Source: Halopseudomonas salina
GTDB lineage: Bacteria > Pseudomonadota > Gammaproteobacteria > Pseudomonadales > Pseudomonadaceae
Assembly: GCF_008641105.1 (NCBI RefSeq)
Contig: NZ_VTTI01000001.1
Coordinates: 517,750-581,749, forward strand
DNA: 64,000 bases
Reading direction: 5' to 3'
Of the stretch, positions 1-64,000 are shown in pieces. Position 1 is the first letter of the stretch, and every line of letters begins with the position of its first letter. The position numbers and the translations under genes are program-made. Below the pieces are notes generated by a model. It was not told the DNA's origin, ran no database searches, and saw only the letters and a program-made list of their open reading frames with translations.

Positions 1-1
1 C

Positions 2-1453
2 GAACCTTGCGACATAGTGGTGTTCGGCGGAACCGGAGATCTGGCCCTGCGCAAGCTCTTGCCGGCGCTGTATTACCTTCACCGTGACCGCCATCTGCAC
101 CCAGACAGCCGAATTCTTGCACTCGCGCGCGCGCGACACGATGACAACGGCTACCGACGTCTTGCGCAGCGGCACCTGGGGCAATACCTTCCCCCTGGTG
201 ATTTCGAACAGGCTACCTGGGACACTTTTGCTGCACGCCTGGATTACATGACCCTGGACGCCAGCCAACGTGTGGAATTTCCGCGTCTGGCCAAGGTACT
301 GGCAACCCGTCCGGACCGGATCAGGGTCTTCTATCTGGCGACTTTCCCGGAGTTGTTTGCCGCCACGGCGCAGCACCTGGCATCCGTTGGCCTGGCCGAC
401 AAACAGGCCCGCATCGTGCTCGAGAAACCCCTTGGCCAGAGTCTGGAAACTGCCAATCAGATCAACGATGGCATCGGTGCAGTCTTTGACGAGTCCAGGG
501 TATTTCGTATCGACCACTATCTGGGCAAGGAAACCGTGCAGAACCTGCTGGCATTGCGCTTCGGCAACGCACTATTCGAGCCCCTTTGGCGCAACGCGCA
601 TATCGACCATGTGCAGATCAGTGTTCTGGAAACCGTGGGGGTAGAGAACCGCGGAGCCTACTACGATAACGCTGGGGCGATGCGCGATATGGTGCAGAAC
701 CACCTGCTGCAGTTGTTGTGTCTGGTCGCGATGGAAGCACCTGTGCATTTTGAACCCGAAGCAGTCCGTAACGAGAAGCTGAAGATCCTCGACGCCCTGC
801 GGCCGATCACCGGTCTGGACGTGCAGGACCGTACGGTACGCGGTCAGTATTCCCGCGGCGTGCGTGCCGGGGAGAAGCTCCCGGCCTATTATTTTGAGAA
901 AAATGTGGATCACGACAGTAACACCGAAACCTTCGTCGCACTCAAGGTGGAGGTGGATAACTGGCGCTGGGGTGGTGTGCCTTTCTATCTGCGCACCGGC
1001 AAGAGTCTGGCGCAGCGCAAGTCCGAGATTGTCATTCAGTTCAAGCCGGTGCCTTACCGGTTATTTGGTCAGGGTAGTGATGCGCCGGAGCATAATCGCC
1101 TGGTCATCCGCCTGCAGCCCGACGAGAGCATCCGGCTGTCGTTGATGGCGAAGAGCCCCGGGCGGGGCATGAGCCTGCAGGATGTGGATCTGGATCTGAA
1201 TTTTGCCGAGGCATTCAACAAGCGCCGCTGGGATGCCTATGAGCGGTTGCTGCTGGATGTGATCAGTGGCGATGCGACGCTGTTCATGCGCCGTGACGAG
1301 ATTGAGGCAGCCTGGCGTTGGGTAGATCCGATTATTCAGGGCTGGGACGACTGCTATCGCTCGCCCAAGCGCTATGCCGCCGGCAGTTGGGGGCCTGTAG
1401 CGGCTGACAGCCTGCTCGATCGGCTTGGGCATCGCTGGCTGGATCAGCGCTAG
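2..1453 (+). CDS. zwf: Glucose-6-phosphate 1-dehydrogenase, 5' end missing
   Basis: Oxidises glucose-6-phosphate to 6-phosphogluconolactone with NAD(P)+, the entry to the pentose phosphate and Entner-Doudoroff routes. The reading frame is open from base 2, so the true start lies to the left of the window; about 484 codons are visible. The nucleotide-binding motif VVFGGTGDLALRK is at the very left edge, so only a few residues are missing. The substrate-binding/catalytic motif RIDHYLGKE is at about 507-533, and the EKPLG motif precedes it at about 421-435. The next gene is convergent, 29 bases away. Identification is secure from motifs and length. Confidence 0.96.
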   Translation, partial: EPCDIVVFGGTGDLALRKLLPALYYLHRDRHLHPDSRILALARARHDDNGYRRLAQRHLGQYLPPGDFEQATWDTFAARLDYMTLDASQRVEFPRLAKVLATRPDRIRVFYLATFPELFAATAQHLASVGLADKQARIVLEKPLGQSLETANQINDGIGAVFDESRVFRIDHYLGKETVQNLLALRFGNALFEPLWRNAHIDHVQISVLETVGVENRGAYYDNAGAMRDMVQNHLLQLLCLVAMEAPVHFEPEAVRNEKLKILDALRPITGLDVQDRTVRGQYSRGVRAGEKLPAYYFEKNVDHDSNTETFVALKVEVDNWRWGGVPFYLRTGKSLAQRKSEIVIQFKPVPYRLFGQGSDAPEHNRLVIRLQPDESIRLSLMAKSPGRGMSLQDVDLDLNFAEAFNKRRWDAYERLLLDVISGDATLFMRRDEIEAAWRWVDPIIQGWDDCYRSPKRYAAGSWGPVAADSLLDRLGHRWLDQR

Positions 1454-1482
1454 AGCAAGCCACAATGCGGCTTGTCAGCTCG

Positions 1483-4341
1483 TTATACCTCTGTGCTTTC
1501 AGTCAGCAGTGCAGTGAAGTCCGCAGCGGACACGGGCCGGCTTATCAGGTAGCCCTGTACCTCATCGCACAGGTGCTCCTTGAGAAACTCCAGCTGACCA
1601 TCATGCTCGACGCCTTCGGCCACCACGATCAGATCCAGGCTATGTGCCATGGCGATGATCGCCCGAATGATCGCCGCGTCCTGGCTGCGCTCGCTTTGCG
1701 GAACCTGTTCTTCCAGTTCGCCAATAAACGCCCGGTCGATTTTCAGGGTCGAGATAGGGAAGCGCTTCAGATAGGCGAGGGAAGAATAGCCGGTGCCAAA
1801 GTCATCGATCGCCAGACGAATACCCATCTGTTGTAGCTGGGCTATATTTTCAGCGACGGCATCCACGTGCTCGAGCAGCATACTTTCGGTCAGCTCGAAT
1901 TCCAGCAGGCTGGCGGGCAGCTGGGAGTGGTCGAGTATCTGCTGCACCCGCGCTGCAAAGTTGGATTGACGCAGTTGCTGGACCGACAGATTGACGGCCA
2001 CGCATATCGGCGCTGGGCCGCGGTGATACCACTCGCTCGCCTGCAGACAGGCTTTGGTGAGCACGGCGTCGCCCAGGGCGACAATCATGCCTGTTTCCTC
2101 GGCAATATCGATAAAGGCGCCTGGTAACAGCAACCCCTGTTCCGGATGCTGCCAGCGTACCAGTGCCTCGGCGCCCTGTATGCGGTCGCTGGCCAGATGC
2201 AATTTGGGCTGGTAGTAGACAATCAGCTGGTCTTCGTCCAGAGCCTTGCGCAGTTGATTTTCCAGCTGCAGGCGTTCGAGGCTGTAGCCGGGTAGTTGTT
2301 CGGTAAAGAACTGGAAGCTGTTACCGCCCAGATGTTTGGCATGCTGCATTGCCTGGTTGGCTTGAGTGATCATGACCAGGCTGTCACGTGCCGAATTGGG
2401 GAACTCGCTGATCCCGATGGAGGCTGTGACTACCAGCTCGTGTTCGCCGATACTCAGCGGCAGGCGCAGGAATTCCAGCACTGTGCTGGCGCGATATTCC
2501 AGGCGCTCACGGCTGGTGTCCTGCTCGACAATAATGACAAACTCGTCAGCTGAAAGCCTCGCCAGGGTGTCGTGCTCCGGGGTGATCTCGCGCAGGCGCA
2601 ACGCCACCTGACGAAGAAGCTCGTCGGCAACGGTGTGACCCAGGGTATCGTTGATGTGCTTGAAGCGGTCCAGGTCCACATGCATCAGCGCGAGCTTCTG
2701 CCCGTGCTGCCGGGCCCTGGCCGTGGACTCCTGCAAGCTTTGGGTAAACATACTGCGATTCGCCAGCTCGGTGAGGCTGTCGTGGCTGCTGAGGTATTGC
2801 AATTGCTCTTCGGTCTGCCGGCGGACACTCAGATCAGCAAAGAAACCGACATAATGAGTGACGTTGCCGTTGACGTTGCGCACGACGGTCAGCTGCAACC
2901 ATTGCGGATACAGCTCGCCGCTTCGCCGCTGGCTTATACGCTCACCTTCCCAGCGATCATTGTTCTGCAGAATGTCACGCAGTGCCTTGAAGCTCAGCTG
3001 GTTCTTGGTGGTCTTGTTGGTGTCCGCGATGGGCAGGCCCAGCACTTCTTCCGCGGCATAACCGGTGATAACGCTGAATGCGTTATTCACCGTGAGAATG
3101 CGCAGATCCGGGTCCAGAATAAAGATACCTTCGGCTGTTGCCTCGAACACCGTTGCTGCCAGCTGCGCCTGTTCATCCTGGAGCTTGCGCGCACTGATAT
3201 CGCGGCGGGTGCCGATCATCCGACGGACACGGCCGTTGGCGTCCCGCTCCACAGCCCGACCACTGTCCTCTACCCAGATCCATTGGCCGTTGGCGTGTCT
3301 GACACGGTATTCGATACGGTAGGATCCAGTACGCATCTGCATGTGGCTTACCAGGGTATCGCGGACCATCTCGGTGTCATCGGGGTGCACTCGCGGTGAT
3401 AAATGCGCGCGCATGGAGGTAACGGAGCCTGGCGGCAGCCCGAAAATTTCCTCGAGGTGGGAATGCACTACCTCGTCGGTTTCCAGATTCCAGTCCCACA
3501 ACCCCAACTGACTGGCATTCATCGCCAGTGTGAGTTGAGCTTCGCTGGATTTGAGGGCGGCGCTGGCCTGCTCCAGTTCAGCGGTTCTCAGCGCGACACG
3601 CTCCTCGAGCACGCCGTGGCTGTCGCGCAGACCCTGTTCGGCTTGTCTTCGTTGCTGGATTTCCTGCGTCAGCTGAAAATTGAGGTCTTCTGCCTGGCGA
3701 CGTGATTCCTCGAGGCGGGCTGCCAATTGCTCGTTATGCAGGCTGGCTTGTAATGCAAGACCCAGGGAGCGGTTGATAAACGCCGCACCCATCAACAGAC
3801 AGCAGAACAGTATGCTACCCATGAGTCCCCAGTAGGGGCTGGACGCATCATTCTGCAGCAATAGGTACAGGCTCGGCATCAACCAGGCGGGCACGGTGAA
3901 GGCCAGGAAGGCAACATAGCGGAAGGCGTAGATAACGCTGACGCACAGCGTGATGCCCGCGGTCAGAGCATAGGCCGGCGCCTGCAGCATGAAGTTGTCT
4001 GCGGGCACCAGGGCGATATGCACCCAGCCCAGACACAGGCCCGAGGCCACATTTCCCAGGATCAACATGGCCGGCCAGCGCAGACGCACGCGTTGCGAAT
4101 CGGACGCGCTCTGGTAGCGGCGTACCAGCATCACACGCAGTAATGTCAGGGCCCCCAACACAGCAGCCCAACCGAGCAGTCCAGCGTGATCCGTATGCGC
4201 CCACAGCAAGGGTATCATTGCCACAGCGTTGAACATGATCAGCCACTGGGGCAGCCGCGCAAAGGCGAACAGCATATCCAGCGCGCGCAGACGCAGATGC
4301 TGGCGGGGCACAGCCGGTTGTGTGATTGGCGCAAACGTCAT
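1483..4341 (-). CDS. Membrane PAS-PAS-GGDEF-EAL protein, probable c-di-GMP phosphodiesterase
   Basis: Predicted inner-membrane c-di-GMP enzyme of 952 residues. Residues 30-205 form about six hydrophobic segments, followed by a coiled coil (about 210-270), two PAS/PAC sensory domains (about 270-395 and 395-515), a GGDEF domain (about 520-680) and an EAL domain (about 690-945). The GGDEF signature is degenerate (LSADEF), so cyclase activity is probably lost. The EAL part keeps its key residues: EALVRW, VAVNLS, ELTES, DDFGTGYSS, LKIDRAFI and VAEGVE. A net phosphodiesterase is therefore inferred. In P. aeruginosa a gene of this architecture also sits next to uvrD. It is divergent from uvrD across about 180 bases. 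Confidence 0.93.
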   Translation of the reverse strand: MTFAPITQPAVPRQHLRLRALDMLFAFARLPQWLIMFNAVAMIPLLWAHTDHAGLLGWAAVLGALTLLRVMLVRRYQSASDSQRVRLRWPAMLILGNVASGLCLGWVHIALVPADNFMLQAPAYALTAGITLCVSVIYAFRYVAFLAFTVPAWLMPSLYLLLQNDASSPYWGLMGSILFCCLLMGAAFINRSLGLALQASLHNEQLAARLEESRRQAEDLNFQLTQEIQQRRQAEQGLRDSHGVLEERVALRTAELEQASAALKSSEAQLTLAMNASQLGLWDWNLETDEVVHSHLEEIFGLPPGSVTSMRAHLSPRVHPDDTEMVRDTLVSHMQMRTGSYRIEYRVRHANGQWIWVEDSGRAVERDANGRVRRMIGTRRDISARKLQDEQAQLAATVFEATAEGIFILDPDLRILTVNNAFSVITGYAAEEVLGLPIADTNKTTKNQLSFKALRDILQNNDRWEGERISQRRSGELYPQWLQLTVVRNVNGNVTHYVGFFADLSVRRQTEEQLQYLSSHDSLTELANRSMFTQSLQESTARARQHGQKLALMHVDLDRFKHINDTLGHTVADELLRQVALRLREITPEHDTLARLSADEFVIIVEQDTSRERLEYRASTVLEFLRLPLSIGEHELVVTASIGISEFPNSARDSLVMITQANQAMQHAKHLGGNSFQFFTEQLPGYSLERLQLENQLRKALDEDQLIVYYQPKLHLASDRIQGAEALVRWQHPEQGLLLPGAFIDIAEETGMIVALGDAVLTKACLQASEWYHRGPAPICVAVNLSVQQLRQSNFAARVQQILDHSQLPASLLEFELTESMLLEHVDAVAENIAQLQQMGIRLAIDDFGTGYSSLAYLKRFPISTLKIDRAFIGELEEQVPQSERSQDAAIIRAIIAMAHSLDLIVVAEGVEHDGQLEFLKEHLCDEVQGYLISRPVSAADFTALLTESTEV

Positions 4342-4521
4342 TGTGACGTGATTCCCTCGGGACTCGATGACTCTTGTTATATTTCAATCGAATGCAACCT
4401 TACACCACCACCCTGGCCTGGCACAGCCCCAGACCCCTTGATAATTTTAAAACAACCCCTCTGGGCTGGTCATTGCAGCCATTTCTTCCGGCTTCGCTGT
4501 GGGGGCTGATAGAATGCTGCG

Positions 4522-6696
4522 ATGGATATCTCACATCTGCTCAATTCCCTGAATGACGCCCAACGCCAGGCGGTGACCGCTGCGCCCGGCCAACAACTGG
4601 TTCTGGCTGGCGCCGGCTCCGGCAAAACCCGTGTTCTGGTGCACCGCATTGCCTGGCTGGTCGAGGTCGAAAAGGCCTCGCCCTGGAGCATTCTGTCGGT
4701 CACCTTTACCAACAAGGCCGCCCACGAGATGCGTCACCGCATCGAGCAGCTGCTCGGCATCTCGCCACAGGGCATGTGGGTGGGTACCTTCCACGGTCTG
4801 GCCCACCGGCTGCTGCGCGCCCACTGGCGCGAAGCCGGTCTGGCCGAGCAGTTCCAGATACTCGACAGCGATGACCAGTCGCGGATCGTCAAACGGGTGA
4901 TCCGCGAGCTGGGGCTGGACGAGAATCAGTGGGCACCACGTCAGGCCCAGTGGTGGATCAACGGCCAGAAGGATGAAGGCTTGCGGCCTCAGCATATACA
5001 GCCTGCAGGTGATCTGTTTCTGACCAACATGCTGCGGATCTACCAGAGCTACGAACAGGCCTGCGCCCGCGCCGGCGTGGTGGACTTTGCCGAACTGTTG
5101 CTGCGCTCGCTGGAGCTTTGGCGCGACAACGACTCCCTGCGTGAGCAGTACCAGGCACGGTTCCGCCATATGCTGGTGGATGAGTTCCAGGATACCAACG
5201 CTGTGCAGTACGCCTGGCTGCGCCTGATCGCCGGCAAGACCCCCAGCCTGATGGTTGTGGGCGACGATGATCAGTCGATTTACGGCTGGCGCGGCGCCAA
5301 GATCGAGAACATCCATCAGTTCCAGCGTGACTATCCCAACTCCGAGCTGATCCGGCTTGAGCAGAACTACCGTTCCACGGCCACTATTCTCAAGGCAGCC
5401 AATGCCTTGATCGAACAGAACGCTGGTCGCATGGGCAAGGAGCTGTGGACCGAAGACAGTGAAGGCGAGCCGATCGCGCTCTATGCCGGTTTCAATGAGC
5501 AGGACGAAGCGCGTTTTATCGTCGAGCGCATCGATCAGGCCGTGTCCGAGGGCATGTCGCGCAGCGAGATTGCCATTCTTTACCGCTCCAACGCCCAGTC
5601 ACGTGTGTTGGAAGAGGCGTTACTGCGCGCCGCTATTCCCTATCGTATTTATGGCGGCCAGCGTTTTTTCGAGCGCGCGGAGATCAAGAACGCCATGGCC
5701 TATATGCGGCTGGTCGCCAACCGCGGTGATGACGGCGCCCTGGAGCGAATCATCAACCTGCCCACCCGCGGCATTGGCGACAAGACCGTCGAGGCTTTGC
5801 GTCAACACGCGCGCCAGCAGGACGTGTCCATGTGGCAGGCTGCCTGTGACCTGCTGGATAACAAGGGCTTACCCGGTCGCGCTGCCAACGCCGTCCAGAC
5901 GTTCTGCGAGTTGATCGAAGAAATCACCGTGCGGGTCGAGGGCGTACCCCTCTACAGCATGGCCCAGCAGGTCATCGAACAGAGCGGGCTGCTGCGCTTT
6001 CACGAGAACGAAAAGGGCGAAAAGGCCCAGGCTCGCGTCGAGAACCTTGAAGAACTGGTCTCCGCCGCGCGTGCCTTCGAGAACGACCAGGCCGACGAAG
6101 AGGCCGAGGGCGACACGCTGCTCGCATTCCTCGCCCATGCCTCCCTGGAGGCGGGTGAGACCCAAGCCGACCGTTTCGAGGACAGCGTGCAACTGATGAC
6201 CCTGCACAGTGCCAAGGGTCTGGAATTCCCCCTGGTGTTCCTCGCGGGTGTAGAAGAGGGCCTGTTCCCGCACAAGATGAGTCTGGAAGAGCCGGGCCGT
6301 CTGGAAGAAGAACGTCGCCTGGCTTACGTGGGTATTACCCGCGCGATGCAGCAACTGGTGATTACCTGGGCGGAAACCCGCCGCCTGTATGGCAGCGAAA
6401 CCTTCAACAAGGTCTCGCGATTTGTGCGTGAAATTCCGGCCGAACTGATTCAGGAGGTCCGCCTGGGAAGCCAGGTAAGCCGCCCCTTCGGACCAGCCAA
6501 AACCGGTATGTTTGCCGCAGAAGCCTCGGAAAGCACCGGCTTTGCCCTCGGCCAGCGGGTGCTGCATTCGCTGTTTGGCGAAGGCGTGGTACTCAATTAC
6601 GAAGGCCAGGGCGCCCAGGCCCGCATCCAGGTCAACTTTGACGACGAAGGCAGCAAGTGGCTGATGGTTGCCTACGCCAAGCTGCAGGCACTCTAG
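4522..6696 (+). CDS. uvrD: DNA helicase II UvrD
   Basis: Superfamily 1 3'-5' helicase of nucleotide excision and mismatch repair, 724 residues, the normal length. Visible motifs in order: Walker A GAGSGKTR near residue 31, TFTNKAA (Ia), VDEFQDTN (II), GDDDQSIYGWRGA (III), QNYRST (IV), TLHSAKGLEFP (V) and LAYVGITRA (VI). The C-terminal 60 residues form the usual UvrD tail. The ATG at 4522 starts directly with a typical helicase N-terminus (NDAQRQAV). The stop is followed after 17 bases by a tandem heptamer array. Confidence 0.97.
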   Translation: MDISHLLNSLNDAQRQAVTAAPGQQLVLAGAGSGKTRVLVHRIAWLVEVEKASPWSILSVTFTNKAAHEMRHRIEQLLGISPQGMWVGTFHGLAHRLLRAHWREAGLAEQFQILDSDDQSRIVKRVIRELGLDENQWAPRQAQWWINGQKDEGLRPQHIQPAGDLFLTNMLRIYQSYEQACARAGVVDFAELLLRSLELWRDNDSLREQYQARFRHMLVDEFQDTNAVQYAWLRLIAGKTPSLMVVGDDDQSIYGWRGAKIENIHQFQRDYPNSELIRLEQNYRSTATILKAANALIEQNAGRMGKELWTEDSEGEPIALYAGFNEQDEARFIVERIDQAVSEGMSRSEIAILYRSNAQSRVLEEALLRAAIPYRIYGGQRFFERAEIKNAMAYMRLVANRGDDGALERIINLPTRGIGDKTVEALRQHARQQDVSMWQAACDLLDNKGLPGRAANAVQTFCELIEEITVRVEGVPLYSMAQQVIEQSGLLRFHENEKGEKAQARVENLEELVSAARAFENDQADEEAEGDTLLAFLAHASLEAGETQADRFEDSVQLMTLHSAKGLEFPLVFLAGVEEGLFPHKMSLEEPGRLEEERRLAYVGITRAMQQLVITWAETRRLYGSETFNKVSRFVREIPAELIQEVRLGSQVSRPFGPAKTGMFAAEASESTGFALGQRVLHSLFGEGVVLNYEGQGAQARIQVNFDDEGSKWLMVAYAKLQAL

Positions 6697-6713
6697 GCTC
6701 GTGAGCTCGCAGC

Positions 6714-6886
6714 GGCAAGCGGCAAGCGGCAAGCCGCAAGCCGCAAGCCGCAAGCTTCAAGCAGATTGTCGAGGCGAAAAGTTCCAGATTTGTCCGCTGC
6801 ACTGCAGCATTAAAAAAGTTGAAGAAGACCACCATCAAAAATGCAGAATGCACGGCCAGCTTGTCGCTTGAAGCTTGCCGCTTGGA
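6714..6886. repeat. Paired heptamer arrays flanking a 96-base core
   Basis: Seven perfect or near-perfect 7-base units lie head to tail at 6714-6762: GGCAAGC three times, CGCAAGC three times, then TTCAAGC. After a core of about 96 bases, four units in the opposite orientation follow at 6859-6886 (GCTTGTC, GCTTGAA, GCTTGCC, GCTTGGA). The two arms can pair, so transcription through here could form a long stem. The last arm ends just upstream of the ribosome binding site of the TRAP receptor gene. The same architecture occurs at 55093-55238. The role is unknown; terminator or mRNA-end protection is possible. Confidence 0.85.
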
Positions 6887-6895
6887 GCTCAAATA

Positions 6896-7996
6896 ATGAA
6901 AAGACGCCAACTCCTTACCGCCGCCGGTCTCGGCCTCGGCGCCGTTGCCTTAACTGGCTGTTCAGACCAGACCACCCCCACCGGCGAGCAGAGCAGCCAG
7001 CCCGAACAACGCTTCAAGTGGAAGATGGTCACCTCCTGGCCGAAGAACTTCCCGGGTCTGGGCACGACCGCCGAGCGTTTTGCTGGCACCGTCAACGCCC
7101 TGTCCAATGGCCGTCTCACCGTGCAGGTGTTCGCCGCAGACGAACTGGTACCCGCGCTGGAAGTGTTCGATGCAGTCTCCAGCGGCACCGCCGAACTGGG
7201 CCACAGCGCAGCCTATTACTGGAAGGGCAAGAGCGCGGCAGCCCCGTTCTTTACGGCTGTCCCTTTCGGCATGAACGCCCAGGAAATGAACGCCTGGCTA
7301 TATGAAGGCGGCGGGTTGCAGCTCTGGCAGGAAGCCTATGCCAGCAGCGGCGTACTGCCGCTGCCCTGTGGCAATACCGGCGTGCAGATGGCGGGCTGGT
7401 TCAACAAGGAGATCAACAGCCTGGAAGACCTGCGCGGCCTGAAGATCCGCATGCCCGGCTTTGGCGGTGAGGTATTGGCCCGCGCGGGTGCGACCACAGT
7501 TAATCTACCCGGCAGTGAAATTTTCAGTGCACTGCGCAACGGGGTGATCGACGCTACCGACTGGGTCAGCCCCTACAACGACCTGGCCTTCGGGCTGCAC
7601 CAGGCCGCCAAGTACTATTACTACCCCGGTTGGCAGGAGCCCTGCGCGGTGCTGGAACTGAGCATCAATCAGACCGCCTTCGAGCAACTACCGGATGATC
7701 TGCAGACCATCGTCCGCGAAGCCGCACGTGCCACCAACCAGTACATGCTGGATGAGTACACCCGGCGCAACGCCGATGCACTCAACACGCTCGTCAACGA
7801 GCACAAGGTTGAGTTGCGCCGCCTGCCGGATGAAGTACTCGACCGCCTGCGCGAACTGTCTGCCCAGGTACTGGAAGAAACCGCCAACGCCGATCCCCTC
7901 AACCGTCAGGTCTGGGACTCGATGGAAGCCTTCCGCGAGAAGGTATGGGCCTATCACGCCATCAGCGAACAGGCGATGTACGGCCTGCGCGGCTGA
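6896..7996 (+). CDS. TRAP transporter solute-binding protein, DctP/TakP type
   Basis: Extracytoplasmic substrate receptor of a tripartite ATP-independent transporter, 366 residues. The N-terminus carries an RR pair and a hydrophobic stretch ending in LTGCS, so it may be a Tat-exported lipoprotein. The mature part starts with the KMVTSWPKNFPG pattern common in the branch that binds 2-oxo acids or similar carboxylates. ELGHSAAYYWKGK and LKIRMPGFGGEV are further family landmarks. ATG at 6896 is preferred over the TTG at 6875 because a GGAG lies 7 bases upstream. The only TRAP membrane genes in view (dctQM) are 12.6 kb away on the other strand; pairing with them is inferred. Substrate unknown. 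Confidence 0.9.
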   Translation: MKRRQLLTAAGLGLGAVALTGCSDQTTPTGEQSSQPEQRFKWKMVTSWPKNFPGLGTTAERFAGTVNALSNGRLTVQVFAADELVPALEVFDAVSSGTAELGHSAAYYWKGKSAAAPFFTAVPFGMNAQEMNAWLYEGGGLQLWQEAYASSGVLPLPCGNTGVQMAGWFNKEINSLEDLRGLKIRMPGFGGEVLARAGATTVNLPGSEIFSALRNGVIDATDWVSPYNDLAFGLHQAAKYYYYPGWQEPCAVLELSINQTAFEQLPDDLQTIVREAARATNQYMLDEYTRRNADALNTLVNEHKVELRRLPDEVLDRLRELSAQVLEETANADPLNRQVWDSMEAFREKVWAYHAISEQAMYGLRG

Positions 7997-8359
7997 AGCC
8001 TCTGGCGCTCAACCTCCCTGGACGAGCGCCGCTCTGGTTACTTTCCGGTAGTGGCAATCTGCGATAAAGCGGGGCAGTATGGCCTGAACAGCAGGCATGG
8101 ATGCCAACCCCATTTGTGCTCTGCAATGGAGTCAGCGCTTTTGCGTTGGGGGAACAAGGAGGAGTCACTAATATCATGCTGCATTCAAATTTTCGCGTTT
8201 ATCTCACAGCACCGACCCCTTGCCTGCGTCGCTAGAAAGAACCAGGGTTCAGGTCTTGCCTTCTGCCTCTCTGCTGAGGTCATCGCTTGAATTTCAAGAG
8301 GGTATCTGACCCCTCGGCGTTACCGCGAGCAAAATGCTGCTATTTGCTTGGCATGCCTA
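7997..8359. other. Intergenic region with one dispersed repeat
   Basis: This 363-base gap follows the TRAP receptor gene and precedes the 3' end of the diguanylate cyclase gene. I see no convincing gene in it. It holds the first copy of the GGTCTTGCC-type repeat (8244-8314). Base composition is lower in GC than the flanking housekeeping genes. Confidence 0.6.
8244..8314 (+). repeat. Dispersed GGTCTTGCC-type repeat, copy 1
   Basis: Starts AGGGTTCAGGTCTTGCC, continues TTCTGCCTCT, and ends CTGACCCC, so the ends are near-complementary (GGGTTCAG / CTGACCC). It matches the copies at 10998, 11998, 12101 and 13041 in its core. This layout resembles REP/REPIN-type elements mobilised by RAYT transposases, but no RAYT gene is in the window. 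Confidence 0.7.
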
Positions 8360-10162
8360 CTAACTGCCTGATATGCATACCTGGTTGCGACCACTCGCCT
8401 TTGCTCGATACAAGGCCTCATCTGCGGCGTTGGCGTAGGTCAGATTGCTGTCCTGTTCTGTGGGTATCCAGGCAGCAACGCCGATGCTGATGGTGAAGCT
8501 GAGATTGCCTTCGGGAAGTCTGATTTCCAGCTTGGCGATAGCCGAGCGAATCTGTTCGGCCACAGCAGCGGCGCTGACAGCAGGCATGCTGTAGAACACG
8601 GTGGCAAACTCTTCGCCACCAATGCGGGCGGCACACTCGGTCTCACGGCGGCTGTACTCGCTCAGCGTCTGACCTACCGCTGCGAGGCATTCGTCACCGA
8701 TACTGTGGCCGAATTTATCGTTGATGTGCTTGAAGTGATCGACATCCAGCATCAGAAAAGCAACTGGTACGCCATTGGTACGACCTTGTTCGATGGCGGC
8801 ACTGACTTGCTCTTCAAATCCGCGTCTGTTGCTTAACCCCGTCAGAGAATCGGTGTTACTCAGCCGCTTGAGTTCCAGGTTGGCCTGCTCAAGTTGTCGG
8901 GTGCGTGAGGCAACGCTGGATTCCAGTAGCGCGGTGTTTTCTTCTTGCATGAGCAGCAAGGCGTCCTGTGCCTGCAAGCGGGAGGCCTTTTCACGGTTGA
9001 TACGTTCAGCCAGTGCAACAGACAGCAGCAGAAACTCCAGGATGAATCCCGCCAGCTGTGTGGAGCGGATTGAGTTGGTCATGGGTATTATCCCGGCCAT
9101 TGCCAGGGTGATGCCCAGGGTAGCGCACACCAGTCCTGTCCAGGCCACCAGAAAATAGCCGGCGGAAATACTGCCACGCCGCCAACATACAACAGCAATA
9201 ACGATGGCCGCGACGCAGGTGAGAGAACCGCCGTGCTCAATATGCACATACCCGATAGCTTGGGGGGCGAAGGCAGAGACCAGGGCAGCACATAACCAAT
9301 AGGCCAGCACTACATGGCTTAAATGCAGCAGCCAGCCACCTTGGCGACGGAGTTCTAGAAACTGGCGTTCAAACAAAGCGGCGCCGAAGAAGCCGAGGCT
9401 TACCGATAATACCGTGGCCCGCGAAACCAGCCAGGGGGAATCCCACCACAGAAAATAAGGCCCAAAGCTGAACACGCTGGCGACGTAAAAGGCCCCGCTC
9501 AGCACATAGGCACAGTAAAAAAGATAGGCCGCGTCCCGGGTAAAAATGAACAGCGACGCGTTGTACAACATCATCACTAACATGGCGCCAAAGAAGGCGC
9601 CCATCAGCAGATTGTTGTCGCGCTCTGCCTTCGGCAGTTCCGAGGGGGCAAGCAGGCGAAATGGCAAGAGCATGGGCGCGTTGGTTTCAAGCCGCAGGTA
9701 TACCTCGGCTTCACCAGGAGGCAGGCTCAGCGGCAAGACTTGAAGCGGGCTGTTGACGGCGCGCCTGTGGGGTGCCACGCCGTCACCGGTATGAACGCCC
9801 GCAGACCATTCACCGTGCGTTGTGTCCAGAATCCGAGCTTCGATCTGGGTGAAGCTCCAGTCCACTAGCAGCAGTCTTTTGACCTCATCTGCTGCATGGT
9901 TGGTTATATGAAAACGCACCCAGGCGCCTTCGGGCCGATAGCCTATGTTGAGGGTAGGTTGATCAGAGGTCTGCCAGCGTGTCGCAAAAGCCTGCTCAGT
10001 TACTGCGCTGAAAGACGCGGAACTTGGAGCGAGCAGGTATTCTACCGCGTTGATCTCCGTGGTACTTGCGGCGTTAGCGACCTGCGCGGGCAGACAGAGT
10101 GCCGCCCACACTACAAGCGTCAGAATTACATTATTAAAAAGGCGAGTAGCGGTTAGCTGCAT
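8360..10162 (-). CDS. Membrane diguanylate cyclase with 7TMR-DISM sensor
   Basis: Predicted to make c-di-GMP at the inner membrane; 600 residues. A signal-like N-terminus (to about residue 31) leads into a periplasmic 7TMR-DISMED2-type domain (about 40-180; GYRPEGAWVRFHITNH). Seven hydrophobic segments follow (about 190-390), then a short coiled coil (about 395-440) and a GGDEF domain (about 440-598). The active site is intact (RIGGEEF; DVDHFKHINDKFGH). The product-inhibition site that should be RxxD reads RETE, so feedback control may be weakened. It stands alone between repeat-containing gaps at the left edge of the accessory stretch. Confidence 0.93.
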   Translation of the reverse strand: MQLTATRLFNNVILTLVVWAALCLPAQVANAASTTEINAVEYLLAPSSASFSAVTEQAFATRWQTSDQPTLNIGYRPEGAWVRFHITNHAADEVKRLLLVDWSFTQIEARILDTTHGEWSAGVHTGDGVAPHRRAVNSPLQVLPLSLPPGEAEVYLRLETNAPMLLPFRLLAPSELPKAERDNNLLMGAFFGAMLVMMLYNASLFIFTRDAAYLFYCAYVLSGAFYVASVFSFGPYFLWWDSPWLVSRATVLSVSLGFFGAALFERQFLELRRQGGWLLHLSHVVLAYWLCAALVSAFAPQAIGYVHIEHGGSLTCVAAIVIAVVCWRRGSISAGYFLVAWTGLVCATLGITLAMAGIIPMTNSIRSTQLAGFILEFLLLSVALAERINREKASRLQAQDALLLMQEENTALLESSVASRTRQLEQANLELKRLSNTDSLTGLSNRRGFEEQVSAAIEQGRTNGVPVAFLMLDVDHFKHINDKFGHSIGDECLAAVGQTLSEYSRRETECAARIGGEEFATVFYSMPAVSAAAVAEQIRSAIAKLEIRLPEGNLSFTISIGVAAWIPTEQDSNLTYANAADEALYRAKASGRNQVCISGS

Positions 10163-10321
10163 CGGTTTTTAGGTCTTATTGGATGAGCAAGCTTTTGCCT
10201 AGTCTAGAAATAAAGCACTGACGTTGCACGCACTTGCTATCTTTAGTTGTAACTGGAGCCAGGCAGTCGAAGTCGTCGCCGAGGCTCTGGCGCGGCATTC
10301 TTAAATTCGAACGATGGTGGG

Positions 10322-10675
10322 GTTAGGGAAATTCTGATGTATCTCATTGCCTACAACGCCAGCAGACTGCTGATGAACAATGCGGGCAAGTCAGCGAATC
10401 TAGCTAGGCGTCAAATCAGTTTCAAGGCGAGCGTGCAAGCCCTGAGGCAATGGGAGCCAGCGCTGAACCGGCGGGGAGTGGGCTGCAGAGAAAAACGTCG
10501 CTTGATGGCTGAGCTCTATAAAGCGATTACACGGAATCTGCTGATAGAATGACCCGGACGACAAGAGCCTCGATGTGTGAAACGAAGGCCAAAACCATAT
10601 GGCTTATTGACGAAGCACAGGCATGAAATGACCGATACCCTTCATCGAAACCGATATCGCGCAAAAGCTGCTTAA
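10322..10675 (+). pseudogene. Decayed IS4-family transposase, C-terminal part
   Basis: The frame reads VREILMYLIAYNASRLLM and then ISFKASVQALRQWEP, the conserved C-terminal block of IS4-type DDE transposases. It stops at a TGA at 10550-10552. The same frame continues past the stop with PGRQEPR and KRRPKPYGLLTKHRHEM, the family's usual end, so the stop is a nonsense mutation within the old gene. The TAA closing the frame is at 10673-10675, followed by CTTAGTGCCATTC, which resembles an IS4-group element end. The N-terminal two thirds, including the catalytic DDE residues, are absent, and a frame slip appears near 10317. The element is dead. Confidence 0.88.
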
Positions 10676-10745
10676 CTTAGTGCCATTCTCATCCGACCCC
10701 AATTACTCAGTTATTTTTCATTGATTATGCCTGGGTATGGCTGTC

Positions 10746-11054
10746 TTAACGCAGCTCTCCTCCACCATCTATACATGACTGTTTAAAGTAAGAATTGTCT
10801 GAATAGTAGGCGTAAGAAATCTTTAAACCCAAAGAAGTCCTATAGGAGCAACTTGGAGTTCCCCGCCTACATGATGCTTCTACATTACCAAATGACTGGA
10901 AACACAGTGTTTTCATATCATCTATTTGTTCTTTATCATCCATTATGTACTCATCACACTGATTTTTAGAATAAAAAGTACATGAAAGAATACTAGGGCC
11001 AGGTCTTGCCTTTTGCTCGAGACCGCCCGTCGACACGAGCAGGCACAGGGTCAA
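10746..11054 (-). CDS. Small Cys-rich ORF, low GC, N-terminus overlapping a repeat
   Basis: An open frame of 102 codons. Residues from about 25 onward (SCTFYSKNQCDEYIM, then paired cysteines and QSCIDGGGEL) have the spacing of small secreted Cys-rich bacterial proteins. The DNA at 10750-10990 is clearly AT-rich against its surroundings. The first 20 or so residues (EQKARPGPS) are encoded by the antisense of the dispersed repeat at 10998. The original N-terminus, probably with a signal peptide, may therefore have been replaced when the repeat inserted. Function unknown; it may be a truncated remnant. Confidence 0.45.
   Translation of the reverse strand: MTLCLLVSTGGLEQKARPGPSILSCTFYSKNQCDEYIMDDKEQIDDMKTLCFQSFGNVEASCRRGTPSCSYRTSLGLKISYAYYSDNSYFKQSCIDGGGELR
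10994..11020 (+). repeat. Dispersed GGTCTTGCC-type repeat, copy 2 (partial)
   Basis: Reads AGGGCCAGGTCTTGCC then TTTTGCTCGAG. Only the left end and core are clear. It overlaps the 5' part of the Cys-rich ORF on the other strand. Confidence 0.65.
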
Positions 11055-11254
11055 AATGCTTCCTGCGCTGCAGTTTTATCCGTGCTGATGGCCCCTAAGT
11101 CCTGACTGCCGTATTGCTTGGGGTAGTATTTTGGGCCCTTTCTTTTCAGGATCGGCCGACAATTTGCCTACCTTTGTCGGTTCGGGTTACCTTCAATTGT
11201 GGCCGGAGCATCGGCCAGCAATACTGTTTTCAAAAAGTTGGAGGGATCCTCACT

Positions 11255-11971
11255 ATGTTTCGGTTCGTATTTATTCTGTCCGCCATGCTCTTGGCTACTA
11301 CGACTATTATTCACGCAAACCCCATGATTGAGGAGTTTGAAGCTCAATTAGAAGAGGCGGATCGCCAGGGGGTGACCGGCCCGGAAATCGAGCAACTCCG
11401 ACAACTTCTTGAGCAGGTCAAGGCCGATGAAGCAAAGGATGCCGCCTATGCCGATTCCATGGATGACAATTCGTCTGGGGCGAGTATGGATGAAGGAAGC
11501 TCGGCGCCCTCGGCTGAAAATGCTGCAAATAACAACACGCTCACATACACCTCATCGGAAGGTGAAGATAAGTCCGTCAACGTTGACAAGTCCCAGCTGG
11601 AAAATTATGCAGGGGTGTATGCAAACGAACATCGCGATCCGGCTGTGGCTGACTTTCGGTATACGCTTCGGGCTGATGGCAGCGCAATGTTGGAACACCG
11701 CGTTTGTGAAAATTGTACACATGAACTCTCCGGCGAGGCCTCTTCAAGGGACTGGCAAATACAGTATGAAGCGATCGAGTGGGCGCCCATGGTGACGGAG
11801 ACGGGCAGTCCAATGATGCGGAGTACCGAAGACATGAATGGTGAGGCGTTTGACGCTCGGGTTCTGATTGTCACGTTGCAAGGTGGAAAGGTGATGAGCT
11901 TGAACCACTATCGGGATGCAAAGGGTGATGCGTTGGGTGGACCTTATGGTGTGCCTCGCTATCGCCAGTAA
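11255..11971 (+). CDS. Exported protein of unknown function
   Basis: 238 residues. A signal peptide is visible (MFRFVFILSAMLLATTT, cleavage likely after the HA at about residue 22). Then come a helical, acidic segment (about 25-60), a Ser/Asn/Ala-rich linker (about 65-95), and a C-terminal domain of about 130 residues with a CENC pair. The domain begins LENYAGVYANEHRDP and looks like a small beta-rich periplasmic fold. ATG at 11255 was chosen because GGAGGG lies upstream and the signal peptide begins there; the frame is open further upstream. It sits between repeat copies 2 and 3. I do not recognise the family. Confidence 0.75.
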   Translation: MFRFVFILSAMLLATTTIIHANPMIEEFEAQLEEADRQGVTGPEIEQLRQLLEQVKADEAKDAAYADSMDDNSSGASMDEGSSAPSAENAANNNTLTYTSSEGEDKSVNVDKSQLENYAGVYANEHRDPAVADFRYTLRADGSAMLEHRVCENCTHELSGEASSRDWQIQYEAIEWAPMVTETGSPMMRSTEDMNGEAFDARVLIVTLQGGKVMSLNHYRDAKGDALGGPYGVPRYRQ

Positions 11972-11997
11972 TTTCACATTGGGAAAAAACGAATACT

Positions 11998-12047
11998 AGG
12001 GTCAGGTTTTGCCTTTTGCTTTGAGCTTGCCTCTGAGCTCTGACCCT
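11998..12047 (+). repeat. Dispersed GGTCTTGCC-type repeat, copy 3, with inverted ends
   Basis: Begins AGGGTCAG and ends CTGACCCT, exact reverse complements of each other, 50 bases overall. The core GGTTTTGCCTTTTGC matches the other copies. This is the cleanest copy for defining the element ends. Confidence 0.78.
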
Positions 12048-12100
12048 CTAAGTAAGCACTACCCGCCAAGGCCCTCCGGCAATATTCAATTTAAGATGCT

Positions 12101-12130
12101 AGGGTCGGGTCTTGCCTTTTGCCCCTCAGT
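12101..12130 (+). repeat. Dispersed GGTCTTGCC-type repeat, copy 4
   Basis: Reads AGGGTCGGGTCTTGCC then TTTTGCCCCTC. It lies 53 bases after copy 3 in the same orientation. A matching right end was not found. Confidence 0.68.
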
Positions 12131-12274
12131 TGAAGTGTTTCATTTGGCGAGGGGAAAGGGCTGATCCCATCGGTGCTTGGTGAGGGGGAGGGTTCCAGGA
12201 CACAAAGGCAGAGTCTCACTTCGCAATGTACCCGCGTTACTAGCTCAGTTGGCTATCGATGACAAAGGCACGGG

Positions 12275-12303
12275 TTGATTATTAACCAATGGCCCGCTAG
12301 TAT
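12275..12303 (+). promoter_or_regulatory. Probable sigma-70 promoter of higBA
   Basis: TTGATT at 12275-12280 and TAGTAT at 12298-12303 are separated by 17 bases, each matching 4 of 6 consensus positions. The inverted repeat at 12303-12319 touches the -10 box, as expected for an autoregulated toxin-antitoxin operon. Confidence 0.5.
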
Positions 12304-12319
12304 CTCCCAAAACGGGAGA
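12303..12319. promoter_or_regulatory. Inverted repeat, probable HigA operator
   Basis: TCTCCC, five bases (AAAAC), GGGAGA: a perfect 6-base inverted repeat. It overlaps the predicted -10 box and ends 7 bases before the toxin ATG. HigA-type antitoxins repress their own operon from such palindromes. Binding is inferred from position. Confidence 0.55.
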
Positions 12320-12326
12320 GTCTTTG

Positions 12327-12635
12327 ATGCGCGTGATAGCCAAGAGGTCATTGGTGCTGTTCTGGCAGCAGCCGGGGCAGGGTGACGCCAAAGGTCCGCT
12401 TGAAAGCTGGTATGAAGAAGTCACGCATGCGGTGTGGAGTTCACCGCAGGATGTAAAGAATCGCTACGGTACGGCAAGTTTCTGTGGCAAAAACCGTGTG
12501 GTTTTTAACATCGGCGGTAATAAATACCGCTTGGTTGTTGAGGTGCAGTACAGGGCGCAGATTGTCTGGGTGAAATTCATAGGCACTCATGCCCGTTACG
12601 ATCAGATAGATGTGGAGACAGTCAATGAATGTTAA
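12327..12635 (+). CDS. higB: HigB-family toxin (mRNA interferase)
   Basis: 102-residue type II toxin of the HigB_toxin family, predicted to cut mRNA on ribosomes. Family landmarks: MRVIAKRSLVLFW at the start, SWYEEV, NRVVFNIGGNKYRLVVEV in the middle and VKFIGTHARYDQIDV at the end. All regions are present and the frame is intact. ATG at 12327 is preferred to the TTG one codon earlier. The gene overlaps the antitoxin start by 11 bases, so the two are translationally coupled. The toxin-first order is the usual one for this family. Confidence 0.93.
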   Translation: MRVIAKRSLVLFWQQPGQGDAKGPLESWYEEVTHAVWSSPQDVKNRYGTASFCGKNRVVFNIGGNKYRLVVEVQYRAQIVWVKFIGTHARYDQIDVETVNEC

Positions 12636-12987
12636 ACCGATTCGCAATGATGACGACCTGACTGCTGCCTTCCAGCGTCTTGAGCATGTGTTCCAGGCTG
12701 AGGAGGGCACGCCTGAAGCGGATGAAATGGAGGTGCTGGTGACGCTGATCGAGGCGTACGAGAACAAGCATTATCCGATCCAGTCCGCTGACCCTATCGC
12801 GGCGATCAAGTTCAGGATGGATCAGGACGGCCTTACGCCGCGTGACCTGGAGCAATTCATTGGTCCGAGCGGCCGCGTCTCAGAAGTCCTTAACGGCAAT
12901 CGAAGCCTGAGCGTTCGCATGATCAAGCGACTGCACGAGGGCCTACACATTCCATACGAGAGCCTGATGAGTGGTGTGGCTGCTTAA
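12625..12987 (+). CDS. higA: HigA-family antitoxin with HTH domain
   Basis: 120-residue partner of HigB. The N-terminal half (VKPIRNDDDLTAAFQRLE, then VLVTLIEAYENKHYPI) is the toxin-binding part typical of this HigA branch. The C-terminal half (about 60-118) is an XRE-like helix-turn-helix with IGPSGRVSEVLNGNRSLS as recognition region. ATG at 12625 lies inside the end of higB and matches the family start; the frame extends five codons upstream. It is expected to repress the operon at 12303-12319. Confidence 0.93.
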   Translation: MNVKPIRNDDDLTAAFQRLEHVFQAEEGTPEADEMEVLVTLIEAYENKHYPIQSADPIAAIKFRMDQDGLTPRDLEQFIGPSGRVSEVLNGNRSLSVRMIKRLHEGLHIPYESLMSGVAA

Positions 12988-13020
12988 TCTGCGGCGGGCC
13001 CGGATCGGTTGCTGATGAAC

Positions 13021-13110
13021 GGTGCTGGGGTCCGGTGCTGGGGTCGGGTCTTGCCTTTTGCCTCTCGGTTAAAGGTAGCTTGGCAAAAGCCAAGACCTGG
13101 CCTTCTCGTT
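13021..13110 (+). repeat. Dispersed repeat copy 5, an inverted pair forming a hairpin
   Basis: The left arm GGGTCGGGTCTTGCC/TTTTGCC is at 13041-13062. The right arm (13082-13102) reads as its near-exact reverse complement (GGCAAAAGCCAAGACC). They can form a stem of about 20 pairs with a 19-base loop. Just before, GGTGCTGGGGTC is duplicated in tandem at 13021 and 13034. The structure lies between the ends of higA and the convergent hydrolase gene. Confidence 0.75.
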
Positions 13111-13137
13111 GTTAGATGAACCTTTCCACGATAGATC

Positions 13138-14070
13138 TCATTCTGTTTCCGGCTCCCGTGTGTGCCGTGGCTGAGCCGGGATAGTTGCCTCCGCATTCAT
13201 TAGCCATTCAATCGTCTCCTGCCACAGTGTTTTCTCGAAACGAGGTTTGAAAAAACCTGCGTGCCTTACTGCGCCCTTTTGAAAATTAGAGACGTCCAGA
13301 TGTCGACGGGTGACCTGGGCGTTCGGAAAATGGGTCAACAGATGGGCGACGTTGGCGTCGGGTGCCATGTCATCGTCGCTGAAGCTCCAGGAAAGCAGGG
13401 GCTGCTCAAGCGCTTGATAGCCGCTCAGGTCGAGTCCGAAGCGGGGATCGAATAGGTAGTCGGGGCTCCGCATCCACCGTGCCCATTTTCTGCTAACGGA
13501 GGCAGGTATATCCACGCCGCCCAGCCCCAGCCGGCGCGAAGGAAATTGATCTCGGAACGCTGAAAGGTAGGGTATCAGCACGCGAGAGACAGCGAGCATT
13601 CTGGCGTTCAGCGGAAAAGGCCAGCGGCGCCAGTAGGGTGCGGAGGCAGCCACATGAACAATGCGGGTGAGATCGCGTGAAGAGGGGGCCAGGCCGACCA
13701 ATTGGCCGCCTATACTGTGGCCTAGCAAATGAATGGGATGGTGTTCTGGCAGGCCTCCTCTACGTTCTGTTGCGAAACGGATAACGGCCTCGATGTCCTG
13801 TTTTCCCCAGTCCTCAATGGCGACGGCGTAGGGCTCTGTTTTTGCGAGGGAGTCGCCCGTTCCGCGATAGTCAAATGTCAGGCAGTCAAAATGCTGAGAT
13901 GCCAGATAACCTGCAAAATCGGCATAGAAAGACCGGGTAGCTGCCAGGGCAGGCGCGATGATTATGGTTCCACGTGGAGCATTCGCTTGATAGAGGGTTG
14001 CCTCGATCGGATAGCCATCCTCGCATAGCAGGTGTTGCGCACCGCGTTTGTCAGCGATGTCCTTGTCCAT
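13138..14070 (-). CDS. Alpha/beta hydrolase
   Basis: 310-residue serine hydrolase of the COG4757-like predicted alpha/beta hydrolase group. Nucleophile elbow GHSIGG, oxyanion region PALAATRSFY, FDYRGTGDS after strand 4, and a late RHAGFF supplying the catalytic His. No signal peptide, so it is probably cytoplasmic. ATG at 14070 has GGGGAG upstream; an alternative ATG at 14130 would add 20 residues of unclear value. It is divergent from a TetR regulator, with a perfect palindrome between them, so it is probably that regulator's target. The substrate could be an ester or lipid; not determinable here. Confidence 0.87.
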   Translation of the reverse strand: MDKDIADKRGAQHLLCEDGYPIEATLYQANAPRGTIIIAPALAATRSFYADFAGYLASQHFDCLTFDYRGTGDSLAKTEPYAVAIEDWGKQDIEAVIRFATERRGGLPEHHPIHLLGHSIGGQLVGLAPSSRDLTRIVHVAASAPYWRRWPFPLNARMLAVSRVLIPYLSAFRDQFPSRRLGLGGVDIPASVSRKWARWMRSPDYLFDPRFGLDLSGYQALEQPLLSWSFSDDDMAPDANVAHLLTHFPNAQVTRRHLDVSNFQKGAVRHAGFFKPRFEKTLWQETIEWLMNAEATIPAQPRHTREPETE

Positions 14071-14184
14071 AAGTAGCTCCCCTTTTCCCAATTTCAAAAG
14101 ATGCACAGGATTTTTATCGCCTGATCCCATAGGAACCTCGGCTTTATCGAACGATAATCCATGGCTTTAATACTTTTAGGATGT

Positions 14185-14203
14185 CACATACCTTTGGTAT
14201 GTG
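14185..14203. promoter_or_regulatory. Perfect palindrome, probable TetR-family operator
   Basis: CACATACC, TTT, GGTATGTG: 8-base arms with no mismatch and a 3-base spacer. It lies between the divergent hydrolase and TetR genes, 38 bases before the TetR start. Its length and symmetry fit TetR-family operators. Confidence 0.7.
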
Positions 14204-14240
14204 AAAGCAGGGTATGCCTACAATTTATGGAGCTTCAAGC

Positions 14241-14831
14241 ATGGAAACTCAGACCAGACGGCAGGCATACGCAGAAGAAACCCGCGAAGCTATTCTAGAA
14301 GCAGGTCACCGGCTTTTTAGCCGTCAGCGATTCAGTGGTACTTCCCTTGAGGCGATTGCGAAGGAGGCGAACGTAACCAAGGGGGCTGTGTATCACCATT
14401 TCAAGGGCAAGCGTGCTGTATTCAGCGCGTGTTTTGAGCGCCAGGCAAAGCAGGTGTCTGAGGTCATTGCCGCTGTCCCACAGCAGGATGACGACTGGGC
14501 TTACGCATTTGCCCAGTGTCGCGCCTTTCTGGATTATGTCGTTGGCCATGGCAAGCACACAATTGCACTGCAGGAAGTGATTACCGTACTGGGATGGGAT
14601 GCTTGGCGTGCGATCGACTGCCATTACGCCATGGGCAATATCGAACGGGTCGTGGCGCGCCTGCAGGACAGCGGACGTATGAAACCTTATTCGCGAGAGC
14701 TGGTGGTTAATATGATTTATGGCCTGATCGTCAATGCCTCCATGAATCTGAATAGCCTGCCGGACGTTCATCAGGTCCACCAGGACTTGAACGGAATGCT
14801 GAGGGACATGTTGAATGGCCTAAAGCTTTAG
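14241..14831 (+). CDS. TetR-family transcriptional regulator
   Basis: 196-residue regulator. The N-terminal HTH is clear: ILEAGHRLFSRQRFSGTS, then IAKEANVTKGAVYHHFKGK with the usual VYHHF recognition helix. The C-terminal ligand domain (about 60-190) has a pattern seen in repressors of this size but gives no ligand. ATG at 14241 has GGAG 8 bases upstream; a start at 14214 lacks a good site. It is likely to bind the palindrome at 14185-14203 and control both itself and the divergent hydrolase. Confidence 0.92.
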   Translation: METQTRRQAYAEETREAILEAGHRLFSRQRFSGTSLEAIAKEANVTKGAVYHHFKGKRAVFSACFERQAKQVSEVIAAVPQQDDDWAYAFAQCRAFLDYVVGHGKHTIALQEVITVLGWDAWRAIDCHYAMGNIERVVARLQDSGRMKPYSRELVVNMIYGLIVNASMNLNSLPDVHQVHQDLNGMLRDMLNGLKL

Positions 14832-15040
14832 TAATTGGAGCGTAATTAGGGTCAGATCAAGAGTAATGGGGATCGGATGAACTGAAACTGTAAGACCTGC
14901 CCCTTGCCCGGTGGGTGACACTCCTCTGCATCACAGTAACTACGTCTCCGCCGCTTCGCGGCTATGAAAGCCTACGTAAAGCTTTGCGTTGTACCGTAAG
15001 AAGAGGGCCGTTGATTCGGCGCGAGGCAGGAGCATGGTAT

Positions 15041-15052
15041 TGTCATATGACA
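15041..15052. promoter_or_regulatory. Palindrome upstream of parD-like gene
   Basis: TGTCATATGACA, a perfect 12-base palindrome, ends 20 bases before the antitoxin start. Ribbon-helix-helix antitoxins autoregulate from such sites. Binding is inferred from position only. Confidence 0.4.
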
Positions 15053-15072
15053 GCCATACAGGAGCACTCGCC

Positions 15073-15324
15073 ATGAGCATGCACCGCAAAACCTATACGC
15101 TGACTGAACAACAAGACGGCTGGGTGGAAACCCAGGTTGAAAACGGGCACTTTGGAAACGATAGTGAATGCATCCTTGGTCTTGTTCTAAAGGACAAGCA
15201 GGCCAAGGAACGTTTTGCCATGTTGAGGCAAGCACTCGTTGAGGGAGAGTCAAGCGGCGTCCCGAAGCCGCTGAATATATTGGCTATCAAGGCGGTCGGC
15301 GGCGCAGTAATTGGGGTCCAGTAG
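15073..15324 (+). CDS. ParD-family antitoxin without a toxin partner
   Basis: 83 residues. Residues 3-60 follow the ParD pattern (YTLTEQQDGWVETQVENGHFGNDSE split by the turn; then LRQALVEGESSG), a ribbon-helix-helix DNA-binding domain plus toxin-binding helix. The last ten or so residues (VGGAVIGVQ) do not fit the family and run into DNA resembling the region's repeats. No ParE toxin follows in any frame, although in intact loci parE starts at or just before the parD stop. This is a solitary antitoxin with a replaced C-terminal tip. ATG at 15073 is preferred, with AGGAG upstream. Confidence 0.82.
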   Translation: MSMHRKTYTLTEQQDGWVETQVENGHFGNDSECILGLVLKDKQAKERFAMLRQALVEGESSGVPKPLNILAIKAVGGAVIGVQ

Positions 15325-15581
15325 TTGCGGTCAGATCAACGTTATGGCGACCAAAATCAATGAATTCAGTGTCATTGGTGCTTCCGCGCCTATCACGAAA
15401 AAATCTAGGCCATCCTGGAATCCCGCTATTCAGTCCCGGGAATCAACAGTCGTGATTGATGTCAGATGAACATCAATCTTATGCCCGGTTCTTGCGACGA
15501 ATGACCTCCAGCACGGGCATCGCGAAAGACAAAGACCTGGTCCCATCACGCTCTTCGGAACACAGCTAAAGGTATGGATAC

Positions 15582-16226
15582 ATGTCATTAACGCGTTGGT
15601 TTTTCATCTCTTTTTTGCTCCTGTCCCTGGCCGGCTGTCAGTCGGCTTATTACGGCGCCATGGAGAAAGTGGGTGTCCACAAGCGCGATATCATGGTCAA
15701 TCGCGTGGAGTCGGTTCAGGAGGCGCAGACCGATGCAAAGGAACAGTTTGAATCTGCCCTGGCGGAATTCCGCGCCATTGTTCAGATCAAGGATCAGGAC
15801 CTGGCAGCACGTTACGACAGGCTGAATGACGAATACGAAGACAGTAAGGCCGCAGCTGAAGCGGTGTCAGAGCGCATCGATGCGGTCGAAAATGTATCCG
15901 AGGCATTGTTCGATGAGTGGGAAGATGAAATCGAGCTGTACAGCAGCGCCAACCTCAAGCGCGAAAGTGCAGCCAAGTTAAGCCAGACCAGACGGCAATA
16001 CCAGGGGCTTATCAGCGCGATGCGCAGTGCAGAGTCACGCATGGAGCCGGTATTACGAGCCTTCCAGGATCAGGTGCTGTTTCTGAAGCACAACCTGAAC
16101 GCGCGTGCCATCGACTCGCTGCAAGGTGAGCTGGGGGATATAGAAACGGATGTCGCTCAGTTGATCTGGGAGATGGAAAAATCCATTGCCGAATCGGAAG
16201 CCTTTATCGGCAGCCTGCAGGATTGA
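15582..16226 (+). CDS. DUF2959-family lipoprotein
   Basis: 214 residues. The signal peptide ends in the lipobox LAGCQ (Cys at about 19), so it is predicted to be a lipid-anchored periplasmic or outer-membrane protein. The mature part starts YYGAMEKVGVHKRDIMV, the landmark of the DUF2959 family, and is almost entirely helical with long coiled-coil stretches. The function of the family is unknown. It is the first gene to the right of the repeat-rich accessory stretch and converges with the MDR dehydrogenase across a strong hairpin. Confidence 0.9.
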   Translation: MSLTRWFFISFLLLSLAGCQSAYYGAMEKVGVHKRDIMVNRVESVQEAQTDAKEQFESALAEFRAIVQIKDQDLAARYDRLNDEYEDSKAAAEAVSERIDAVENVSEALFDEWEDEIELYSSANLKRESAAKLSQTRRQYQGLISAMRSAESRMEPVLRAFQDQVLFLKHNLNARAIDSLQGELGDIETDVAQLIWEMEKSIAESEAFIGSLQD

Positions 16227-16232
16227 GGGGCA

Positions 16233-16260
16233 GGCGCTGGAGCCATCCGACTCCAGCGCC
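16233..16260. terminator. Bidirectional hairpin between convergent genes
   Basis: GGCGCTGGAG and CTCCAGCGCC form a perfect 10-base GC-rich stem with an 8-base loop. It sits 6 bases after the lipoprotein stop and 31 bases past the end of the convergent dehydrogenase. A U-tract is lacking on both strands, so termination strength is uncertain. Confidence 0.6.
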
Positions 16261-16291
16261 CGACAGTGGCCTTGCGGCCAGGGGTTGAACC

Positions 16292-17419
16292 TCAGCTCTG
16301 TGGCTTGATCAGGAACTTCTCGCCGGTTGCCTGCTTTCCGTAAACCGCCATCGAATCCAGCTGTAACGCGCCGGCCAGGGAGACCTCGTGGGTGTAGTGG
16401 CTGGCGAAGGTGGTCTTGATTTCGGCGGCTACGCGCTTGCGCATGGCGGCGGCGGTGTCCTTGCCCAGTTTTCCGAGCGCATTGAACAGCAAAAAGCCGT
16501 TTACACCCCAGGCAAAACCAAAGGTGCGGTTCAGCGTGATCGGGCCGCGATCCAGGCCGCCATAGATATACACCTGTTTGAAGATGGTCGATCCATACAC
16601 GCTGTATTCCGTGATGTCCCGAGAAACAGCAGCTTCCATGCAGGTGAGAATATCACTGGCCAGACGACCGCCACCGATAGGGTCGAAGGCGATGGTCGCG
16701 CCGGTCTCGATCAGAGCCTGGGTCAGGTCTGCCATGAAGCTGTCGCTGCTGGAGTTGACCACGTACTTGGCACCCTGGTCGCGCAGCAAGGCTTCCTGTT
16801 CCGGCTTGCGGACAATATTGACCAGGTCGATGCCGTCGGCGATGCAGATGCGGTTGAGCATTTGCCCCAGGTTGGAGGCGGCGGCCGCGTGAACGATGGC
16901 CTTGTGACCTTCAGCGCGCATGGTTTCTACCATGGCCAGTGATGTCAGTGGATTGACGAAGCTGGAAGCGGCCTCGATTGGGGTGGTACCCGCTTCCAGT
17001 TCCAGACAGCTTTGCACGTTGGCGCGAAGATACTTGCGGTAACTGCCCCCGCCAATGAACGCAACGGTTTTGCCCATCAGGCTTTGCGCGGCTGCGGATG
17101 AGCCAGCGGCGACAACGATACCGGCGCCTTCATTGCCCACGGGTATAGCCTTGCCCACGCGCTTTTTGACGGCACCCATGAACTTGGCTGGCACGTCGGC
17201 CTTGATGACCGGACGCTGGGCGCTGCCGGATTGCTTGGCAGTCGTCATATCCGCCGCGCTGAACATCACGCCCAGGTCGGACGGGTTGATAGGGGCAGCT
17301 TCGATGCGGATGATGACTTCGTTTTCGCCGGGCTGCGGGATGTCGATCTCGCGCAGGGCGAGCTCCAGTGTGTTGTCTTCGCTGATGGTGGAAATAAGTT
17401 CGATGTTGGTGTCAGTCAT
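16292..17419 (-). CDS. MDR-family zinc-type dehydrogenase / quinone oxidoreductase-like
   Basis: 375-residue medium-chain dehydrogenase/reductase. The N-terminal GroES-like domain (about 15-145) has APINPSDLGVMF and VGNEGAGIVVAAG. The Rossmann part (about 150-320) has HAAAASNLGQMLNRI, where the usual GxGxxG is altered. The catalytic zinc ligands of true alcohol dehydrogenases are not evident, so a quinone or enoyl reductase-like activity is more likely. ATG at 17419 follows AGGAG; the frame is open 39 codons upstream without a better start. Substrate unknown. Confidence 0.87.
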   Translation of the reverse strand: MTDTNIELISTISEDNTLELALREIDIPQPGENEVIIRIEAAPINPSDLGVMFSAADMTTAKQSGSAQRPVIKADVPAKFMGAVKKRVGKAIPVGNEGAGIVVAAGSSAAAQSLMGKTVAFIGGGSYRKYLRANVQSCLELEAGTTPIEAASSFVNPLTSLAMVETMRAEGHKAIVHAAAASNLGQMLNRICIADGIDLVNIVRKPEQEALLRDQGAKYVVNSSSDSFMADLTQALIETGATIAFDPIGGGRLASDILTCMEAAVSRDITEYSVYGSTIFKQVYIYGGLDRGPITLNRTFGFAWGVNGFLLFNALGKLGKDTAAAMRKRVAAEIKTTFASHYTHEVSLAGALQLDSMAVYGKQATGEKFLIKPQS

Positions 17420-17763
17420 ATTTTTCTCCTGGAAATGGTAAGAGTTCTGGTCCTGAGGGCTTGCGTGACCCGCGTTGCTGAACGCTCTGATCATAACGCT
17501 GATTGTGGCTAAAACATCGCCATGGCAACCGATCACCGCCGTTTATGCCTCCTGAAACGTCGATTTTAGCCGCTACTTTTGCGTTTTCACGCTATTGGCA
17601 AAACGCCATAAGTCACGCAAGATCAACAGGCTGCGAGAATTTTTCGCACCCCCTCGGCAAGGATGCCCGATACGATGCTTTTTCGATCTATCGCCGCCCG
17701 CGCGCCCGGGCCGGCGTGCGCGATCTGTCCGCGGTAACCCACTAACTACCACGGAAGACCTTC
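17420..17763. other. Divergent intergenic region, 344 bases
   Basis: Lies between the divergent dehydrogenase and lipoprotein genes, so it should hold both promoters. A GC-rich, self-complementary patch (CGCGCGCCCGGGCCGGCG) is at about 17698-17715. No gene or clear operator was seen. Confidence 0.5.
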
Positions 17764-18315
17764 ATGAAATTGATCAAATTGCTGATTGTATTAGCGGCGA
17801 CTACCTACCTGTTCGGCTGCGCCTCGGGCGCGAAACAGGAGAACATCACCTATCAGTCCATGCAGAAAGCGAAATATGCTCAGGAGCTGAACAAGAATGT
17901 TGCTTTGGATACGGTATCTGGCGGTCGCGAAACAAATCCAATGTGGACGTCCGAGATCAGCAACCAGTCTTTCCTGGGCGCACTACGCAACAGCTTGAGC
18001 AATCAGGGTCTGTATAGCGATAAGGGTCGCTACAATCTGCAGGTAGCGATGGTCGGCGTCGACAAACCCCTGGTGGGCTTTGATATGACGGTGACGACTC
18101 GCGTTCGCTACACGCTGGTGGATACGAAGACCAATCAGAAGGTATTCGAGGAGCTGGTGGTGGCGCCGCATACCGCGACGGTGGGTGACGCCTTTGTTGC
18201 GGTTACACGGTTGCGTCTGGCCAACGAAGGTTCGGCAAAAAAGAACATCGAGAACTTCCTGCGGCGCCTCGCTCAGCTGAAGATTGAGCCCCAGCAGGTT
18301 TCATTGGTGAAGTAA
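17764..18315 (+). CDS. Putative lipoprotein of unknown function
   Basis: 183 residues. The signal peptide ends in LFGCASG with a lipobox Cys at about 19. The mature part runs through ITYQSMQKAKYAQEL, then a beta-rich region (YNLQVAMVGVDKPLVGFDM, TVTTRVRYTLVDT, VFEELVVAPHTATVG). This pattern resembles small outer-membrane lipoproteins of unknown role. Two possible terminators follow. No operon partner: the flanking genes are either divergent or more than 260 bases away. Confidence 0.82.
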   Translation: MKLIKLLIVLAATTYLFGCASGAKQENITYQSMQKAKYAQELNKNVALDTVSGGRETNPMWTSEISNQSFLGALRNSLSNQGLYSDKGRYNLQVAMVGVDKPLVGFDMTVTTRVRYTLVDTKTNQKVFEELVVAPHTATVGDAFVAVTRLRLANEGSAKKNIENFLRRLAQLKIEPQQVSLVK

Positions 18316-18323
18316 TGGCTCAG

Positions 18324-18347
18324 GCCGTGTCTGTCAGGCACGGCTTT
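18324..18347 (+). terminator. Possible terminator after the lipoprotein gene
   Basis: GCCGTG and CACGGC with a 9-base loop, followed by TTT, 8 bases past the stop. The stem is short. Confidence 0.4.
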
Positions 18348-18482
18348 GCACTTGCTGTAATTGCCGCCCCACGGGCTCGGACTTGCTCTTTTCTGCCGGA
18401 TGCTCCATAGCGAAACTTTTTAGATAATCACGGAGCCCCTGCGGCAACTGCTCTTATTGACTGAAGCGCGGTTGCCATAGCA

Positions 18483-18514
18483 GGCTCCGGCCCCCTTTGT
18501 GGGCCGGAGCCTTT
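18483..18514 (+). terminator. Strong hairpin terminator
   Basis: GGCTCCGGCCC and GGGCCGGAGCC form a perfect 11-base stem with a 7-base loop, then CTTT-rich bases. It insulates the nucleoside deaminase gene from upstream transcription. Confidence 0.7.
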
Positions 18515-18581
18515 GGTATACCGGTTTGCGGTTATTCAGGCTAGGATTTGAGTTACAACCGGTCATAAGCAGGACACTTAC

Positions 18582-19079
18582 GTGAGCTACCCGTTAAACA
18601 AGACCATCGACGAGACCTTTCTTCTGCAGGCTGTCCGATTGGCCGTTGAGTCCGTAGGCAAGGGAGGTGGACCCTTTGGCGCGTTGGTGGTTCGCAATGG
18701 CGAGGTTCTCGCTCAGGCGGCGAACCGGGTGACCCTGGACTGCGATCCCACTGCACACGCCGAGGTGCTGGCCATACGTCTGGCCGCCAGCGATCTGGCC
18801 AGTCCGCACCTGGAGGACACTACGCTGTATGCCAGTTGTGAGCCCTGTCCCATGTGTCTGGCCGCCGCCCACTGGGCACGTATTCCGCGTATTGTTTTCG
18901 CCGCATCCCAGGAGACGGCGAACCTTGCGGGCTTTGCTGACGGGAATATTGCCGAGCAGCTTTACGGCCAGACACACCCGGTGCGTATGCAAGAGTTGGG
19001 GCTGTCCCAGCTGGAGGTCGAAGACCCGGGCGCGCCTTTTCTGGCCTGGTTGGTCAAGCACGATCGGCAACCCTATTGA
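18582..19079 (+). CDS. Nucleoside deaminase, guanine deaminase-like
   Basis: 165-residue zinc deaminase of the CMP/dCMP deaminase superfamily. The zinc and proton-shuttle residues are in HAEVLAI (His and Glu at about 65-67) and CEPCPMC (two Cys at about 94 and 97). KGGGPFGALVV at about 27 is shared with GuaD-like guanine deaminases and tRNA adenosine deaminases. The C-terminus (ending VKHDRQPY) favours the guanine/cytosine nucleobase group, but the substrate is not fixed. Start is GTG at 18582 with AGGA upstream. Confidence 0.88.
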   Translation: MSYPLNKTIDETFLLQAVRLAVESVGKGGGPFGALVVRNGEVLAQAANRVTLDCDPTAHAEVLAIRLAASDLASPHLEDTTLYASCEPCPMCLAAAHWARIPRIVFAASQETANLAGFADGNIAEQLYGQTHPVRMQELGLSQLEVEDPGAPFLAWLVKHDRQPY

Positions 19080-19126
19080 TTGCCTGGCTGCGGCCGCGCG
19101 GATAAGCAGGGTGCAAGGCCTGCAGA

Positions 19127-20458
19127 TCATAGCTGGCGCGGTAGCGGTTCTGCGCTGAGATCTTCCTCCCGCGTGTCCTTAGGCACCGCATCTGGTTCCG
19201 GTTTGTGCGGTTCCTGGTCAGTATTTTCTTCAAACTCGGTATACCGTGGATCCAGCTCCGCCAGACCCAGTGCCGCCTCGGGTGAGAGGGTAATGAACTG
19301 TTGCTGATCGACGACAGCCGGGCGCTTGCGACTGGGGCCGAACAGCATGAACAGGATCAGCCCGCCGAGAATCAGTGCATTGCTGATAAACAGACCGCGG
19401 GGGCCGAGCAGCTCCATGAAAAGCGCACTGAGTGGCGCACCGATGCAGCTGCCGACGCCGTAGCTCAGGAGCAGGGCGGTGCTGGTAGCGGTGATCTGGT
19501 GGCTTTCCATCAGGTCGTTGGTAATGGCCACGGCAATAGGGTAGAGCGTGGCGGTAATGCCCATATACAAGCCGACAAAGATCACCAGCAAGGTCATGTT
19601 GAAATCGCCAACCAACGCCGCTGCCAAGCTGCAGATGGCGGCCACGCAAGAGGCCACCAGCATGACCTGGTGGCGGTCGTAACGGTCGCACAGGCGGCCC
19701 ACGGGCCAGGCCAGAATCATTGCGGCAATGATGGATGCGGCCATGAAATTCGAGAGTTGCTTGATGTCCAGACCGATACGATTGGCAAACACCGGCCCCA
19801 TGGCGTAGAAAGCGCTGATCAGCAGCCCGGCCACCAGTGCTCCCAAGGCGCCCTGTGGAGACGCCTTGTACAGTTTGCGCAGTGACATGCGCTCGCTCTG
19901 GGCGATGGTCGGGGAAGCTTCGCGCGTCAGGGACAGGGGTACCAGCGCAAGGGCGATCAGAATGGCCGCCAGGGAGAAGGGAATGAAGCCGCCCGGATCA
20001 CTGACCCGTATAAGCACCTGCCCGCCAGCTGTGGAAAGAAAGAACACCAACTGATATACCGCGAACAGAGTCGCGCGATTGCGGTTGTCGGCCTTGCTGC
20101 TGAACCAGCTTTCCATGACGATCATCAGGCCGGCCATGACAAAGCCGCCCAGCGCGCGTAGCAGCCCCCATAGTTCAGCCTGCACGGCCATCGGATACAC
20201 CAGGATCGACGCGGAGAGGATGGCGGCAAACACGGCAAAGGCACGGATGTGTCCGACCTTTTCGATGATACGTCCAGCCCATAGGGTTCCGGCGACAAAG
20301 CCGAGGGAGTAGAACACCAGAATCCAGCCGATCAGGCTGGCGCTGAACTCCTCCATGCTCAGGCGCAGGCCGAGCAGAGTCATCAGGAAGGCGTTACCGC
20401 TGATCAGCAAAATGATACTGGTAATCAGCGATGACAGGGTCAGGGCGGTTCGTTGCAT
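19127..20458 (-). CDS. MFS transporter
   Basis: 443-residue permease of the major facilitator superfamily. About twelve hydrophobic segments span residues 8-385. The motif-A region is GTLWAGRIIEKVGHIR after segment 2, and its half-repeat is WPVGRLCDRYDRHQ. The C-terminal 60 residues are hydrophilic, acidic and proline-rich, probably a cytoplasmic tail. ATG at 20458 follows CGGAG. The general pattern resembles the YcaD-like subgroup. The substrate cannot be told. Confidence 0.88.
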   Translation of the reverse strand: MQRTALTLSSLITSIILLISGNAFLMTLLGLRLSMEEFSASLIGWILVFYSLGFVAGTLWAGRIIEKVGHIRAFAVFAAILSASILVYPMAVQAELWGLLRALGGFVMAGLMIVMESWFSSKADNRNRATLFAVYQLVFFLSTAGGQVLIRVSDPGGFIPFSLAAILIALALVPLSLTREASPTIAQSERMSLRKLYKASPQGALGALVAGLLISAFYAMGPVFANRIGLDIKQLSNFMAASIIAAMILAWPVGRLCDRYDRHQVMLVASCVAAICSLAAALVGDFNMTLLVIFVGLYMGITATLYPIAVAITNDLMESHQITATSTALLLSYGVGSCIGAPLSALFMELLGPRGLFISNALILGGLILFMLFGPSRKRPAVVDQQQFITLSPEAALGLAELDPRYTEFEENTDQEPHKPEPDAVPKDTREEDLSAEPLPRQL

Positions 20459-20605
20459 TGAAACTCCGGGGACGTGCTGGGCGTATAGACATACCTTGAA
20501 GCGGTATCTCGCTGCCTGGGACAAACACAAAACGTTGCCGTTCCCCTTGCAGGATAGCTAAGCCTCAATCGACCGGATTTTGCTCCGTTCTGACGTAAAA
20601 AATGG

Positions 20606-21973
20606 CTAGAGAACGCCCGGCAGCCAGGTGACCAGGCCAGGCCACAGGGCCACGATCACTAGCATCAGGATCTGGATGGCTATGAACGGCAGCACCCCGC
20701 GATAGATTGCCGAGGTCGGCACGTCGGGGTGTGTGACCCCGCGCAGGTAGAACAGGGCAAAGCCGAAGGGGGGAGTCAGAAAGGATGTTTGCAGATTGAG
20801 GGCGATCATGACCCCCAACCAGATAGGATCGATGCCCATCATCAACAGCACCGGACCGACAATGGGAACGACCACGAATGTGATCTCGATAAAATCAAGA
20901 ATGAAGCCGAGCAGGAAGATGACCAGCATGACCAGCAGCGTTGCGGTAAAGGCGCCGCCCGGTAGCTGTTGAAACAGGTTGTGGATCATCTCTTCGCCAC
21001 CAAAGCCGCGAAACACCAGGGAGAATATCGAAGCGCCGATAAGGATCATGAACACCATGGCACTGATCTCGGTAGTCGCGCGGCTGACCTCGCGAAGTCG
21101 TGCAATGGACAACTGGCCGTTGGCCAGCGCCAGCAACATCGCGCCGATGGCTCCTACCGCCGCGGCTTCTGTTGGTGTGGCTATGCCGGCAAGTATCGAG
21201 CCGAGTACCGCAGCGATGAGCAGTAGGGGTGGGAACAGGCTACCGAGTAGGCCGATGATACTCACCTGGCCACGCTCTTCGACCGGTAGTGCCGGCATCT
21301 TTTCGGGTTGCCAGAGCGCTACGGCGATCAGGTACAGCAGGTAGAGTCCAACCAACAGCAGCCCGGGCAACAGGGAGCCAATGAACAGGTCGCCTACCGT
21401 GACTGTTTCGGGTGAGAAGATCCCCATGCGCAGCTGTGCCTGTTGGTAGGCATTGGAGAGCACATCGCCGAGCAGTACGAGAATGATCGAGGGCGGAATG
21501 ATCTGACCCAACGTACCAGTAGCGGCCAGGGTTCCTGTGGCCAGGGCAGGATCATAGCCGCGGCGCAGCATTGTTGGTAATGCCAACAGGCCGAGCGTGA
21601 CCACAGTGGCGCCGACAATACCGGTGCTGGCCGCCAGCAATGCCCCGACCAGCAAGACAGAAAACGCGAGACCGCCGCGCAGGCCCCCGAACAGTTGTGA
21701 CATGGACTCCAGCAGCTTCTCGGCCACCCGGGATTTCTCCAGCATGACCCCCATGAAAACAAACAATGGCACTGCCAGCAGTGTCTGATTGTTCATCGTG
21801 CCGAACAGTCGGCTGGGCAGTGCGCCGAAGAAGCTTGGGTCAAACAGGCCGAGCATTACGCCGGCCCCGGCAAACAGCAGGGAGATGCCTCCCAGGGTAA
21901 AGGCGACAGGGTAGCCGAGCATCAAAGCCAGGCAGAGACAGACAAACAGCGCGATGGCCATCAGCTCGGGCAT
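20606..21973 (-). CDS. dctM: TRAP transporter large permease DctM
   Basis: 455-residue inner-membrane subunit carrying sodium-coupled solute transport in TRAP systems. About twelve to thirteen hydrophobic segments; landmarks include LFVFMGVMLEKSRVAEKL, GTLAATGTLGQIIPPS and a C-terminal TPPFGFALFYLRGV. The start overlaps the dctQ stop as TAATG, so the two are translationally coupled. The matching solute receptor is probably the gene at 6896, the only one in view. Confidence 0.94.
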   Translation of the reverse strand: MPELMAIALFVCLCLALMLGYPVAFTLGGISLLFAGAGVMLGLFDPSFFGALPSRLFGTMNNQTLLAVPLFVFMGVMLEKSRVAEKLLESMSQLFGGLRGGLAFSVLLVGALLAASTGIVGATVVTLGLLALPTMLRRGYDPALATGTLAATGTLGQIIPPSIILVLLGDVLSNAYQQAQLRMGIFSPETVTVGDLFIGSLLPGLLLVGLYLLYLIAVALWQPEKMPALPVEERGQVSIIGLLGSLFPPLLLIAAVLGSILAGIATPTEAAAVGAIGAMLLALANGQLSIARLREVSRATTEISAMVFMILIGASIFSLVFRGFGGEEMIHNLFQQLPGGAFTATLLVMLVIFLLGFILDFIEITFVVVPIVGPVLLMMGIDPIWLGVMIALNLQTSFLTPPFGFALFYLRGVTHPDVPTSAIYRGVLPFIAIQILMLVIVALWPGLVTWLPGVL

Positions 21974-22533
21974 TACAGGTGCTCTCCGTGCTTCGCTGGC
22001 AAATGGCTGGGTAGTGCTCCGGTAAGTACGCAGAGCGTTTTGATGATCTGTGCCAGAGCCTGGAGCAGCAAGGTGGACACCAGTAGCAGGATGATGCTTT
22101 TTTGCAGATACACCCAGGACAGGCCTCCGGCATCAGCCGAGCGTTCCTGGCGTGCCCAGGACACTGCTACGTAATCCCAGCAATTCCATGCCAGAAACAG
22201 ACAGACCGGAAGCATAAAGAACAGACTGCCGGTGAGATCGACCAGCGCCTGGCGCCGCGGCGACATGCGCCTGAAGAAAATGTCGACCCGCACATGGGCA
22301 TCGCGCTGCAGAGCCCAGGCTGCGGCGCCCATGAAAACCAGGGCGTGTGCGTATAGAACCAGCTCCTGCATGGCGGTGGCGCCAACGCCGAAAGCATACC
22401 GCAGCAGCACTACCGCACCGGTCAGCAGAACCATCAGCAGGGTCAGCCACGACAGGGTGCGACCCAGCCAGCCTGTCAGGTGATCAATGGCGCTGGCTAT
22501 CGTCAAACAGCGGGTTGCAGGGCGGCCTGGCAT
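21973..22533 (-). CDS. dctQ: TRAP transporter small permease DctQ
   Basis: 186-residue four-helix membrane subunit. Hydrophobic segments at about 25-48, 60-80, 100-120 and 140-165; the family pattern LQRDAHVRVDIFFRRM follows segment 2. Overlaps dctM by one base. The thioesterase gene ends 38 bases upstream on the same strand, so the three may form one transcript. Confidence 0.93.
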   Translation of the reverse strand: MPGRPATRCLTIASAIDHLTGWLGRTLSWLTLLMVLLTGAVVLLRYAFGVGATAMQELVLYAHALVFMGAAAWALQRDAHVRVDIFFRRMSPRRQALVDLTGSLFFMLPVCLFLAWNCWDYVAVSWARQERSADAGGLSWVYLQKSIILLLVSTLLLQALAQIIKTLCVLTGALPSHLPAKHGEHL

Positions 22534-22571
22534 GGCTTGTCCGTGGTTGGTGCGCCGGAAAACCCGGCGTA

Positions 22572-22964
22572 TCAGGAAGGGATTACCCGCGTCCGGCCCC
22601 GATCATCGATAGCAACGAACACAAAGATTGCTTCGGTGACCTTGCGACTGCCCTCATGTGCGAGGTCCTCACTCCAGACCTCCACCAGCATCTTCACCGA
22701 ACTGCGGCCGACTTCGAGCACATGGGAGTGAAAGGCCAGCTGGGCGCCCACAGGCACCGGGACCATGAAGCCCATGCGGTCTATTGCCACTGTGGCTACC
22801 CGACCCCGGGCCAGCCGCGAGGCGGTGCTGGTGCCGGCCACGTCCATCTGGGAGACCAGCCAGCCGCCATAAATGTCACCAAAGCTGTTGCTGTCGCGTG
22901 GCAATGCGGTGATTTTCAGCGCCAACTCCCCCGTTGGCACCGGATCCTTGTCTATCTCTTGCAT
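22572..22964 (-). CDS. Acyl-CoA thioesterase, YciA-like hotdog protein
   Basis: 130 residues, single hotdog domain. The signature DSNSFGDIYGGWLVSQMD at about 25-42 matches the YciA / acyl-CoA hydrolase group, where the Asn/Asp and GG positions form the active site. It is predicted to cleave acyl-CoA in the cytoplasm. It stands upstream of dctQM in the same direction. Confidence 0.88.
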   Translation of the reverse strand: MQEIDKDPVPTGELALKITALPRDSNSFGDIYGGWLVSQMDVAGTSTASRLARGRVATVAIDRMGFMVPVPVGAQLAFHSHVLEVGRSSVKMLVEVWSEDLAHEGSRKVTEAIFVFVAIDDRGRTRVIPS

Positions 22965-23259
22965 GGGATACTCGAATAAGGGTCTGTTGTAATTGTTTTA
23001 TCCGCTTGCGTGCTGCGTCTATTGACATTCGCAAAGCCTGTCTATGGTAAGAGATTGCGGGCCGTGTCTCAATGCTTGTGTGCCGGGCAATGTGCCACAG
23101 ACCGGCACGGGCAGAGGGTTCTCTGCAGGCGACTCGCAAGATGGTCACACAATTGTCCTATTCCGGCAGTACGGTTGACGCATGTCTGTTATGTGGTGGC
23201 AGGTGAGCCTTCGCCGCCTGATGACGGTTTTCTCGACAATCAGCAGGAAGACAAAAGTG

Positions 23260-23982
23260 ATGAAGGAAGACAACGAGGTCTTTACCCAGCACATATCCAC
23301 GCAGTTCAACGAGGATCTGGAGGGCATCCGCACCCAGACGCTGGAGATGGGCGGTCTGGTCGAGAAGCAGATCAATGACGCCATCACCGCGCTGATTGAG
23401 GGAGACGCGGTCCTCGGTGAACAGGTGCGCGCCGCTGATGATCTGGTTAACCAGATGGAGCGCAAGATTGACGAGGAGTGCATGCGCATACTCGCGCGGC
23501 GCCAGCCCGCCGCCAGCGATTTGCGCCTGATAATGTGCATAACCAAGATCGTTGTGGACCTGGAGCGTATTGGTGATGAAGCGTCGAAGATCGCCAAACG
23601 GGCCCTGCTGCTGGTTGACGAAGGCCAGTCGCCACAGGGTTATGTCGAATGCCGCCATATCGGTGCCCATGTGCGGCAAATGGTACAGGACGCATTGAGC
23701 GCTTTTGCGCGGCTCGACAGCGACCAGGCTTTATTGGTGGCCCGCGAGGACAAGATCGTGGACAAGGAGTACAAGAGCGCCATGCGCGAGATGGTTACCT
23801 ACATGATGGAAGACCCTCGATCCATAAGTCGCGTACTGAGTATCCTCTGGGTGCTGCGCTCACTTGAGCGGGTGGGTGACCATGCGCGAAACGTAGCAGA
23901 GCAGGTCATATTTCTGGTCAAGGGCACCGACGTGCGTTATCAGGGACTCGAGCGCATGCAGGAAACGGTCAGGAAGGATTAG
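23260..23982 (+). CDS. phoU: Phosphate-specific transport regulator PhoU
   Basis: 240-residue, all-helical negative regulator linking the Pst transporter to PhoR. Two PhoU repeats are visible, each with the metal-site pattern: KIVVDLERIGDEASKIAK and WVLRSLERVGDHARNVAE. ATG at 23260 gives the family length; the open frame starts 26 codons upstream. In P. aeruginosa phoU follows pstB and adjoins a response-regulator gene. Here no pst genes are present and that response regulator is 11 kb away. Confidence 0.95.
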   Translation: MKEDNEVFTQHISTQFNEDLEGIRTQTLEMGGLVEKQINDAITALIEGDAVLGEQVRAADDLVNQMERKIDEECMRILARRQPAASDLRLIMCITKIVVDLERIGDEASKIAKRALLLVDEGQSPQGYVECRHIGAHVRQMVQDALSAFARLDSDQALLVAREDKIVDKEYKSAMREMVTYMMEDPRSISRVLSILWVLRSLERVGDHARNVAEQVIFLVKGTDVRYQGLERMQETVRKD

Positions 23983-24122
23983 GAGAAGCTTTTCTCGCGT
24001 TTGGGGCATAGACGCGACGCCCGGTTTTGGGTATGTTTTGGGACACTGAAGCTAACTGTATCTCTGCTGGGCAGTAGAGTCATGTGACGCTTGCGATTCC
24101 TCTTCCCAACTCTGGAGCTTCC

Positions 24123-25277
24123 ATGGAGATCACTTCCTACAGTATGAATTGGCACTACCCGACCGCGATGCGTGTGGGTGCAGGTCGCATTCGTGAACTC
24201 GGCAAATCCTGTAAACAGCTGGGCATGAAGGCACCATTGCTGGTCACCGATCCAGGCTTGGCGGCGATGACCATGGTTGAAGAGGCATTGCAGAATTGCC
24301 GCGACGCTGGTTTGCAGGTAGGACTGTTCAGCAGCATCAAGGGCAATCCCACCGGTGGCAACGTGGCCGACGGGGTAGCAGCGCTGAAGGCCGGGGGGCA
24401 CGATGGCGTGATTGCCTTTGGTGGTGGCTCCGCCATCGACGCAGCCAAGGCCGTGGCGCTGATCGCACATCAGACCTGCACCCTGTGGGAAGCCGGTCCG
24501 GCTACAGTGGACGCAAGCAAGATGCTGCCGGTAGTTGCCGTGCCCACCACTGCCGGTACCGGGTCGGAAGTCGGCCAGGCGGTAGTGATCACCGACGATG
24601 AGAACCACGTCAAGCGGCCCATTTTTCACCTCAAGATGGTTCCAGGTATCGTTATCCTTGACCCGGAGCTGACCCTGGGCCTGCCGGCCAAGCTCACTGC
24701 AGCAACCGGGATGGACGCCCTGGCGCACAACCTCGAAGCCTATTGCACACCGGTCTACCATCCAATGGCAGAGGGCGTAGCTCTGGAGGGTATGCGGCTG
24801 GTCAAGGAGTTTCTGCCCCGTGCAACGGCCAACGGTCAGGACGTGGATGCCCGTCAACAGATGTTGGTGGCGTCGAGCATGGGGGCGGTTGCCTTCCAGC
24901 GGGGCCTCGGCGCCATTCACGCGGTATCGCACAGCCTTGGCGCTCTGTATGACAGCCACCACGGTTTGTTGAACGCTATTGTCATGCCCTATGTTCTGGT
25001 AGCCAATCGAGCGGCCATCGAGCCGGAAATGCAGCGGTTGGCACGTTACCTGGACTTGCCTACTGCCGGTTTTGAGGGCGTTCTGGAGTGGGTTCTGGCA
25101 CTGCGCGCGGAACTGCAAATCCCCCACACGCTGGCCGAGATCGGCATGGACGACACCCAGGCAGAACTGGTCGGCAAGATGTCAGCCAAGGATGTCGCAG
25201 CCAGAACCAACGCTCTCAAGTTTGATGCCGGCCAGTATCAGCAGCTGTTTCTCAATGCCCTGCGCGGGGTGCTCTAG
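24123..25277 (+). CDS. Iron-containing alcohol dehydrogenase
   Basis: 384-residue group III (Fe-dependent) NAD(P)-linked alcohol dehydrogenase. NAD-binding region GGGSAIDAAKAVAL at about 100; PTTAGTGSEVG at about 143; metal ligands in GMDALAHNLEAY, HAVSHSLGALYD and SHHGLLNAI. ATG at 24123 has GGAG upstream and fits the family start. Substrate range in this family is broad and cannot be read from sequence. It converges with the 11-gene operon across a hairpin. Confidence 0.93.
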   Translation: MEITSYSMNWHYPTAMRVGAGRIRELGKSCKQLGMKAPLLVTDPGLAAMTMVEEALQNCRDAGLQVGLFSSIKGNPTGGNVADGVAALKAGGHDGVIAFGGGSAIDAAKAVALIAHQTCTLWEAGPATVDASKMLPVVAVPTTAGTGSEVGQAVVITDDENHVKRPIFHLKMVPGIVILDPELTLGLPAKLTAATGMDALAHNLEAYCTPVYHPMAEGVALEGMRLVKEFLPRATANGQDVDARQQMLVASSMGAVAFQRGLGAIHAVSHSLGALYDSHHGLLNAIVMPYVLVANRAAIEPEMQRLARYLDLPTAGFEGVLEWVLALRAELQIPHTLAEIGMDDTQAELVGKMSAKDVAARTNALKFDAGQYQQLFLNALRGVL

Positions 25278-25309
25278 GATATTTCTCAAACTTCACTATC
25301 AAGATGCAA

Positions 25310-25339
25310 GCCGCGGCATGGACCAGTTCCTGCCGCGGC
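25310..25339. terminator. Hairpin between convergent Fe-ADH gene and the 11-gene operon
   Basis: GCCGCGGCA and TGCCGCGGC form a perfect 9-base stem with a 12-base loop. It lies 33 bases past the dehydrogenase stop and 7 bases past the end of the last operon gene. Neither side has a strong U-tract. Confidence 0.55.
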
Positions 25340-25345
25340 TCGTCC

Positions 25346-26032
25346 TCAGGCCAGGGTAACCTCAATGCCGGCACCGACCATAACTATGCTGCCTGCTTCC
25401 GGCTCCTGCATGGTGATTTTCCTCTTGGCTGCAGGTGCGTCTACGGCGTTGCCCTGTTTGTCTACGGCCGAGAGTTCCTGATCCAGCAACTCGGCAAGCT
25501 GTAGTGCCTCTTCCCAATTTTTGTCTATCAGGGCGGGTACCACACGAATCTCGCTGGCGCGTGCCGGCGCGGGCACCGGCACGATCTTGAAAGTCACCTT
25601 GGCGGCGGCACTGGACTGAAAACCGTAGCGATTGGTCAGGTCCGCATTGACTGGTGCCGCATAAAGCCGTGCTGCCGGCAGCTGGGAATGTACCAGCCTC
25701 GAGCTGTTCAGGTCGCTCAGGTTCAACTGCGCGATCTTTCCCTTCGCTGGTATAGGGGCGGGTGGCTGGGTACGGGTGTCGCCGCTGATGCTCAGTGCTA
25801 CCTGAATCTCACCTGTGGTTTCTGGCAGGGCATAGAAAGTTGGTTGATATCCAATCTCCTGCAGCAAGCGCAGTTCAGCATCCCCCCCTTCGCTGTAGAT
25901 CGCCAGTACCTTGGCCAGCGAGCCCTGGTCCAGAGCTTCCTGGGCCTGGGCGACCCCCTGCCCGACGGCTGCAATTATTTCACCGATGGGTGCTGCCATC
26001 ACGTCGCTGACCAGATTCTTGATGGTTGTCAT
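25346..26032 (-). CDS. Module protein with PASTA-like C-terminus (operon gene 11)
   Basis: 228 residues, last gene of the operon. The N-terminus carries the shared module: GVAQAQEALDQGS at about 26, GYQPTFYAL at about 62, and FKIVPVPAPA at about 150. The C-terminal 70 residues (VVPALIDKNWEEALQLAEL, then MQEPEAGSIVMVGAGIEV) follow the PASTA pattern, a fold that binds peptidoglycan or beta-lactams in other proteins. No signal peptide or membrane segment. AGGA precedes the ATG. Family not recognised; the PASTA assignment is by pattern only. Confidence 0.8.
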   Translation of the reverse strand: MTTIKNLVSDVMAAPIGEIIAAVGQGVAQAQEALDQGSLAKVLAIYSEGGDAELRLLQEIGYQPTFYALPETTGEIQVALSISGDTRTQPPAPIPAKGKIAQLNLSDLNSSRLVHSQLPAARLYAAPVNADLTNRYGFQSSAAAKVTFKIVPVPAPARASEIRVVPALIDKNWEEALQLAELLDQELSAVDKQGNAVDAPAAKRKITMQEPEAGSIVMVGAGIEVTLA

Positions 26033-26050
26033 TGCGTTTATCCTGTGTGC

Positions 26051-27436
26051 TTAGGCTTGGGTGAAAACCACCATGATGCTCTCGCCGGGGCTTACCTGCG
26101 TGCCCTTGGCGGGTAGCTGACGTATGGCCTGACCAATCGGCAGGCTGGAGTTGGTAACGCTCTGATAGGCAGCATCCATGTTCAACCCCATATCTCTGGC
26201 CAGACGTCGGGCCAGCGTTTCGGTGAGTTCGGTGAAGTCGGGTACGCTGATCAGCCCCTCGTCTTCGCTCACGGCGGCGTCGGGCAAGAACTCCAGGTTT
26301 ACATCGGTGAACATGCCTGCTGCGCCCTTGTTGTTCAGATCCGCCAGGGTCGGCATGGTCAACTGGTTACCCGAGACCAGGGTCTTGAGGTTGAGGGACA
26401 CCTTGCCCAGTCGGTATGGCACCGCTTCGTTGTTGAGTGCCATCTGCGCCTCCTGCAACTGTTTACCGATATTGGCATACAGCTCACCAGCACCTACCTG
26501 GGTATTCATCTGCTGCTTCAGCTGTTCGGCTTCGTCCTTGGCCTTGGCGGCTTCCTCCATTGCAGCACTCGACACCTTGGCCATTTCCTTCAGGCGCTCG
26601 GTATAGCTGGTCAGTTCCAGGTTCTTGGCATTGATGGTCTGTTGCAGTTGCATTGCACGTATGTCGTAGTCTGCTGCCTGACGGATGATCTGCTCGTTCA
26701 GGTTTAGCTTCATGGTTTCGGTAGCCAGGGTGAATTGCTCGTTTACCGGTTTGCTCGAGGCAGTGGTGGCGGGCTTTGCCTTGAGCTCCCTCTCCAGCGT
26801 CGCAATCCTGCTCTGCGCCAGACGCAGCTCCTGTGTGGTCTTGAGGTTGTTCTGCTCGAGCTGCACCATCTGCATCTGTTTCTGGTTCAGCTCGGTATCC
26901 TGTAGCTCTATGCGCTTGGTCAGGTCGGCATTCATGCGCAACTGCGCGGTGCTCGGTTGTTCCACAATCTGCGGCTTTACGAAGGCTGTAATAGGCGCGC
27001 CAGCCATGGTCATGCGGGCGGTCGCAGCGCTAACTTGGGGTGCAGGCGGACGGGGTACACCGGCTATCAGGTAGTCATCTGTCTGGCTGAAGGGAGCTGT
27101 GTGGTCGCTGCGCGCGATGGCGTTATTGGCCAGACGTTGTATCTGTCCGAAGGATAGGTGAGCGGAGGTAGCCGACGCGACCTGCACCAGGCCACCTTCA
27201 GCAAGGACCCGGGCAGGCTGCCCCGAGACGCTGGCTTCACACAGGCGCATGGCCGGCAGTATTTCACCGCCGGAAGTCAGTTTGGTTTTCAGAGAAAAGC
27301 GACCCTGGGCGTTCAGTGCAGCCTTGGCCTGGGCGCGCCAGGCCTTGCGGGTCAGATCATAGATCTGCACCTGTACTGTACCGGTGGCGGGTTTGCCGTC
27401 GGCTTCCAGCACGACGCCAGTGATACTCCATTGCAT
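26051..27436 (-). CDS. Beta-domain / coiled-coil / PASTA-like protein (operon gene 10)
   Basis: 461 residues. Residues 1-105 look like a prealbumin or carboxypeptidase-regulatory-like beta sandwich (SITGVVLEADGKPATGTVQ, then LNAQGRFSLKT), a type also found in large toxin complexes. Residues about 160-330 are a long coiled coil rich in Gln, Leu and Glu. The C-terminal 70 residues (VPDFTELTETLARRLARDM, then LPAKGTQVSPGESIMVVF) follow the PASTA pattern, as in gene 11. No signal peptide, so a structural or scaffold part of a cytoplasmic assembly is inferred. Not recognised as a named family. Confidence 0.82.
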   Translation of the reverse strand: MQWSITGVVLEADGKPATGTVQVQIYDLTRKAWRAQAKAALNAQGRFSLKTKLTSGGEILPAMRLCEASVSGQPARVLAEGGLVQVASATSAHLSFGQIQRLANNAIARSDHTAPFSQTDDYLIAGVPRPPAPQVSAATARMTMAGAPITAFVKPQIVEQPSTAQLRMNADLTKRIELQDTELNQKQMQMVQLEQNNLKTTQELRLAQSRIATLERELKAKPATTASSKPVNEQFTLATETMKLNLNEQIIRQAADYDIRAMQLQQTINAKNLELTSYTERLKEMAKVSSAAMEEAAKAKDEAEQLKQQMNTQVGAGELYANIGKQLQEAQMALNNEAVPYRLGKVSLNLKTLVSGNQLTMPTLADLNNKGAAGMFTDVNLEFLPDAAVSEDEGLISVPDFTELTETLARRLARDMGLNMDAAYQSVTNSSLPIGQAIRQLPAKGTQVSPGESIMVVFTQA

Positions 27437-27446
27437 GAAGGTGTTC

Positions 27447-28172
27447 CTACGGGCTGAGAATGAGTTGGGTCAGGGTTGGGCCGCTGCTGATCAGCAGCAC
27501 GATATTGGCGTTCGCCGGGACCTTGTTGGTCAGTTCGACATCAACCTCGGCATTGCCTTGTTCGTCCGTTTCTACCACACGCTGGCTGAACTGCACCGCC
27601 GTTCTGATCTTGTCTTCGCTGAAGCTGGCTGGCGCACCAGCCAGCTCGCTAAGCTTCTGACTGGCTTCAATATCCAGATTGAACTCGATCATCGCCCCGC
27701 TGATCAGGTCGCCGGCAGTATTGCTCAAGTTGACCAGGATTTGGCGGATGCGCGGCTTGTCGGTGTTGCTCATGGCTCGCGTAACCAACCGGTTCGTGGG
27801 CAGGTTGTTGCTCGGCGGTACCGACACCAGCCGACCGCTGAAGGTACTGGTCAGCTCGGTGGAACTGCTGCTCGGTTCGGAGTTGGCGTTCAGGCTGGGC
27901 ATTTTCAGACGCAGCATGGGGATTTTCTGAATCTTGGCACTGGTCGCACCCATAGCCCGCGTTGGCGCAGCCGGAGCGGCCTGCTCGGTGGTCTCCATGG
28001 TCGCCTTGATGGTGAAGTCCAGATAGGGCAGGTGGTAGCTGCTGCGCGGTCGCCCATAGTTGTCGGTGGGCGGCATCTCGTCGAGTACGGCCTGGGCATC
28101 GCGCAGTCCCCGGGCCAGCCCGAGTAATACCTGTTCGATGGAGCTGGAAACGAATTGGCTGGATTTGCTCAT
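27447..28172 (-). CDS. Divergent module protein (operon gene 9)
   Basis: 241 residues. The N-terminus (VLLGLARGLRDAQAVLDEM) is a weak relative of the AIAxAQxxLD helix, and LVSVPPSNNL at about 130 resembles the module tail. The central FxPxFYxF motif is lost or replaced by HLPYLDF. The C-terminal 110 residues form a beta-rich domain (IRQILVNLSNTAGDLISG, then TDEQGNAEVDVELTNKVP) unlike the other members. The ATG is 2 bases after the stop of gene 8. Unknown function. Confidence 0.78.
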   Translation of the reverse strand: MSKSSQFVSSSIEQVLLGLARGLRDAQAVLDEMPPTDNYGRPRSSYHLPYLDFTIKATMETTEQAAPAAPTRAMGATSAKIQKIPMLRLKMPSLNANSEPSSSSTELTSTFSGRLVSVPPSNNLPTNRLVTRAMSNTDKPRIRQILVNLSNTAGDLISGAMIEFNLDIEASQKLSELAGAPASFSEDKIRTAVQFSQRVVETDEQGNAEVDVELTNKVPANANIVLLISSGPTLTQLILSP

Positions 28173-28174
28173 GG

Positions 28175-28996
28175 TCAGTCGGTACTCAATTGAGGTCGTT
28201 GGGCGCGGCGTTCCTGGGCTCGCTCACGCTTCATCATGTCCTGGCGTTCAGCCTGTCGTTCGGCCCGGCGCGCTTCCAGGCGCTCTGCGCGCTGTTGCTC
28301 GCGTTGTCGGTCACGGCGCTGCGCCAGGTCGTCGGTGGAGCCCGGGGCGATACCAAGCAGTTTTTCCGTGCGTTGCTTATAGCGCTGGTCGAAACTCTCC
28401 CGCGTGGTGGCGCGTTCGGTCCGGGTAGGATGCCGGGCCGCATCCAGCCGCTGTGTCAGGGGTGCCTCGACGGGTCGGGAAAGGGGTGCCTGGATGGTCT
28501 CCCTACGGCTGTTTCGCAGACGTTCCTGCGCCTTGTTGCGGGCATCGTTGACGCGCTGATCGAGGCGCTGCATCAGGCTTTGCTTCTGGGCGAGCAGCTG
28601 GCGTGCCCGATCCTCGGCCTGGCCTGCCTGGCTGTCGCGCAACGCTTGCCAGCCATCGCGGGGGGCTTGCCGAGGCCGTTGATCCAGAGCTGCGGCAGGT
28701 TCGGTCTTGCACTGTTCGTGCTGGCGCGCCCAGCGTTCCAGCTCGGCGCGGCGTTCAGCCATGCTGGCAACCGGAAAGCGCGGATCCTCCCCGGGGGTTT
28801 GCCCTGCGCGTGTGGGGCTCGACCCCAGCTCTTGCATGCGGGCCTCCAGCGCCTTGCGCTTTTCCAGCAGTGACTGCAGAGCAGGCAGCTGCTCGGCAAC
28901 GCTGGCAAGATCGGCTGGTGGGGCGCGCTGTGCCTCCCGCGTGCGTCGCCCTCCAGTCTGTTGCCGGGCCAGGTCGCGCCAGGTCTTGCGACTCAT
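28175..28996 (-). CDS. Arg/Gln-rich coiled-coil protein (operon gene 8)
   Basis: 273 residues with an extreme composition: Arg, Gln, Ala and Glu dominate, the charge is strongly positive, and hydrophobic residues are few. Heptad-like helices occur at about 30-55, 80-100, 115-160 and 215-265. No known domain. The start overlaps the end of gene 7 by four bases (ATGA), so the two are made together. It could be a scaffold, a nucleic-acid-binding protein or a length-setting rod. The real frame is supported by this coupling and by its fit in an unbroken operon. Confidence 0.78.
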   Translation of the reverse strand: MSRKTWRDLARQQTGGRRTREAQRAPPADLASVAEQLPALQSLLEKRKALEARMQELGSSPTRAGQTPGEDPRFPVASMAERRAELERWARQHEQCKTEPAAALDQRPRQAPRDGWQALRDSQAGQAEDRARQLLAQKQSLMQRLDQRVNDARNKAQERLRNSRRETIQAPLSRPVEAPLTQRLDAARHPTRTERATTRESFDQRYKQRTEKLLGIAPGSTDDLAQRRDRQREQQRAERLEARRAERQAERQDMMKRERAQERRAQRPQLSTD

Positions 28997-29526
28997 TCTT
29001 CGCCTTCCTCCTCAATCATCTTGCGGATGCGTTCCTCGAGAATCGCCGGAGGCGGCACGGTTACCAGCTTGGTCCGCATGACCGAACTGCCCTCCGCGGA
29101 ATACTGATACTTGCTGGCGAAACTGGCGGATACCGAGCTGGCTGTCATCGAGCCGGCGGCGAAGAAAGGCAACGCGCCGCCCTTGGCACTGGCTTTGACC
29201 TGATTGCGTTTGAAGGTCGAGCTGCGTTCACTGCTGACGCTGATCGATATCTTCAGCTCGATGACGGTGTCGACGAACTGATAAAACGTTGGCATGAACC
29301 CGAGTTCGAGCAGGCTGTAGGACTTGCCGTTACTGAACTCGACCTTGTAGGTCTGCTCGCTGCCACCGTCTTCGTCCTCATCAGTGCCGCTGGCGTAGCC
29401 GGCCATCATGCGCGCGATACGCAGGGACACCAGGTCCAGTTCGAGCTGCGCCTCGGCAATACCCACGCCCAGATTGCGCACCATCATCGGAAACGGGACG
29501 TTCATTAATTCCGTGCCTACAGACAT
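28993..29526 (-). CDS. Module protein, short form (operon gene 7)
   Basis: 177 residues, almost only the shared module. GVGIAEAQLELDLVSLRIA at about 21-39, LLELGFMPTFYQFVDTVIEL at about 71-90, KYQYSAEGSSVMRTKL at about 137, and VPPPAILEERIRKMIEEE at the end. Between the second and third blocks is a variable Ser/Lys-rich segment. No signal peptide. Closest to gene 6 by eye, so a recent duplication is likely. AGGAGG precedes the ATG. No named family recognised. Confidence 0.82.
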   Translation of the reverse strand: MSVGTELMNVPFPMMVRNLGVGIAEAQLELDLVSLRIARMMAGYASGTDEDEDGGSEQTYKVEFSNGKSYSLLELGFMPTFYQFVDTVIELKISISVSSERSSTFKRNQVKASAKGGALPFFAAGSMTASSVSASFASKYQYSAEGSSVMRTKLVTVPPPAILEERIRKMIEEEGEE

Positions 29527-29556
29527 GGTCGATCCTCCTGTTCAGGCTGTGGGCAC

Positions 29557-30261
29557 TCAGGCGTCTTCTTCCGCTTCGGCCGGCTGACGGCGCGCTGCGG
29601 CTTCTTCCATCATCGCGCGGATTCGTTCTTCCAGAATCGGCGGCGGCGGGACCGGCGCCAGCTTGGTACGCAACAGGCTCGACCCCTCGGCTGAATAGGA
29701 GTACTTGGACGAATAGGTGGCGTCTACCTGGCTGGTGGCCACGGTCGATGAACCACTATTCTTGCCGCCGAAAACCTTGCCGAACAGGCCGCTGGTCTTG
29801 TTCTTCTTCGAGTTCTCGGTTTTCTTGTTGCTGCGGGTGCTGGTGAACTCGCGGGTGCGGGTGATCTTGATGGCGATCTTCACCTCGATGATGGTGTCCA
29901 CGAAGTTGTAGAAGACCGGCGTGAAGCCCAGCTCCAGCATCGACAGTCGCGTCGGCACGCGGACCATGCCGTCAGCGTCCTTGTGCTTGACCGCTTCGGT
30001 CACGACCTTGGCGTAGCCGGTATCAATGGCAGCGAGCGAATTGGCCGCGTTTTCGGTCATGTATTCGTGACCAAAGAAGATCCGGCTGTCATCGAAGGTG
30101 ATGTTGCCTTCGTCATCGTAAATGGTGCGCAGGCCGCCCATCATTTCGGCGACGTCAATCGAGGCTTCGTCGAGCTTGACCTGGGCTTCGGCGATGGCGA
30201 ATGCCATCTGCCGGATCATGTCGCCCATGGGGACATTAAGTAGTTCCTGACCGATACTCAT
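29557..30261 (-). CDS. Module protein (operon gene 6)
   Basis: 234 residues. FAIAEAQVKLDEASIDVAEM at about 21, LELGFTPVFYNFVDTIIEVK at about 109, KYSYSAEGSSLLRTKL at about 190, and VPPPPILEERIRAMMEE near the end. A 45-residue insert (about 45-90) and a Lys/Ser/Gly-rich stretch (about 140-165) set it apart from gene 7. The ribosome binding site and start (AAGGAGCTGCACAATGAGT) nearly repeat those of gene 4, a sign of duplication. Unknown function. Confidence 0.82.
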   Translation of the reverse strand: MSIGQELLNVPMGDMIRQMAFAIAEAQVKLDEASIDVAEMMGGLRTIYDDEGNITFDDSRIFFGHEYMTENAANSLAAIDTGYAKVVTEAVKHKDADGMVRVPTRLSMLELGFTPVFYNFVDTIIEVKIAIKITRTREFTSTRSNKKTENSKKNKTSGLFGKVFGGKNSGSSTVATSQVDATYSSKYSYSAEGSSLLRTKLAPVPPPPILEERIRAMMEEAAARRQPAEAEEDA

Positions 30262-30279
30262 TGTGCAGCTCCTTTGAAC

Positions 30280-30759
30280 TTAGTCATCCTGATTCTGCAG
30301 GCCCTTGTCGTGCAGCCGGCGCAGTACTTCGCTGAAAGCCTCCGGGGCGGGCAGCGATACCAGCCGGGCGGCGATTGAACTGGTGCCCTCGGCGGACACC
30401 GAAAATTTGCGCGCATAGGACACATCCACGCTTGCCGCAACCATGACCACGCCGTAATTGACCCGTGCCGTCACGCCGGCTGAAACCGAGGTCTCGGTGG
30501 TTTCCGACATGCTGAATGACAGCTTTGCCTCCACTGTGGCCTCGGTGAAGGCGTAGAAGCTGGGCGCAAAGCCCAGAGTCAGCAGGTTGTAGGTTTCACC
30601 GTTGAGCTCCACCGGTGTCTCGGCCATCTGTTTGGCGACCTCGACCGAGTTGCTGTCCAGCGCCGACTGGGCCTGGGCAATGGCCAGACCGAGCCGCTCG
30701 ATGATCTGCGGCAGCGGCGCACTGACCAGGGAGCGGGTAACACTGACGGTTTCCGACAC
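30280..30759 (-). CDS. Module protein, minimal form (operon gene 5)
   Basis: 159 residues, the smallest full module. LGLAIAQAQSALDSNSVEVA at about 23, LTLGFAPSFYAFTEATVEAK at about 58, KFSVSAEGTSSIAARLVSLP at about 117, then PAPEAFSEVLRRLHDKG. Alternating beta pattern between blocks. GTG start at 30759 with GGAGGAA upstream; the preceding gene stops 3 bases before. No signal peptide. It best defines the minimum unit of the paralogous set. Confidence 0.82.
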   Translation of the reverse strand: MSETVSVTRSLVSAPLPQIIERLGLAIAQAQSALDSNSVEVAKQMAETPVELNGETYNLLTLGFAPSFYAFTEATVEAKLSFSMSETTETSVSAGVTARVNYGVVMVAASVDVSYARKFSVSAEGTSSIAARLVSLPAPEAFSEVLRRLHDKGLQNQDD

Positions 30760-30762
30760 GGT

Positions 30763-32487
30763 CTATTCCTCCAGGAAGGTGCGGATGGTCTCGAGAAATT
30801 CCGGAGGGGCCGGAATCGAGACCAGCCGTGCTGAAATCGACGAGTTACCGGTCACGTCCAGCTCGAATTTCTTGCTTTCATGCATGCTGAATGTCGCGCC
30901 TACCGCCACGGTATGGTTGCCGGTACGTCGTTGCGTCTCACGCTGGGCGGAGGTCCGTTCGAACTGTTCGGTAACCGTGATGCTTTCGCTGCTACTGACG
31001 CGCACATCACGGCTCGAGCGGGTGATCAGGCGCAGGCTGACGGGGTCGGTTTCGCGGGCCAGGTTACAGATGGCGCCGCTGGCCGATGCGGCGATCTGGC
31101 TGGCGCTATCGGCGTTGATGCTGTTGCTCAGGTTCTTGGCGAAGGCCTGGGGGCTGTCAGCCTCGAGGCCGTCTATCGCAGCCCCGGACAACTCCCAGGT
31201 TTGTCCTTCAGCGGTGACGGTCTTGCCATTGACGCCTGTCAGGGTCTGGCTATCGAAGGTATGTATCCATCCATTGGTACCGGGCTCGGAGCCATCCCGT
31301 CGGTCCGGGCTGACGCCGCTGATGGGCTCGCCATTCTCGGCATCGACCCGGATCATCTCGATATCCAGCAGAATCTCCACTCTGCGATGGGCCTGGTCGT
31401 AAGGCAGACCTTCCCGATCCCCGGGGTTGGCGCTGATTTCGCCCTCGCCGGTGGTGGTGGTGATCTGGCTTTCCTGCACACCCATGCGGATCATCTGACG
31501 CTTGACCTCGTTGGCGCGCCGCTGGGACAGATCCAGGTTGTAATCAGGCGTCGCCGGCGGGTCCGCATGCCCGACGATCTTGAAATGCAGTGAGCTGCGC
31601 GCCAGCAGAAGGGCTACTTCCTGGAGCTTGTCCAGTTGATCAGCACGAATGTTGGCGCGGTTGATGTCGAACAGAATGTTCTCGATCGGGAAGCCAGGGG
31701 GGAAAAGCTTGGCATTGAACCCAGCGTCCTCAAAATGGGTTTTGACCTTCCGTGCATAGTTGCGGATGCTGTTGGAAACGGGCACCTGGACGGTGATGTC
31801 TGGATTGACCACAAAGTCGGTGGCTGAATTGGCTGCTATGCGAATGAAACCGCAGGCGTAGCCGAAGGCCTTGAAGGCCACCGCGTTGGCTGTGCATTCG
31901 ACCAGCGCGGCACTGGCGTTGGAGGTTGGATTGATGGGGGTTTCCGTGCGGTCGAAAGCCACTGCGTCGATATCTGCATTGCCTGCCAGGGCATCCACCA
32001 GATTGTTCAGACGCGCTTCGAGATCGGGGCCGTTGACGCCAATGCGCTCATTGTTGACCACGACTTCACCGGCTGACTGGCTGGTGATCTGCAGTTTGGC
32101 CTCGCGGGTGCGGGTTTCGTTGCTGGTGCCACTCTCGCTAGTCGTTTCGCTGTTCTCTGACGACGCCTCGTTGCCGAATGTGCCGTCGTAGGCGGCGTTT
32201 ACACCCAGGTCCCATCCTGAGTTCTCTTCGACCTTCAAGCGCAGGTTCATCGAGCAACTGATGTCGGCATGCTGATAGTGGTAAAACGCCGGGCTGAAGC
32301 CCATTTCGATCAGCGTCTTGCCTCCCAGGCCGGGAATGGGCGAGATAAAGCTGTCCAACTGTTCGATGGAATTGGCATCCAGTGCCTGTTGCGCCTTCGC
32401 GATACCCAGGCCGAGACTGGAAATGAACTCGGCGACACTGGCATCGGCGAGTACCTCGCCCGGCTTTAACCCATTGTATTGACTCAT
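30763..32487 (-). CDS. Module protein with internal OmpA-like domain (operon gene 4)
   Basis: 574 residues. The N-terminus carries the module (LGLGIAKAQQALDANSIEQL, then EMGFSPAFYHYQHADI) and the C-terminus its closing tail (VTGNSSISARLVSIPAPPEF). Between them, residues about 265-380 form an OmpA_C-like domain: ENILFDINRANIRADQ, KIVGHADPP and LSQRRANEVKRQMIRMGV. OmpA-like domains normally bind peptidoglycan in exported proteins, yet here no signal peptide exists. A Ser/Thr/Glu-rich stretch lies at about 105-130. A strong AAGGAG precedes the ATG. Confidence 0.88.
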   Translation of the reverse strand: MSQYNGLKPGEVLADASVAEFISSLGLGIAKAQQALDANSIEQLDSFISPIPGLGGKTLIEMGFSPAFYHYQHADISCSMNLRLKVEENSGWDLGVNAAYDGTFGNEASSENSETTSESGTSNETRTREAKLQITSQSAGEVVVNNERIGVNGPDLEARLNNLVDALAGNADIDAVAFDRTETPINPTSNASAALVECTANAVAFKAFGYACGFIRIAANSATDFVVNPDITVQVPVSNSIRNYARKVKTHFEDAGFNAKLFPPGFPIENILFDINRANIRADQLDKLQEVALLLARSSLHFKIVGHADPPATPDYNLDLSQRRANEVKRQMIRMGVQESQITTTTGEGEISANPGDREGLPYDQAHRRVEILLDIEMIRVDAENGEPISGVSPDRRDGSEPGTNGWIHTFDSQTLTGVNGKTVTAEGQTWELSGAAIDGLEADSPQAFAKNLSNSINADSASQIAASASGAICNLARETDPVSLRLITRSSRDVRVSSSESITVTEQFERTSAQRETQRRTGNHTVAVGATFSMHESKKFELDVTGNSSISARLVSIPAPPEFLETIRTFLEE

Positions 32488-32501
32488 TTGTATAGCTCCT
32501 T

Positions 32502-33080
32502 TCAGAGAGGCGAGGCCATGCCGCTGGCGTGCAGGCGTTCGGCGGGTAGGGCAATGGCACGGGCCGGATCAACCAGCTCCTTGCGAACGATGTAGTAGTG
32601 GTGACGGCGCTGGGCTTCATCCAGTTGTCTGACTCCCACGCTGAGTCCGCGACGTATCCAGCCGAGGACCTCACGAGCCATGGGTAGCGGATGATCCCCG
32701 GCGGTAGCCAGGGCCTGCTCGATTGCTTCAACGGCGTCGTTCTGACGACCCATGCGCAGCAGAATGCTTGCGCGTCGCTGGTGGTTTTCGGCGCGGTCCC
32801 GGGCTACCAGGGCCAGCGGGGAGGCAATACGCTGGTAGTGGGACTCTGCCTCGTCGCAATAACGCAGCACGGCTTCCAGGCTGCCACTGCGTTCCAGGCT
32901 TTCCATCACGCATTGGGTGTAATGGCGGAAGAAAACTTCCGGAGCGGAGCTGCTGACGGCCATGCGCAGGGCTTCCCGGTAATGCGCGAGAGCGGACTCG
33001 TGCTGGCCTTTGAGCGCGAGCAGCTTGCCCTGTTCTGCAATTCCCAGATGCATTCCGACGTTGGCTGCGTTGGCGCTCAT
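32502..33080 (-). CDS. TPR-like helical repeat protein (operon gene 3)
   Basis: 192 residues. Helical pairs with TPR spacing at about 12-40 (GKLLALKGQHESALAHYREA), 55-80, 95-125 (ASILLRMGRQNDAVEAIEQA) and beyond. No signal peptide; probably a protein-protein adaptor. The start overlaps the stop of gene 2 by four bases (ATGA). Role in the operon is inferred only from position. Confidence 0.82.
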   Translation of the reverse strand: MSANAANVGMHLGIAEQGKLLALKGQHESALAHYREALRMAVSSSAPEVFFRHYTQCVMESLERSGSLEAVLRYCDEAESHYQRIASPLALVARDRAENHQRRASILLRMGRQNDAVEAIEQALATAGDHPLPMAREVLGWIRRGLSVGVRQLDEAQRRHHYYIVRKELVDPARAIALPAERLHASGMASPL

Positions 33081-34183
33081 GGAGAGGTCTCCTCGAATCG
33101 GTACTCGGCTTCCAGGGCGTCGAGGCCGCTTTGCAGCCAGCGTGGCAGCAGTTCGCCGAAGAGCATGTCGGAAATCCAGGGCAGGGTGGCTAGCTGCCCG
33201 GCATGCTCGATCAGCCCGCCGGTCTGCAGCAGCTCGCGGCAGCGCTCAGGTTGGGGGCAGCTTTCAACGATCAGGCGGCAGCAGCGCAGGCTTGCAAGTT
33301 GCGGCCGCACTGTCATGCCTGCTGCGGACCAGGCAGCCAGCCGGTGTTGCAGCGAGTGGGCTGGCACGCCTTCTTCGACCACTATGGGCAGGTTCTCGAT
33401 AACACAGGGCACCAGATCTGCGGGAAACCCGGCCAGGGCTGGTAGCTGTTCAAGGCAGCTATCGGAGCTGATTTGCTCCAGATTCAGGTCAAAGCGCATA
33501 AAGGCCTTGTCGACCAGCCGCAGACCACCGGCCGACTGATGCCGACGCCAGAGGTACTGGCCCTGCTGGTAATCCAGCTCGGCGCCATCCAGGGTCCCCG
33601 TCGCGTCCGCATTGATGCCCATGCGTTGCAAGTCGCCGAGCAGGCTGCTCAATGCAGTACCGCGTTGGCGACTGATAAACAGTGCGTAGCGCGCTTGTTT
33701 ACGTGCTGAACAGATCAATTCCACCGGTAGACCATCCAGCAGCTGCTGCAAGGCGTCGGCCGTGGCCTGGCTGACGTCGCCAAGAATAACGCTGGGGGGC
33801 GCCAACAACATGTTCTGTATGGCGGCGGCGGGGCAGCCGAGAAAACGCGACAGCCGCTCACAGCATGTAGCGAGGCAAGCCGGTTCACGCAGATACAGGG
33901 CAATATCCAGGCTATCTGCAGCTGTTGGTACGGGACTTTGACTGGGCTCTATACGGATGCCCAGGCCGGCCTGGCTGAGAATCTCGGCGAGACCCTGTGC
34001 ATGGGGCATGGGCAGCTTGTCGAGCAATATTGCTGGGGCCTTGTACAGAGCGCTGGCCACCTGCGAAGCTGGCATGCCCAGCTGGCTCGCCAGGACACCC
34101 GCCAGACCGGGGCTGGCTGAGCCGATGGACTCAACGATCAGACGTTGTTCGGCAGCTGGGCTGCGAAGGGTGGCTTCCTGCAT
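33077..34183 (-). CDS. Protein with three L7/L12-like modules (operon gene 2)
   Basis: 368 residues. Three stretches have the beta-alpha-alpha-beta pattern of the ribosomal L7/L12 C-terminal domain: about 15-70 (SALYKAPAILLDKLPMPHAQ), about 80-140 (LLAPPSVILGDVSQATADAL) and about 225-285 (VIENLPIVVEEGVPAHSLQH). In each, a xxxPxxxLxxLP segment precedes a helix and strand. The remainder is helical. Such modules bind protein partners in L7/L12; here they may be an adaptor array. AGGAGG precedes the ATG. Assignment by pattern, not by search. Confidence 0.78.
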   Translation of the reverse strand: MQEATLRSPAAEQRLIVESIGSASPGLAGVLASQLGMPASQVASALYKAPAILLDKLPMPHAQGLAEILSQAGLGIRIEPSQSPVPTAADSLDIALYLREPACLATCCERLSRFLGCPAAAIQNMLLAPPSVILGDVSQATADALQQLLDGLPVELICSARKQARYALFISRQRGTALSSLLGDLQRMGINADATGTLDGAELDYQQGQYLWRRHQSAGGLRLVDKAFMRFDLNLEQISSDSCLEQLPALAGFPADLVPCVIENLPIVVEEGVPAHSLQHRLAAWSAAGMTVRPQLASLRCCRLIVESCPQPERCRELLQTGGLIEHAGQLATLPWISDMLFGELLPRWLQSGLDALEAEYRFEETSP

Positions 34184-34199
34184 GTTGGCCTCCTGCCAT

Positions 34200-35024
34200 T
34201 CAGTCCGGTACGCGCCCGAAACCGAGCAGATTGTTCATCCGTGAATAAACGTAATCGAACACTTTTACCGGCGCCGGGAACGGGCCTTTATTGCCCTCGA
34301 TCACGTAAAGAATGCCGCCTTCGCTGAGCTCGACAACCATGCCGATATGTCCGGCGTGGGGGTTCCCGGGTACATCTCGGGTCCAGACCACGATATCGCC
34401 AGGTTCCGGTAGCTGCCCTTTGCGTGGGTCTATGCGCCAGCCGCGGCGGGTAAACTGATTAAGTATGTCGCGGGCACCCAGGCTGTAGTTGTACGGGCAA
34501 CCCTGGGGGTGCTGGCTATAGCACCAACTGACGAAGCCGGCACACCATGGAAGGGGTGATTTACCGTTGGGATGCAGATACTTGCGCACGAACTCGCCGT
34601 TGTTATTGCTGCCGATTTCGCGGGCACCGGCTTCGCGCTCTTTGAAAGCCATTTGCAGTGCTAGGCGGCCCCGAGCCGAGCCTCCACGTGCAAGTGTCGG
34701 GGTGCTGGCCACTGCATCCAGTGGTTCAGCCTGCGGTACAGGATCTTCGATGTGCACCAGGCGCCACGCTGTCAGGGCGCCAACCAGTCCGTCCACGGCC
34801 AGAGGTCTGCCGCGTTCGTCCAGCTGTGAGGCTTGAAAGGTGCGCACCGCGCGCTGGGTTGCCAGGTCGAATATAGCGCCGGGCTTGTCTACCAGGCCCA
34901 GGGTGTGGAGACGCTGGTTCAGATAGCTGACCATGTCGCCCCTGGAGCCACGACGCAACAGATTGCTGCGCACGTGATCGAGGAAAGCCTGGGCTGGCTG
35001 ATCGATTTTGCGAGACTTCGTCAT
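34200..35024 (-). CDS. Leaderless PG-binding/CHAP peptidase (operon gene 1)
   Basis: 274 residues, first gene of the operon. Residues about 25-90 form a PG_binding_1-like domain (RRGSRGDMVSYLNQRLHTLG, then ATQRAVRTFQ). Residues about 145-265 form a CHAP or TIGR02594-type papain-like amidase/endopeptidase: catalytic Cys in PLPWCAGFVSWC, His in HAGHIGMVVEL, and EGNKG after it. No signal peptide or membrane segment, so to reach peptidoglycan it would need lysis, a holin or delivery by the operon's own assembly. A G-rich ribosome binding site precedes the ATG. Confidence 0.88.
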   Translation of the reverse strand: MTKSRKIDQPAQAFLDHVRSNLLRRGSRGDMVSYLNQRLHTLGLVDKPGAIFDLATQRAVRTFQASQLDERGRPLAVDGLVGALTAWRLVHIEDPVPQAEPLDAVASTPTLARGGSARGRLALQMAFKEREAGAREIGSNNNGEFVRKYLHPNGKSPLPWCAGFVSWCYSQHPQGCPYNYSLGARDILNQFTRRGWRIDPRKGQLPEPGDIVVWTRDVPGNPHAGHIGMVVELSEGGILYVIEGNKGPFPAPVKVFDYVYSRMNNLLGFGRVPD

Positions 35025-35088
35025 AATACCCCCACTCCGTGTGACGGGTATCGACGACTGCGACGCCAGACGGCGTCCTGACGATATA

Positions 35089-35109
35089 AAGGTCGCGAAA
35101 TGCGACCTT
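35089..35109. promoter_or_regulatory. Perfect inverted repeat upstream of the 11-gene operon
   Basis: AAGGTCGC, 5 bases, GCGACCTT. It lies 65 bases upstream of operon gene 1. A second, smaller inverted repeat (GACGCC-AGAC-GGCGTC) is at 35062-35077. Either could be an operator or a leader hairpin. Confidence 0.45.
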
Positions 35110-35208
35110 GGAACATAAGATCAGCCAAGTTTTTGAGGCTGTCAATGATGGCCACAATGATGGCAGAGACATTTTTTCAGCTTTATCTCTCCTGCCTTCG
35201 CCGGAATG

Positions 35209-35222
35209 TGACCAAAAGGTCA
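35209..35222. promoter_or_regulatory. TGACCAAAAGGTCA palindrome
   Basis: A perfect 14-base inverted repeat with a 4-base A-tract, 71 bases upstream of the response-regulator start. It lies in the shared divergent region, so it could act on either gene. Candidate operator; binder unknown. Confidence 0.42.
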
Positions 35223-35292
35223 TTTATTCATGGGTATGGTTTGCACTCGGTCTGAGCTAAGCTAGCCGAGTAACCAGGCGAAGAGAAACGAG

Positions 35293-36225
35293 ATGGCTAG
35301 AGTGTCGGCCCTGGTAGTGGATGACGCCCCTTTCATCCGCGACCTGGTAAAAAAAGCATTACGCAGCCAATTCCCCGGCTTGCAGATTGAAGAGGCCGTT
35401 AATGGCCGCAAGGCTCAGCAGGTGCTGAGTCGCGCGGCCTTTGACCTGATTCTGTGTGACTGGGAAATGCCGGAGATGAGCGGGCTCGAGCTGCTGCAAT
35501 GGTTCCGTGGTCAGCCCGGTTCCGAGAAGACGCCCTTTATCATGGTGACCAGCCGCGGCGACAAGGAAAATGTCATCGAGGCCATTCAGGCCGGTGTGAG
35601 CGATTTTATCGGAAAGCCCTTCACCAACGAGCAACTGGCGGCCAAGGTTAAAAAGGCGTTGCATCGCAGCGGCAAACTACAGGTGCTGCAGGGCCGTCAG
35701 GCTCCGGCCAGCGGCGGAACTGCGCAGGATTCGGTCGCCAACCTGATGGGGGGGCGCAAGCCTGATAGCGGTTCGAATTCTGTTGCGGCCTCACCCGCAG
35801 CTCCGCCGGAGATCAAGCCCGCAATCAGTGAAACCGGCGCTACGGACTCCGATACTACCGATGTGCAGGACCGCCCGGCCACCCAACAGGTGCGTGGCCA
35901 GGCGCAATTGCGCTTGGCCGGCGGTCAGTTTGCCTGTGTGGTCAAGACCTTGAGCCTGCGCGATGCGCTGGTAGTGGTCCGACGCAGCGAACATATGCCG
36001 CAAGTATTCGAGAGTGGAGTGCTTGATCTGGAGCAGGACGCGGACAAGAGTGTCGCGCGCATCAACGCCTACGTGCACGCGGTAGCGTCGATGGAGCCGA
36101 CAATGGATTGCGAATGGATCAAGGTTACCCTGAAGTTCGTCGATCAGGATCCGCAGAAATTGGACTACCTATCACGCCTGATCGCGTCCGGCAGTGCTCA
36201 ACGGCACTATTCGCCAAGCGCCTGA
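35293..36225 (+). CDS. Response regulator with degenerate PilZ-like C-terminus
   Basis: 310 residues. Residues 1-125 are a CheY-type receiver with intact acidic pocket (VVDDAPF), phospho-acceptor Asp in LILCDWEMPEMSG, and the Thr/Lys positions (MVTSRG, GKPF). A low-complexity Ala/Pro/Ser linker (about 135-195) follows. The C-terminal 110 residues (QVRGQAQLRLAGGQFACVV to the end) have a PilZ-like beta pattern but lack the c-di-GMP motif RxxxR. In P. aeruginosa a response regulator occupies the position between phoR and phoU. It is divergent from the 11-gene operon across 268 bases. Confidence 0.85.
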   Translation: MARVSALVVDDAPFIRDLVKKALRSQFPGLQIEEAVNGRKAQQVLSRAAFDLILCDWEMPEMSGLELLQWFRGQPGSEKTPFIMVTSRGDKENVIEAIQAGVSDFIGKPFTNEQLAAKVKKALHRSGKLQVLQGRQAPASGGTAQDSVANLMGGRKPDSGSNSVAASPAAPPEIKPAISETGATDSDTTDVQDRPATQQVRGQAQLRLAGGQFACVVKTLSLRDALVVVRRSEHMPQVFESGVLDLEQDADKSVARINAYVHAVASMEPTMDCEWIKVTLKFVDQDPQKLDYLSRLIASGSAQRHYSPSA

Positions 36226-36242
36226 ATGAGCGGCCGGGCGGC

Positions 36243-37535
36243 TCAGGCGTCCCGGCTTGCGGGGAAATGACAGGTGAAGACGCTGCCCGTGCCCAGGGTA
36301 CTTTTGATCTCCAGCCGCGCCCCATGGCGTAACAGCACATGCTTGACAATAGCCAGCCCCAGACCTGTTCCGCCGGTATTGGTGCTACGGCTTGAATCCA
36401 CGCGGTAGAAGCGCTCGGTCAAGCGGCTGATGTGCTCGGGGGCGATGCCCGTCCCGTTATCACTTACGCTTACATGGGTGCCGTTCTGATCCTGCCAGCA
36501 GCGAATACTGATCTCGCCCTGGTCGGACGTATATTTGACCGCATTGAAAACCAGGTTGGAAAATGCGCTGCGCAGCTCGGCATCGGCGCCAAGCAGGCGT
36601 ATCGCCGGGTCTGTGTCCAGGTGAATCTGATGCCCTCGCTCCGCTGACAGGGCCTGAGCGTCCTGGGATACCGACTTGAGCATCTGACTGATATCCACAG
36701 ACTTTTTTTCGACAGCGCGATCGTCGTTTTCCAGGCGGGCCAGCATCAACAGGTCGTTGAGCAGATTCTGCATGCGCTTTGACTGCTGTTCCATCTGCTG
36801 CAAGGCTCGCTTCCAGCGCGGATTGATAGGTTCATCGGAATCCTGAAGGGTTTCCAGATAACCCACCACAACGGTAAGCGGGGTGCGAAGTTCATGGGAA
36901 ACGTTGGCAACGAAATCCTTGCGCATCTGTTCAAGGTTATGCAGCCGAGTGGTGTCTCTGACCACTATCAGGCGTTCGCCCTGACCATAGTGCGTAATGG
37001 TGTACTGCAGCCAGGCGCTCGCGTTCAGATGGGATGCAATGTCCAGCGGCTCGCGAAAATGATCAGCTTCGAAATATTCGACGAATCGCGGATCACGCAA
37101 CAGATTGGTCACGTGTTGGCCACTGTCATCAGGGGCACGAAAGCCCAACAGGCGTTCGGCCGCATGGTTCCACCATTCCAGCCGGCCCTTGGCATCCACC
37201 ATGACCACAGCGTCACTCAGTGCTGCAGTTGATGCCTGAATCCGGTCGATCACCAGCTGCTGTTTTGCTCGCATGCGACTGTCGCGGCGTTGTATTCGGT
37301 AGATGTTATCGAATATCTCTCCCCACAGACCCCGGGTATCCGGTGGGGGATCATTGCGCTGCACACTCAACCATTGCACGAAGCGCGTCATCTGTCGCAG
37401 ATGCCAGGCTACATACAGGCTCAGTCCGACTACCAGGCCCCAGGCAATCTGACCGACCAGCATGCCTCCCAGAACACCTGCCAGTAACAGCCAGAACAAT
37501 AATTTGAACACGCTACCTGTCAAGTGTGTGCGCAA
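36243..37535 (-). CDS. phoR: Phosphate regulon sensor kinase PhoR
   Basis: 430-residue inner-membrane histidine kinase responding to phosphate limitation through Pst-PhoU. Two hydrophobic segments at about 10-45, a PAS domain (about 95-205), the phospho-acceptor region FVANVSHELRTPLTVV at about 215, and the ATPase boxes N (FSNLVFNAVKYTS), G1 (VSDNGTGIAP), F (FYRVD) and G2 (GGTGLGLAIVKH). The apparent start is TTG at 37535; the next ATG would cut the first membrane segment. It follows phoB after 73 bases. Confidence 0.94.
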   Translation of the reverse strand: MRTHLTGSVFKLLFWLLLAGVLGGMLVGQIAWGLVVGLSLYVAWHLRQMTRFVQWLSVQRNDPPPDTRGLWGEIFDNIYRIQRRDSRMRAKQQLVIDRIQASTAALSDAVVMVDAKGRLEWWNHAAERLLGFRAPDDSGQHVTNLLRDPRFVEYFEADHFREPLDIASHLNASAWLQYTITHYGQGERLIVVRDTTRLHNLEQMRKDFVANVSHELRTPLTVVVGYLETLQDSDEPINPRWKRALQQMEQQSKRMQNLLNDLLMLARLENDDRAVEKKSVDISQMLKSVSQDAQALSAERGHQIHLDTDPAIRLLGADAELRSAFSNLVFNAVKYTSDQGEISIRCWQDQNGTHVSVSDNGTGIAPEHISRLTERFYRVDSSRSTNTGGTGLGLAIVKHVLLRHGARLEIKSTLGTGSVFTCHFPASRDA

Positions 37536-37608
37536 GACTTACATCCCCTTTTTCAACCCATTGCACTACTGCGCGGAGCGGTAGGCGTTGCACATCACGA
37601 TACAGGAT

Positions 37609-38298
37609 TCAGGTCTTGGTCGAGAAGCGGTACCCGGTGCCACGTACAGTTTGCACCAGAGACTCATAATGTGTGCCCAATGCCTTGCGCAGGCGCCGGA
37701 TATGCACGTCAACGGTGCGTTCCTCGACATAGACATTGCCACCCCATACCTGGTCGAGCAATTGACTGCGAGTATAAACGCGCTCCTGGTGAGTCATGAA
37801 GAACTGCAACAGACGGTATTCGGTTGGACCCATCTCTGCGGGGCGATCATCAATGGTGACCCTGTGGCTGGCTGGGTCCAGGTGCAACCCGTCGACCTCC
37901 AGTGGGGCATCATTGTCCGGAGGCCCGGCGCGACGCAGAACGGCCTTGAGTCGGGCTACCAGTTCCCGGGGTGAAAAAGGCTTGGTGATGTAATCATCCG
38001 CACCGACTTCCAGACCCTGGATCTTGTTGTCTTCCTCACCCTTGGCGGTAAGCATGATAATGGGGATATCAGCCGTCAGTTCATTGCGCTTCAGCCGTCT
38101 GGCCAGCTCTATGCCGGTAGTGCCGGGGAGCATCCAGTCGAGCAGAATGAGGTCGGGCTGCCGATCAATAATGCTGGCGTGGGCCTGCTGGGTGTTTTCT
38201 GCCTCGACACAATCGTATCCGGCCATTTCCAACGCAACAGCGATCATCTCGCGGATCGGCGCTTCGTCATCGACTATCAGTATGGTCTTGCCTGCCAT
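37609..38298 (-). CDS. phoB: Phosphate regulon response regulator PhoB
   Basis: 229 residues, the family length. Receiver domain with IVDDEAPI, phospho-acceptor Asp in [10 protein letters not shown], and [12 protein letters not shown]. The C-terminal winged helix (about 130-228) has [15 protein letters not shown] and [13 protein letters not shown]. Activates phosphate-starvation genes by binding Pho boxes. A Pho-box-like site lies upstream of its own start, fitting autoregulation. Confidence 0.96.
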
Positions 38299-38360
38299 GA
38301 ATCACCATCCGTTGCTGAATCTCAGGTGCAACGATTAGATAACACTTTTATTGCAGTTGT

Positions 38361-38378
38361 GTGACTTTACGGTGGCAG
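38361..38378 (-). promoter_or_regulatory. Pho-box-like site upstream of phoB
   Basis: On the minus strand the site reads CTGCCAC CGTA AAGTCAC: two 7-base half-sites with a 4-base spacer. They match the CTGTCAT/C consensus at 6 and 5 positions of 7. It ends 63 bases before the phoB ATG, a normal distance for PhoB autoactivation. Confidence 0.55.
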
Positions 38379-38399
38379 CTCGGTGAATCAGTGCATTCT

Positions 38400-39275
38400 T
38401 CAGTCCAGCATGGTGTCCAGAGCCAGACCGATAAACACCAGCATACCGAGCCAATGGTTGGAGAGAAACGCGCGCAGGCACTGATCAGCCTCGCGATTGC
38501 GTATCAGGCGTTGCTGCCAGACGAACCCACCCAGCATGCCGAGCAGCCCAAGATGGAAGTACAGACCCAGGTCGAAGCGGGCACCGACCATGAGCAGGCA
38601 CAGCAGGGTGAGGCCTTGAAGTAGCCCGATGATTGTCCGGTCTGCTTCACCAAAGAGTATTGCGGTGGATTTGACCCCTATCTGCAGGTCATCCTCCCGG
38701 TCGCACATGGCGTATTCGGTATCGTAGGCCACTGTCCAGATCAGGTTGGCAAGATAGATGAGCCAGAGTATGTGGGGCAGCTCGCCGGTCTGCGCGGCGA
38801 ACGCCATGGGGATGGCCCATGAAAACGCTGCACCCAGCACCAGTTGCGGATAAAAGGTAAAGCGCTTGCAAAATGGATACAGCGCGGCGAGCGCCAGCCC
38901 GCCGAAAGCCAGGAGAATGGTCAGTCCGTTGGTCAGCAGTACCAGAAACGCACTTGTTGCGACCAGTATGCCGAAGGTGATCAGCGCCTCGCGCGGGCTG
39001 ACCTTGCCGGTCGCCAGTGGGCGGGTGCGGGTCCGGCTGACGTGGCCGTCGATATTGCGGTCCGCGTAGTCATTGATGACACAGCCAGCGGCCCGCATCA
39101 GGAAAACGCCGAGTACGAAAACAACCAGTACGCGCATGTCAGGCAGACCATCAGCTGCCAGCCATAGGGCCCACAAGGTCGGCCATAGCAGCAACCAGGT
39201 ACCTATGGGGCGGTCCAGGCGCATCAGTTGCACGAAGTCGGGACCGCGGGGGTGGATGCGGGCGGCAATTTTCAT
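38400..39275 (-). CDS. ubiA: 4-hydroxybenzoate octaprenyltransferase
   Basis: Attaches the polyprenyl tail to 4-hydroxybenzoate in ubiquinone synthesis, in the inner membrane. 291 residues, with eight or nine hydrophobic segments. The two Asp-rich catalytic motifs are [12 protein letters not shown] at about 75 and [12 protein letters not shown] at about 195. ATG at 39275 fits the family start ([18 protein letters not shown] follows); two earlier starts exist in frame. It follows ubiC at 43 bases, as in P. aeruginosa. Confidence 0.95.
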
Positions 39276-39318
39276 CGTCAGGCCTGGCACGGGGTGGGTT
39301 CTCCTTGATGACATGAGC

Positions 39319-39897
39319 TCAGGCTGGCGGCCAGCCTGGTAGAAATACTTCGCAAACCAGCAGTCGGAATTCGCCGTCACAAAATAATGATCGTCTGGCC
39401 CAGCAGCTATTGAGCTGGGCTTCTGGCGACACCTGGGATGGTAACCAGGAGGTCGGATAGAGGCTGATTTCTATGCTGCCCCGGCTGATCTCCGGCTTCC
39501 CAAACAGCAACTCGCCCAGGCTTCGTGTTCCCAGTTCCTGCAATTCCAGGGTCGAACGCTCCAGGGCGGCGAGTGGAGCTATGCTGCGCGCAAATACTCG
39601 GGCTTCGCCCGCGGTGTGCAGCAGGACCTCGCGCACCCAGACCAGCTCTTCACACTGCAAACCCAGGGCCAGGACCTCATCTGGCCGAGCTGGTTCGCGC
39701 CCCTGGTGCAGAACCTCTACCGCAAAATCAGCGTTGCCGGCAGCGTCAAGGCGAGCCGTCAGCGAGCCTTCATCACTCAGCCAGTCAAGCAGCGGAGTCG
39801 GAGGTGGCGCAGGGTGAAGTGAAACAGCGTACCAGTCAGGCAGGGTCACGGCAGGGCATCGTCGCAGAGCAGTTGATCGGAGGCGCAAGGTTAGCAT
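39319..39897 (-). CDS. ubiC: Chorismate lyase
   Basis: Splits chorismate to 4-hydroxybenzoate and pyruvate, the first step of ubiquinone synthesis. About 192 residues. Recognised by [15 protein letters not shown], the conserved Arg in WVREVLL, the VFARSIAP segment and LGELLFG. The start is uncertain: ATG at 39897, TTG at 39945 and GTG at 39849 are all in frame and none has a clear ribosome binding site. Same strand and order as ubiA. Confidence 0.88.
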
Positions 39898-39995
39898 GAA
39901 TGGGAGCTGGCCCGCTGCGGGTTGCAGCTTGGCGTATCGAGGCAATTCCGGTAGTGTCCATGTACTCTTTCTATACCCTTTTCCAGGAAAACTGC

Positions 39996-40163
39996 ATGAA
40001 GAAGTGGCAATGTGTTGTATGCGGATTCATCTATGACGAGGCCGAAGGCTGGCCTGACGAAGGCATAGCCGCCGGTACCCGTTGGGAAGATGTCCCGGCT
40101 GATTGGCAATGCCCCGACTGTGGCGTAGGCAAAGAAGATTTCGAAATGATCGAGATGGGCTAA
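39996..40163 (+). CDS. rubA: Rubredoxin
   Basis: 55-residue iron protein carrying electrons between rubredoxin reductase and oxygenases or stress reductases. Four iron-binding Cys in CVVCGFIYD and CPDCGVGK, with the usual 30-residue gap. ATG at 39996 gives the standard length; the open frame extends 32 codons upstream without conserved content. The reductase gene follows 23 bases later. In P. aeruginosa two rubredoxin genes occupy this place; here there is one. Confidence 0.96.
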
Positions 40164-40186
40164 GCCCGCCATGAAGGAGTTCGAAC

Positions 40187-41341
40187 GTGTCTGATACCGG
40201 TCCGTTGATCATAGTTGGAACCGGCCTGGCCGGTTATAACCTGGCCAAGGAAGTGCGCAAGCTGGATAACCAGCGTGAGCTTATTCTGCTTACCGCCGAT
40301 GACGGCCGATTCTACTCCAAGCCGCTGCTGTCCACTGGTTTTGCCAAGGGCAAACAGGCGGATGAGCTGGCGATGCAGGATGCCACCGCCATGGCCGCCC
40401 AACTGAACGCGCAGATAATGCCGTATACCCGGGTGCTCCAGGTCGATCCTCAGTCGCGCACCATCCGGACCCAGAACGGCGAGTTGCATTACGGCGATCT
40501 GGTGCTGGCTTGTGGTGCCCACGCAAGACCCTTCCCGCTGGCCGAGGAAATGCATGAGCGGGTGCTTTCGATCAACGATCTTGGCGACTATGGCCGGTTC
40601 CGGGAGGCACTCCAGGGACGCAAGCGCATAGCTATCATCGGTGCTGGATTGATCGGCAGCGAGTTTGCCAATGATCTGGCATTGGGCGGACTGGAAGTGC
40701 AGGTGATTGCCCCGGATGAGCAGTTGATGCCTGGCCTGATCCCTGATCAGATCGCCGCTCCGGTACAAGCTGCTCTGCAGGAACTGGGCGTGCAGTTCCA
40801 TCTGGGGCGATCGGTTGTTGCCGTGCATCCAGCCGACGCAGCGCTGAGTCTTGAGCTGGATGACGGCAGTCGTATCGAGGCTGATCAGGTATTGTCGGCT
40901 ATCGGCCTGATTGCCAATACCACACTGGCACACGAGGCGGGCCTGCTCTGTGGTCGCGGCATTCAGGTGGATCGCTATCTGCGCACGTCTGATCCGCATG
41001 TCTACGCGCTGGGCGATTGCGCCGAGGTCACGGGCATGCAGTTGATGTATGTGATGCCGCTGATGAGTTGCGCCCGGGCGCTGGCGCGGACCTTGGCGCA
41101 GGACCCCACCGAGGTCAGTTATCCGGTGATGCCGGTGATGGTCAAGACGCCTGCGTGCCCGCTTGTCGTTGCACCGCCAGTCACTACGACTAATGGACTG
41201 TGGACGGTCAGTGGCGAAGGTCAGAATATGAAAGCACTTTTCCACGACGCCGATGGCATGCTCCACGGCTACGCGCTGACGGGTACCGCAGTGAGTGAGA
41301 AATTGCAGCTGAATCGCCAATTGCCGGCCTGGCTAGTCTGA
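40187..41341 (+). CDS. Rubredoxin-NAD(+) reductase
   Basis: 384-residue FAD flavoprotein passing electrons from NADH to rubredoxin. FAD-binding IIVGTGLAGYNLAKE at the N-terminus, NAD-binding IAIIGAGLIGSEFANDL at about 145, and VYALGDCAEV near 270 closing the FAD site. The length equals that of the P. aeruginosa protein. Start is GTG at 40187, with AAGGAG upstream. Forms an operon with rubredoxin. Confidence 0.94.
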   Translation: MSDTGPLIIVGTGLAGYNLAKEVRKLDNQRELILLTADDGRFYSKPLLSTGFAKGKQADELAMQDATAMAAQLNAQIMPYTRVLQVDPQSRTIRTQNGELHYGDLVLACGAHARPFPLAEEMHERVLSINDLGDYGRFREALQGRKRIAIIGAGLIGSEFANDLALGGLEVQVIAPDEQLMPGLIPDQIAAPVQAALQELGVQFHLGRSVVAVHPADAALSLELDDGSRIEADQVLSAIGLIANTTLAHEAGLLCGRGIQVDRYLRTSDPHVYALGDCAEVTGMQLMYVMPLMSCARALARTLAQDPTEVSYPVMPVMVKTPACPLVVAPPVTTTNGLWTVSGEGQNMKALFHDADGMLHGYALTGTAVSEKLQLNRQLPAWLV

Positions 41342-41519
41342 CAAATCGGGCAAACTGGCGGGCCATATTGCCTTTTGTCGGGAAAACGGTGAAACACCGC
41401 ACAGGCCGCAGGCTATACGACTGGCACAACATGCCAAGTCATGCGATGCTGCCCGAGCACTAGACGCCCTGCCAGCCAGCTCTGGTCGGCGTGGCAATCG
41501 TTGCGAGGAAGCAACGGTG

Positions 41520-41534
41520 AAAAACAAAAACAAC
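41520..41534 (+). promoter_or_regulatory. Five AAN triplets upstream of HU, candidate Hfq-Crc site
   Basis: AAA AAC AAA AAC AAC lies 15 bases before the HU start codon and next to its ribosome binding site. AAN runs bind the distal face of Hfq, and Crc strengthens that binding in Pseudomonas. The match is exact but such runs also arise by chance. Confidence 0.35.
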
Positions 41535-41549
41535 ATGAAGAGGCTTCAT

Positions 41550-41822
41550 ATGCGTAAACCGGATCTCGCTGCAGCTATCGCTGACAAGGCTGACCTGACC
41601 AAAGACCAGGCAAATCGAGTACTTAACGCTGTTCTTGATGAAATCACCCAGGCACTGAGCCGCAAAGACACCGTTACTCTGGTGGGCTTTGGCACTTTTC
41701 TGCAACGCCACCGTGGTGCCCGCACGGGTAAAAACCCGCAAACCGGTGCTCCCGTCGATATCAAGGCCAGCAATACTGTTTCCTTCAAGCCGGGCAAGAG
41801 CCTGAAAGAATCAATCAACTGA
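41550..41822 (+). CDS. hupA: Histone-like DNA-binding protein HU
   Basis: 90-residue nucleoid protein. Typical start MRKPDLAAAIADKADLTK, the DNA-binding arm with RTGKNPQTGAPVDI, and C-terminal FKPGKSLKESIN. ATG at 41550 has GAGG upstream; longer in-frame starts at 41517 and 41535 add a Lys/Asn tail not expected in HU. A GC-rich hairpin with an internal T-run (41843-41863) follows and may end transcription. Confidence 0.95.
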   Translation: MRKPDLAAAIADKADLTKDQANRVLNAVLDEITQALSRKDTVTLVGFGTFLQRHRGARTGKNPQTGAPVDIKASNTVSFKPGKSLKESIN

Positions 41823-41937
41823 GATATGGCCGACGTGTGGGTGGCCCCTTTTTTGCGGGGGCCGCCTGCGCAATCAGTGCGCCATGGCCAAACTTTGCCC
41901 GGTCAGGGCGTTGGGCATAACGCTCATTGCGGCTACA

Positions 41938-43341
41938 TCAGCCGTGCTGGTACTGGGTGACCAGCAGCCGCAGCGCTTCCCGCGCATCCAGAACCTTGTG
42001 AACCACCTCAGACGCTTTTTCGCTACTCAATTCCAGACGCGCCAGTAACGCTTCAGGTATCGGCATTGGCGCGCCTTCGCCAATATTCTGCTCCTGGAGA
42101 AGCGCCTGGGCGAGATACACGAGGTTGGCATACACGTGATCCTCACCAGCGTAATCGGGATCGTGCTGATAGCGCATCGCTGTGGAAATTTCCGAAGGCA
42201 TATCCCAGAAACGCATCAGCCAGCTACCGATCTGATCGCGAGTCACACCCAATAGATGCTGGTCGATCAGATGTGGCTGCACATGTGGGTTGGCTTCCTG
42301 GTGGCGACAGATGGTATGGAAATAGGGCGGAAAGATATAGGCGAGAACCAGGTAGCCGAAATTGTGCAGCAAACCGGCAAGGTAATTCAGGCCTAGCTCG
42401 GGCCGCTTGTTGCGCGGTATGGCCTTGGCCAGTCCTTCGATCACTGCCGCGCTATAGATCGCCTGCTCCCAGTAGCCGGTAGCGCCCTCAGGTGCGTCCT
42501 TGGGGAGCGTGAAAGTCTTGCCTAGCGCAAGGCCAACCGCCAGGTTGATGACGAGGTCGAATCCAAGCACCCGTCCGATGGCATCCTCCACAGAGCGTAT
42601 CTTGCCGGGCGCCGCGTAGAAGGGCGATGAGGCCCAGCTGACGACCTGAGCAGCAAGGCTGGGGTCGGTTTCCACCAGATCCGCCAACTCCATGAGATCG
42701 GCATCGGGTTTGCTGCGCAGTTTCATGATTTTCTGTGCGGTGGCAGGCAGCGGGGGGATCTCGATGGTTTCTTCCAGCCGCTGACGCATGCGCAGGGCGG
42801 TGAAGTTGCTGACCGCACGGCTCAGATCCTGTCCGTCCTGGGCAGGATCCGCAGATAGGCTGTTCAGCCCATCCAGGGGTACTGCAAAATGGGCTGCGCT
42901 GGCTTTTGACAATAGCAGGTGCGCGGATTTCTGGTCGAGCTCAAGGCTCCAGCCGGCCAGCCCACTATCCAGCCACAGGCTTTGCTGCGCCAGTAGACTC
43001 TGCTCCACGATGCAGGGGGAACTGAACAGAATGGGCAAGCCGGGCAGCTGGTTGAGCTGATGCTTGGCGAGAATCCGCTGCAGTTGGGCCGCGCGCACCG
43101 GCTCAAGCTCCCGGCCGAGAAGTGCTCCGGCTTTTTTCAGGTCCAGCAGGTGGTCAGTCGGAAAGAGCGCCAGTACGGTACCTATCGAATCGCAGAGAAG
43201 GCAGGCCTGTACCTGTTGCTTGCCGGGAACTGTGTGTGGTGTCGGTCGCAACTTGTAATCTATGGCCTGTTGCTGAAGTAATTTCTCGATCAGGTGGGGC
43301 AGGCCTGCGCTGGTTTCCGGGGTAGGAGCAGAACTGTTCAT
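41938..43341 (-). CDS. YbaK-like / HDOD fusion protein
   Basis: 467 residues. Residues about 12-170 resemble the YbaK/prolyl-tRNA deacylase fold (LLDLKKAGALLGRELEP), probably without catalysis. Residues about 190-400 form an HDOD domain (IPPLPATAQKIMKLRSKPDA, then LLHNFGYLVLAYIFP and WDMPSEISTAMRYQHDP), a degenerate HD fold found in signalling proteins. The true HD catalytic pair is missing. Probably a regulatory protein; target unknown. A gene of this kind lies near HU and recG in P. aeruginosa as well. Confidence 0.86.
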   Translation of the reverse strand: MNSSAPTPETSAGLPHLIEKLLQQQAIDYKLRPTPHTVPGKQQVQACLLCDSIGTVLALFPTDHLLDLKKAGALLGRELEPVRAAQLQRILAKHQLNQLPGLPILFSSPCIVEQSLLAQQSLWLDSGLAGWSLELDQKSAHLLLSKASAAHFAVPLDGLNSLSADPAQDGQDLSRAVSNFTALRMRQRLEETIEIPPLPATAQKIMKLRSKPDADLMELADLVETDPSLAAQVVSWASSPFYAAPGKIRSVEDAIGRVLGFDLVINLAVGLALGKTFTLPKDAPEGATGYWEQAIYSAAVIEGLAKAIPRNKRPELGLNYLAGLLHNFGYLVLAYIFPPYFHTICRHQEANPHVQPHLIDQHLLGVTRDQIGSWLMRFWDMPSEISTAMRYQHDPDYAGEDHVYANLVYLAQALLQEQNIGEGAPMPIPEALLARLELSSEKASEVVHKVLDAREALRLLVTQYQHG

Positions 43342-43478
43342 CGGCAGGTTCCTTTATTGTTCAGCGTTCACCGACGCGAACTGCCTTGGCGTCTTGGTGA
43401 ACCTGGATCGTCTGTTTAGGCTATCGGGATATTAGCACGGGCGCATACAAGGTGCTTCTTACAGGGGCGTGCATCGGA

Positions 43479-45554
43479 TCACACTCGGGCGAACTGCTGG
43501 CCCACAGCCAGCCATCGATCAATCAGCGGCTGACACTGTTGCGGGTACTGCTGTTGCATCAGACTGGCTGCTTCCTGCACCCGTGGTAGTAGATCGGCAT
43601 CGCGTAGCAGGTCGGCAACCCGGAACTGCACCACCCCGGTTTGACGGGTGCCCAGTACTTCACCAGGTCCGCGCAGTTGCAGATCCTTTTCTGCGATCAC
43701 AAAGCCATCGGTGCTTTCACGCATTATACCCAGCCGCTCGCGACCAAGATGTGACAGGGGCGCGTGGTAAAGCAGAACACAGTGGCTGGCCGTGCTGCCC
43801 CGTCCAACTCGGCCACGCAGCTGATGCAGTTGCGCCAGCCCGAGTCGCTCGGGATTTTCGATTACCATCAGGCTGGCATTGGGAACATCCACCCCGACCT
43901 CAATGACAGTGGTGGCCACCAGCAGGTGCAGATCACCACCTTTGAAGGCTGCCATGATCTCGGCCTTTTCCATCGGTTTCATGCGACCGTGAATCAAACC
44001 GATGGAAAGTTGCGGAAGGCTTTCACAGAGCATCTCCCATGTGCCTTCGGCAGCCTGAGCTTGCAACTGCTCTGACTCCTCGATCAACGTACAGACCCAG
44101 TAGGCTTGGCGTCCCTCGGCGCAGCCCATCTTGACCCGCTCGATTACTTCCTCGCGACGGCTGTCGGACACCAGAACGGTATTTACCGGCGTGCGGCCGG
44201 GTGGTAACTCATCCAGTACCGAGGTATCCAGGTCTGCGTAGGCGCTCATTGCCAGCGTGCGTGGTATTGGTGTGGCGGTCATGATCAACTGATGGGGTGA
44301 GAACTGTCCGGCAGCACCCTTGTCGCGCAAAGCCAGGCGCTGCTGCACGCCAAAGCGGTGCTGTTCGTCGATGATTGCCAGCCCCAGGTTGTGGAATTGT
44401 ACTTCCCCCTGAAACAGCGCATGGGTACCAACCACCATGGCTGCATCGCCGGTCTCGATCATCTGCAGCTGGTTCTGACGCGTCTTGCCCTTGAGTTTGC
44501 CCGCCAGCCAGGCTACGGATATACCCAGCGGTGCGAGCCAGGCGCTGAAATTGTTGAAATGCTGCTCGGCGAGAATTTCGGTAGGTGCCATCAGCGCTAC
44601 CTGCCAGCCTGCTTCCAATGCCTGCAGTGCGGCCATCGCCGCTACCAAGGTCTTGCCGGAGCCAACATCGCCCTGAATCAGGCGCAGCATGGGTTGGCGC
44701 TGTTGCAGGTCGCGGGCAATTTCGCTGCCTACGCGTTGCTGGGCGCCGGTCAGGTTAAAGCCCAGTCGCGCCAGAAACAGCCCAGCCAGCTCCTTGCCGG
44801 GGGGCATCGCCGGAGCCTCGTGGCTGCGGATCTGAGCGCGCAGGTTGAGCATGGCCAACTGATGGGCCAGCAGCTCTTCAAACGCAAGACGATGCTGGGC
44901 CCAGTGCCGGCCCTCTTCCAGTGCTTCAAGGTCAACTGAGGGTGGCGGGCGGTGCAGGGTATGAATGGCCTCGCGCAGGGGGGCCAGCTGATACTCTTCG
45001 AGTATGTTCGCAGGCAGTAACTCGGTGAGGCTGTTGCCCTGGTCCAGCCAGGCCAGTGCGGCCTCGCTCAGGCTGCGCAAACGTTGCTGTGACAGCCCTT
45101 CGGTGCTCGGATAGATGGGCGTCAGTGTTTCGGCGACCGGTAGCGGCGTTATGGAGTCGAGGCTCTGCAGTTCCGGGTGATAAATCTCCAACCCCGACGC
45201 GCCAGGCCTTACCTCGCCATAACAGCGCCACTGGCTGCCTCGCTCCAGGTTGGCTTTCAGCGCACCGGAAAAGTAATAGAAGCGCAGACTCAATCCACCG
45301 GTCCCGTCATGCAATCGGCAGAGCAGACTCCGACGCCGCCCCATGACCACGTCGGTACCCTGCACTGTGCCCTCGACCACGGCATCCATGCCTGGGCGAA
45401 GGGCGCCGATGGGGGTGACGCGTGTACGGTCCTGGTAGCGCAGTGGCAGGTGAAAGAGCACATCCTGCACGGAGCTGAGCCCAAGCTTGTGCAGTTTCTC
45501 GGCCAAAGCCGGGCCAACGCCCTTGAACACCGTCAGCGCGGTTTTCTCGGGCAT
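43479..45554 (-). CDS. recG: ATP-dependent DNA helicase RecG
   Basis: Remodels stalled replication forks and Holliday junctions. About 691 residues. The N-terminal wedge/OB region (about 1-240) has GVGPALAEKLHKLGL. Helicase motifs: Walker A GDVGSGKTLVA, DEQHRFGVQQR, TATPIPRTLAM, LIHGRMKPMEK, TTVIEVGVDVPNA and QLRGRVGRG. ATG at 45554 is taken; a GTG at 45572 is also possible. It starts 22 bases after oxyR on the same strand. Confidence 0.96.
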   Translation of the reverse strand: MPEKTALTVFKGVGPALAEKLHKLGLSSVQDVLFHLPLRYQDRTRVTPIGALRPGMDAVVEGTVQGTDVVMGRRRSLLCRLHDGTGGLSLRFYYFSGALKANLERGSQWRCYGEVRPGASGLEIYHPELQSLDSITPLPVAETLTPIYPSTEGLSQQRLRSLSEAALAWLDQGNSLTELLPANILEEYQLAPLREAIHTLHRPPPSVDLEALEEGRHWAQHRLAFEELLAHQLAMLNLRAQIRSHEAPAMPPGKELAGLFLARLGFNLTGAQQRVGSEIARDLQQRQPMLRLIQGDVGSGKTLVAAMAALQALEAGWQVALMAPTEILAEQHFNNFSAWLAPLGISVAWLAGKLKGKTRQNQLQMIETGDAAMVVGTHALFQGEVQFHNLGLAIIDEQHRFGVQQRLALRDKGAAGQFSPHQLIMTATPIPRTLAMSAYADLDTSVLDELPPGRTPVNTVLVSDSRREEVIERVKMGCAEGRQAYWVCTLIEESEQLQAQAAEGTWEMLCESLPQLSIGLIHGRMKPMEKAEIMAAFKGGDLHLLVATTVIEVGVDVPNASLMVIENPERLGLAQLHQLRGRVGRGSTASHCVLLYHAPLSHLGRERLGIMRESTDGFVIAEKDLQLRGPGEVLGTRQTGVVQFRVADLLRDADLLPRVQEAASLMQQQYPQQCQPLIDRWLAVGQQFARV

Positions 45555-45575
45555 GTTCAGGGGGCCTGGCACGGC

Positions 45576-46496
45576 TTACTTGCGCGTTTTCGGCTGGCCG
45601 ACCGAGCACAGCCGGATGGAATCGCTGAGAATTTCGATCGCCTTGGGTCGTGGGAAACTGGCGCGCCAGGCGATGGCCACGGTGCGGTAGGGCGCGGGCG
45701 TCTTGAATGCCTTGGTGACCAGCAGCTCGGAACTGTAATAGCGATCGTCCGCCGCGGACATTGGCAGCACTGTCATGCCAATGCCGGATGCGACCATATG
45801 CCTGATGGTCTCCAGTGAACTGGACTCGACTGTGGTATGACGGGTCTGTTCATCGCTCTTGCGTATGGTCGGGCAAGCCTCGAGTACCTGGTCACGGAAA
45901 CAATGGCCCTCGCCCAATAGCAGTAACTTGTTGTCGTCCAGTTCTTCCAGGCTCACGCTGTCACGCTGGGCCCAGGGGTGATTGGCTGGAATAAGCAGGC
46001 TGAAAGGTTCGTCGTACAAGGGACGAGTCAGTACATCCGGTTCATTGAATGGCAGTGCGATGATAATGGCATCCAGATCACCGTTGCGCAGCTTGTCACG
46101 CAGGACGTGGGTAAAGTTTTCTTCGATATACAGCGGCATTTCCGGTGCCACGTTATGTAGCTGTGGTACCAGATGCGGGAACATGTATGGCCCGATAGTG
46201 TAGATTGCCCCTACCTTCAAGGGTGCAGAGAGCTGATTCTTGCCGGCAGTTGCCAGTTCCCGAATGGTCAGCGCCTCTTCGAGCACCTTTTGTGCCTGGG
46301 CGACAATGCGCTCGCCGATCGGGGTAACCCGCACGGCGCTCTTGCTGCGCTCGAAAATCATCACGCCTAGCTCGTCCTCCAGCTTCTTTACCCCCACGCT
46401 GAGTGTCGGCTGGGATACATGGCAACGCTCGGCGGCGTGGCCAAAATGCTGTTCCTGGGCCAGGGTAACGATGTAGCGCAGTTCGGTCAGGGTCAT
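45576..46496 (-). CDS. oxyR: Hydrogen peroxide sensor OxyR
   Basis: 306-residue LysR-family activator of catalase and peroxidase genes. N-terminal HTH with CHVSQPTLSVGVKKLEDELG. The redox pair is visible: Cys in GEGHCFRDQ and Cys in LEACPT, nine residues apart, as in functional OxyR. Followed directly by recG, an arrangement seen in Pseudomonas. Divergent from the epimerase gene across about 70 bases. Confidence 0.96.
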   Translation of the reverse strand: MTLTELRYIVTLAQEQHFGHAAERCHVSQPTLSVGVKKLEDELGVMIFERSKSAVRVTPIGERIVAQAQKVLEEALTIRELATAGKNQLSAPLKVGAIYTIGPYMFPHLVPQLHNVAPEMPLYIEENFTHVLRDKLRNGDLDAIIIALPFNEPDVLTRPLYDEPFSLLIPANHPWAQRDSVSLEELDDNKLLLLGEGHCFRDQVLEACPTIRKSDEQTRHTTVESSSLETIRHMVASGIGMTVLPMSAADDRYYSSELLVTKAFKTPAPYRTVAIAWRASFPRPKAIEILSDSIRLCSVGQPKTRK

Positions 46497-46565
46497 GGCG
46501 TATATACTGTTCCGGTGTTTAATCTGCCCAGCATAGCGGGTTGATCGATAGAGGAAAACAATCAG

Positions 46566-47420
46566 ATGAAACAGGTAGTGATAGCAGGATGTGGCGATCT
46601 AGGTACGGCTCTGGGCCTGCGCCTCAGGCAGCGTGGCTGGAAGGTGTTCGGCCTGCGCCGTGATACTTCGGCGTTGCCAGAGGGGATCGAGCCAATCATC
46701 GGCGATCTGACCTGCGTCGACAAACCGGAACAATGGCCAGACAAGGTCGATTATCTGGTCTACTGCCCGGCTGCGGGCAAACGCGATGCACAGCTGTATC
46801 AACAGCTCTACGTCCAGGGTCTGGAGCATGTCCTTGGCTGGTTGAAGCAGGGTCGCAAGTTGCCGCGGCACCTGCTGCAAATCTCCAGTACCGGGGTCTA
46901 TGCCCAGAAAGACGGCGAGTGGGTAACCGAGAACAGCCGAGCCCTGCCCGAATCCGCTACCGGTCAGGCGCTGCTGCAGGCCGAGGACGTGGCTCTGCGC
47001 TGTGGCTTTCCCGCGTCAGTGGTGCGCTTGGCAGGTATCTATGGCCCTGGTCGAAACAGGTTGATCGACCAGGTGCGCAACGGCCTGCACGTTCCGCTCG
47101 AGCCGCCCCAGTACAGCAACCGGATTCACCGCGACGACGCAGTAGCGCTGCTCGAGCATCTGTTGTTGGAGGCTGACAAGGACGAGTTGTTGGCACCTTG
47201 TTACCTTGGGGTGGATGACGAGCCGGCAAGCATGCATGAGGTGACCAGCTGGCTGGCTGAGCGGCTCGGCACGACGTTGCAGGAAAGTGGGCCGACGCCG
47301 GGTCGGGTCGGTAGCAAGCGCTGCAGCAACGCGCTGGCTCGCGAGAGCGGCTGGGCGCCCCGTTATCCGACTTTTCGCGAGGGGTATGGGGAGATGTTGC
47401 AAAGCGCCAGGCCCGACTAG
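46566..47420 (+). CDS. NAD-dependent epimerase/dehydratase-family protein, YeeZ-like
   Basis: 284 residues, extended SDR fold. N-terminal nucleotide-binding IAGCGDLGTALGLRLRQRGW; central ISSTGVYAQKDGEWVTE and RLAGIYGPGRNR, the typical positions of this SDR group. The YxxxK catalytic pair is not clear, so enzymatic activity is uncertain. Substrate unknown. GGAAAAC-type ribosome binding site 8 bases before the ATG. Confidence 0.86.
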   Translation: MKQVVIAGCGDLGTALGLRLRQRGWKVFGLRRDTSALPEGIEPIIGDLTCVDKPEQWPDKVDYLVYCPAAGKRDAQLYQQLYVQGLEHVLGWLKQGRKLPRHLLQISSTGVYAQKDGEWVTENSRALPESATGQALLQAEDVALRCGFPASVVRLAGIYGPGRNRLIDQVRNGLHVPLEPPQYSNRIHRDDAVALLEHLLLEADKDELLAPCYLGVDDEPASMHEVTSWLAERLGTTLQESGPTPGRVGSKRCSNALARESGWAPRYPTFREGYGEMLQSARPD

Positions 47421-47496
47421 GGATCAAAGCCGCCTATCCGTTGTCCGAATACTGTAGGTAAATCACCTGCTGCATCGACATACAGGAGAAAGCGTG

Positions 47497-47928
47497 ATGA
47501 AAATCAACAAGACAGCTTCGGCACACTGGGAAGGCGATCTCAAGCAGGGCAAGGGCAGCATTTCTACCGAAAGCGGTGTGCTTGATGCGCAACCCTACGG
47601 TTTCAATACCCGGTTTGAAGGCGGCAAGGGCACCAATCCCGAAGAGCTGATTGGTGCAGCCCATGCTGGCTGCTTCTCGATGGCCTTCTCCATGCTGCTC
47701 GGTGAAGAGGGTTTCACGCCCGATGGCATCGATACCAAAGCGACAGTTACCCTGGAAAAACAGGATGACGGATTTGCCGTTACCGCAGTCCATCTGGACA
47801 TGCGAGCGCGTATACCGGGTATCGACAAGGGGAAGTTCGAAGAGATCGCCAACAAGGCCAAGACGGGCTGTCCGATTTCCAAGCTGCTGAAAGCGGACAT
47901 TACCCTGGATGCGGTTCTGGAAAGCTGA
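47497..47928 (+). CDS. OsmC-family peroxiredoxin
   Basis: 143 residues. Reduces organic hydroperoxides using two Cys, visible in AHAGCFSMAFSM (about 55) and KTGCPISKLL (about 125), as in OsmC. ATG at 47497 is preferred over the GTG one codon earlier, with AGGAGA upstream. Its place near oxyR fits an oxidative or osmotic stress role. Confidence 0.94.
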   Translation: MKINKTASAHWEGDLKQGKGSISTESGVLDAQPYGFNTRFEGGKGTNPEELIGAAHAGCFSMAFSMLLGEEGFTPDGIDTKATVTLEKQDDGFAVTAVHLDMRARIPGIDKGKFEEIANKAKTGCPISKLLKADITLDAVLES

Positions 47929-47935
47929 GTATTAC

Positions 47936-48316
47936 TCAGCTGACAACCATAATGCCATCCATCTCTACCGGCACGCCCTTGGGCAGTGAAGCTACGCCAA
48001 TGGCTGCGCGTGCCGGATAGGGCTGGCTGAAGTAACGCGCCATCACTTCGTTGACCAGGCTGAAGTGGCCCAGGTCGGTGAGGAAGATATTCAGTTTGAC
48101 GATATCCTGCAGCGTACCGCCAGCCGCTTCGGCTACGGCGGTCAGGTTGTCGAACACCTGACAGATCTGCTGTTCCATTCCCTCGACCACTTCCATGGTC
48201 TCCGGGTCCAGTGGGATCTGACCTGACAGGTATACCGTGTTGCCTACCTTGATGGCCTGGGAATATGGACCAATGGCAGCAGGTGCCCGGTCACTGGTAA
48301 TGACTTGCTTGTTCAT
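47936..48316 (-). CDS. ridA: Reactive intermediate deaminase RidA
   Basis: 126-residue Rid protein that hydrolyses reactive enamine/imine intermediates from PLP enzymes. Landmarks: [21 protein letters not shown], the conserved Arg in [15 protein letters not shown], and VEMDGIMV at the end. All active-site positions present. Follows spoT after 18 bases, as in P. aeruginosa. Confidence 0.95.
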
Positions 48317-48334
48317 TGAATCTCCGGAGTCGGA

Positions 48335-50569
48335 TCAGTTTTTAAGGCGGGTGATGCGCATCACGCCGCTGAGGGCCCGTATGCGCTTGATCAATTGTGA
48401 GAGGTGCAGGCGGTCGCGGACCCGTACGACCAGTTGGACAACGCTGACACGCCCATCGCGCTCGTCGACACTTATCTTGTCGATACTCGCATCGGCCATG
48501 GTGATGCCGGTGGCCAGTTGAGCGATGATGCCGCGCTCGTTGACTAGCTCGACCTTCAATTCCACAGTGAATTCGCCGCTGACGTCCTTGTCCCACGTCA
48601 GGTGCAGAGTTTTTTCGTTGCTGTGACGATTCTCGGCCAGGTTGCTGCAGTTCTCCTGGTGGATCACCATACCCTTGCCAGATGACAAGTAGCCAACGAT
48701 CGGGTCGCCGGGGATAGGATTGCAGCAGCGGGCAAAACTGACGACCAGGCCCTCGGTGCCCCGGATTGCCAGGGGCTTTTCCGCGGTGGACTCGGGCTCT
48801 GTGGCAGCCGGCTTTTTGGAAGCTGAGTCTGCAGAATCCACCGTGGGCTCGGTTGCCAGTAACCGACGGCCGACCACATAGGCCATGCGGTTTCCCAGTC
48901 CGATATCAGCCAGCAAGTCTTCCATCAGCTCCATCTTGCAGTCCTTGAGTACCTGCTTGATGTTGCTTTCGGGAATCGCCCCCAGGTTGGTATCAAAACT
49001 GGCCAGGACCTTGTCCAGGAGACGCTCGCCCAGAGCAATCGACTCGGAATGGCGCTGGTGCTTGAGAAAGTGGCGGATGTTGCTGCGCGCCTTGCCGGTA
49101 ATCACGAAGCTCAGCCAGGCGGGATTGGGTCTGGCTCCGGGGGCGCGGATGACTTCGACCGTCTGGCCGCTTTCCAGAGGCTCGGACAGGGGCGCCAGGC
49201 GTCGATTGACCCTGCAGGCAATGCAACTGTTGCCGACATCAGTGTGCACCGCGTAGGCAAAATCGACCGGTGTAGAGCCCTTGGGCAATTCCATGATGCG
49301 ACCCTTGGGGGTAAAGATGTAAACCTCGTCAGGGAACAGGTCGATCTTTACGTTCTCGATGAACTCCAGCGAATTGCCGGCATTCTGCTGCAGTTCGAGT
49401 ACGCCCTTGAGCCATTGACGGGTGCGGGCATGGTGACCGTTGATCACCTCGTCCTTGGACTTGTAGACCCAGTGTGCGGCAATACCATTGTTGGCCATCT
49501 CTTCCATTTCCTCGGTACGGATCTGGATCTCGATGGGCACACCATGCATGCCGAAGAGGGTCGTGTGCAGCGACTGGTAACCGTTCGCCTTGGGTATGGC
49601 GATATAATCCTTGAAACGTCCCGGGAAGGGCTTGTACAGACTGTGAATCGCACCGAGTACGCGGTAGCAGGTGTCGGGCTTGTCGACGATGATCCGGAAG
49701 GCATATACGTCCATGATCTCGTGGAACGCCTTACGCTTGCCGCGCATCTTCTGGTAGATACCGAACAGGTGCTTCTCGCGGCCCATGACCTTGCCGGGCA
49801 GGCCCTCGCGCTCCAGGCAGTTCTGCAGGGAGTCGAGAATCTTGTTGAGCAGTTCCTTGCGATTGCCTCGGGCGGCACGCACAGCGCGGTGAATCAGGTC
49901 CGAACGCATCGGATGCATGGCCTTGAAGCCCAGATCCTCGAACTCGGTACTCAGACTATGCATACCTAGGCGATTGGCAATCGGCGCATAGATCTCCAGG
50001 GTTTCCTTGGCGATCCGCCGGCGTTTTTCCGGGGCCAGGGCGCCGAGGGTGCGCATGTTGTGCAAGCGGTCAGCCAACTTGACCAGGATTACGCGAATGT
50101 CGCGGGCCATGGCCAGCGCCATCTTCTGGAAGTTCTCGGCCTGGGCTTCAGCCTTGGTCTCGAAGGTCATTTGCGTGAGTTTGCTGACACCGTCGACCAG
50201 TTCGGCTACGGTTTCGCCAAACTGGGTAACCAGAGCGTCCTTGGGTATGCCGGTATCTTCAATCACGTCGTGCAACATGGCGGCCATCAGGCTCTGATGG
50301 TCCATGTGCATATCGGCCAGGATGTGGGCTACAGCCAGGGGATGGGTGACGTAGGCTTCACCGCTGCGCCGTGTTTGCCCATCGTGGGCCTGCTCGGCGT
50401 AATAATAAGCACGGCGGACCAGATTGATCTGGTCCGGCTCAAGATAGTTCTCCAGGCGCTCGGCGAACGCCTCGATGTCGGTCCCCATGCCGCCTGCGAG
50501 GTGCTCCGGCTGAAAACGCTCAGCGGAGGTCTCCACGCCCTTGGCGGGCGTGCGGGTCTGGCCTGACAT
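48335..50569 (-). CDS. spoT: Bifunctional (p)ppGpp synthase/hydrolase SpoT
   Basis: Makes and degrades the stringent-response alarmone. About 744 residues. HD hydrolase domain (MLHDVIEDTG, about 95), synthetase domain (GREKHLFGIYQKMRGK and HEIMDVYAFRI), TGS domain (IFTPKGRIMELPKGST), then a Cys/His segment (VSFARCCNPIPGD) and ACT domain (VELVNERGIIAQLATGI). The start is uncertain: TTG 50581, ATG 50569 and ATG 50488 are in frame; the family core begins near the last. It follows rpoZ by about 16 bases, so it is in an operon with rpoZ. Confidence 0.95.
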   Translation of the reverse strand: MSGQTRTPAKGVETSAERFQPEHLAGGMGTDIEAFAERLENYLEPDQINLVRRAYYYAEQAHDGQTRRSGEAYVTHPLAVAHILADMHMDHQSLMAAMLHDVIEDTGIPKDALVTQFGETVAELVDGVSKLTQMTFETKAEAQAENFQKMALAMARDIRVILVKLADRLHNMRTLGALAPEKRRRIAKETLEIYAPIANRLGMHSLSTEFEDLGFKAMHPMRSDLIHRAVRAARGNRKELLNKILDSLQNCLEREGLPGKVMGREKHLFGIYQKMRGKRKAFHEIMDVYAFRIIVDKPDTCYRVLGAIHSLYKPFPGRFKDYIAIPKANGYQSLHTTLFGMHGVPIEIQIRTEEMEEMANNGIAAHWVYKSKDEVINGHHARTRQWLKGVLELQQNAGNSLEFIENVKIDLFPDEVYIFTPKGRIMELPKGSTPVDFAYAVHTDVGNSCIACRVNRRLAPLSEPLESGQTVEVIRAPGARPNPAWLSFVITGKARSNIRHFLKHQRHSESIALGERLLDKVLASFDTNLGAIPESNIKQVLKDCKMELMEDLLADIGLGNRMAYVVGRRLLATEPTVDSADSASKKPAATEPESTAEKPLAIRGTEGLVVSFARCCNPIPGDPIVGYLSSGKGMVIHQENCSNLAENRHSNEKTLHLTWDKDVSGEFTVELKVELVNERGIIAQLATGITMADASIDKISVDERDGRVSVVQLVVRVRDRLHLSQLIKRIRALSGVMRITRLKN

Positions 50570-50585
50570 CGACCGGCCCAAGGAA

Positions 50586-50843
50586 TTACTCCTCCAGGTC
50601 GGATTCCATCGAGTACAGCGGCTCCTGCTGATCCTGAATCGCTTCCTGCGCCAGTATCTCGTTGGAAATCAGACCTGCAGCAATCTCCCGCAGTGCGACC
50701 ACTGTGGGTTTGTCATTTTCCCAGGCAACCTTGGGCTCTTTGCCGCCGGTGGCTAGGAGGCGCGAACGCTTGGTGGCCAGCATGACCAGCTCAAAACGGT
50801 TTTCTACATTTTCCAGGCAGTCTTCAACGGTAACGCGGGCCAT
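50586..50843 (-). CDS. rpoZ: RNA polymerase omega subunit
   Basis: 85-residue small subunit that helps assemble RNA polymerase and forms a ppGpp site. [20 protein letters not shown] and [13 protein letters not shown] are the family landmarks. Lies between gmk and spoT, the conserved arrangement. Confidence 0.96.
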
Positions 50844-50943
50844 GGTGTACTCCGGTACGGCTTGACGATCAAAAACGACGGGCGCCCATATTATGAACGC
50901 AGGACCACGTAGTGTACTGAATCGGTCAGCACCATGACAAGAA

Positions 50944-51567
<624 letters not shown>

Positions 51568-51670
51568 TCAGGATGTCCTGAAGATTAACGGCTAGAATGG
51601 ATGCCACGATTATAGGGACATTGAGTCCTGCCGTCATGTTGCGTTGCTGACGGCCCCGAGGAGAAACAGC

Positions 51671-52933
51671 ATGTTTTCGAAGTGGCAGTGGTTGGTTACC
51701 CGGATTGCCCACACACTCTGGGTGCGCGCTGCACTGTTTGCTTTGCTGGGTATTGCGGCAGCGCTGATTGCCGCGGCGCTGCAGGGTAGCCTGCCGATCC
51801 AGCTGGATCTCAAGCTTGGCGAGAACGCGGTGGGAACCATTCTGGAGATCCTTGCCTCCAGTATGCTTGCGGTAACCACCTTTTCACTCAGTGTCATGGT
51901 CATGGCCTATGGAGCAGCGACCAATAATGTGACACCACGGGCAACACGCCTGTTGATGCAGGACACCACCACGCAGAACGTACTGGGTACCTTCATCGGC
52001 ACCTTCTTGTTCAGTCTCGTGGGCATAACCGCCCTGAGTACCGAAACCTACGATGAGCGTGGCAGGGCGATCCTGTTTCTGGTCACCCTGGTGGTGATCC
52101 TGCTGGTGGTGGTGACTATCCTGCGCTGGATTCAGCATTTGTCCCATTTTGGCCGGGTCGGCGATACCACCGGGCGGGTCGAGGCCGTGACGCTGGAGGC
52201 GTTGAAAGATCGCGTATGCCACCCGGGTCTGGGTGGCATCCCAATGAAAGCTGCCGACTTCTCGCCTCCGGCCTCCGCTCGCCCGATCCATACGCAATCC
52301 ACGGGTCTTGTGCAGCACCTGGACATGGTCGAACTGTCTGAACTGGCAGAGGAGAACGATTGGGAAGTCTGGGTGGCGACATTGCCTGGTGCTTTTGTCA
52401 GCAGTCCGCGGCCGCTCGCCTGGGTGGCGGGAGCCGAAGGGGATGCGGCAGACGAAAAGATACGCAAGGTATTTACCCTGGGCAACGACAGGTCTTTCGA
52501 TCAGGATCCGCGGTTCGGTCTGTCCGTGCTCGCGGAAATCGCTTCCCGGGCGCTCTCGCCAGCGGTCAACGATCCTGGCACCGCTATTGATGTGCTGGGC
52601 CGTGCGGTGAGAATTCTGTCCTACTATTCGCAACAGAGTATGGGTGAGCGAGAGTGCGCGCCTATTTATTCTCGGATCAAGGTACCCCGGCTCGAGCTGC
52701 ACGATCTGTTCGACGACATGTTCGCACCTATAGCCAGAGACGGCGCAAGCCTGATCGAAGTACAGCTACGTCTGCAAAAGGGCTTGCTACTACTGGCAGG
52801 GCAGGGCCCGGAGCTGGCTATTTGCGCGCATCGCCAGGCTCTGCTGGCATTGAAGCATGCCGAGGCGGGAATGACTCTGGAGGAAGATCGGCAACGTCTG
52901 CGCGAACTGGTGGCGGGTTACCAAGGGGGCTGA
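51671..52933 (+). CDS. DUF2254 membrane protein
   Basis: 420 residues. Four hydrophobic segments at about 20-40, 60-82, 105-128 and 135-155, with TTFSLSVMVMAYGAATNNVT, a landmark of DUF2254. The long C-terminal soluble part (about 165-420) contains FGLSVLAEIASRALSPAVND, also conserved in the family. Role unknown. ATG at 51671 follows AGGAG; the frame opens 9 codons earlier. Divergent from gmk. Confidence 0.9.
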   Translation: MFSKWQWLVTRIAHTLWVRAALFALLGIAAALIAAALQGSLPIQLDLKLGENAVGTILEILASSMLAVTTFSLSVMVMAYGAATNNVTPRATRLLMQDTTTQNVLGTFIGTFLFSLVGITALSTETYDERGRAILFLVTLVVILLVVVTILRWIQHLSHFGRVGDTTGRVEAVTLEALKDRVCHPGLGGIPMKAADFSPPASARPIHTQSTGLVQHLDMVELSELAEENDWEVWVATLPGAFVSSPRPLAWVAGAEGDAADEKIRKVFTLGNDRSFDQDPRFGLSVLAEIASRALSPAVNDPGTAIDVLGRAVRILSYYSQQSMGERECAPIYSRIKVPRLELHDLFDDMFAPIARDGASLIEVQLRLQKGLLLLAGQGPELAICAHRQALLALKHAEAGMTLEEDRQRLRELVAGYQGG

Positions 52934-52948
52934 TGGGCCCCTCTGGCG

Positions 52949-53815
52949 TTATTCTATGTTCTGGACCTGCTCGCGCATCTGCTCGATATAGACCTTCAGA
53001 TCAACGGCTGCCTGGGTGCTGCGACTGTCAATCGCCTTGGAACCGAGGGTGTTGGCTTCGCGGTTGAATTCCTGCATCAGGAAATCCAGGCGTCGTCCCA
53101 TGGCCTTGGTGCCAGACAGTATATGACGTGCCTCCGCGACATGGGTGTCGAGCCGGTCGAGCTCCTCGGCAACATCCATTTTCTGCGCCAGTAATACCAG
53201 TTCCTGCTCGATGCGGGTGGTGTCCAGTTCCAGGCGGGCCTCGTTGAAGCGATCGATCAGCTTCTGCCGATACGCTGTGAGCAGGCCGGGCATCATCTCA
53301 CGCAGGCTGGCGACCCTCTCACTTATTGCCTCCAACCGTTCTTCCAGGAGTCTTTTCAGCTCGCTGCCCTCCCGTGCTCTCTGCGTCTTCAGGGCGGTCA
53401 CCGCGTCCTCGAACAGGGCGCTGGCCTGAGGAATCAACTGGCCGTCGTCCATCTTGCTACCGGCGAGCACGCCGGGCCAGGCGAGCACCTCAAGCGGATT
53501 CACCTGGCAGGGGGCGTCCATCTGCTGGCTGATGCGTCGGGCTGCGGTGAGCAGTTGGTCAATTAGCGGCTGGTTGACCTGCAATGTGCTGTCGCTGCCC
53601 GCTGACGGATTGAAGCGCAGGGTGACTTCCAGCTTGCCGCGGGCGAATTCCTTGCGCAGACGTTCGCGCAAGGGCCCTTCAAGTGAGCGAAAGCTCTCTG
53701 GCAAGCGCAGACTGGGCTCCAGAAAGCGATGATTGACCGAGCGAATTTCCCAGGCGAGGTTGCCCTGATCTGTGCTCAGCTCGCAGCGTGAGAATGCCGT
53801 CATGCTGTAAACCAT
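52949..53815 (-). CDS. YicC-family endoribonuclease
   Basis: 288 residues. Starts VYSMTAFSRCE and contains EIRSVNHRFLEPSLRLPE, the YicC signature; the C-terminal DUF1732 part has MGRRLDFLMQEFNREANTLG and KAIDSRSTQAAVDLKV. Family members are metal-dependent RNases acting on small RNAs. ATG at 53815 has GGAGG upstream; the frame extends 66 codons further but without conservation. Divergent from rph across 126 bases. Confidence 0.94.
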   Translation of the reverse strand: MVYSMTAFSRCELSTDQGNLAWEIRSVNHRFLEPSLRLPESFRSLEGPLRERLRKEFARGKLEVTLRFNPSAGSDSTLQVNQPLIDQLLTAARRISQQMDAPCQVNPLEVLAWPGVLAGSKMDDGQLIPQASALFEDAVTALKTQRAREGSELKRLLEERLEAISERVASLREMMPGLLTAYRQKLIDRFNEARLELDTTRIEQELVLLAQKMDVAEELDRLDTHVAEARHILSGTKAMGRRLDFLMQEFNREANTLGSKAIDSRSTQAAVDLKVYIEQMREQVQNIE

Positions 53816-53941
53816 CGGTTGGCCTCCTGGCGCACTAGAATAATTGAAGCCGCATTCTACTCCGGTGGAGACGCAGGTGTCGCCCGCTTGGCTTGACCCG
53901 TATAATCCGGGGACACATACCCGCAGTACAAGGATTCCAAG

Positions 53942-54661
53942 ATGAAACGACCCAGTGGCCGCGAAGCCAACCAGATGCGTCAGGTAACACTGACCCGCCA
54001 TTACACCAAACATGCCGAGGGGTCGGTTCTGGTCGAATTTGGCGATACCAAGGTGATCTGTACCGTGAGTGTCGAGGCTGGCGTGCCACGCTTCCTGCGC
54101 GGCTCAGGTCAGGGCTGGATAACCGCCGAATACGGCATGCTGCCGCGTTCAACCGGCTCGCGCATGCAGCGTGAAGCCAGCCGAGGCAAGCAAGGCGGGC
54201 GTACCCTCGAGATCCAGCGGCTGATTGGTCGCTCCCTGCGCGCCGCGATTGACCTGAAAAGCCTGGGCGAGAACACCCTGTATATCGATTGCGATGTCAT
54301 CCAGGCCGACGGTGGCACCCGCACAGCCTCGATCACCGGCGCCTGTGTGGCTCTGGTCGACGCCCTGCGCATCATGAAGCAGCGCGGCGCCATCAAGAAA
54401 ATGCCTGAAGTGCAGATGATCTCTGCAATCTCCGTGGGTATTTACCAGGGTGAGCCCGTGCTCGATCTGGACTATCTTGAAGACTCTGCCGCGGAAACCG
54501 ATCTGAACGTCGTGGTCACTGACAAGGGCGGTTTTATCGAGGTGCAGGGCACCGCTGAGGGCTCACCCTTCAGCCCTGACGAACTGAATGCCATGCTGGC
54601 GCTCGCCAGGCAGGGCGTTGATCAGTTGTTTGCCATGCAATTGGCGGCGCTGGAAGACTGA
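53942..54661 (+). CDS. rph: Ribonuclease PH
   Basis: 239-residue phosphorolytic 3'-5' exoribonuclease that trims tRNA ends. [19 protein letters not shown] start, [20 protein letters not shown] with substrate-binding Arg residues, and [19 protein letters not shown]. Normal length and intact end, unlike the truncated form in some E. coli strains. Confidence 0.97.
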
Positions 54662-54713
54662 GGTCGGCCGATCAGGCTGGCAGGTCCTTTAACGGAACAG
54701 GGAGTAGCGCAAC

Positions 54714-55091
54714 ATGATTGAACCAACCCAGCCTATCGCAGAGCCGGGCATCCCCGGCCCCGAAGCCCGCAAATGGGCTCTGATTGCTCATCTGTCAGGT
54801 TTTCTCGGCTGTCTGATCCCGTTCGGTAGCCTGATCGGCCCACTGCTGGTGTGGCAATTGAAAAAGGATCAGGACGTTTTTATTGATGATCAGGGCAAGG
54901 AAGCCATGAACTTCCAGATCAGCGTGGCGCTTGCCTCGCTGCTTTGCGTATTGCTGATGGTCATCGTGATCGGGTTCTTGTTGATCTGGGTAGTCATCAT
55001 CGGGGCAGTGATTCTGATGATCATTGCGGCGATCAAGGCCAACGAAGGTAAGGCTTACCGGTATCCGTTCTGCTGGCGGATCATTAAGTAG
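54714..55091 (+). CDS. DUF4870 small membrane protein
   Basis: 125 residues, Tic20-like DUF4870 pattern. Three hydrophobic segments: about 24-46, 65-90 and 92-112. KWALIAHLSGFLGCLIPFGS and DDQGKEAMNFQISVALAS are the family landmarks. Function unknown. The stop lies two bases before the heptamer array at 55093. Confidence 0.92.
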   Translation: MIEPTQPIAEPGIPGPEARKWALIAHLSGFLGCLIPFGSLIGPLLVWQLKKDQDVFIDDQGKEAMNFQISVALASLLCVLLMVIVIGFLLIWVVIIGAVILMIIAAIKANEGKAYRYPFCWRIIK

Positions 55092-55092
55092 C

Positions 55093-55238
55093 GGCAAGCG
55101 GCAAGCGGCAAGCTACAAGCAACCCACGTGGACGCAGCTTTCGACTTCGTTCTGGCACAGGCTTGATGGGATGCAGGTCCAGGCGCCAAGCTTTATTCCC
55201 TTGAAGCTTGAAGCTTGAAGCTTGAAGCTTGCGGCTTA
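55093..55238. repeat. Paired heptamer arrays reaching into the crc stop codon
   Basis: Four direct units at 55093-55120 (GGCAAGC three times, then TACAAGC), a core of about 78 bases, then inverted units at 55199-55233 (CCTTGAA, GCTTGAA three times, GCTTGCG) and a partial GCTTA. The crc stop codon is inside that last partial unit (55236-55238). Same design as 6714-6886. It separates two convergent genes and can form a long stem. Confidence 0.85.
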
Positions 55239-56015
55239 GATGCTCAGCGTCCAGTCGTAATCGATAATCACCGGCGCATGCTGTGAAAAGCGTGCGTCCC
55301 GGGGTATACGTGCGTCTCGGACGAAGCGGCGCAGGCCCGGGGTGAGTATCTGATAGTCGAAGCGCAGACCGAGGTTGAGACTCTCCGCCTGTTCGCTATC
55401 AGGCCACCAGCTGTACAGCTCGGCTTCGCGGGTGACTTCACGTAAGGCATCCACGTAGCCCAGGTTGCCGAAGATCTCATCCATCCACGCCCGCTCAGGT
55501 GCCATGAAGCCGGGCTCGTTCTGGCAGTCGCGCCAGTTCTTCACGTCCAGTTTCAGGTGTGATGTATACAGCGAGCCACAGTAGATGAACTCCCGGCGCT
55601 TGCGGCGCTGCTTGTTCAGATAGCCGGTGAAGTCGTTCATGAACTTGAATTTCTGGTTCAGTTCGGCGTCGCCGCCCCGTCCGGAAGGCAGCAGCAGGCA
55701 ACCAATGCTGACCTTGTCGAAGTCGGCTTGAACGTAGCGGCCGTAGCGGTCGGCCAGTTCGAAGTCCAGGCCCATGATAATCGCCTTCGGGGCTGTACGG
55801 GTGTAGATCGCCACGCCGCCCTGACTGGGAACCTCGGCTTCGAAACAATACTGCCAATAGTCGTCCAGCCAGTATTTATCCTGCTCCAGTTCGGGCGCGG
55901 TGACCCGGATATCCTGCAGGCAGATCACGTCGGCATCCTGTGTGCGTAACCAGTCGAACAGGCCCCGGGCTGCCGCCGCCTCGATGCCGTTGACGTTCAG
56001 ACTGATGATTCGCAT
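55236..56015 (-). CDS. crc: Catabolite repression control protein Crc
   Basis: 259 residues, equal to P. aeruginosa Crc. Folded like exonuclease III but without nuclease activity; with Hfq it blocks translation of carbon-use genes carrying A-rich motifs. [19 protein letters not shown] start, [33 protein letters not shown] and [11 protein letters not shown] end. ATG at 56015 gives the family length. Divergent from pyrE. Confidence 0.96.
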
Positions 56016-56086
56016 ACATAGCTCCCCCAAAATCGAAAGTGTATGATACCCGAGCCAGCATTTATTTTGTAAAGAAGAGGAACCGG

Positions 56087-56740
56087 ATGCACGAATTTCA
56101 GCGCGAGTTCATACGTTTTGCCCTGGACCGCGAGGTTCTGCGTTTTGGTGAGTTTACCCTGAAGTCCGGCCGCAAGAGCCCGTACTTCTTCAATGCCGGT
56201 CTATTCAACACCGGATCGGCGCTCAGCCGGCTCGGGCGATTCTATGCGCAGGCTTTCGTGCACAGCTCGGTTGGTGAGGTGGACGTCATATTCGGACCTG
56301 CCTACAAGGGCATCCCATTGGCAGCCGTGACAGCGGTGGCGCTTGCTGATAGTTTTGATCGCAATATGCCATACTGCTTCAACCGCAAGGAAGCCAAGGA
56401 TCACGGCGAAGGCGGGAGTCTGGTTGGCGCTCCGCTCAAAGGACGGGTATTGATCATTGATGATGTGATAACGGCGGGCACAGCTGTGCGCGAGGTCATG
56501 CAGATCATCAAGGCAGCGGGTGCCACTCCGGCAGCGGTCATGATCGCGCTGGATCGCCAGGAACGGGGTCAGGGCGAACTGTCTGCCATTCAGGAGGTCG
56601 AGCGCGATTTCGACATTCCGGTCGTCAGTATCGTTTCCCTGGAACAGGTTTTGAGCTTCCTCGAAGAGGATGCCGAGTTGCGTCACCATCTGCCGGCGGT
56701 AGAAGCCTATCGTGCGGAGTATGGTATCAAGGCGAAGTAG
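56087..56740 (+). CDS. pyrE: Orotate phosphoribosyltransferase
   Basis: 217 residues. Joins orotate to PRPP to give OMP in pyrimidine synthesis. [16 protein letters not shown] near the start, [18 protein letters not shown], and the PRPP-binding [19 protein letters not shown] at 56087 has GAGGA upstream. Confidence 0.97.
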
Positions 56741-56804
56741 TCCTGACGGATTCGACCTTCGCCAAGTAACCGGAGTTATCGGCTCCAAGCAAGAGTTACC
56801 GTTT

Positions 56805-57392
56805 ATGCTTAGGTCGTTTTGTTTGATTGTCGTCGCAACTGTCGGGCTTTCGCTACCGGCACAGGCTCAGTTGTACCGCTATCTGGATGAAAATGGCGTG
56901 ACTGTTCTCGACAGTCGTGTGCCGGCTGAGTACGTCAAACACGGTTATGAGGTGCTCGATAGTCACGGTCGGGTTGTGGATACAGTAGCTGCGGCGCCCA
57001 CTCCCAAGGAGTTGGCTGAGGTGCGTGCGGCACGGGCGGAGCAAGAGCGCCAGCTGCAGGAAGATAAAACCCTGTTGCGACTGTACAGCAGTGTGCCGGA
57101 CCTGAAGCGTGCCAGGGGGCGTCAGCTGGAGCAGATCGAGAATTTGATTGCTGCTACCCGAACCAACATAGCGGTCCTGCAAGGTCAGCGCGAGGAGCTA
57201 CAAAGTCGCGCAGCCGCCCAGCAGCGTGCCGGTCGTGAGGTGGAGGAGTCGATACTGCTGGAAATCACCCATGTGGATGCCGAGATGGACCGACTGGAGC
57301 GTCTGATTGCCGCAAAACAGCAGGAGATCGAAGCTGTTCATGCAACTTTCGAGCAAAGGCGCGCCAGACTCGAGCAACTGCTGAAGCGCTGA
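56805..57392 (+). CDS. Exported DUF4124-like coiled-coil protein
   Basis: 196 residues. Signal peptide (MLRSFCLIVVATVGLSLPAQA, split after residue 20, cleavage before QLYR). QLYRYLDENGVTVLDSRVP matches DUF4124, followed by a long coiled coil (about 75-195). Predicted periplasmic; role unknown. The ribosome binding site is weak. It follows pyrE by 64 bases. Confidence 0.85.
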   Translation: MLRSFCLIVVATVGLSLPAQAQLYRYLDENGVTVLDSRVPAEYVKHGYEVLDSHGRVVDTVAAAPTPKELAEVRAARAEQERQLQEDKTLLRLYSSVPDLKRARGRQLEQIENLIAATRTNIAVLQGQREELQSRAAAQQRAGREVEESILLEITHVDAEMDRLERLIAAKQQEIEAVHATFEQRRARLEQLLKR

Positions 57393-57405
57393 TCCCCTGC
57401 CTCTT

Positions 57406-57849
57406 TCAGGCGGTTACACCCTCCGGCATCAAGCGTTCAAAAGAGACGACCGCCTCGCGGAATACCTGCGGGATTGGTGAAGGCCGGCGAGTGCTCTGGT
57501 CAGCATGTACGTAGACAATTTCCCCGTTGACCAGCAGTTCCTCATCGCGATAGATCCCGATCAGAAACTGCATGCTCGAATTGCCCAGGCGCGCAATGCG
57601 TACATGAACGTCGAGCATATCGTCGAAGCGGGCTGGCGAGCGATACTCCAGCAGGGTCTTCACAGCAAAGAAATCACTGCCATTGGCCCCTGTCTCCCCG
57701 CTGTAGGTCTGACCCATGGCGCGAAAGTACTCAGTGATGCCCACATCGGCAAAGGTCAGATAGTGTCCGTTGAAAACGATGCCTTGCATGTCGGCCTCGG
57801 CCCAGCGAACGCGTAGCGCGTGGCTGAAGCGGAAATCATCCGGTTGCAT
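57406..57849 (-). CDS. Acyl-CoA thioesterase, 4HBT/YbgC-like
   Basis: 147-residue hotdog protein. RVRWAEADMQGIVFNGHYL at about 13-31 holds the catalytic Asp of the 4HBT group; MGQTYSGETG and LEYRSPARFDDML follow. Cytoplasmic acyl-CoA hydrolysis is predicted, substrate unknown. It starts 3 bases after the argB stop, so it is probably co-transcribed. Confidence 0.88.
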   Translation of the reverse strand: MQPDDFRFSHALRVRWAEADMQGIVFNGHYLTFADVGITEYFRAMGQTYSGETGANGSDFFAVKTLLEYRSPARFDDMLDVHVRIARLGNSSMQFLIGIYRDEELLVNGEIVYVHADQSTRRPSPIPQVFREAVVSFERLMPEGVTA

Positions 57850-57852
57850 GGG

Positions 57853-58782
<930 letters not shown>

Positions 58783-61305
58783 TCAGAATGTCGGTTGCAG
58801 ATCGCTGGCTACCTGCGCCAGCTGATCGCGGAATAACTGCTGGATTCGCTCCAGCTCGTCGGGCTTGTCAGCTTCAAACCGCAGTACCAGCATAGGTGTG
58901 GTGTTGGAGGCACGTATCAACCCCCAGCCATGGGGGAAGTCGACTCTAATCCCATCCAGCGTGGACACGCGCCCAGCACCCCAGTCAGCCTGTTTTTTCA
59001 GTGTCTCTATCAACTCGAATTTGCGCTGTTCACCCACCTTGAGGTTGATCTCCGGCGTGACTAACCCGGCGGGGTATTTGCTGAAGATATCTTTCTCGGG
59101 ATCTTCTTCGGGTGGCTGGATCGAAATCAGCTCCAGAAGTCGGCAGGCGCTGTAAAGGCCATCGTCGAAACCGAACCAGCGCTCCTTGAAGAACAGGTGC
59201 CCGCTCATCTCTCCGCCGAGCAAGGCCCCGGTCTCGATCATCTTGGCCTTGATCATGGAGTGCCCTGACTTCCACATGACCGGACGTCCGCCCATGCGGC
59301 TGATCAGCGCGGGCAAGCGACGGGTACATTTAACGTCAAAAACGATATCCGCACCGGGGTGACGCGTCACGATATCTTCGGCGAACAGCATCATCAGGCG
59401 ATCCGGATAGATCATTTCGCCGCTGCGGGTAACCACTCCCAGGCGATCGCCGTCGCCATCAAAGGCAATACCTATGTCAGCTCCGCTGCGCTTGACCTCG
59501 GCAATCAGGTCCTGCAGGTTCTCGATATGCCCGGGGTCTGGATGGTGATTGGGGAAGTTGCCGTCCACCTCGCAGTAGAGCGGAATGACTTCGCAGCCCA
59601 GATCCTCCAGCAGGCCCTGGGCTACCACGCCTGCAACGCCGTTGCCGCAATCCACTACCACCTTGAGTGATCGCACCAGCACCACGTCCTCGGCTATCTG
59701 GCGACGATAGGCGTCCAGCAGTTCCAACTGCTGTCGGCCGCCTGAGCCTTCGCTGAGATCGTTTTCCCGCAGACGCTGGTGCAAGGCCTGGATTCGCTGG
59801 TCGGCGAGGGTCTCGCCGGCTATGACGACCTTCAGGCCGTTGTAGTCGGCCGGGTTGTGGCTGCCTGTGAGCATCACGCCGGAGGTGGCCTGTGTTGTGT
59901 GGGTCGCGTAGTAGAGCACGGGTGTCGGGACCATACCCAGATCAATTACCTGGCATCCGCTTTCCATGAGGCCGCGGATCAGCTGTTCCACCAGCACCGG
60001 GCCGGACAGACGTCCGTCACGGGCCACGGCAACCTTGGCTTCGTTACGGGCGATGCTTTCGCTGCCGATTGCACGGCCCAGCCAATAGACGGTTTCCGCC
60101 GTCAGCGTGCGGTCAACCACGCCGCGAATGTCGTAGGCGCGGAAAATTTCAGCTGGAATCTCGGGTATCGCAGAGGTACCACTGGCAGCGTCTGCGGTTC
60201 CGAACATGTCATCACCGAGATCGTCCATGTTGTCGACAATATCGATATCGAGAATATCGTTGTCGGATAGGGCTGCTGTTGAAGGTGCTGGTGCTTTTTT
60301 ACCCGGCCGGGCCTGCACGTCCTCGCGTTCTGGACTGGGCCCCAGTTTACGGCCATGGCCGGAGGCCAGCTGCATGATTTCCTGACCTACCGGAGTCAGC
60401 GGTCCGAGTCGCAAGCCGGCCACCTTGTGACCCTGGGCGAGCTGGCTGAGTACCGATGCATCTGATTTGACGTCGGCGCTCCAGCTGCGGTGCAACCACC
60501 AGAGTGCGATAAGAATGCCAAAGAGTGCGAGCAACACTGACCCCAGCAGGAGCAGCGGATTGGCCACGCCAGCGACCAGGGCGACGCCCGGCTGAAATTC
60601 GATACGCCAGGCAGGATTGTTCGAGGCTAGAGTCACGGTCTCGCCAAATCCGCTGCCAACCTGATACAGCGTTTGTACCGGAGCTCCCGGAAAGTTTTGC
60701 ACCAGCTTCAACTGACCTGCGTCTTCATGCAGGGGTGGCAGGGCGCTCAGCACACGCTGCAACTCGAAGGCTGCGACCAGTGTGCCGCCAATCGGAGCGT
60801 TATCTGAAACGCGCAGTGGAGTCACCACATGCAGTCGCCATTCACCATCCACGGGATGCGCTTCCATGGGTACCGGCATGTTTCGTTCGGCCCTGCGAAT
60901 CATGTCCAGCACAGCGAAGCTGGGTACTGCCTGCCCGTCTGCGGGGCTTTCCGCCTCACCAACGGCAAAAATGCGCATGGATTGGTTGTCAGCCAGGTAG
61001 TAGCGCAGCATGCGTTGCACGCTGGCACTGCCGCCCTGTTGCAGGGCGACCTGAAGTTGCGGGTTGGCAGCCAGCCGGGCCAGGTCGTTGCGCAATTGTG
61101 TTGTCGCCTGATTCAGCGCCCCGAGTTGCTGTGTGGCGTAGGCCTGAGCCAGATCGTCGCGGTAGCGGTCATTGTTCTGGGCAAAGACTGCCACCCAGAT
61201 CAATCCGGCAGCCAGAGCCAAGCCGAGCAAGGCTATCAGCAATGGAACCAGTGTACCTGGTAGCGCCGAGGGGGATTTGGTCGGATCCTTGGTCTTGAAT
61301 TTCAT
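58783..61305 (-). CDS. algC: Phosphomannomutase/phosphoglucomutase AlgC, long form
   Basis: 840 residues. Interconverts mannose-6-P and mannose-1-P, and the glucose forms, for alginate, LPS and rhamnolipid. The first 375 residues carry two membrane segments (about 20-42 and 255-278) around a periplasmic sensor-like domain, then a linker. The catalytic part (about 385-835) has FRAYDIRGVVDRT, the phosphoserine loop MLTGSHNPADYNG, metal site DGDGDRLG, sugar loop GEMSGHLFF and RASNTTPML. The long N-terminus is normal for Pseudomonas. ATG at 61305 has AGGAGG upstream. Confidence 0.95.
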   Translation of the reverse strand: MKFKTKDPTKSPSALPGTLVPLLIALLGLALAAGLIWVAVFAQNNDRYRDDLAQAYATQQLGALNQATTQLRNDLARLAANPQLQVALQQGGSASVQRMLRYYLADNQSMRIFAVGEAESPADGQAVPSFAVLDMIRRAERNMPVPMEAHPVDGEWRLHVVTPLRVSDNAPIGGTLVAAFELQRVLSALPPLHEDAGQLKLVQNFPGAPVQTLYQVGSGFGETVTLASNNPAWRIEFQPGVALVAGVANPLLLLGSVLLALFGILIALWWLHRSWSADVKSDASVLSQLAQGHKVAGLRLGPLTPVGQEIMQLASGHGRKLGPSPEREDVQARPGKKAPAPSTAALSDNDILDIDIVDNMDDLGDDMFGTADAASGTSAIPEIPAEIFRAYDIRGVVDRTLTAETVYWLGRAIGSESIARNEAKVAVARDGRLSGPVLVEQLIRGLMESGCQVIDLGMVPTPVLYYATHTTQATSGVMLTGSHNPADYNGLKVVIAGETLADQRIQALHQRLRENDLSEGSGGRQQLELLDAYRRQIAEDVVLVRSLKVVVDCGNGVAGVVAQGLLEDLGCEVIPLYCEVDGNFPNHHPDPGHIENLQDLIAEVKRSGADIGIAFDGDGDRLGVVTRSGEMIYPDRLMMLFAEDIVTRHPGADIVFDVKCTRRLPALISRMGGRPVMWKSGHSMIKAKMIETGALLGGEMSGHLFFKERWFGFDDGLYSACRLLELISIQPPEEDPEKDIFSKYPAGLVTPEINLKVGEQRKFELIETLKKQADWGAGRVSTLDGIRVDFPHGWGLIRASNTTPMLVLRFEADKPDELERIQQLFRDQLAQVASDLQPTF

Positions 61306-61341
61306 CACTGCTGCCTCCTTGCCATTAGCGTCAAGTCCTGC

Positions 61342-61797
61342 TTAACGACTGCCTGTATGACCGAATCCGCCGACACCGCGCAGGCTGCCTTCGAACTCAT
61401 CCACCACTTCCAGTTGTGCCTGTAGCACCGGCACCAGTACCAACTGCGCAATCCGCTCGCCTGGCTCTATGGTGAAGGGGCGGGCGCTACGGTTCCAGCA
61501 GGATACCATTAGCTGGCCCTGATAATCAGAGTCGATAAGACCCACCAGGTTACCCAGGACTATGCCATGTTTATGGCCCATCCCCGAGCGCGGCAGAATC
61601 ATCGCTGCCAGACCCGGATCGTTGATATGAATGGCCAGACCGGTCGGTAGCAATTCGGTCTGACCGGGCTGCAGGGTCAGTGGCTCCTGGAGCAGAGCTC
61701 GCAGATCCAGCCCGGCAGAACCCTCGGTCGCGTAATGGGGCAGCGGCCACTCCTGACCCAGGCGAGGGTCGATTATCTTGGCTTGCAGTGTGTGCAT
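61342..61797 (-). CDS. dut: dUTP diphosphatase
   Basis: 151 residues. Cuts dUTP to dUMP, keeping uracil out of DNA. Five family motifs visible, including [25 protein letters not shown] and the C-terminal [10 protein letters not shown]. Lies between coaBC and algC, the conserved order. Confidence 0.97.
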
Positions 61798-61808
61798 GGT
61801 TGTTCTCG

Positions 61809-63038
61809 TCAGAGTTTTCCGTTCACGGCCTTGTCAGTGGCAAGACGACCGGCTACATGACTGATTATCTGCCGGGCAAGCTTGTTCTTGCTTGCCATGG
61901 GCAGGTGCTCCTCATGCAGGCTCCGGTCGATCAGCGTGACCGCGTTGTTATCGCTGTTGAAGCCGATGCCGGGCGCGCTGACATCGTTGGCGATGATCAG
62001 GTCCAGATTCTTGCGCTCGAGCTTGTCTGCAGCATACGCCAGTACATCATGGGTCTCGGCTGCGAAGCCGACACACCAGGGGCGCTGCGCATGGCGGGCA
62101 ATACCGGCCAGAATGTCAGGGTTGGGTATGAGTTCGAGGGTCAGTCCGTTGCTGGACTTCGGGTCTTTTTTCATTTTATGGGTAGCACAATCTGCCGGGC
62201 GGTAATCGGCGACCGCTGCAGCGGCAATAAACAGATCGGCTGGCAGTGCAGATTCGCAGGCCGCCTGCATTTCCAGTGCGCTGACCACGTCGATTCGATT
62301 GACCCGGGGCGGGGTAGGCAGGTTGACGGGCCCGGCTACCAGAGTCACACGTGCACCGGCTTCGGCTGCCGCTTCGGCCAGGGCAAAGCCCATCTTTCCC
62401 GAGCTGTGATTGGAGATGTAGCGTACCGGGTCGATGGCCTCGCGTGTGGGGCCGGCGTTTATCAGTACGTGTCTTCCGGTCAACAGTCCATGCTCGAAGC
62501 ACCCGCTGGCCAGCAGCGCAATCTCGGTAGGATCAAGCATCCGCCCGGGGCCTACGTCACCGCAGGCCTGTTCGCCGGAATCGGGGCCAAAGATTCGCAC
62601 GCCACGATCACGTAATTGAGCAAGGTTGGCCTGGGTTGCCTGGTCGCGCCACATTGCCTGGTTCATCGCCGGTGCGAGCGCCAGGGGTGCATCAGAAGCC
62701 AGAACCAGGGTAGTCAACAGATCGTCTCCGCGTCCCTGGGCCAGCCGCGCCATCAAGTCGGCGGTGGCCGGCGCAATCAACACCAGATCGGCCCAGCGGG
62801 CCAGTTCGATGTGCCCCATCGCTGCTTCAGCGGCGGGGTCGAGCAGGTCACCGTGAACCGGGTGCCCGGAAAGGGCCTGCAGTGTGAGTGGGGTAATAAA
62901 CTCCCGGGCTGCGTTGGTCATTACTACCCGGACTTCTGCTCCTGCATCGCGCAGGCGGCGTACCAGCTCTGCGCTTTTATAGGCGGCAATGCCGCCGCTG
63001 ACGCCCAGAAGGACTCTCTTGTTCACCAACCGCTGCAT
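61809..63038 (-). CDS. coaBC: Bifunctional phosphopantothenoylcysteine synthetase/decarboxylase
   Basis: 409 residues. Two consecutive steps of coenzyme A synthesis. The CoaC part (about 1-180) has [20 protein letters not shown] and the PAMNQAMW motif; the CoaB part (about 185-400) has [20 protein letters not shown] and the KxKK-like KMKK. ATG at 63038 is taken; the frame opens five codons earlier. Divergent from radC across 172 bases. Confidence 0.96.
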
Positions 63039-63210
63039 GCTGACTCCCGACAACTGCGCCCGGGGCGCTGTGTGTGCAAAACCCGATTAAAATAACATAG
63101 CATGGCCATGGTGCCTTCTGCCTCGACCACCGTGTTTGAAGCTTCTATACTAGCCGGCCATATTACACCGCACGAACAGGAAGTACGTGCGCTAACGCAG
63201 GGATTTGCGC

Positions 63211-63885
63211 ATGCCCATCACCGACTGGCCGGAGGCTGAACGCCCCCGGGAAAAACTGCTCAAACAGGGTGCCGCGGCACTCTCTGATGCTGAACTCCTG
63301 GCCATATTCCTGCGCACCGGCTTGCCGGGCATCAGCGCAGTGGATCTGGCCCGGCAGTTACTGAGCGCCTTCGGGAGTCTGCGCGCGTTGCTGCAGGCCG
63401 AACAGGTTGAATTCTGTCTGCATGCCGGCCTTGGTCCTGCCAAGTACGCGCAGCTGCAGGCGGTCATGGAAATGGGCCGACGGCATCTGTTCGAGGATCT
63501 CAAGCGCGGTACCGCGCTGACCTCTCCCGGCGCCGTTCGGCACTATCTGCGCAGTCGCATGGCGCATCTGCCCCACGAAGTCTTTGCCTGCCTGTTTCTG
63601 GACAACCAGCACAGGGTCATTACCTTCGAGGAGTTGTTCCGTGGCACCCTTGACAGCGCCAGCGTGTATCCCAGAGAAGTGGTCAAGCGTGCTTTGGCAT
63701 GCAACGCTGCCGCATTGATTCTTACCCACAACCATCCGTCGGGTGTCGCCGAGCCGAGTCAGGCGGATCAGATGCTTACCCGACGTCTGAAAGAGGCGCT
63801 GGCGCTCGTGGATATCCGCGTTCTTGACCACTTGGTTGTAGGGGACGGCGAGCCGGTTTCATTCGCCGAGCGGGGGCTGCTCTAA
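63211..63885 (+). CDS. radC: RadC-family JAB-domain protein
   Basis: 224 residues. N-terminal helix-hairpin-helix region ([17 protein letters not shown]) and a C-terminal JAMM metalloprotease-like domain with [15 protein letters not shown]. Named for DNA repair but its function is unsettled. ATG at 63211 is preferred over the TTG two codons earlier. In P. aeruginosa rpmB follows; here the last 115 bases of the window hold no start of it. Confidence 0.94.
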
Positions 63886-64000
63886 GTAACCGGAAATTAA
63901 AAGTCGTTGCTTGCCGGAGCGTGTTTTGGTATAAAGCTCCGCTCTTCTCGGGGCTGCGCCTGTACGGATTCGTTTGTCAGGTCTGCACGATGCTCGCCCC

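Follow-up and report, generated by a model that had tools for sequence, protein, structure and literature searches.

A conserved ten-gene block built around a repeated paralogous module suggests an undescribed protein assembly working at the bacterial cell wall

Operon layout and genomic setting

What do tightly packed genes accomplish when six of them carry one repeated module and others encode peptidoglycan-binding and peptidoglycan-cutting domains? The question arose from an operon of Halopseudomonas salina lying in a window of 64,000 nucleotides, the whole stretch of DNA analyzed here. Taken together, the evidence suggests an undescribed protein assembly working at the bacterial cell wall. 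The genes and their flanks are as follows.

g1, 34200..35024, minus strand: 274 amino acids (aa); PG_binding_1-like region and CHAP peptidase; no visible signal peptide; accessory
g2, 33077..34183, minus strand: 368 aa; N-terminal region resembling the ribosomal L7/L12 C-terminal domain; heads the conserved ten
g3, 32502..33080, minus strand: 192 aa; TPR protein
g4, 30763..32487, minus strand: 574 aa; module paralog interrupted by a large insert with an OmpA-like domain
g5, 30280..30759, minus strand: 159 aa; smallest complete module
g6, 29557..30261, minus strand: 234 aa; module with an extra insert past the first helix
g7, 28993..29526, minus strand: 177 aa; module; tip GGALPFFAAGS
g8, 28175..28996, minus strand: 273 aa; Arg-rich, probably coiled coil; no family
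g9, 27447..28172, minus strand: 241 aa; sixth module paralog with a C-terminal beta-rich domain
g10, 26051..27436, minus strand: 461 aa; N-terminal beta domain, coiled coil, C-terminal PASTA
g11, 25346..26032, minus strand: 228 aa; module with C-terminal PASTA
Left flank of the insertion site, 23182..25277, plus strand: phoU (23182-23982) and a gene that we take to be alcohol-dehydrogenase-like (24084-25277)
Right flank, 35293..37535: response regulator (plus strand, 35293-36225) and sensor kinase, presumably PhoR (minus strand, 36243-37535)

The initial annotation described eleven closely spaced minus-strand genes, and both the coordinates and the spacing were borne out, with gaps of 16, -4, 14, 3, 18, 30, -4, 2, 10, and 18 bases from g1 to g11. 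Its view of all eleven as a unit was not: the packed block stands, and the conserved set is the ten genes g2 to g11 (25346-34183), with g1 outside it. In 17 of 22 operon-free congeneric loci, the alcohol-dehydrogenase-like gene abuts the response regulator gene directly. Scans for promoters and terminators gave counts not above chance (1 versus 2.8 expected and 5 versus 9.3), and the base composition of the operon showed no strong departure.

Conservation as a ten-gene unit

Collection scans were run with g6 as the query. Among 80 fetched loci, 67 held a block spanning g2 or g3 to g11, and thus g2 to g11 form a conserved syntenic operon. Whether it recurs as a unit outside Pseudomonas had been asked at the outset, and the genes do co-occur in distant lineages: the carriers include Pseudomonadota, Bacteroidota, Acidobacteriota, Gemmatimonadota, Opitutales, and others. 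We take the phyla represented among the 80 loci to be diderm, with the exception of one locus from a metagenome-assembled genome (L058). Presence is all-or-none in each of two genera, where 8 of 37 and 9 of 75 congeneric genomes have the block, and module matches were confined to one locus per genome in 12 of 12 genomes of one set and 7 of 8 of another. No conserved neighbor beyond the ten genes was found across lineages except generic regulators and, in a later scan, hydrolases. The topology of a midpoint-rooted FastTree phylogeny reads as horizontal transfer of the block; since that topology comes without printed supports, individual transfers are suggestions only. Cultured carriers are found in Halopseudomonas, Caulobacter, Halomonas, Kordia, and Pleionea, which makes knockout and microscopy work practical.

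A module shared by six proteins

The module, in which two helices flank a long amphipathic beta-hairpin, is carried by g4, g5, g6, g7, g9, and g11. Five proteins with a common module and a weaker sixth, encoded at 27447, had been claimed from the window alone, and profile-profile comparison of ortholog sets agreed. The g4, g5, g6, g7, and g11 sets matched one another at 96 to 100%, and these proteins are paralogs. The g9 set matched g11 at 94 to 96% and was weaker against g5 and g7 (83.6% with the g5 set, 32.1% with a g5 alignment, and 47.2% with a mixed g7/g5/g6 alignment); on these profile scores, g9 is counted as the sixth member. The helix match of g10 was only weak, at 3 to 6%, and g10 is not claimed as a paralog.

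Two AlphaFold2 models concur on a helix, long antiparallel strands, and a helix. For g5, the prediction places helices at residues 16-47 and 140-157 and strands at 67-84 and 121-137, with residues 82-125 at a pLDDT below 50. The confident part of the g7 model comprises helices at 12-41 and 161-176 and strands at 81-92 and 147-157; additional strands at 99-108 and 131-140 are predicted within a stretch of pLDDT below 50. Beta-alternation in the hairpin exceeded that of shuffled sequences, with a mean z of 3.78 for g5 (98% of 58 sequences above 2) and 2.78 for the g7-led alignment (68% of 93 above 2), against a helix control of about -0.2.

The module gave no credible match in Pfam, NCBIfam, or PHROG. 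The nearest family was DUF2589 (PF11655), which g5 reached at 85 to 91% over most of its length by profile-profile comparison; the g5 alignment scored 85.2% (E 6.1e-6) and the mixed g7/g5/g6 alignment 79.9% (E 1.4e-5). Two comparisons with g7 gave 39.5% and 76.5%. In the controls for these comparisons, reversed alignments and 26 decoy families stayed at or below 2.2%. On their own, g4, g6, g9, and g11 did not reach DUF2589 by this method; for g11 the reversed control (7.5%) exceeded the DUF2589 score (0.5%). The Pfam DUF2589 model itself matched none of the window proteins and, at E 0.1, no member of a set of 58 g5-type proteins. These profile similarities point to a distant common ancestry with DUF2589 for g5 and, less firmly, for g7.

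With g7, the best 20 Foldseek rows, none better than chance (E 0.2 to 1.6), were pore-forming toxins and their relatives, phage collar or tail entries, and entries for flagellar rings. Foldseek and VIA searches with two models found nothing significant in the PDB, which we do not take as evidence for a new fold. Against solved structures, neither the g5 nor the g9 profile brought up a relative, and that of DUF2589 gave a chance row only (E 0.21).

Attached domains and lack of visible export signals

The domains named in the initial annotation were recovered. Domain searches confirmed the TPR of g3, the OmpA-like domain of g4, and the CHAP peptidase of g1, whose PG_binding_1 match (21.4 bits) lies just below the 23-bit cutoff. 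PASTA in g10 scored 31.8 bits against a cutoff of 23.2; in g11 it was identified by profile against PknB (E 2.2e-11), the window protein alone scoring 18.7 bits, under the Pfam cutoff. The g2 domain resembled the L7/L12 C-terminal domain (1ctf, E 1.1e-5), and PF00542 was matched at E 0.1 by 22 of 59 g2 orthologs, the window protein not among them. Despite divergent sequence, the g8 slot was filled by an ORF in 63 of 67 spanning loci. The C-terminal beta-rich domain of g9 looks Ig-like by eye only, and the N-terminal beta domain of g10 was likewise seen by eye, with a transthyretin match at only E 0.25.

The OmpA-like domain (approximately residues 272 to 364) splits the g4 module, with parts at 10-105 and 503-571, near the predicted hairpin tip. 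The module is bisected in 67 of 71 OmpA-bearing module ORFs; on the 155-column model, the median end of the first piece is column 101, and the second picks up at 91. At other loci, gene 4 encodes a plain module or a module with a non-OmpA insert.

As first noted, the eleven proteins show no membrane segment, ATPase, or export signal: none of g1 to g11 has a membrane-grade hydrophobic stretch (maximum KD19 of 1.51), and none gave a credible match to an ATPase family. The matches of g10 to SMC (E 0.028), LmuB (8e-4), and DndD (0.005) are coiled-coil cross-hits and are not counted as ATPase matches.

One reading is that such proteins stay inside the cell for good as a scaffold, filament, or compartment, the OmpA, PASTA, and L7/L12-like parts serving only as protein-protein modules and the hydrolases discussed below being incidental or a rare specialization. 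The lack of visible export signals agrees with this, as do the hydropathy limit exceeded in only 4 of 721 orthologs, the lack of a detected hydrolase neighbor in 69 of 80 loci, and an archaeal tandem DUF2589 region that is reported to respond to growth substrate (PMC3949148). However, the block holds two different peptidoglycan-binding domain families, unrelated peptidoglycan hydrolases are enriched beside it, and the presumed diderm bias of its carriers also counts against a scaffold, which we judge unlikely. Nonclassical export followed by assembly in the periplasm, giving an apparatus anchored in the envelope, would likewise account for OmpA and PASTA and for carriers that are mostly diderms. 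However, no exporter, lipoprotein, or membrane component was recognized in the block, and no conserved neighbor that might serve was found; we consider this quite improbable.

Hydrolases and a holin beside the block

By sequence, g1 was present in only 3 of 80 loci (L001, L002, and L065, the last with a CHAP relative). An adjacent peptidoglycan hydrolase from one of four unrelated families was found at 11 of the 80, so that endolysin-type enzymes, the kind expected of a lysis cassette, occur both in the window and elsewhere. Twelve of 86 adjacent same-strand genes encoded peptidoglycan hydrolases (Amidase_2, 7; CHAP, 3; GH108, 1; M74, 1); among 93 farther genes there were none among the matches listed (25 families). 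The CHAP hydrolase g1 is thus an exchangeable accessory of the block, and it matches endolysin and tail-lysozyme families as expected of a CHAP enzyme. Most adjoining hydrolases lack a visible export signal. In Pleionea, a GH108 endolysin (phrog_315) and then a holin (phrog_3427) lie directly downstream of the block; this is the only holin found among the 80 loci, and g1 to g11 include no holin-like or membrane protein. The earlier suggestion that the products meet peptidoglycan, perhaps after lysis, gains support from these recurrent hydrolases and the single holin.

The same neighbors could serve lysis from within. In that scheme the paralogs would come together at the cytoplasmic side of the inner membrane and drive their hairpins across it, making a large barrel that acts as a giant holin, delivers the OmpA tip to the periplasm, and allows the hydrolase to escape. 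Glycine-rich and hydrophobic stretches in the g5 to g7 tip regions (GLFGKVFGG in g6), the beta-alternation, the OmpA insertion at the tip, and adjoining hydrolases that lack visible export signals, with a separate holin at only one locus, all fit. But PASTA sits on the helix side, which would remain cytoplasmic, Pleionea has its own holin, and most loci lack an adjacent hydrolase. We therefore regard a giant holin as improbable.

Searches against known systems

A degenerate prophage, tailocin, eCIS, or gas-vesicle cluster could explain the endolysin and holin neighbors. Also in its favor are the best row in a viral structure library, the unnamed A0A516MP19 (E 3.4e-3), and weak matches of the g10 coiled coil to phage tail and head families (E 0.06 to 0.12). 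However, tblastn found no g5 or g6 match among 50,697 phage records, IMG/VR held no match to the g6 alignment, and g5 to g7 had no PHROG match better than E 0.2; on these searches, a phage, phage-tail, or tailocin origin is disfavored. For eCIS, neither the ten genes (Pfam and NCBIfam) nor shared neighbors across lineages included a sheath, tube, baseplate, or AAA+ ATPase, and no capsid was recognized; no Gvp family matched in Pfam or NCBIfam. The chance that such a cluster underlies the block is very small. Anti-phage defense was also set aside, as PADLOC, run on g2 to g11, gave cross-hits only, to the g10 coiled coil (LmuB, AbiEii, and DndD) and the g4 OmpA region (ZorB, 1.9e-5).

In the libraries searched, the module proteins matched no phage-tail, eCIS, or gas-vesicle family, an outcome that would have told against the first reading. 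The statement that no described system has this content agrees with the searches, which returned no relative of known function. Open-licence PMC literature on DUF2589/PF11655, on the domain combination, or on a Microcystis tube entry contained no description of the operon. The unit is common to Pseudomonadota, Bacteroidota, Gemmatimonadota, and Opitutales, and its main subunit has no family name in the libraries searched; for bacterial annotation this is a substantial gap.

Proposed assembly and comparison with known systems

The best explanation, to which we give a probability of roughly 0.4, is a hetero-oligomeric assembly built in the cytoplasm that grips peptidoglycan, reaches the wall on lysis, and works with an exchangeable hydrolase. 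The six paralogous subunits would be arranged as rings or a tube, sharing a beta-barrel or collar. They would be put together in the cytoplasm, where the L7/L12-like g2, the TPR protein g3, and the coiled-coil g8 and g10 may act as assembly or linker parts. OmpA at the g4 hairpin tip and PASTA on g10 and g11 would provide the grip on peptidoglycan. Since an export signal is visible in none of the parts, the wall would be reached only once the producing cell is opened. The hydrolase, here g1, with a holin in one known case, may open the producer or ride the particle to cut the wall. We infer the ring or barrel oligomer, the roles of g2, g3, g8, and g10, the lysis-dependent release, and an action on peptidoglycan or membrane. 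Only tentatively would we extend this to a new extracellular machine, with six DUF2589-superfamily subunits whose hairpins join in one large barrel, peptidoglycan-binding tips, an exchangeable wall-cutting enzyme, release by programmed lysis, and a ten-gene unit passed across diderm bacteria. A lysis-released, wall-binding particle, if real, would add to the short list of lysis-released bacterial protein machines.

The block's PASTA (PknB) and OmpA-like domains clearly belong to their peptidoglycan-binding families. The usual carriers of these domains are kinases, penicillin-binding proteins, and outer membrane proteins, whereas here their hosts are module or coiled-coil proteins in which no export signal is visible. 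Holin/endolysin cassettes release large cytosolic complexes such as YenTc (PMC10847046). The block resembles them in its adjoining endolysin-type enzymes and in the endolysin and holin of Pleionea; unlike YenTc-type cassettes, it is unrelated to Tc toxins as far as found, and its hydrolase can be exchanged, with none found at most loci. The predicted subunit has the general shape of ring or barrel oligomers with long beta-hairpins, such as aerolysin-type pores, phage collars, and FliF/FlgH rings, but those use one subunit rather than six hetero-paralogs, and no structure or sequence match to them was significant, although such entries stood at the top of the Foldseek and VIA rows. DUF2589 shares the order of helix, strand, tip, strand, and helix. 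In 6 of 8 DUF2589 neighborhoods, the next protein along has an N-terminal helix that looks similar, at a profile likeness of only 13 to 30%, and the neighborhoods examined lack the ten-gene set. Should the proposed assembly prove real, it would place DUF2589 in a functional context and supply a hypothesis to test.

Operon layout and recognized domains

In the window, eleven ORFs, all on the minus strand, were recovered at the coordinates that the initial annotation had assigned to them; they are numbered g1 to g11 in transcription order, and g2 to g11 form a conserved block.

25346-35024, minus strand: eleven-gene operon
34200-35024, minus strand: g1, first gene
25346-26032, minus strand: g11, last gene

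The successive gaps from g1 to g11 are 16, -4, 14, 3, 18, 30, -4, 2, 10, and 18 bases. Pfam and NCBIfam searches placed CHAP in g1, TPR in g3, OmpA in g4, and PASTA in g10 and gave no credible family match for g5 to g9, while PHROGs contributed solely endolysin families (g1), OmpA-type rows (g4), and chance-level rows. With ortholog profiles, g2 also proved to have a region resembling the L7/L12 C-terminal domain (1ctf, E 1.1e-5) and g11 to have PASTA (PknB, E 2.2e-11); PF00542 was matched by 22 of 59 g2 orthologs at E 0.1. None of the 11 window proteins contains a membrane-grade hydrophobic stretch (maximum KD19, 1.51). The operon lies inside a pho region (23182-37535), with phoU and an alcohol dehydrogenase-like (ADH-like) gene on one side and a response regulator/sensor kinase pair on the other.

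A six-member module with a probable link to DUF2589

Profile-to-profile comparison of ortholog sets drawn from the fetched loci confirms the shared module and gives it six members, g4, g5, g6, g7, g9, and g11. Mutual matches among g4, g5, g6, g7, and g11 reached 96 to 100% probability. The g9 profile matched g11 at 94.2% and 95.8% and g5 at 83.6%, and it is the most divergent member because it reached only 32.1% against the g5 alignment (A3) and 47.2% against the mixed g7/g5/g6 alignment (A9). No relation of g8 to these paralogs was seen by the same comparison, and g10, which has PASTA in common with g11, gave a helix match too weak to be claimed as a paralog.

We read the relation of the module to DUF2589 (PF11655) as a probable superfamily link and not as membership. 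The g5 profile matched DUF2589 at 85.2% (aligned over most of its length; E 6.1e-6) and, in other alignment versions, at 89.7% and 91.1%; A9 gave 79.9% (E 1.4e-5) and g7 alone 39.5% and 76.5%. Reversed A3 and A9 controls and 26 decoy families reached at most 2.2%, and g11 against a reversed control gave 7.5%. Individually, g4, g6, g9, and g11 did not reach DUF2589 by profile-profile comparison, and the Pfam DUF2589 model had zero matches among window proteins and g5-type proteins. A plasmid search returned a single distant match, on Sphaerotilus plasmid NZ_CP035710.1.

L138 14643-17422: Sphaerotilus mini-version, five genes, with two clear modules (s2 and s3)

In this mini-version, s4 is g10-like (E 1.9e-6) and s5 is a coiled-coil protein that matches g10 weakly (E 0.022). 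In a five-sequence search, s2 matched a DUF2589 profile at 3e-5, and it may be a bridge between the block modules and DUF2589.

A wall peptidase was nearby in two of eight fetched DUF2589 neighborhoods (CHAP in L136, M15 in L134). In another stretch, a 1,398-amino-acid ORF soon after a DUF2589 operon (L137:2622-6818) resembles, by eye, an SpvB/Tc-type toxin-complex component. A Kordia genome (G005, locus L080) carries the ten-gene operon and, elsewhere, three DUF2589 matches. A DUF2589 relative (27.7% identity over 95% of the query) is encoded at 3329-3859 of MT839761.1, a 4-kb unannotated fecal "Bacteriophage sp." contig in a phage collection. The one open-access paper found to mention DUF2589 (PMC3949148) reports that, in Archaeoglobus, lactate raises the expression of a region holding genes related to DUF2589.

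Conservation and distribution of the block

A search with the g6 protein found 2060 proteins at E ≤ 0.001, with no Pfam domain among the 120 matches listed. Two public family members (P0021 and P0082) are named "ribosomal protein S12 methylthiotransferase RimO" by one source, apparently a misannotation. A scan of 84,980 species genomes found 125 stretches encoding a relative, the best 80 of which served as the locus set; IMG/VR and 50,697 phage records gave zero matches. Ordered by ORF, the 80 loci show a single colinear block, spanning g2/g3 to g11 in 67, of which 60 have 1 kb or more of sequence on each side. Among the 67, g6, g9, and g11 were recognized in all, g5 in 65, g7 in 64, g4 in 60, g2 in 58, and g3 in 56, some apparent absences reflecting a wrong ORF picked by the simple ORF choice; an ORF is present at the g8 place in 63 and at the g10 place in 66. 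Carriers include Gamma-, Alpha-, and Betaproteobacteria, Bacteroidota, Acidobacteriota, Planctomycetota, Gemmatimonadota, Opitutales, Myxococcales, and one Latescibacterota MAG. Sequence matches to g1 were restricted to three of the 80 loci (L001, L002, and L065), and, hydrolases apart, no flanking genes save generic regulators were common to loci beyond close relatives.

The block is rare and all-or-none. Eight of 37 genomes of the window's genus had seven module matches each and the remaining 29 had zero; the block occurred in 9 of 75 Caulobacter genomes, and across a spread of 398 Pseudomonadota genomes matches were found in the center genome alone. Module matches clustered at a single locus in all 12 genomes of one set and in 7 of 8 of another. 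The planctomycete G601, source of L074, has 13 module matches on two contigs, which would reflect either a duplicated system or a fragmented assembly.

The insertion site in the window's genus looks fixed. Among 30 loci around the response regulator gene, from the 37 congeneric genomes, the gene was adjoined by g2 in 7, the ADH-like gene in 17, and phoU in 4; all three were out of reach in two, one of them (L152) lying at a contig end in a genome that carries the block. In a FastTree topology of 77 tips, without support values, classes and phyla are intermixed, which suggests that the block has spread by horizontal transfer. Operon copies L058 and L018 come from MAGs titled Propionibacterium and Latescibacterota, respectively; L018 clusters with Halomonas in the tree, and misbinning is possible. 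L060 (CP034120.1) is titled Glaciecola amylolytica, and its operon and flanks match Fluviicola (L062, L063, and L068), so the record is possibly mislabeled.

Predicted module architecture and tip insertions

The AlphaFold2 models of g5 and g7 (mean pLDDT, 65 and 69) agree on an N-terminal helix, long antiparallel strands, and a C-terminal helix, with pLDDT below 50 in the distal hairpin. Hydrophobic/polar alternation in the hairpin exceeded that of shuffles for g5 (mean z 3.78; z > 2 in 98% of 58) and in a g7-led alignment (mean z 2.78; z > 2 in 68% of 93), with helix controls at -0.24 and -0.18; Gly/hydrophobic runs occur in the tip regions of g5 to g7. Foldseek against the PDB gave zero significant matches for either model. 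The first 20 g7 rows, at chance level throughout, held pore-forming toxins and relatives, phage collar/tail entries, and a flagellar entry, a likeness to pores, collars, or rings that we take as a hint only; the g5 rows were more mixed.

Gene 4 carries OmpA in 53 of 62 loci and is a plain module of 173 to 191 amino acids in L057, L075, L077, and L078. In L071 and L076, the gene 4 homolog after g3 (560 amino acids) bears a tip insert other than OmpA, and a further module-like gene, 318 and 309 amino acids long, lies downstream of g11. The module was in two pieces in 67 of 71 OmpA-bearing module ORFs, the first ending at median column 101 (range, 98 to 132) and the second starting at column 91 (73 to 103) of the 155-column model. 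The OmpA insertion point is thus the predicted hairpin tip, which therefore tolerates large domains.

Neighboring wall enzymes and proposed function

The neighbor scan covered 86 of 94 adjacent same-strand genes, from 47 of the 80 loci. Peptidoglycan hydrolases made up 12 of the 86: seven Amidase_2, the commonest family, three CHAP, one GH108, and one Peptidase_M74. These four families were absent among the best 25 of 102 families listed for 93 farther genes, so weak hydrolase singletons are possible among the remaining families; Fisher's test gave P = 9.9e-5 against 0/93, 8.9e-4 against 1/93, and 0.015 when eight lineages were counted against 1/93. The hydrolases adjoin 11 of the 80 loci (L001, L002, L034, L057, L059, L064, L065, L066, L076, L077, and L078), the L065 gene having an uncertain start codon. 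No membrane-grade stretch was found in the 11 hydrolase neighbors tested, all but the L001 fragment. In L064 (14687-15796) and L066 (14718-15755), Amidase_2 and CobU are fused in single ORFs adjoining the operon.

That the block product meets peptidoglycan would most simply explain the repeated recruitment of unrelated wall enzymes beside a block of six paralogs that bears two kinds of peptidoglycan-binding domain and lacks a visible export signal. Our favored reading of the gene content is a putative ring- or tube-shaped hetero-oligomer that would be built in the cytoplasm and reach the wall when the cell opens. In a variant, the assembly itself would be the membrane hole, as OmpA at the tip might suggest; PASTA on the helix side argues against this, as does a separate holin in Pleionea (L076), where a GH108 endolysin and then a 3-TM holin come after an additional module gene. 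For the favored assembly, a reported parallel is YenTc, a large complex that a lysis cassette sets free from the cytosol (PMC10847046); for the block product, both oligomerization and release are inferred.
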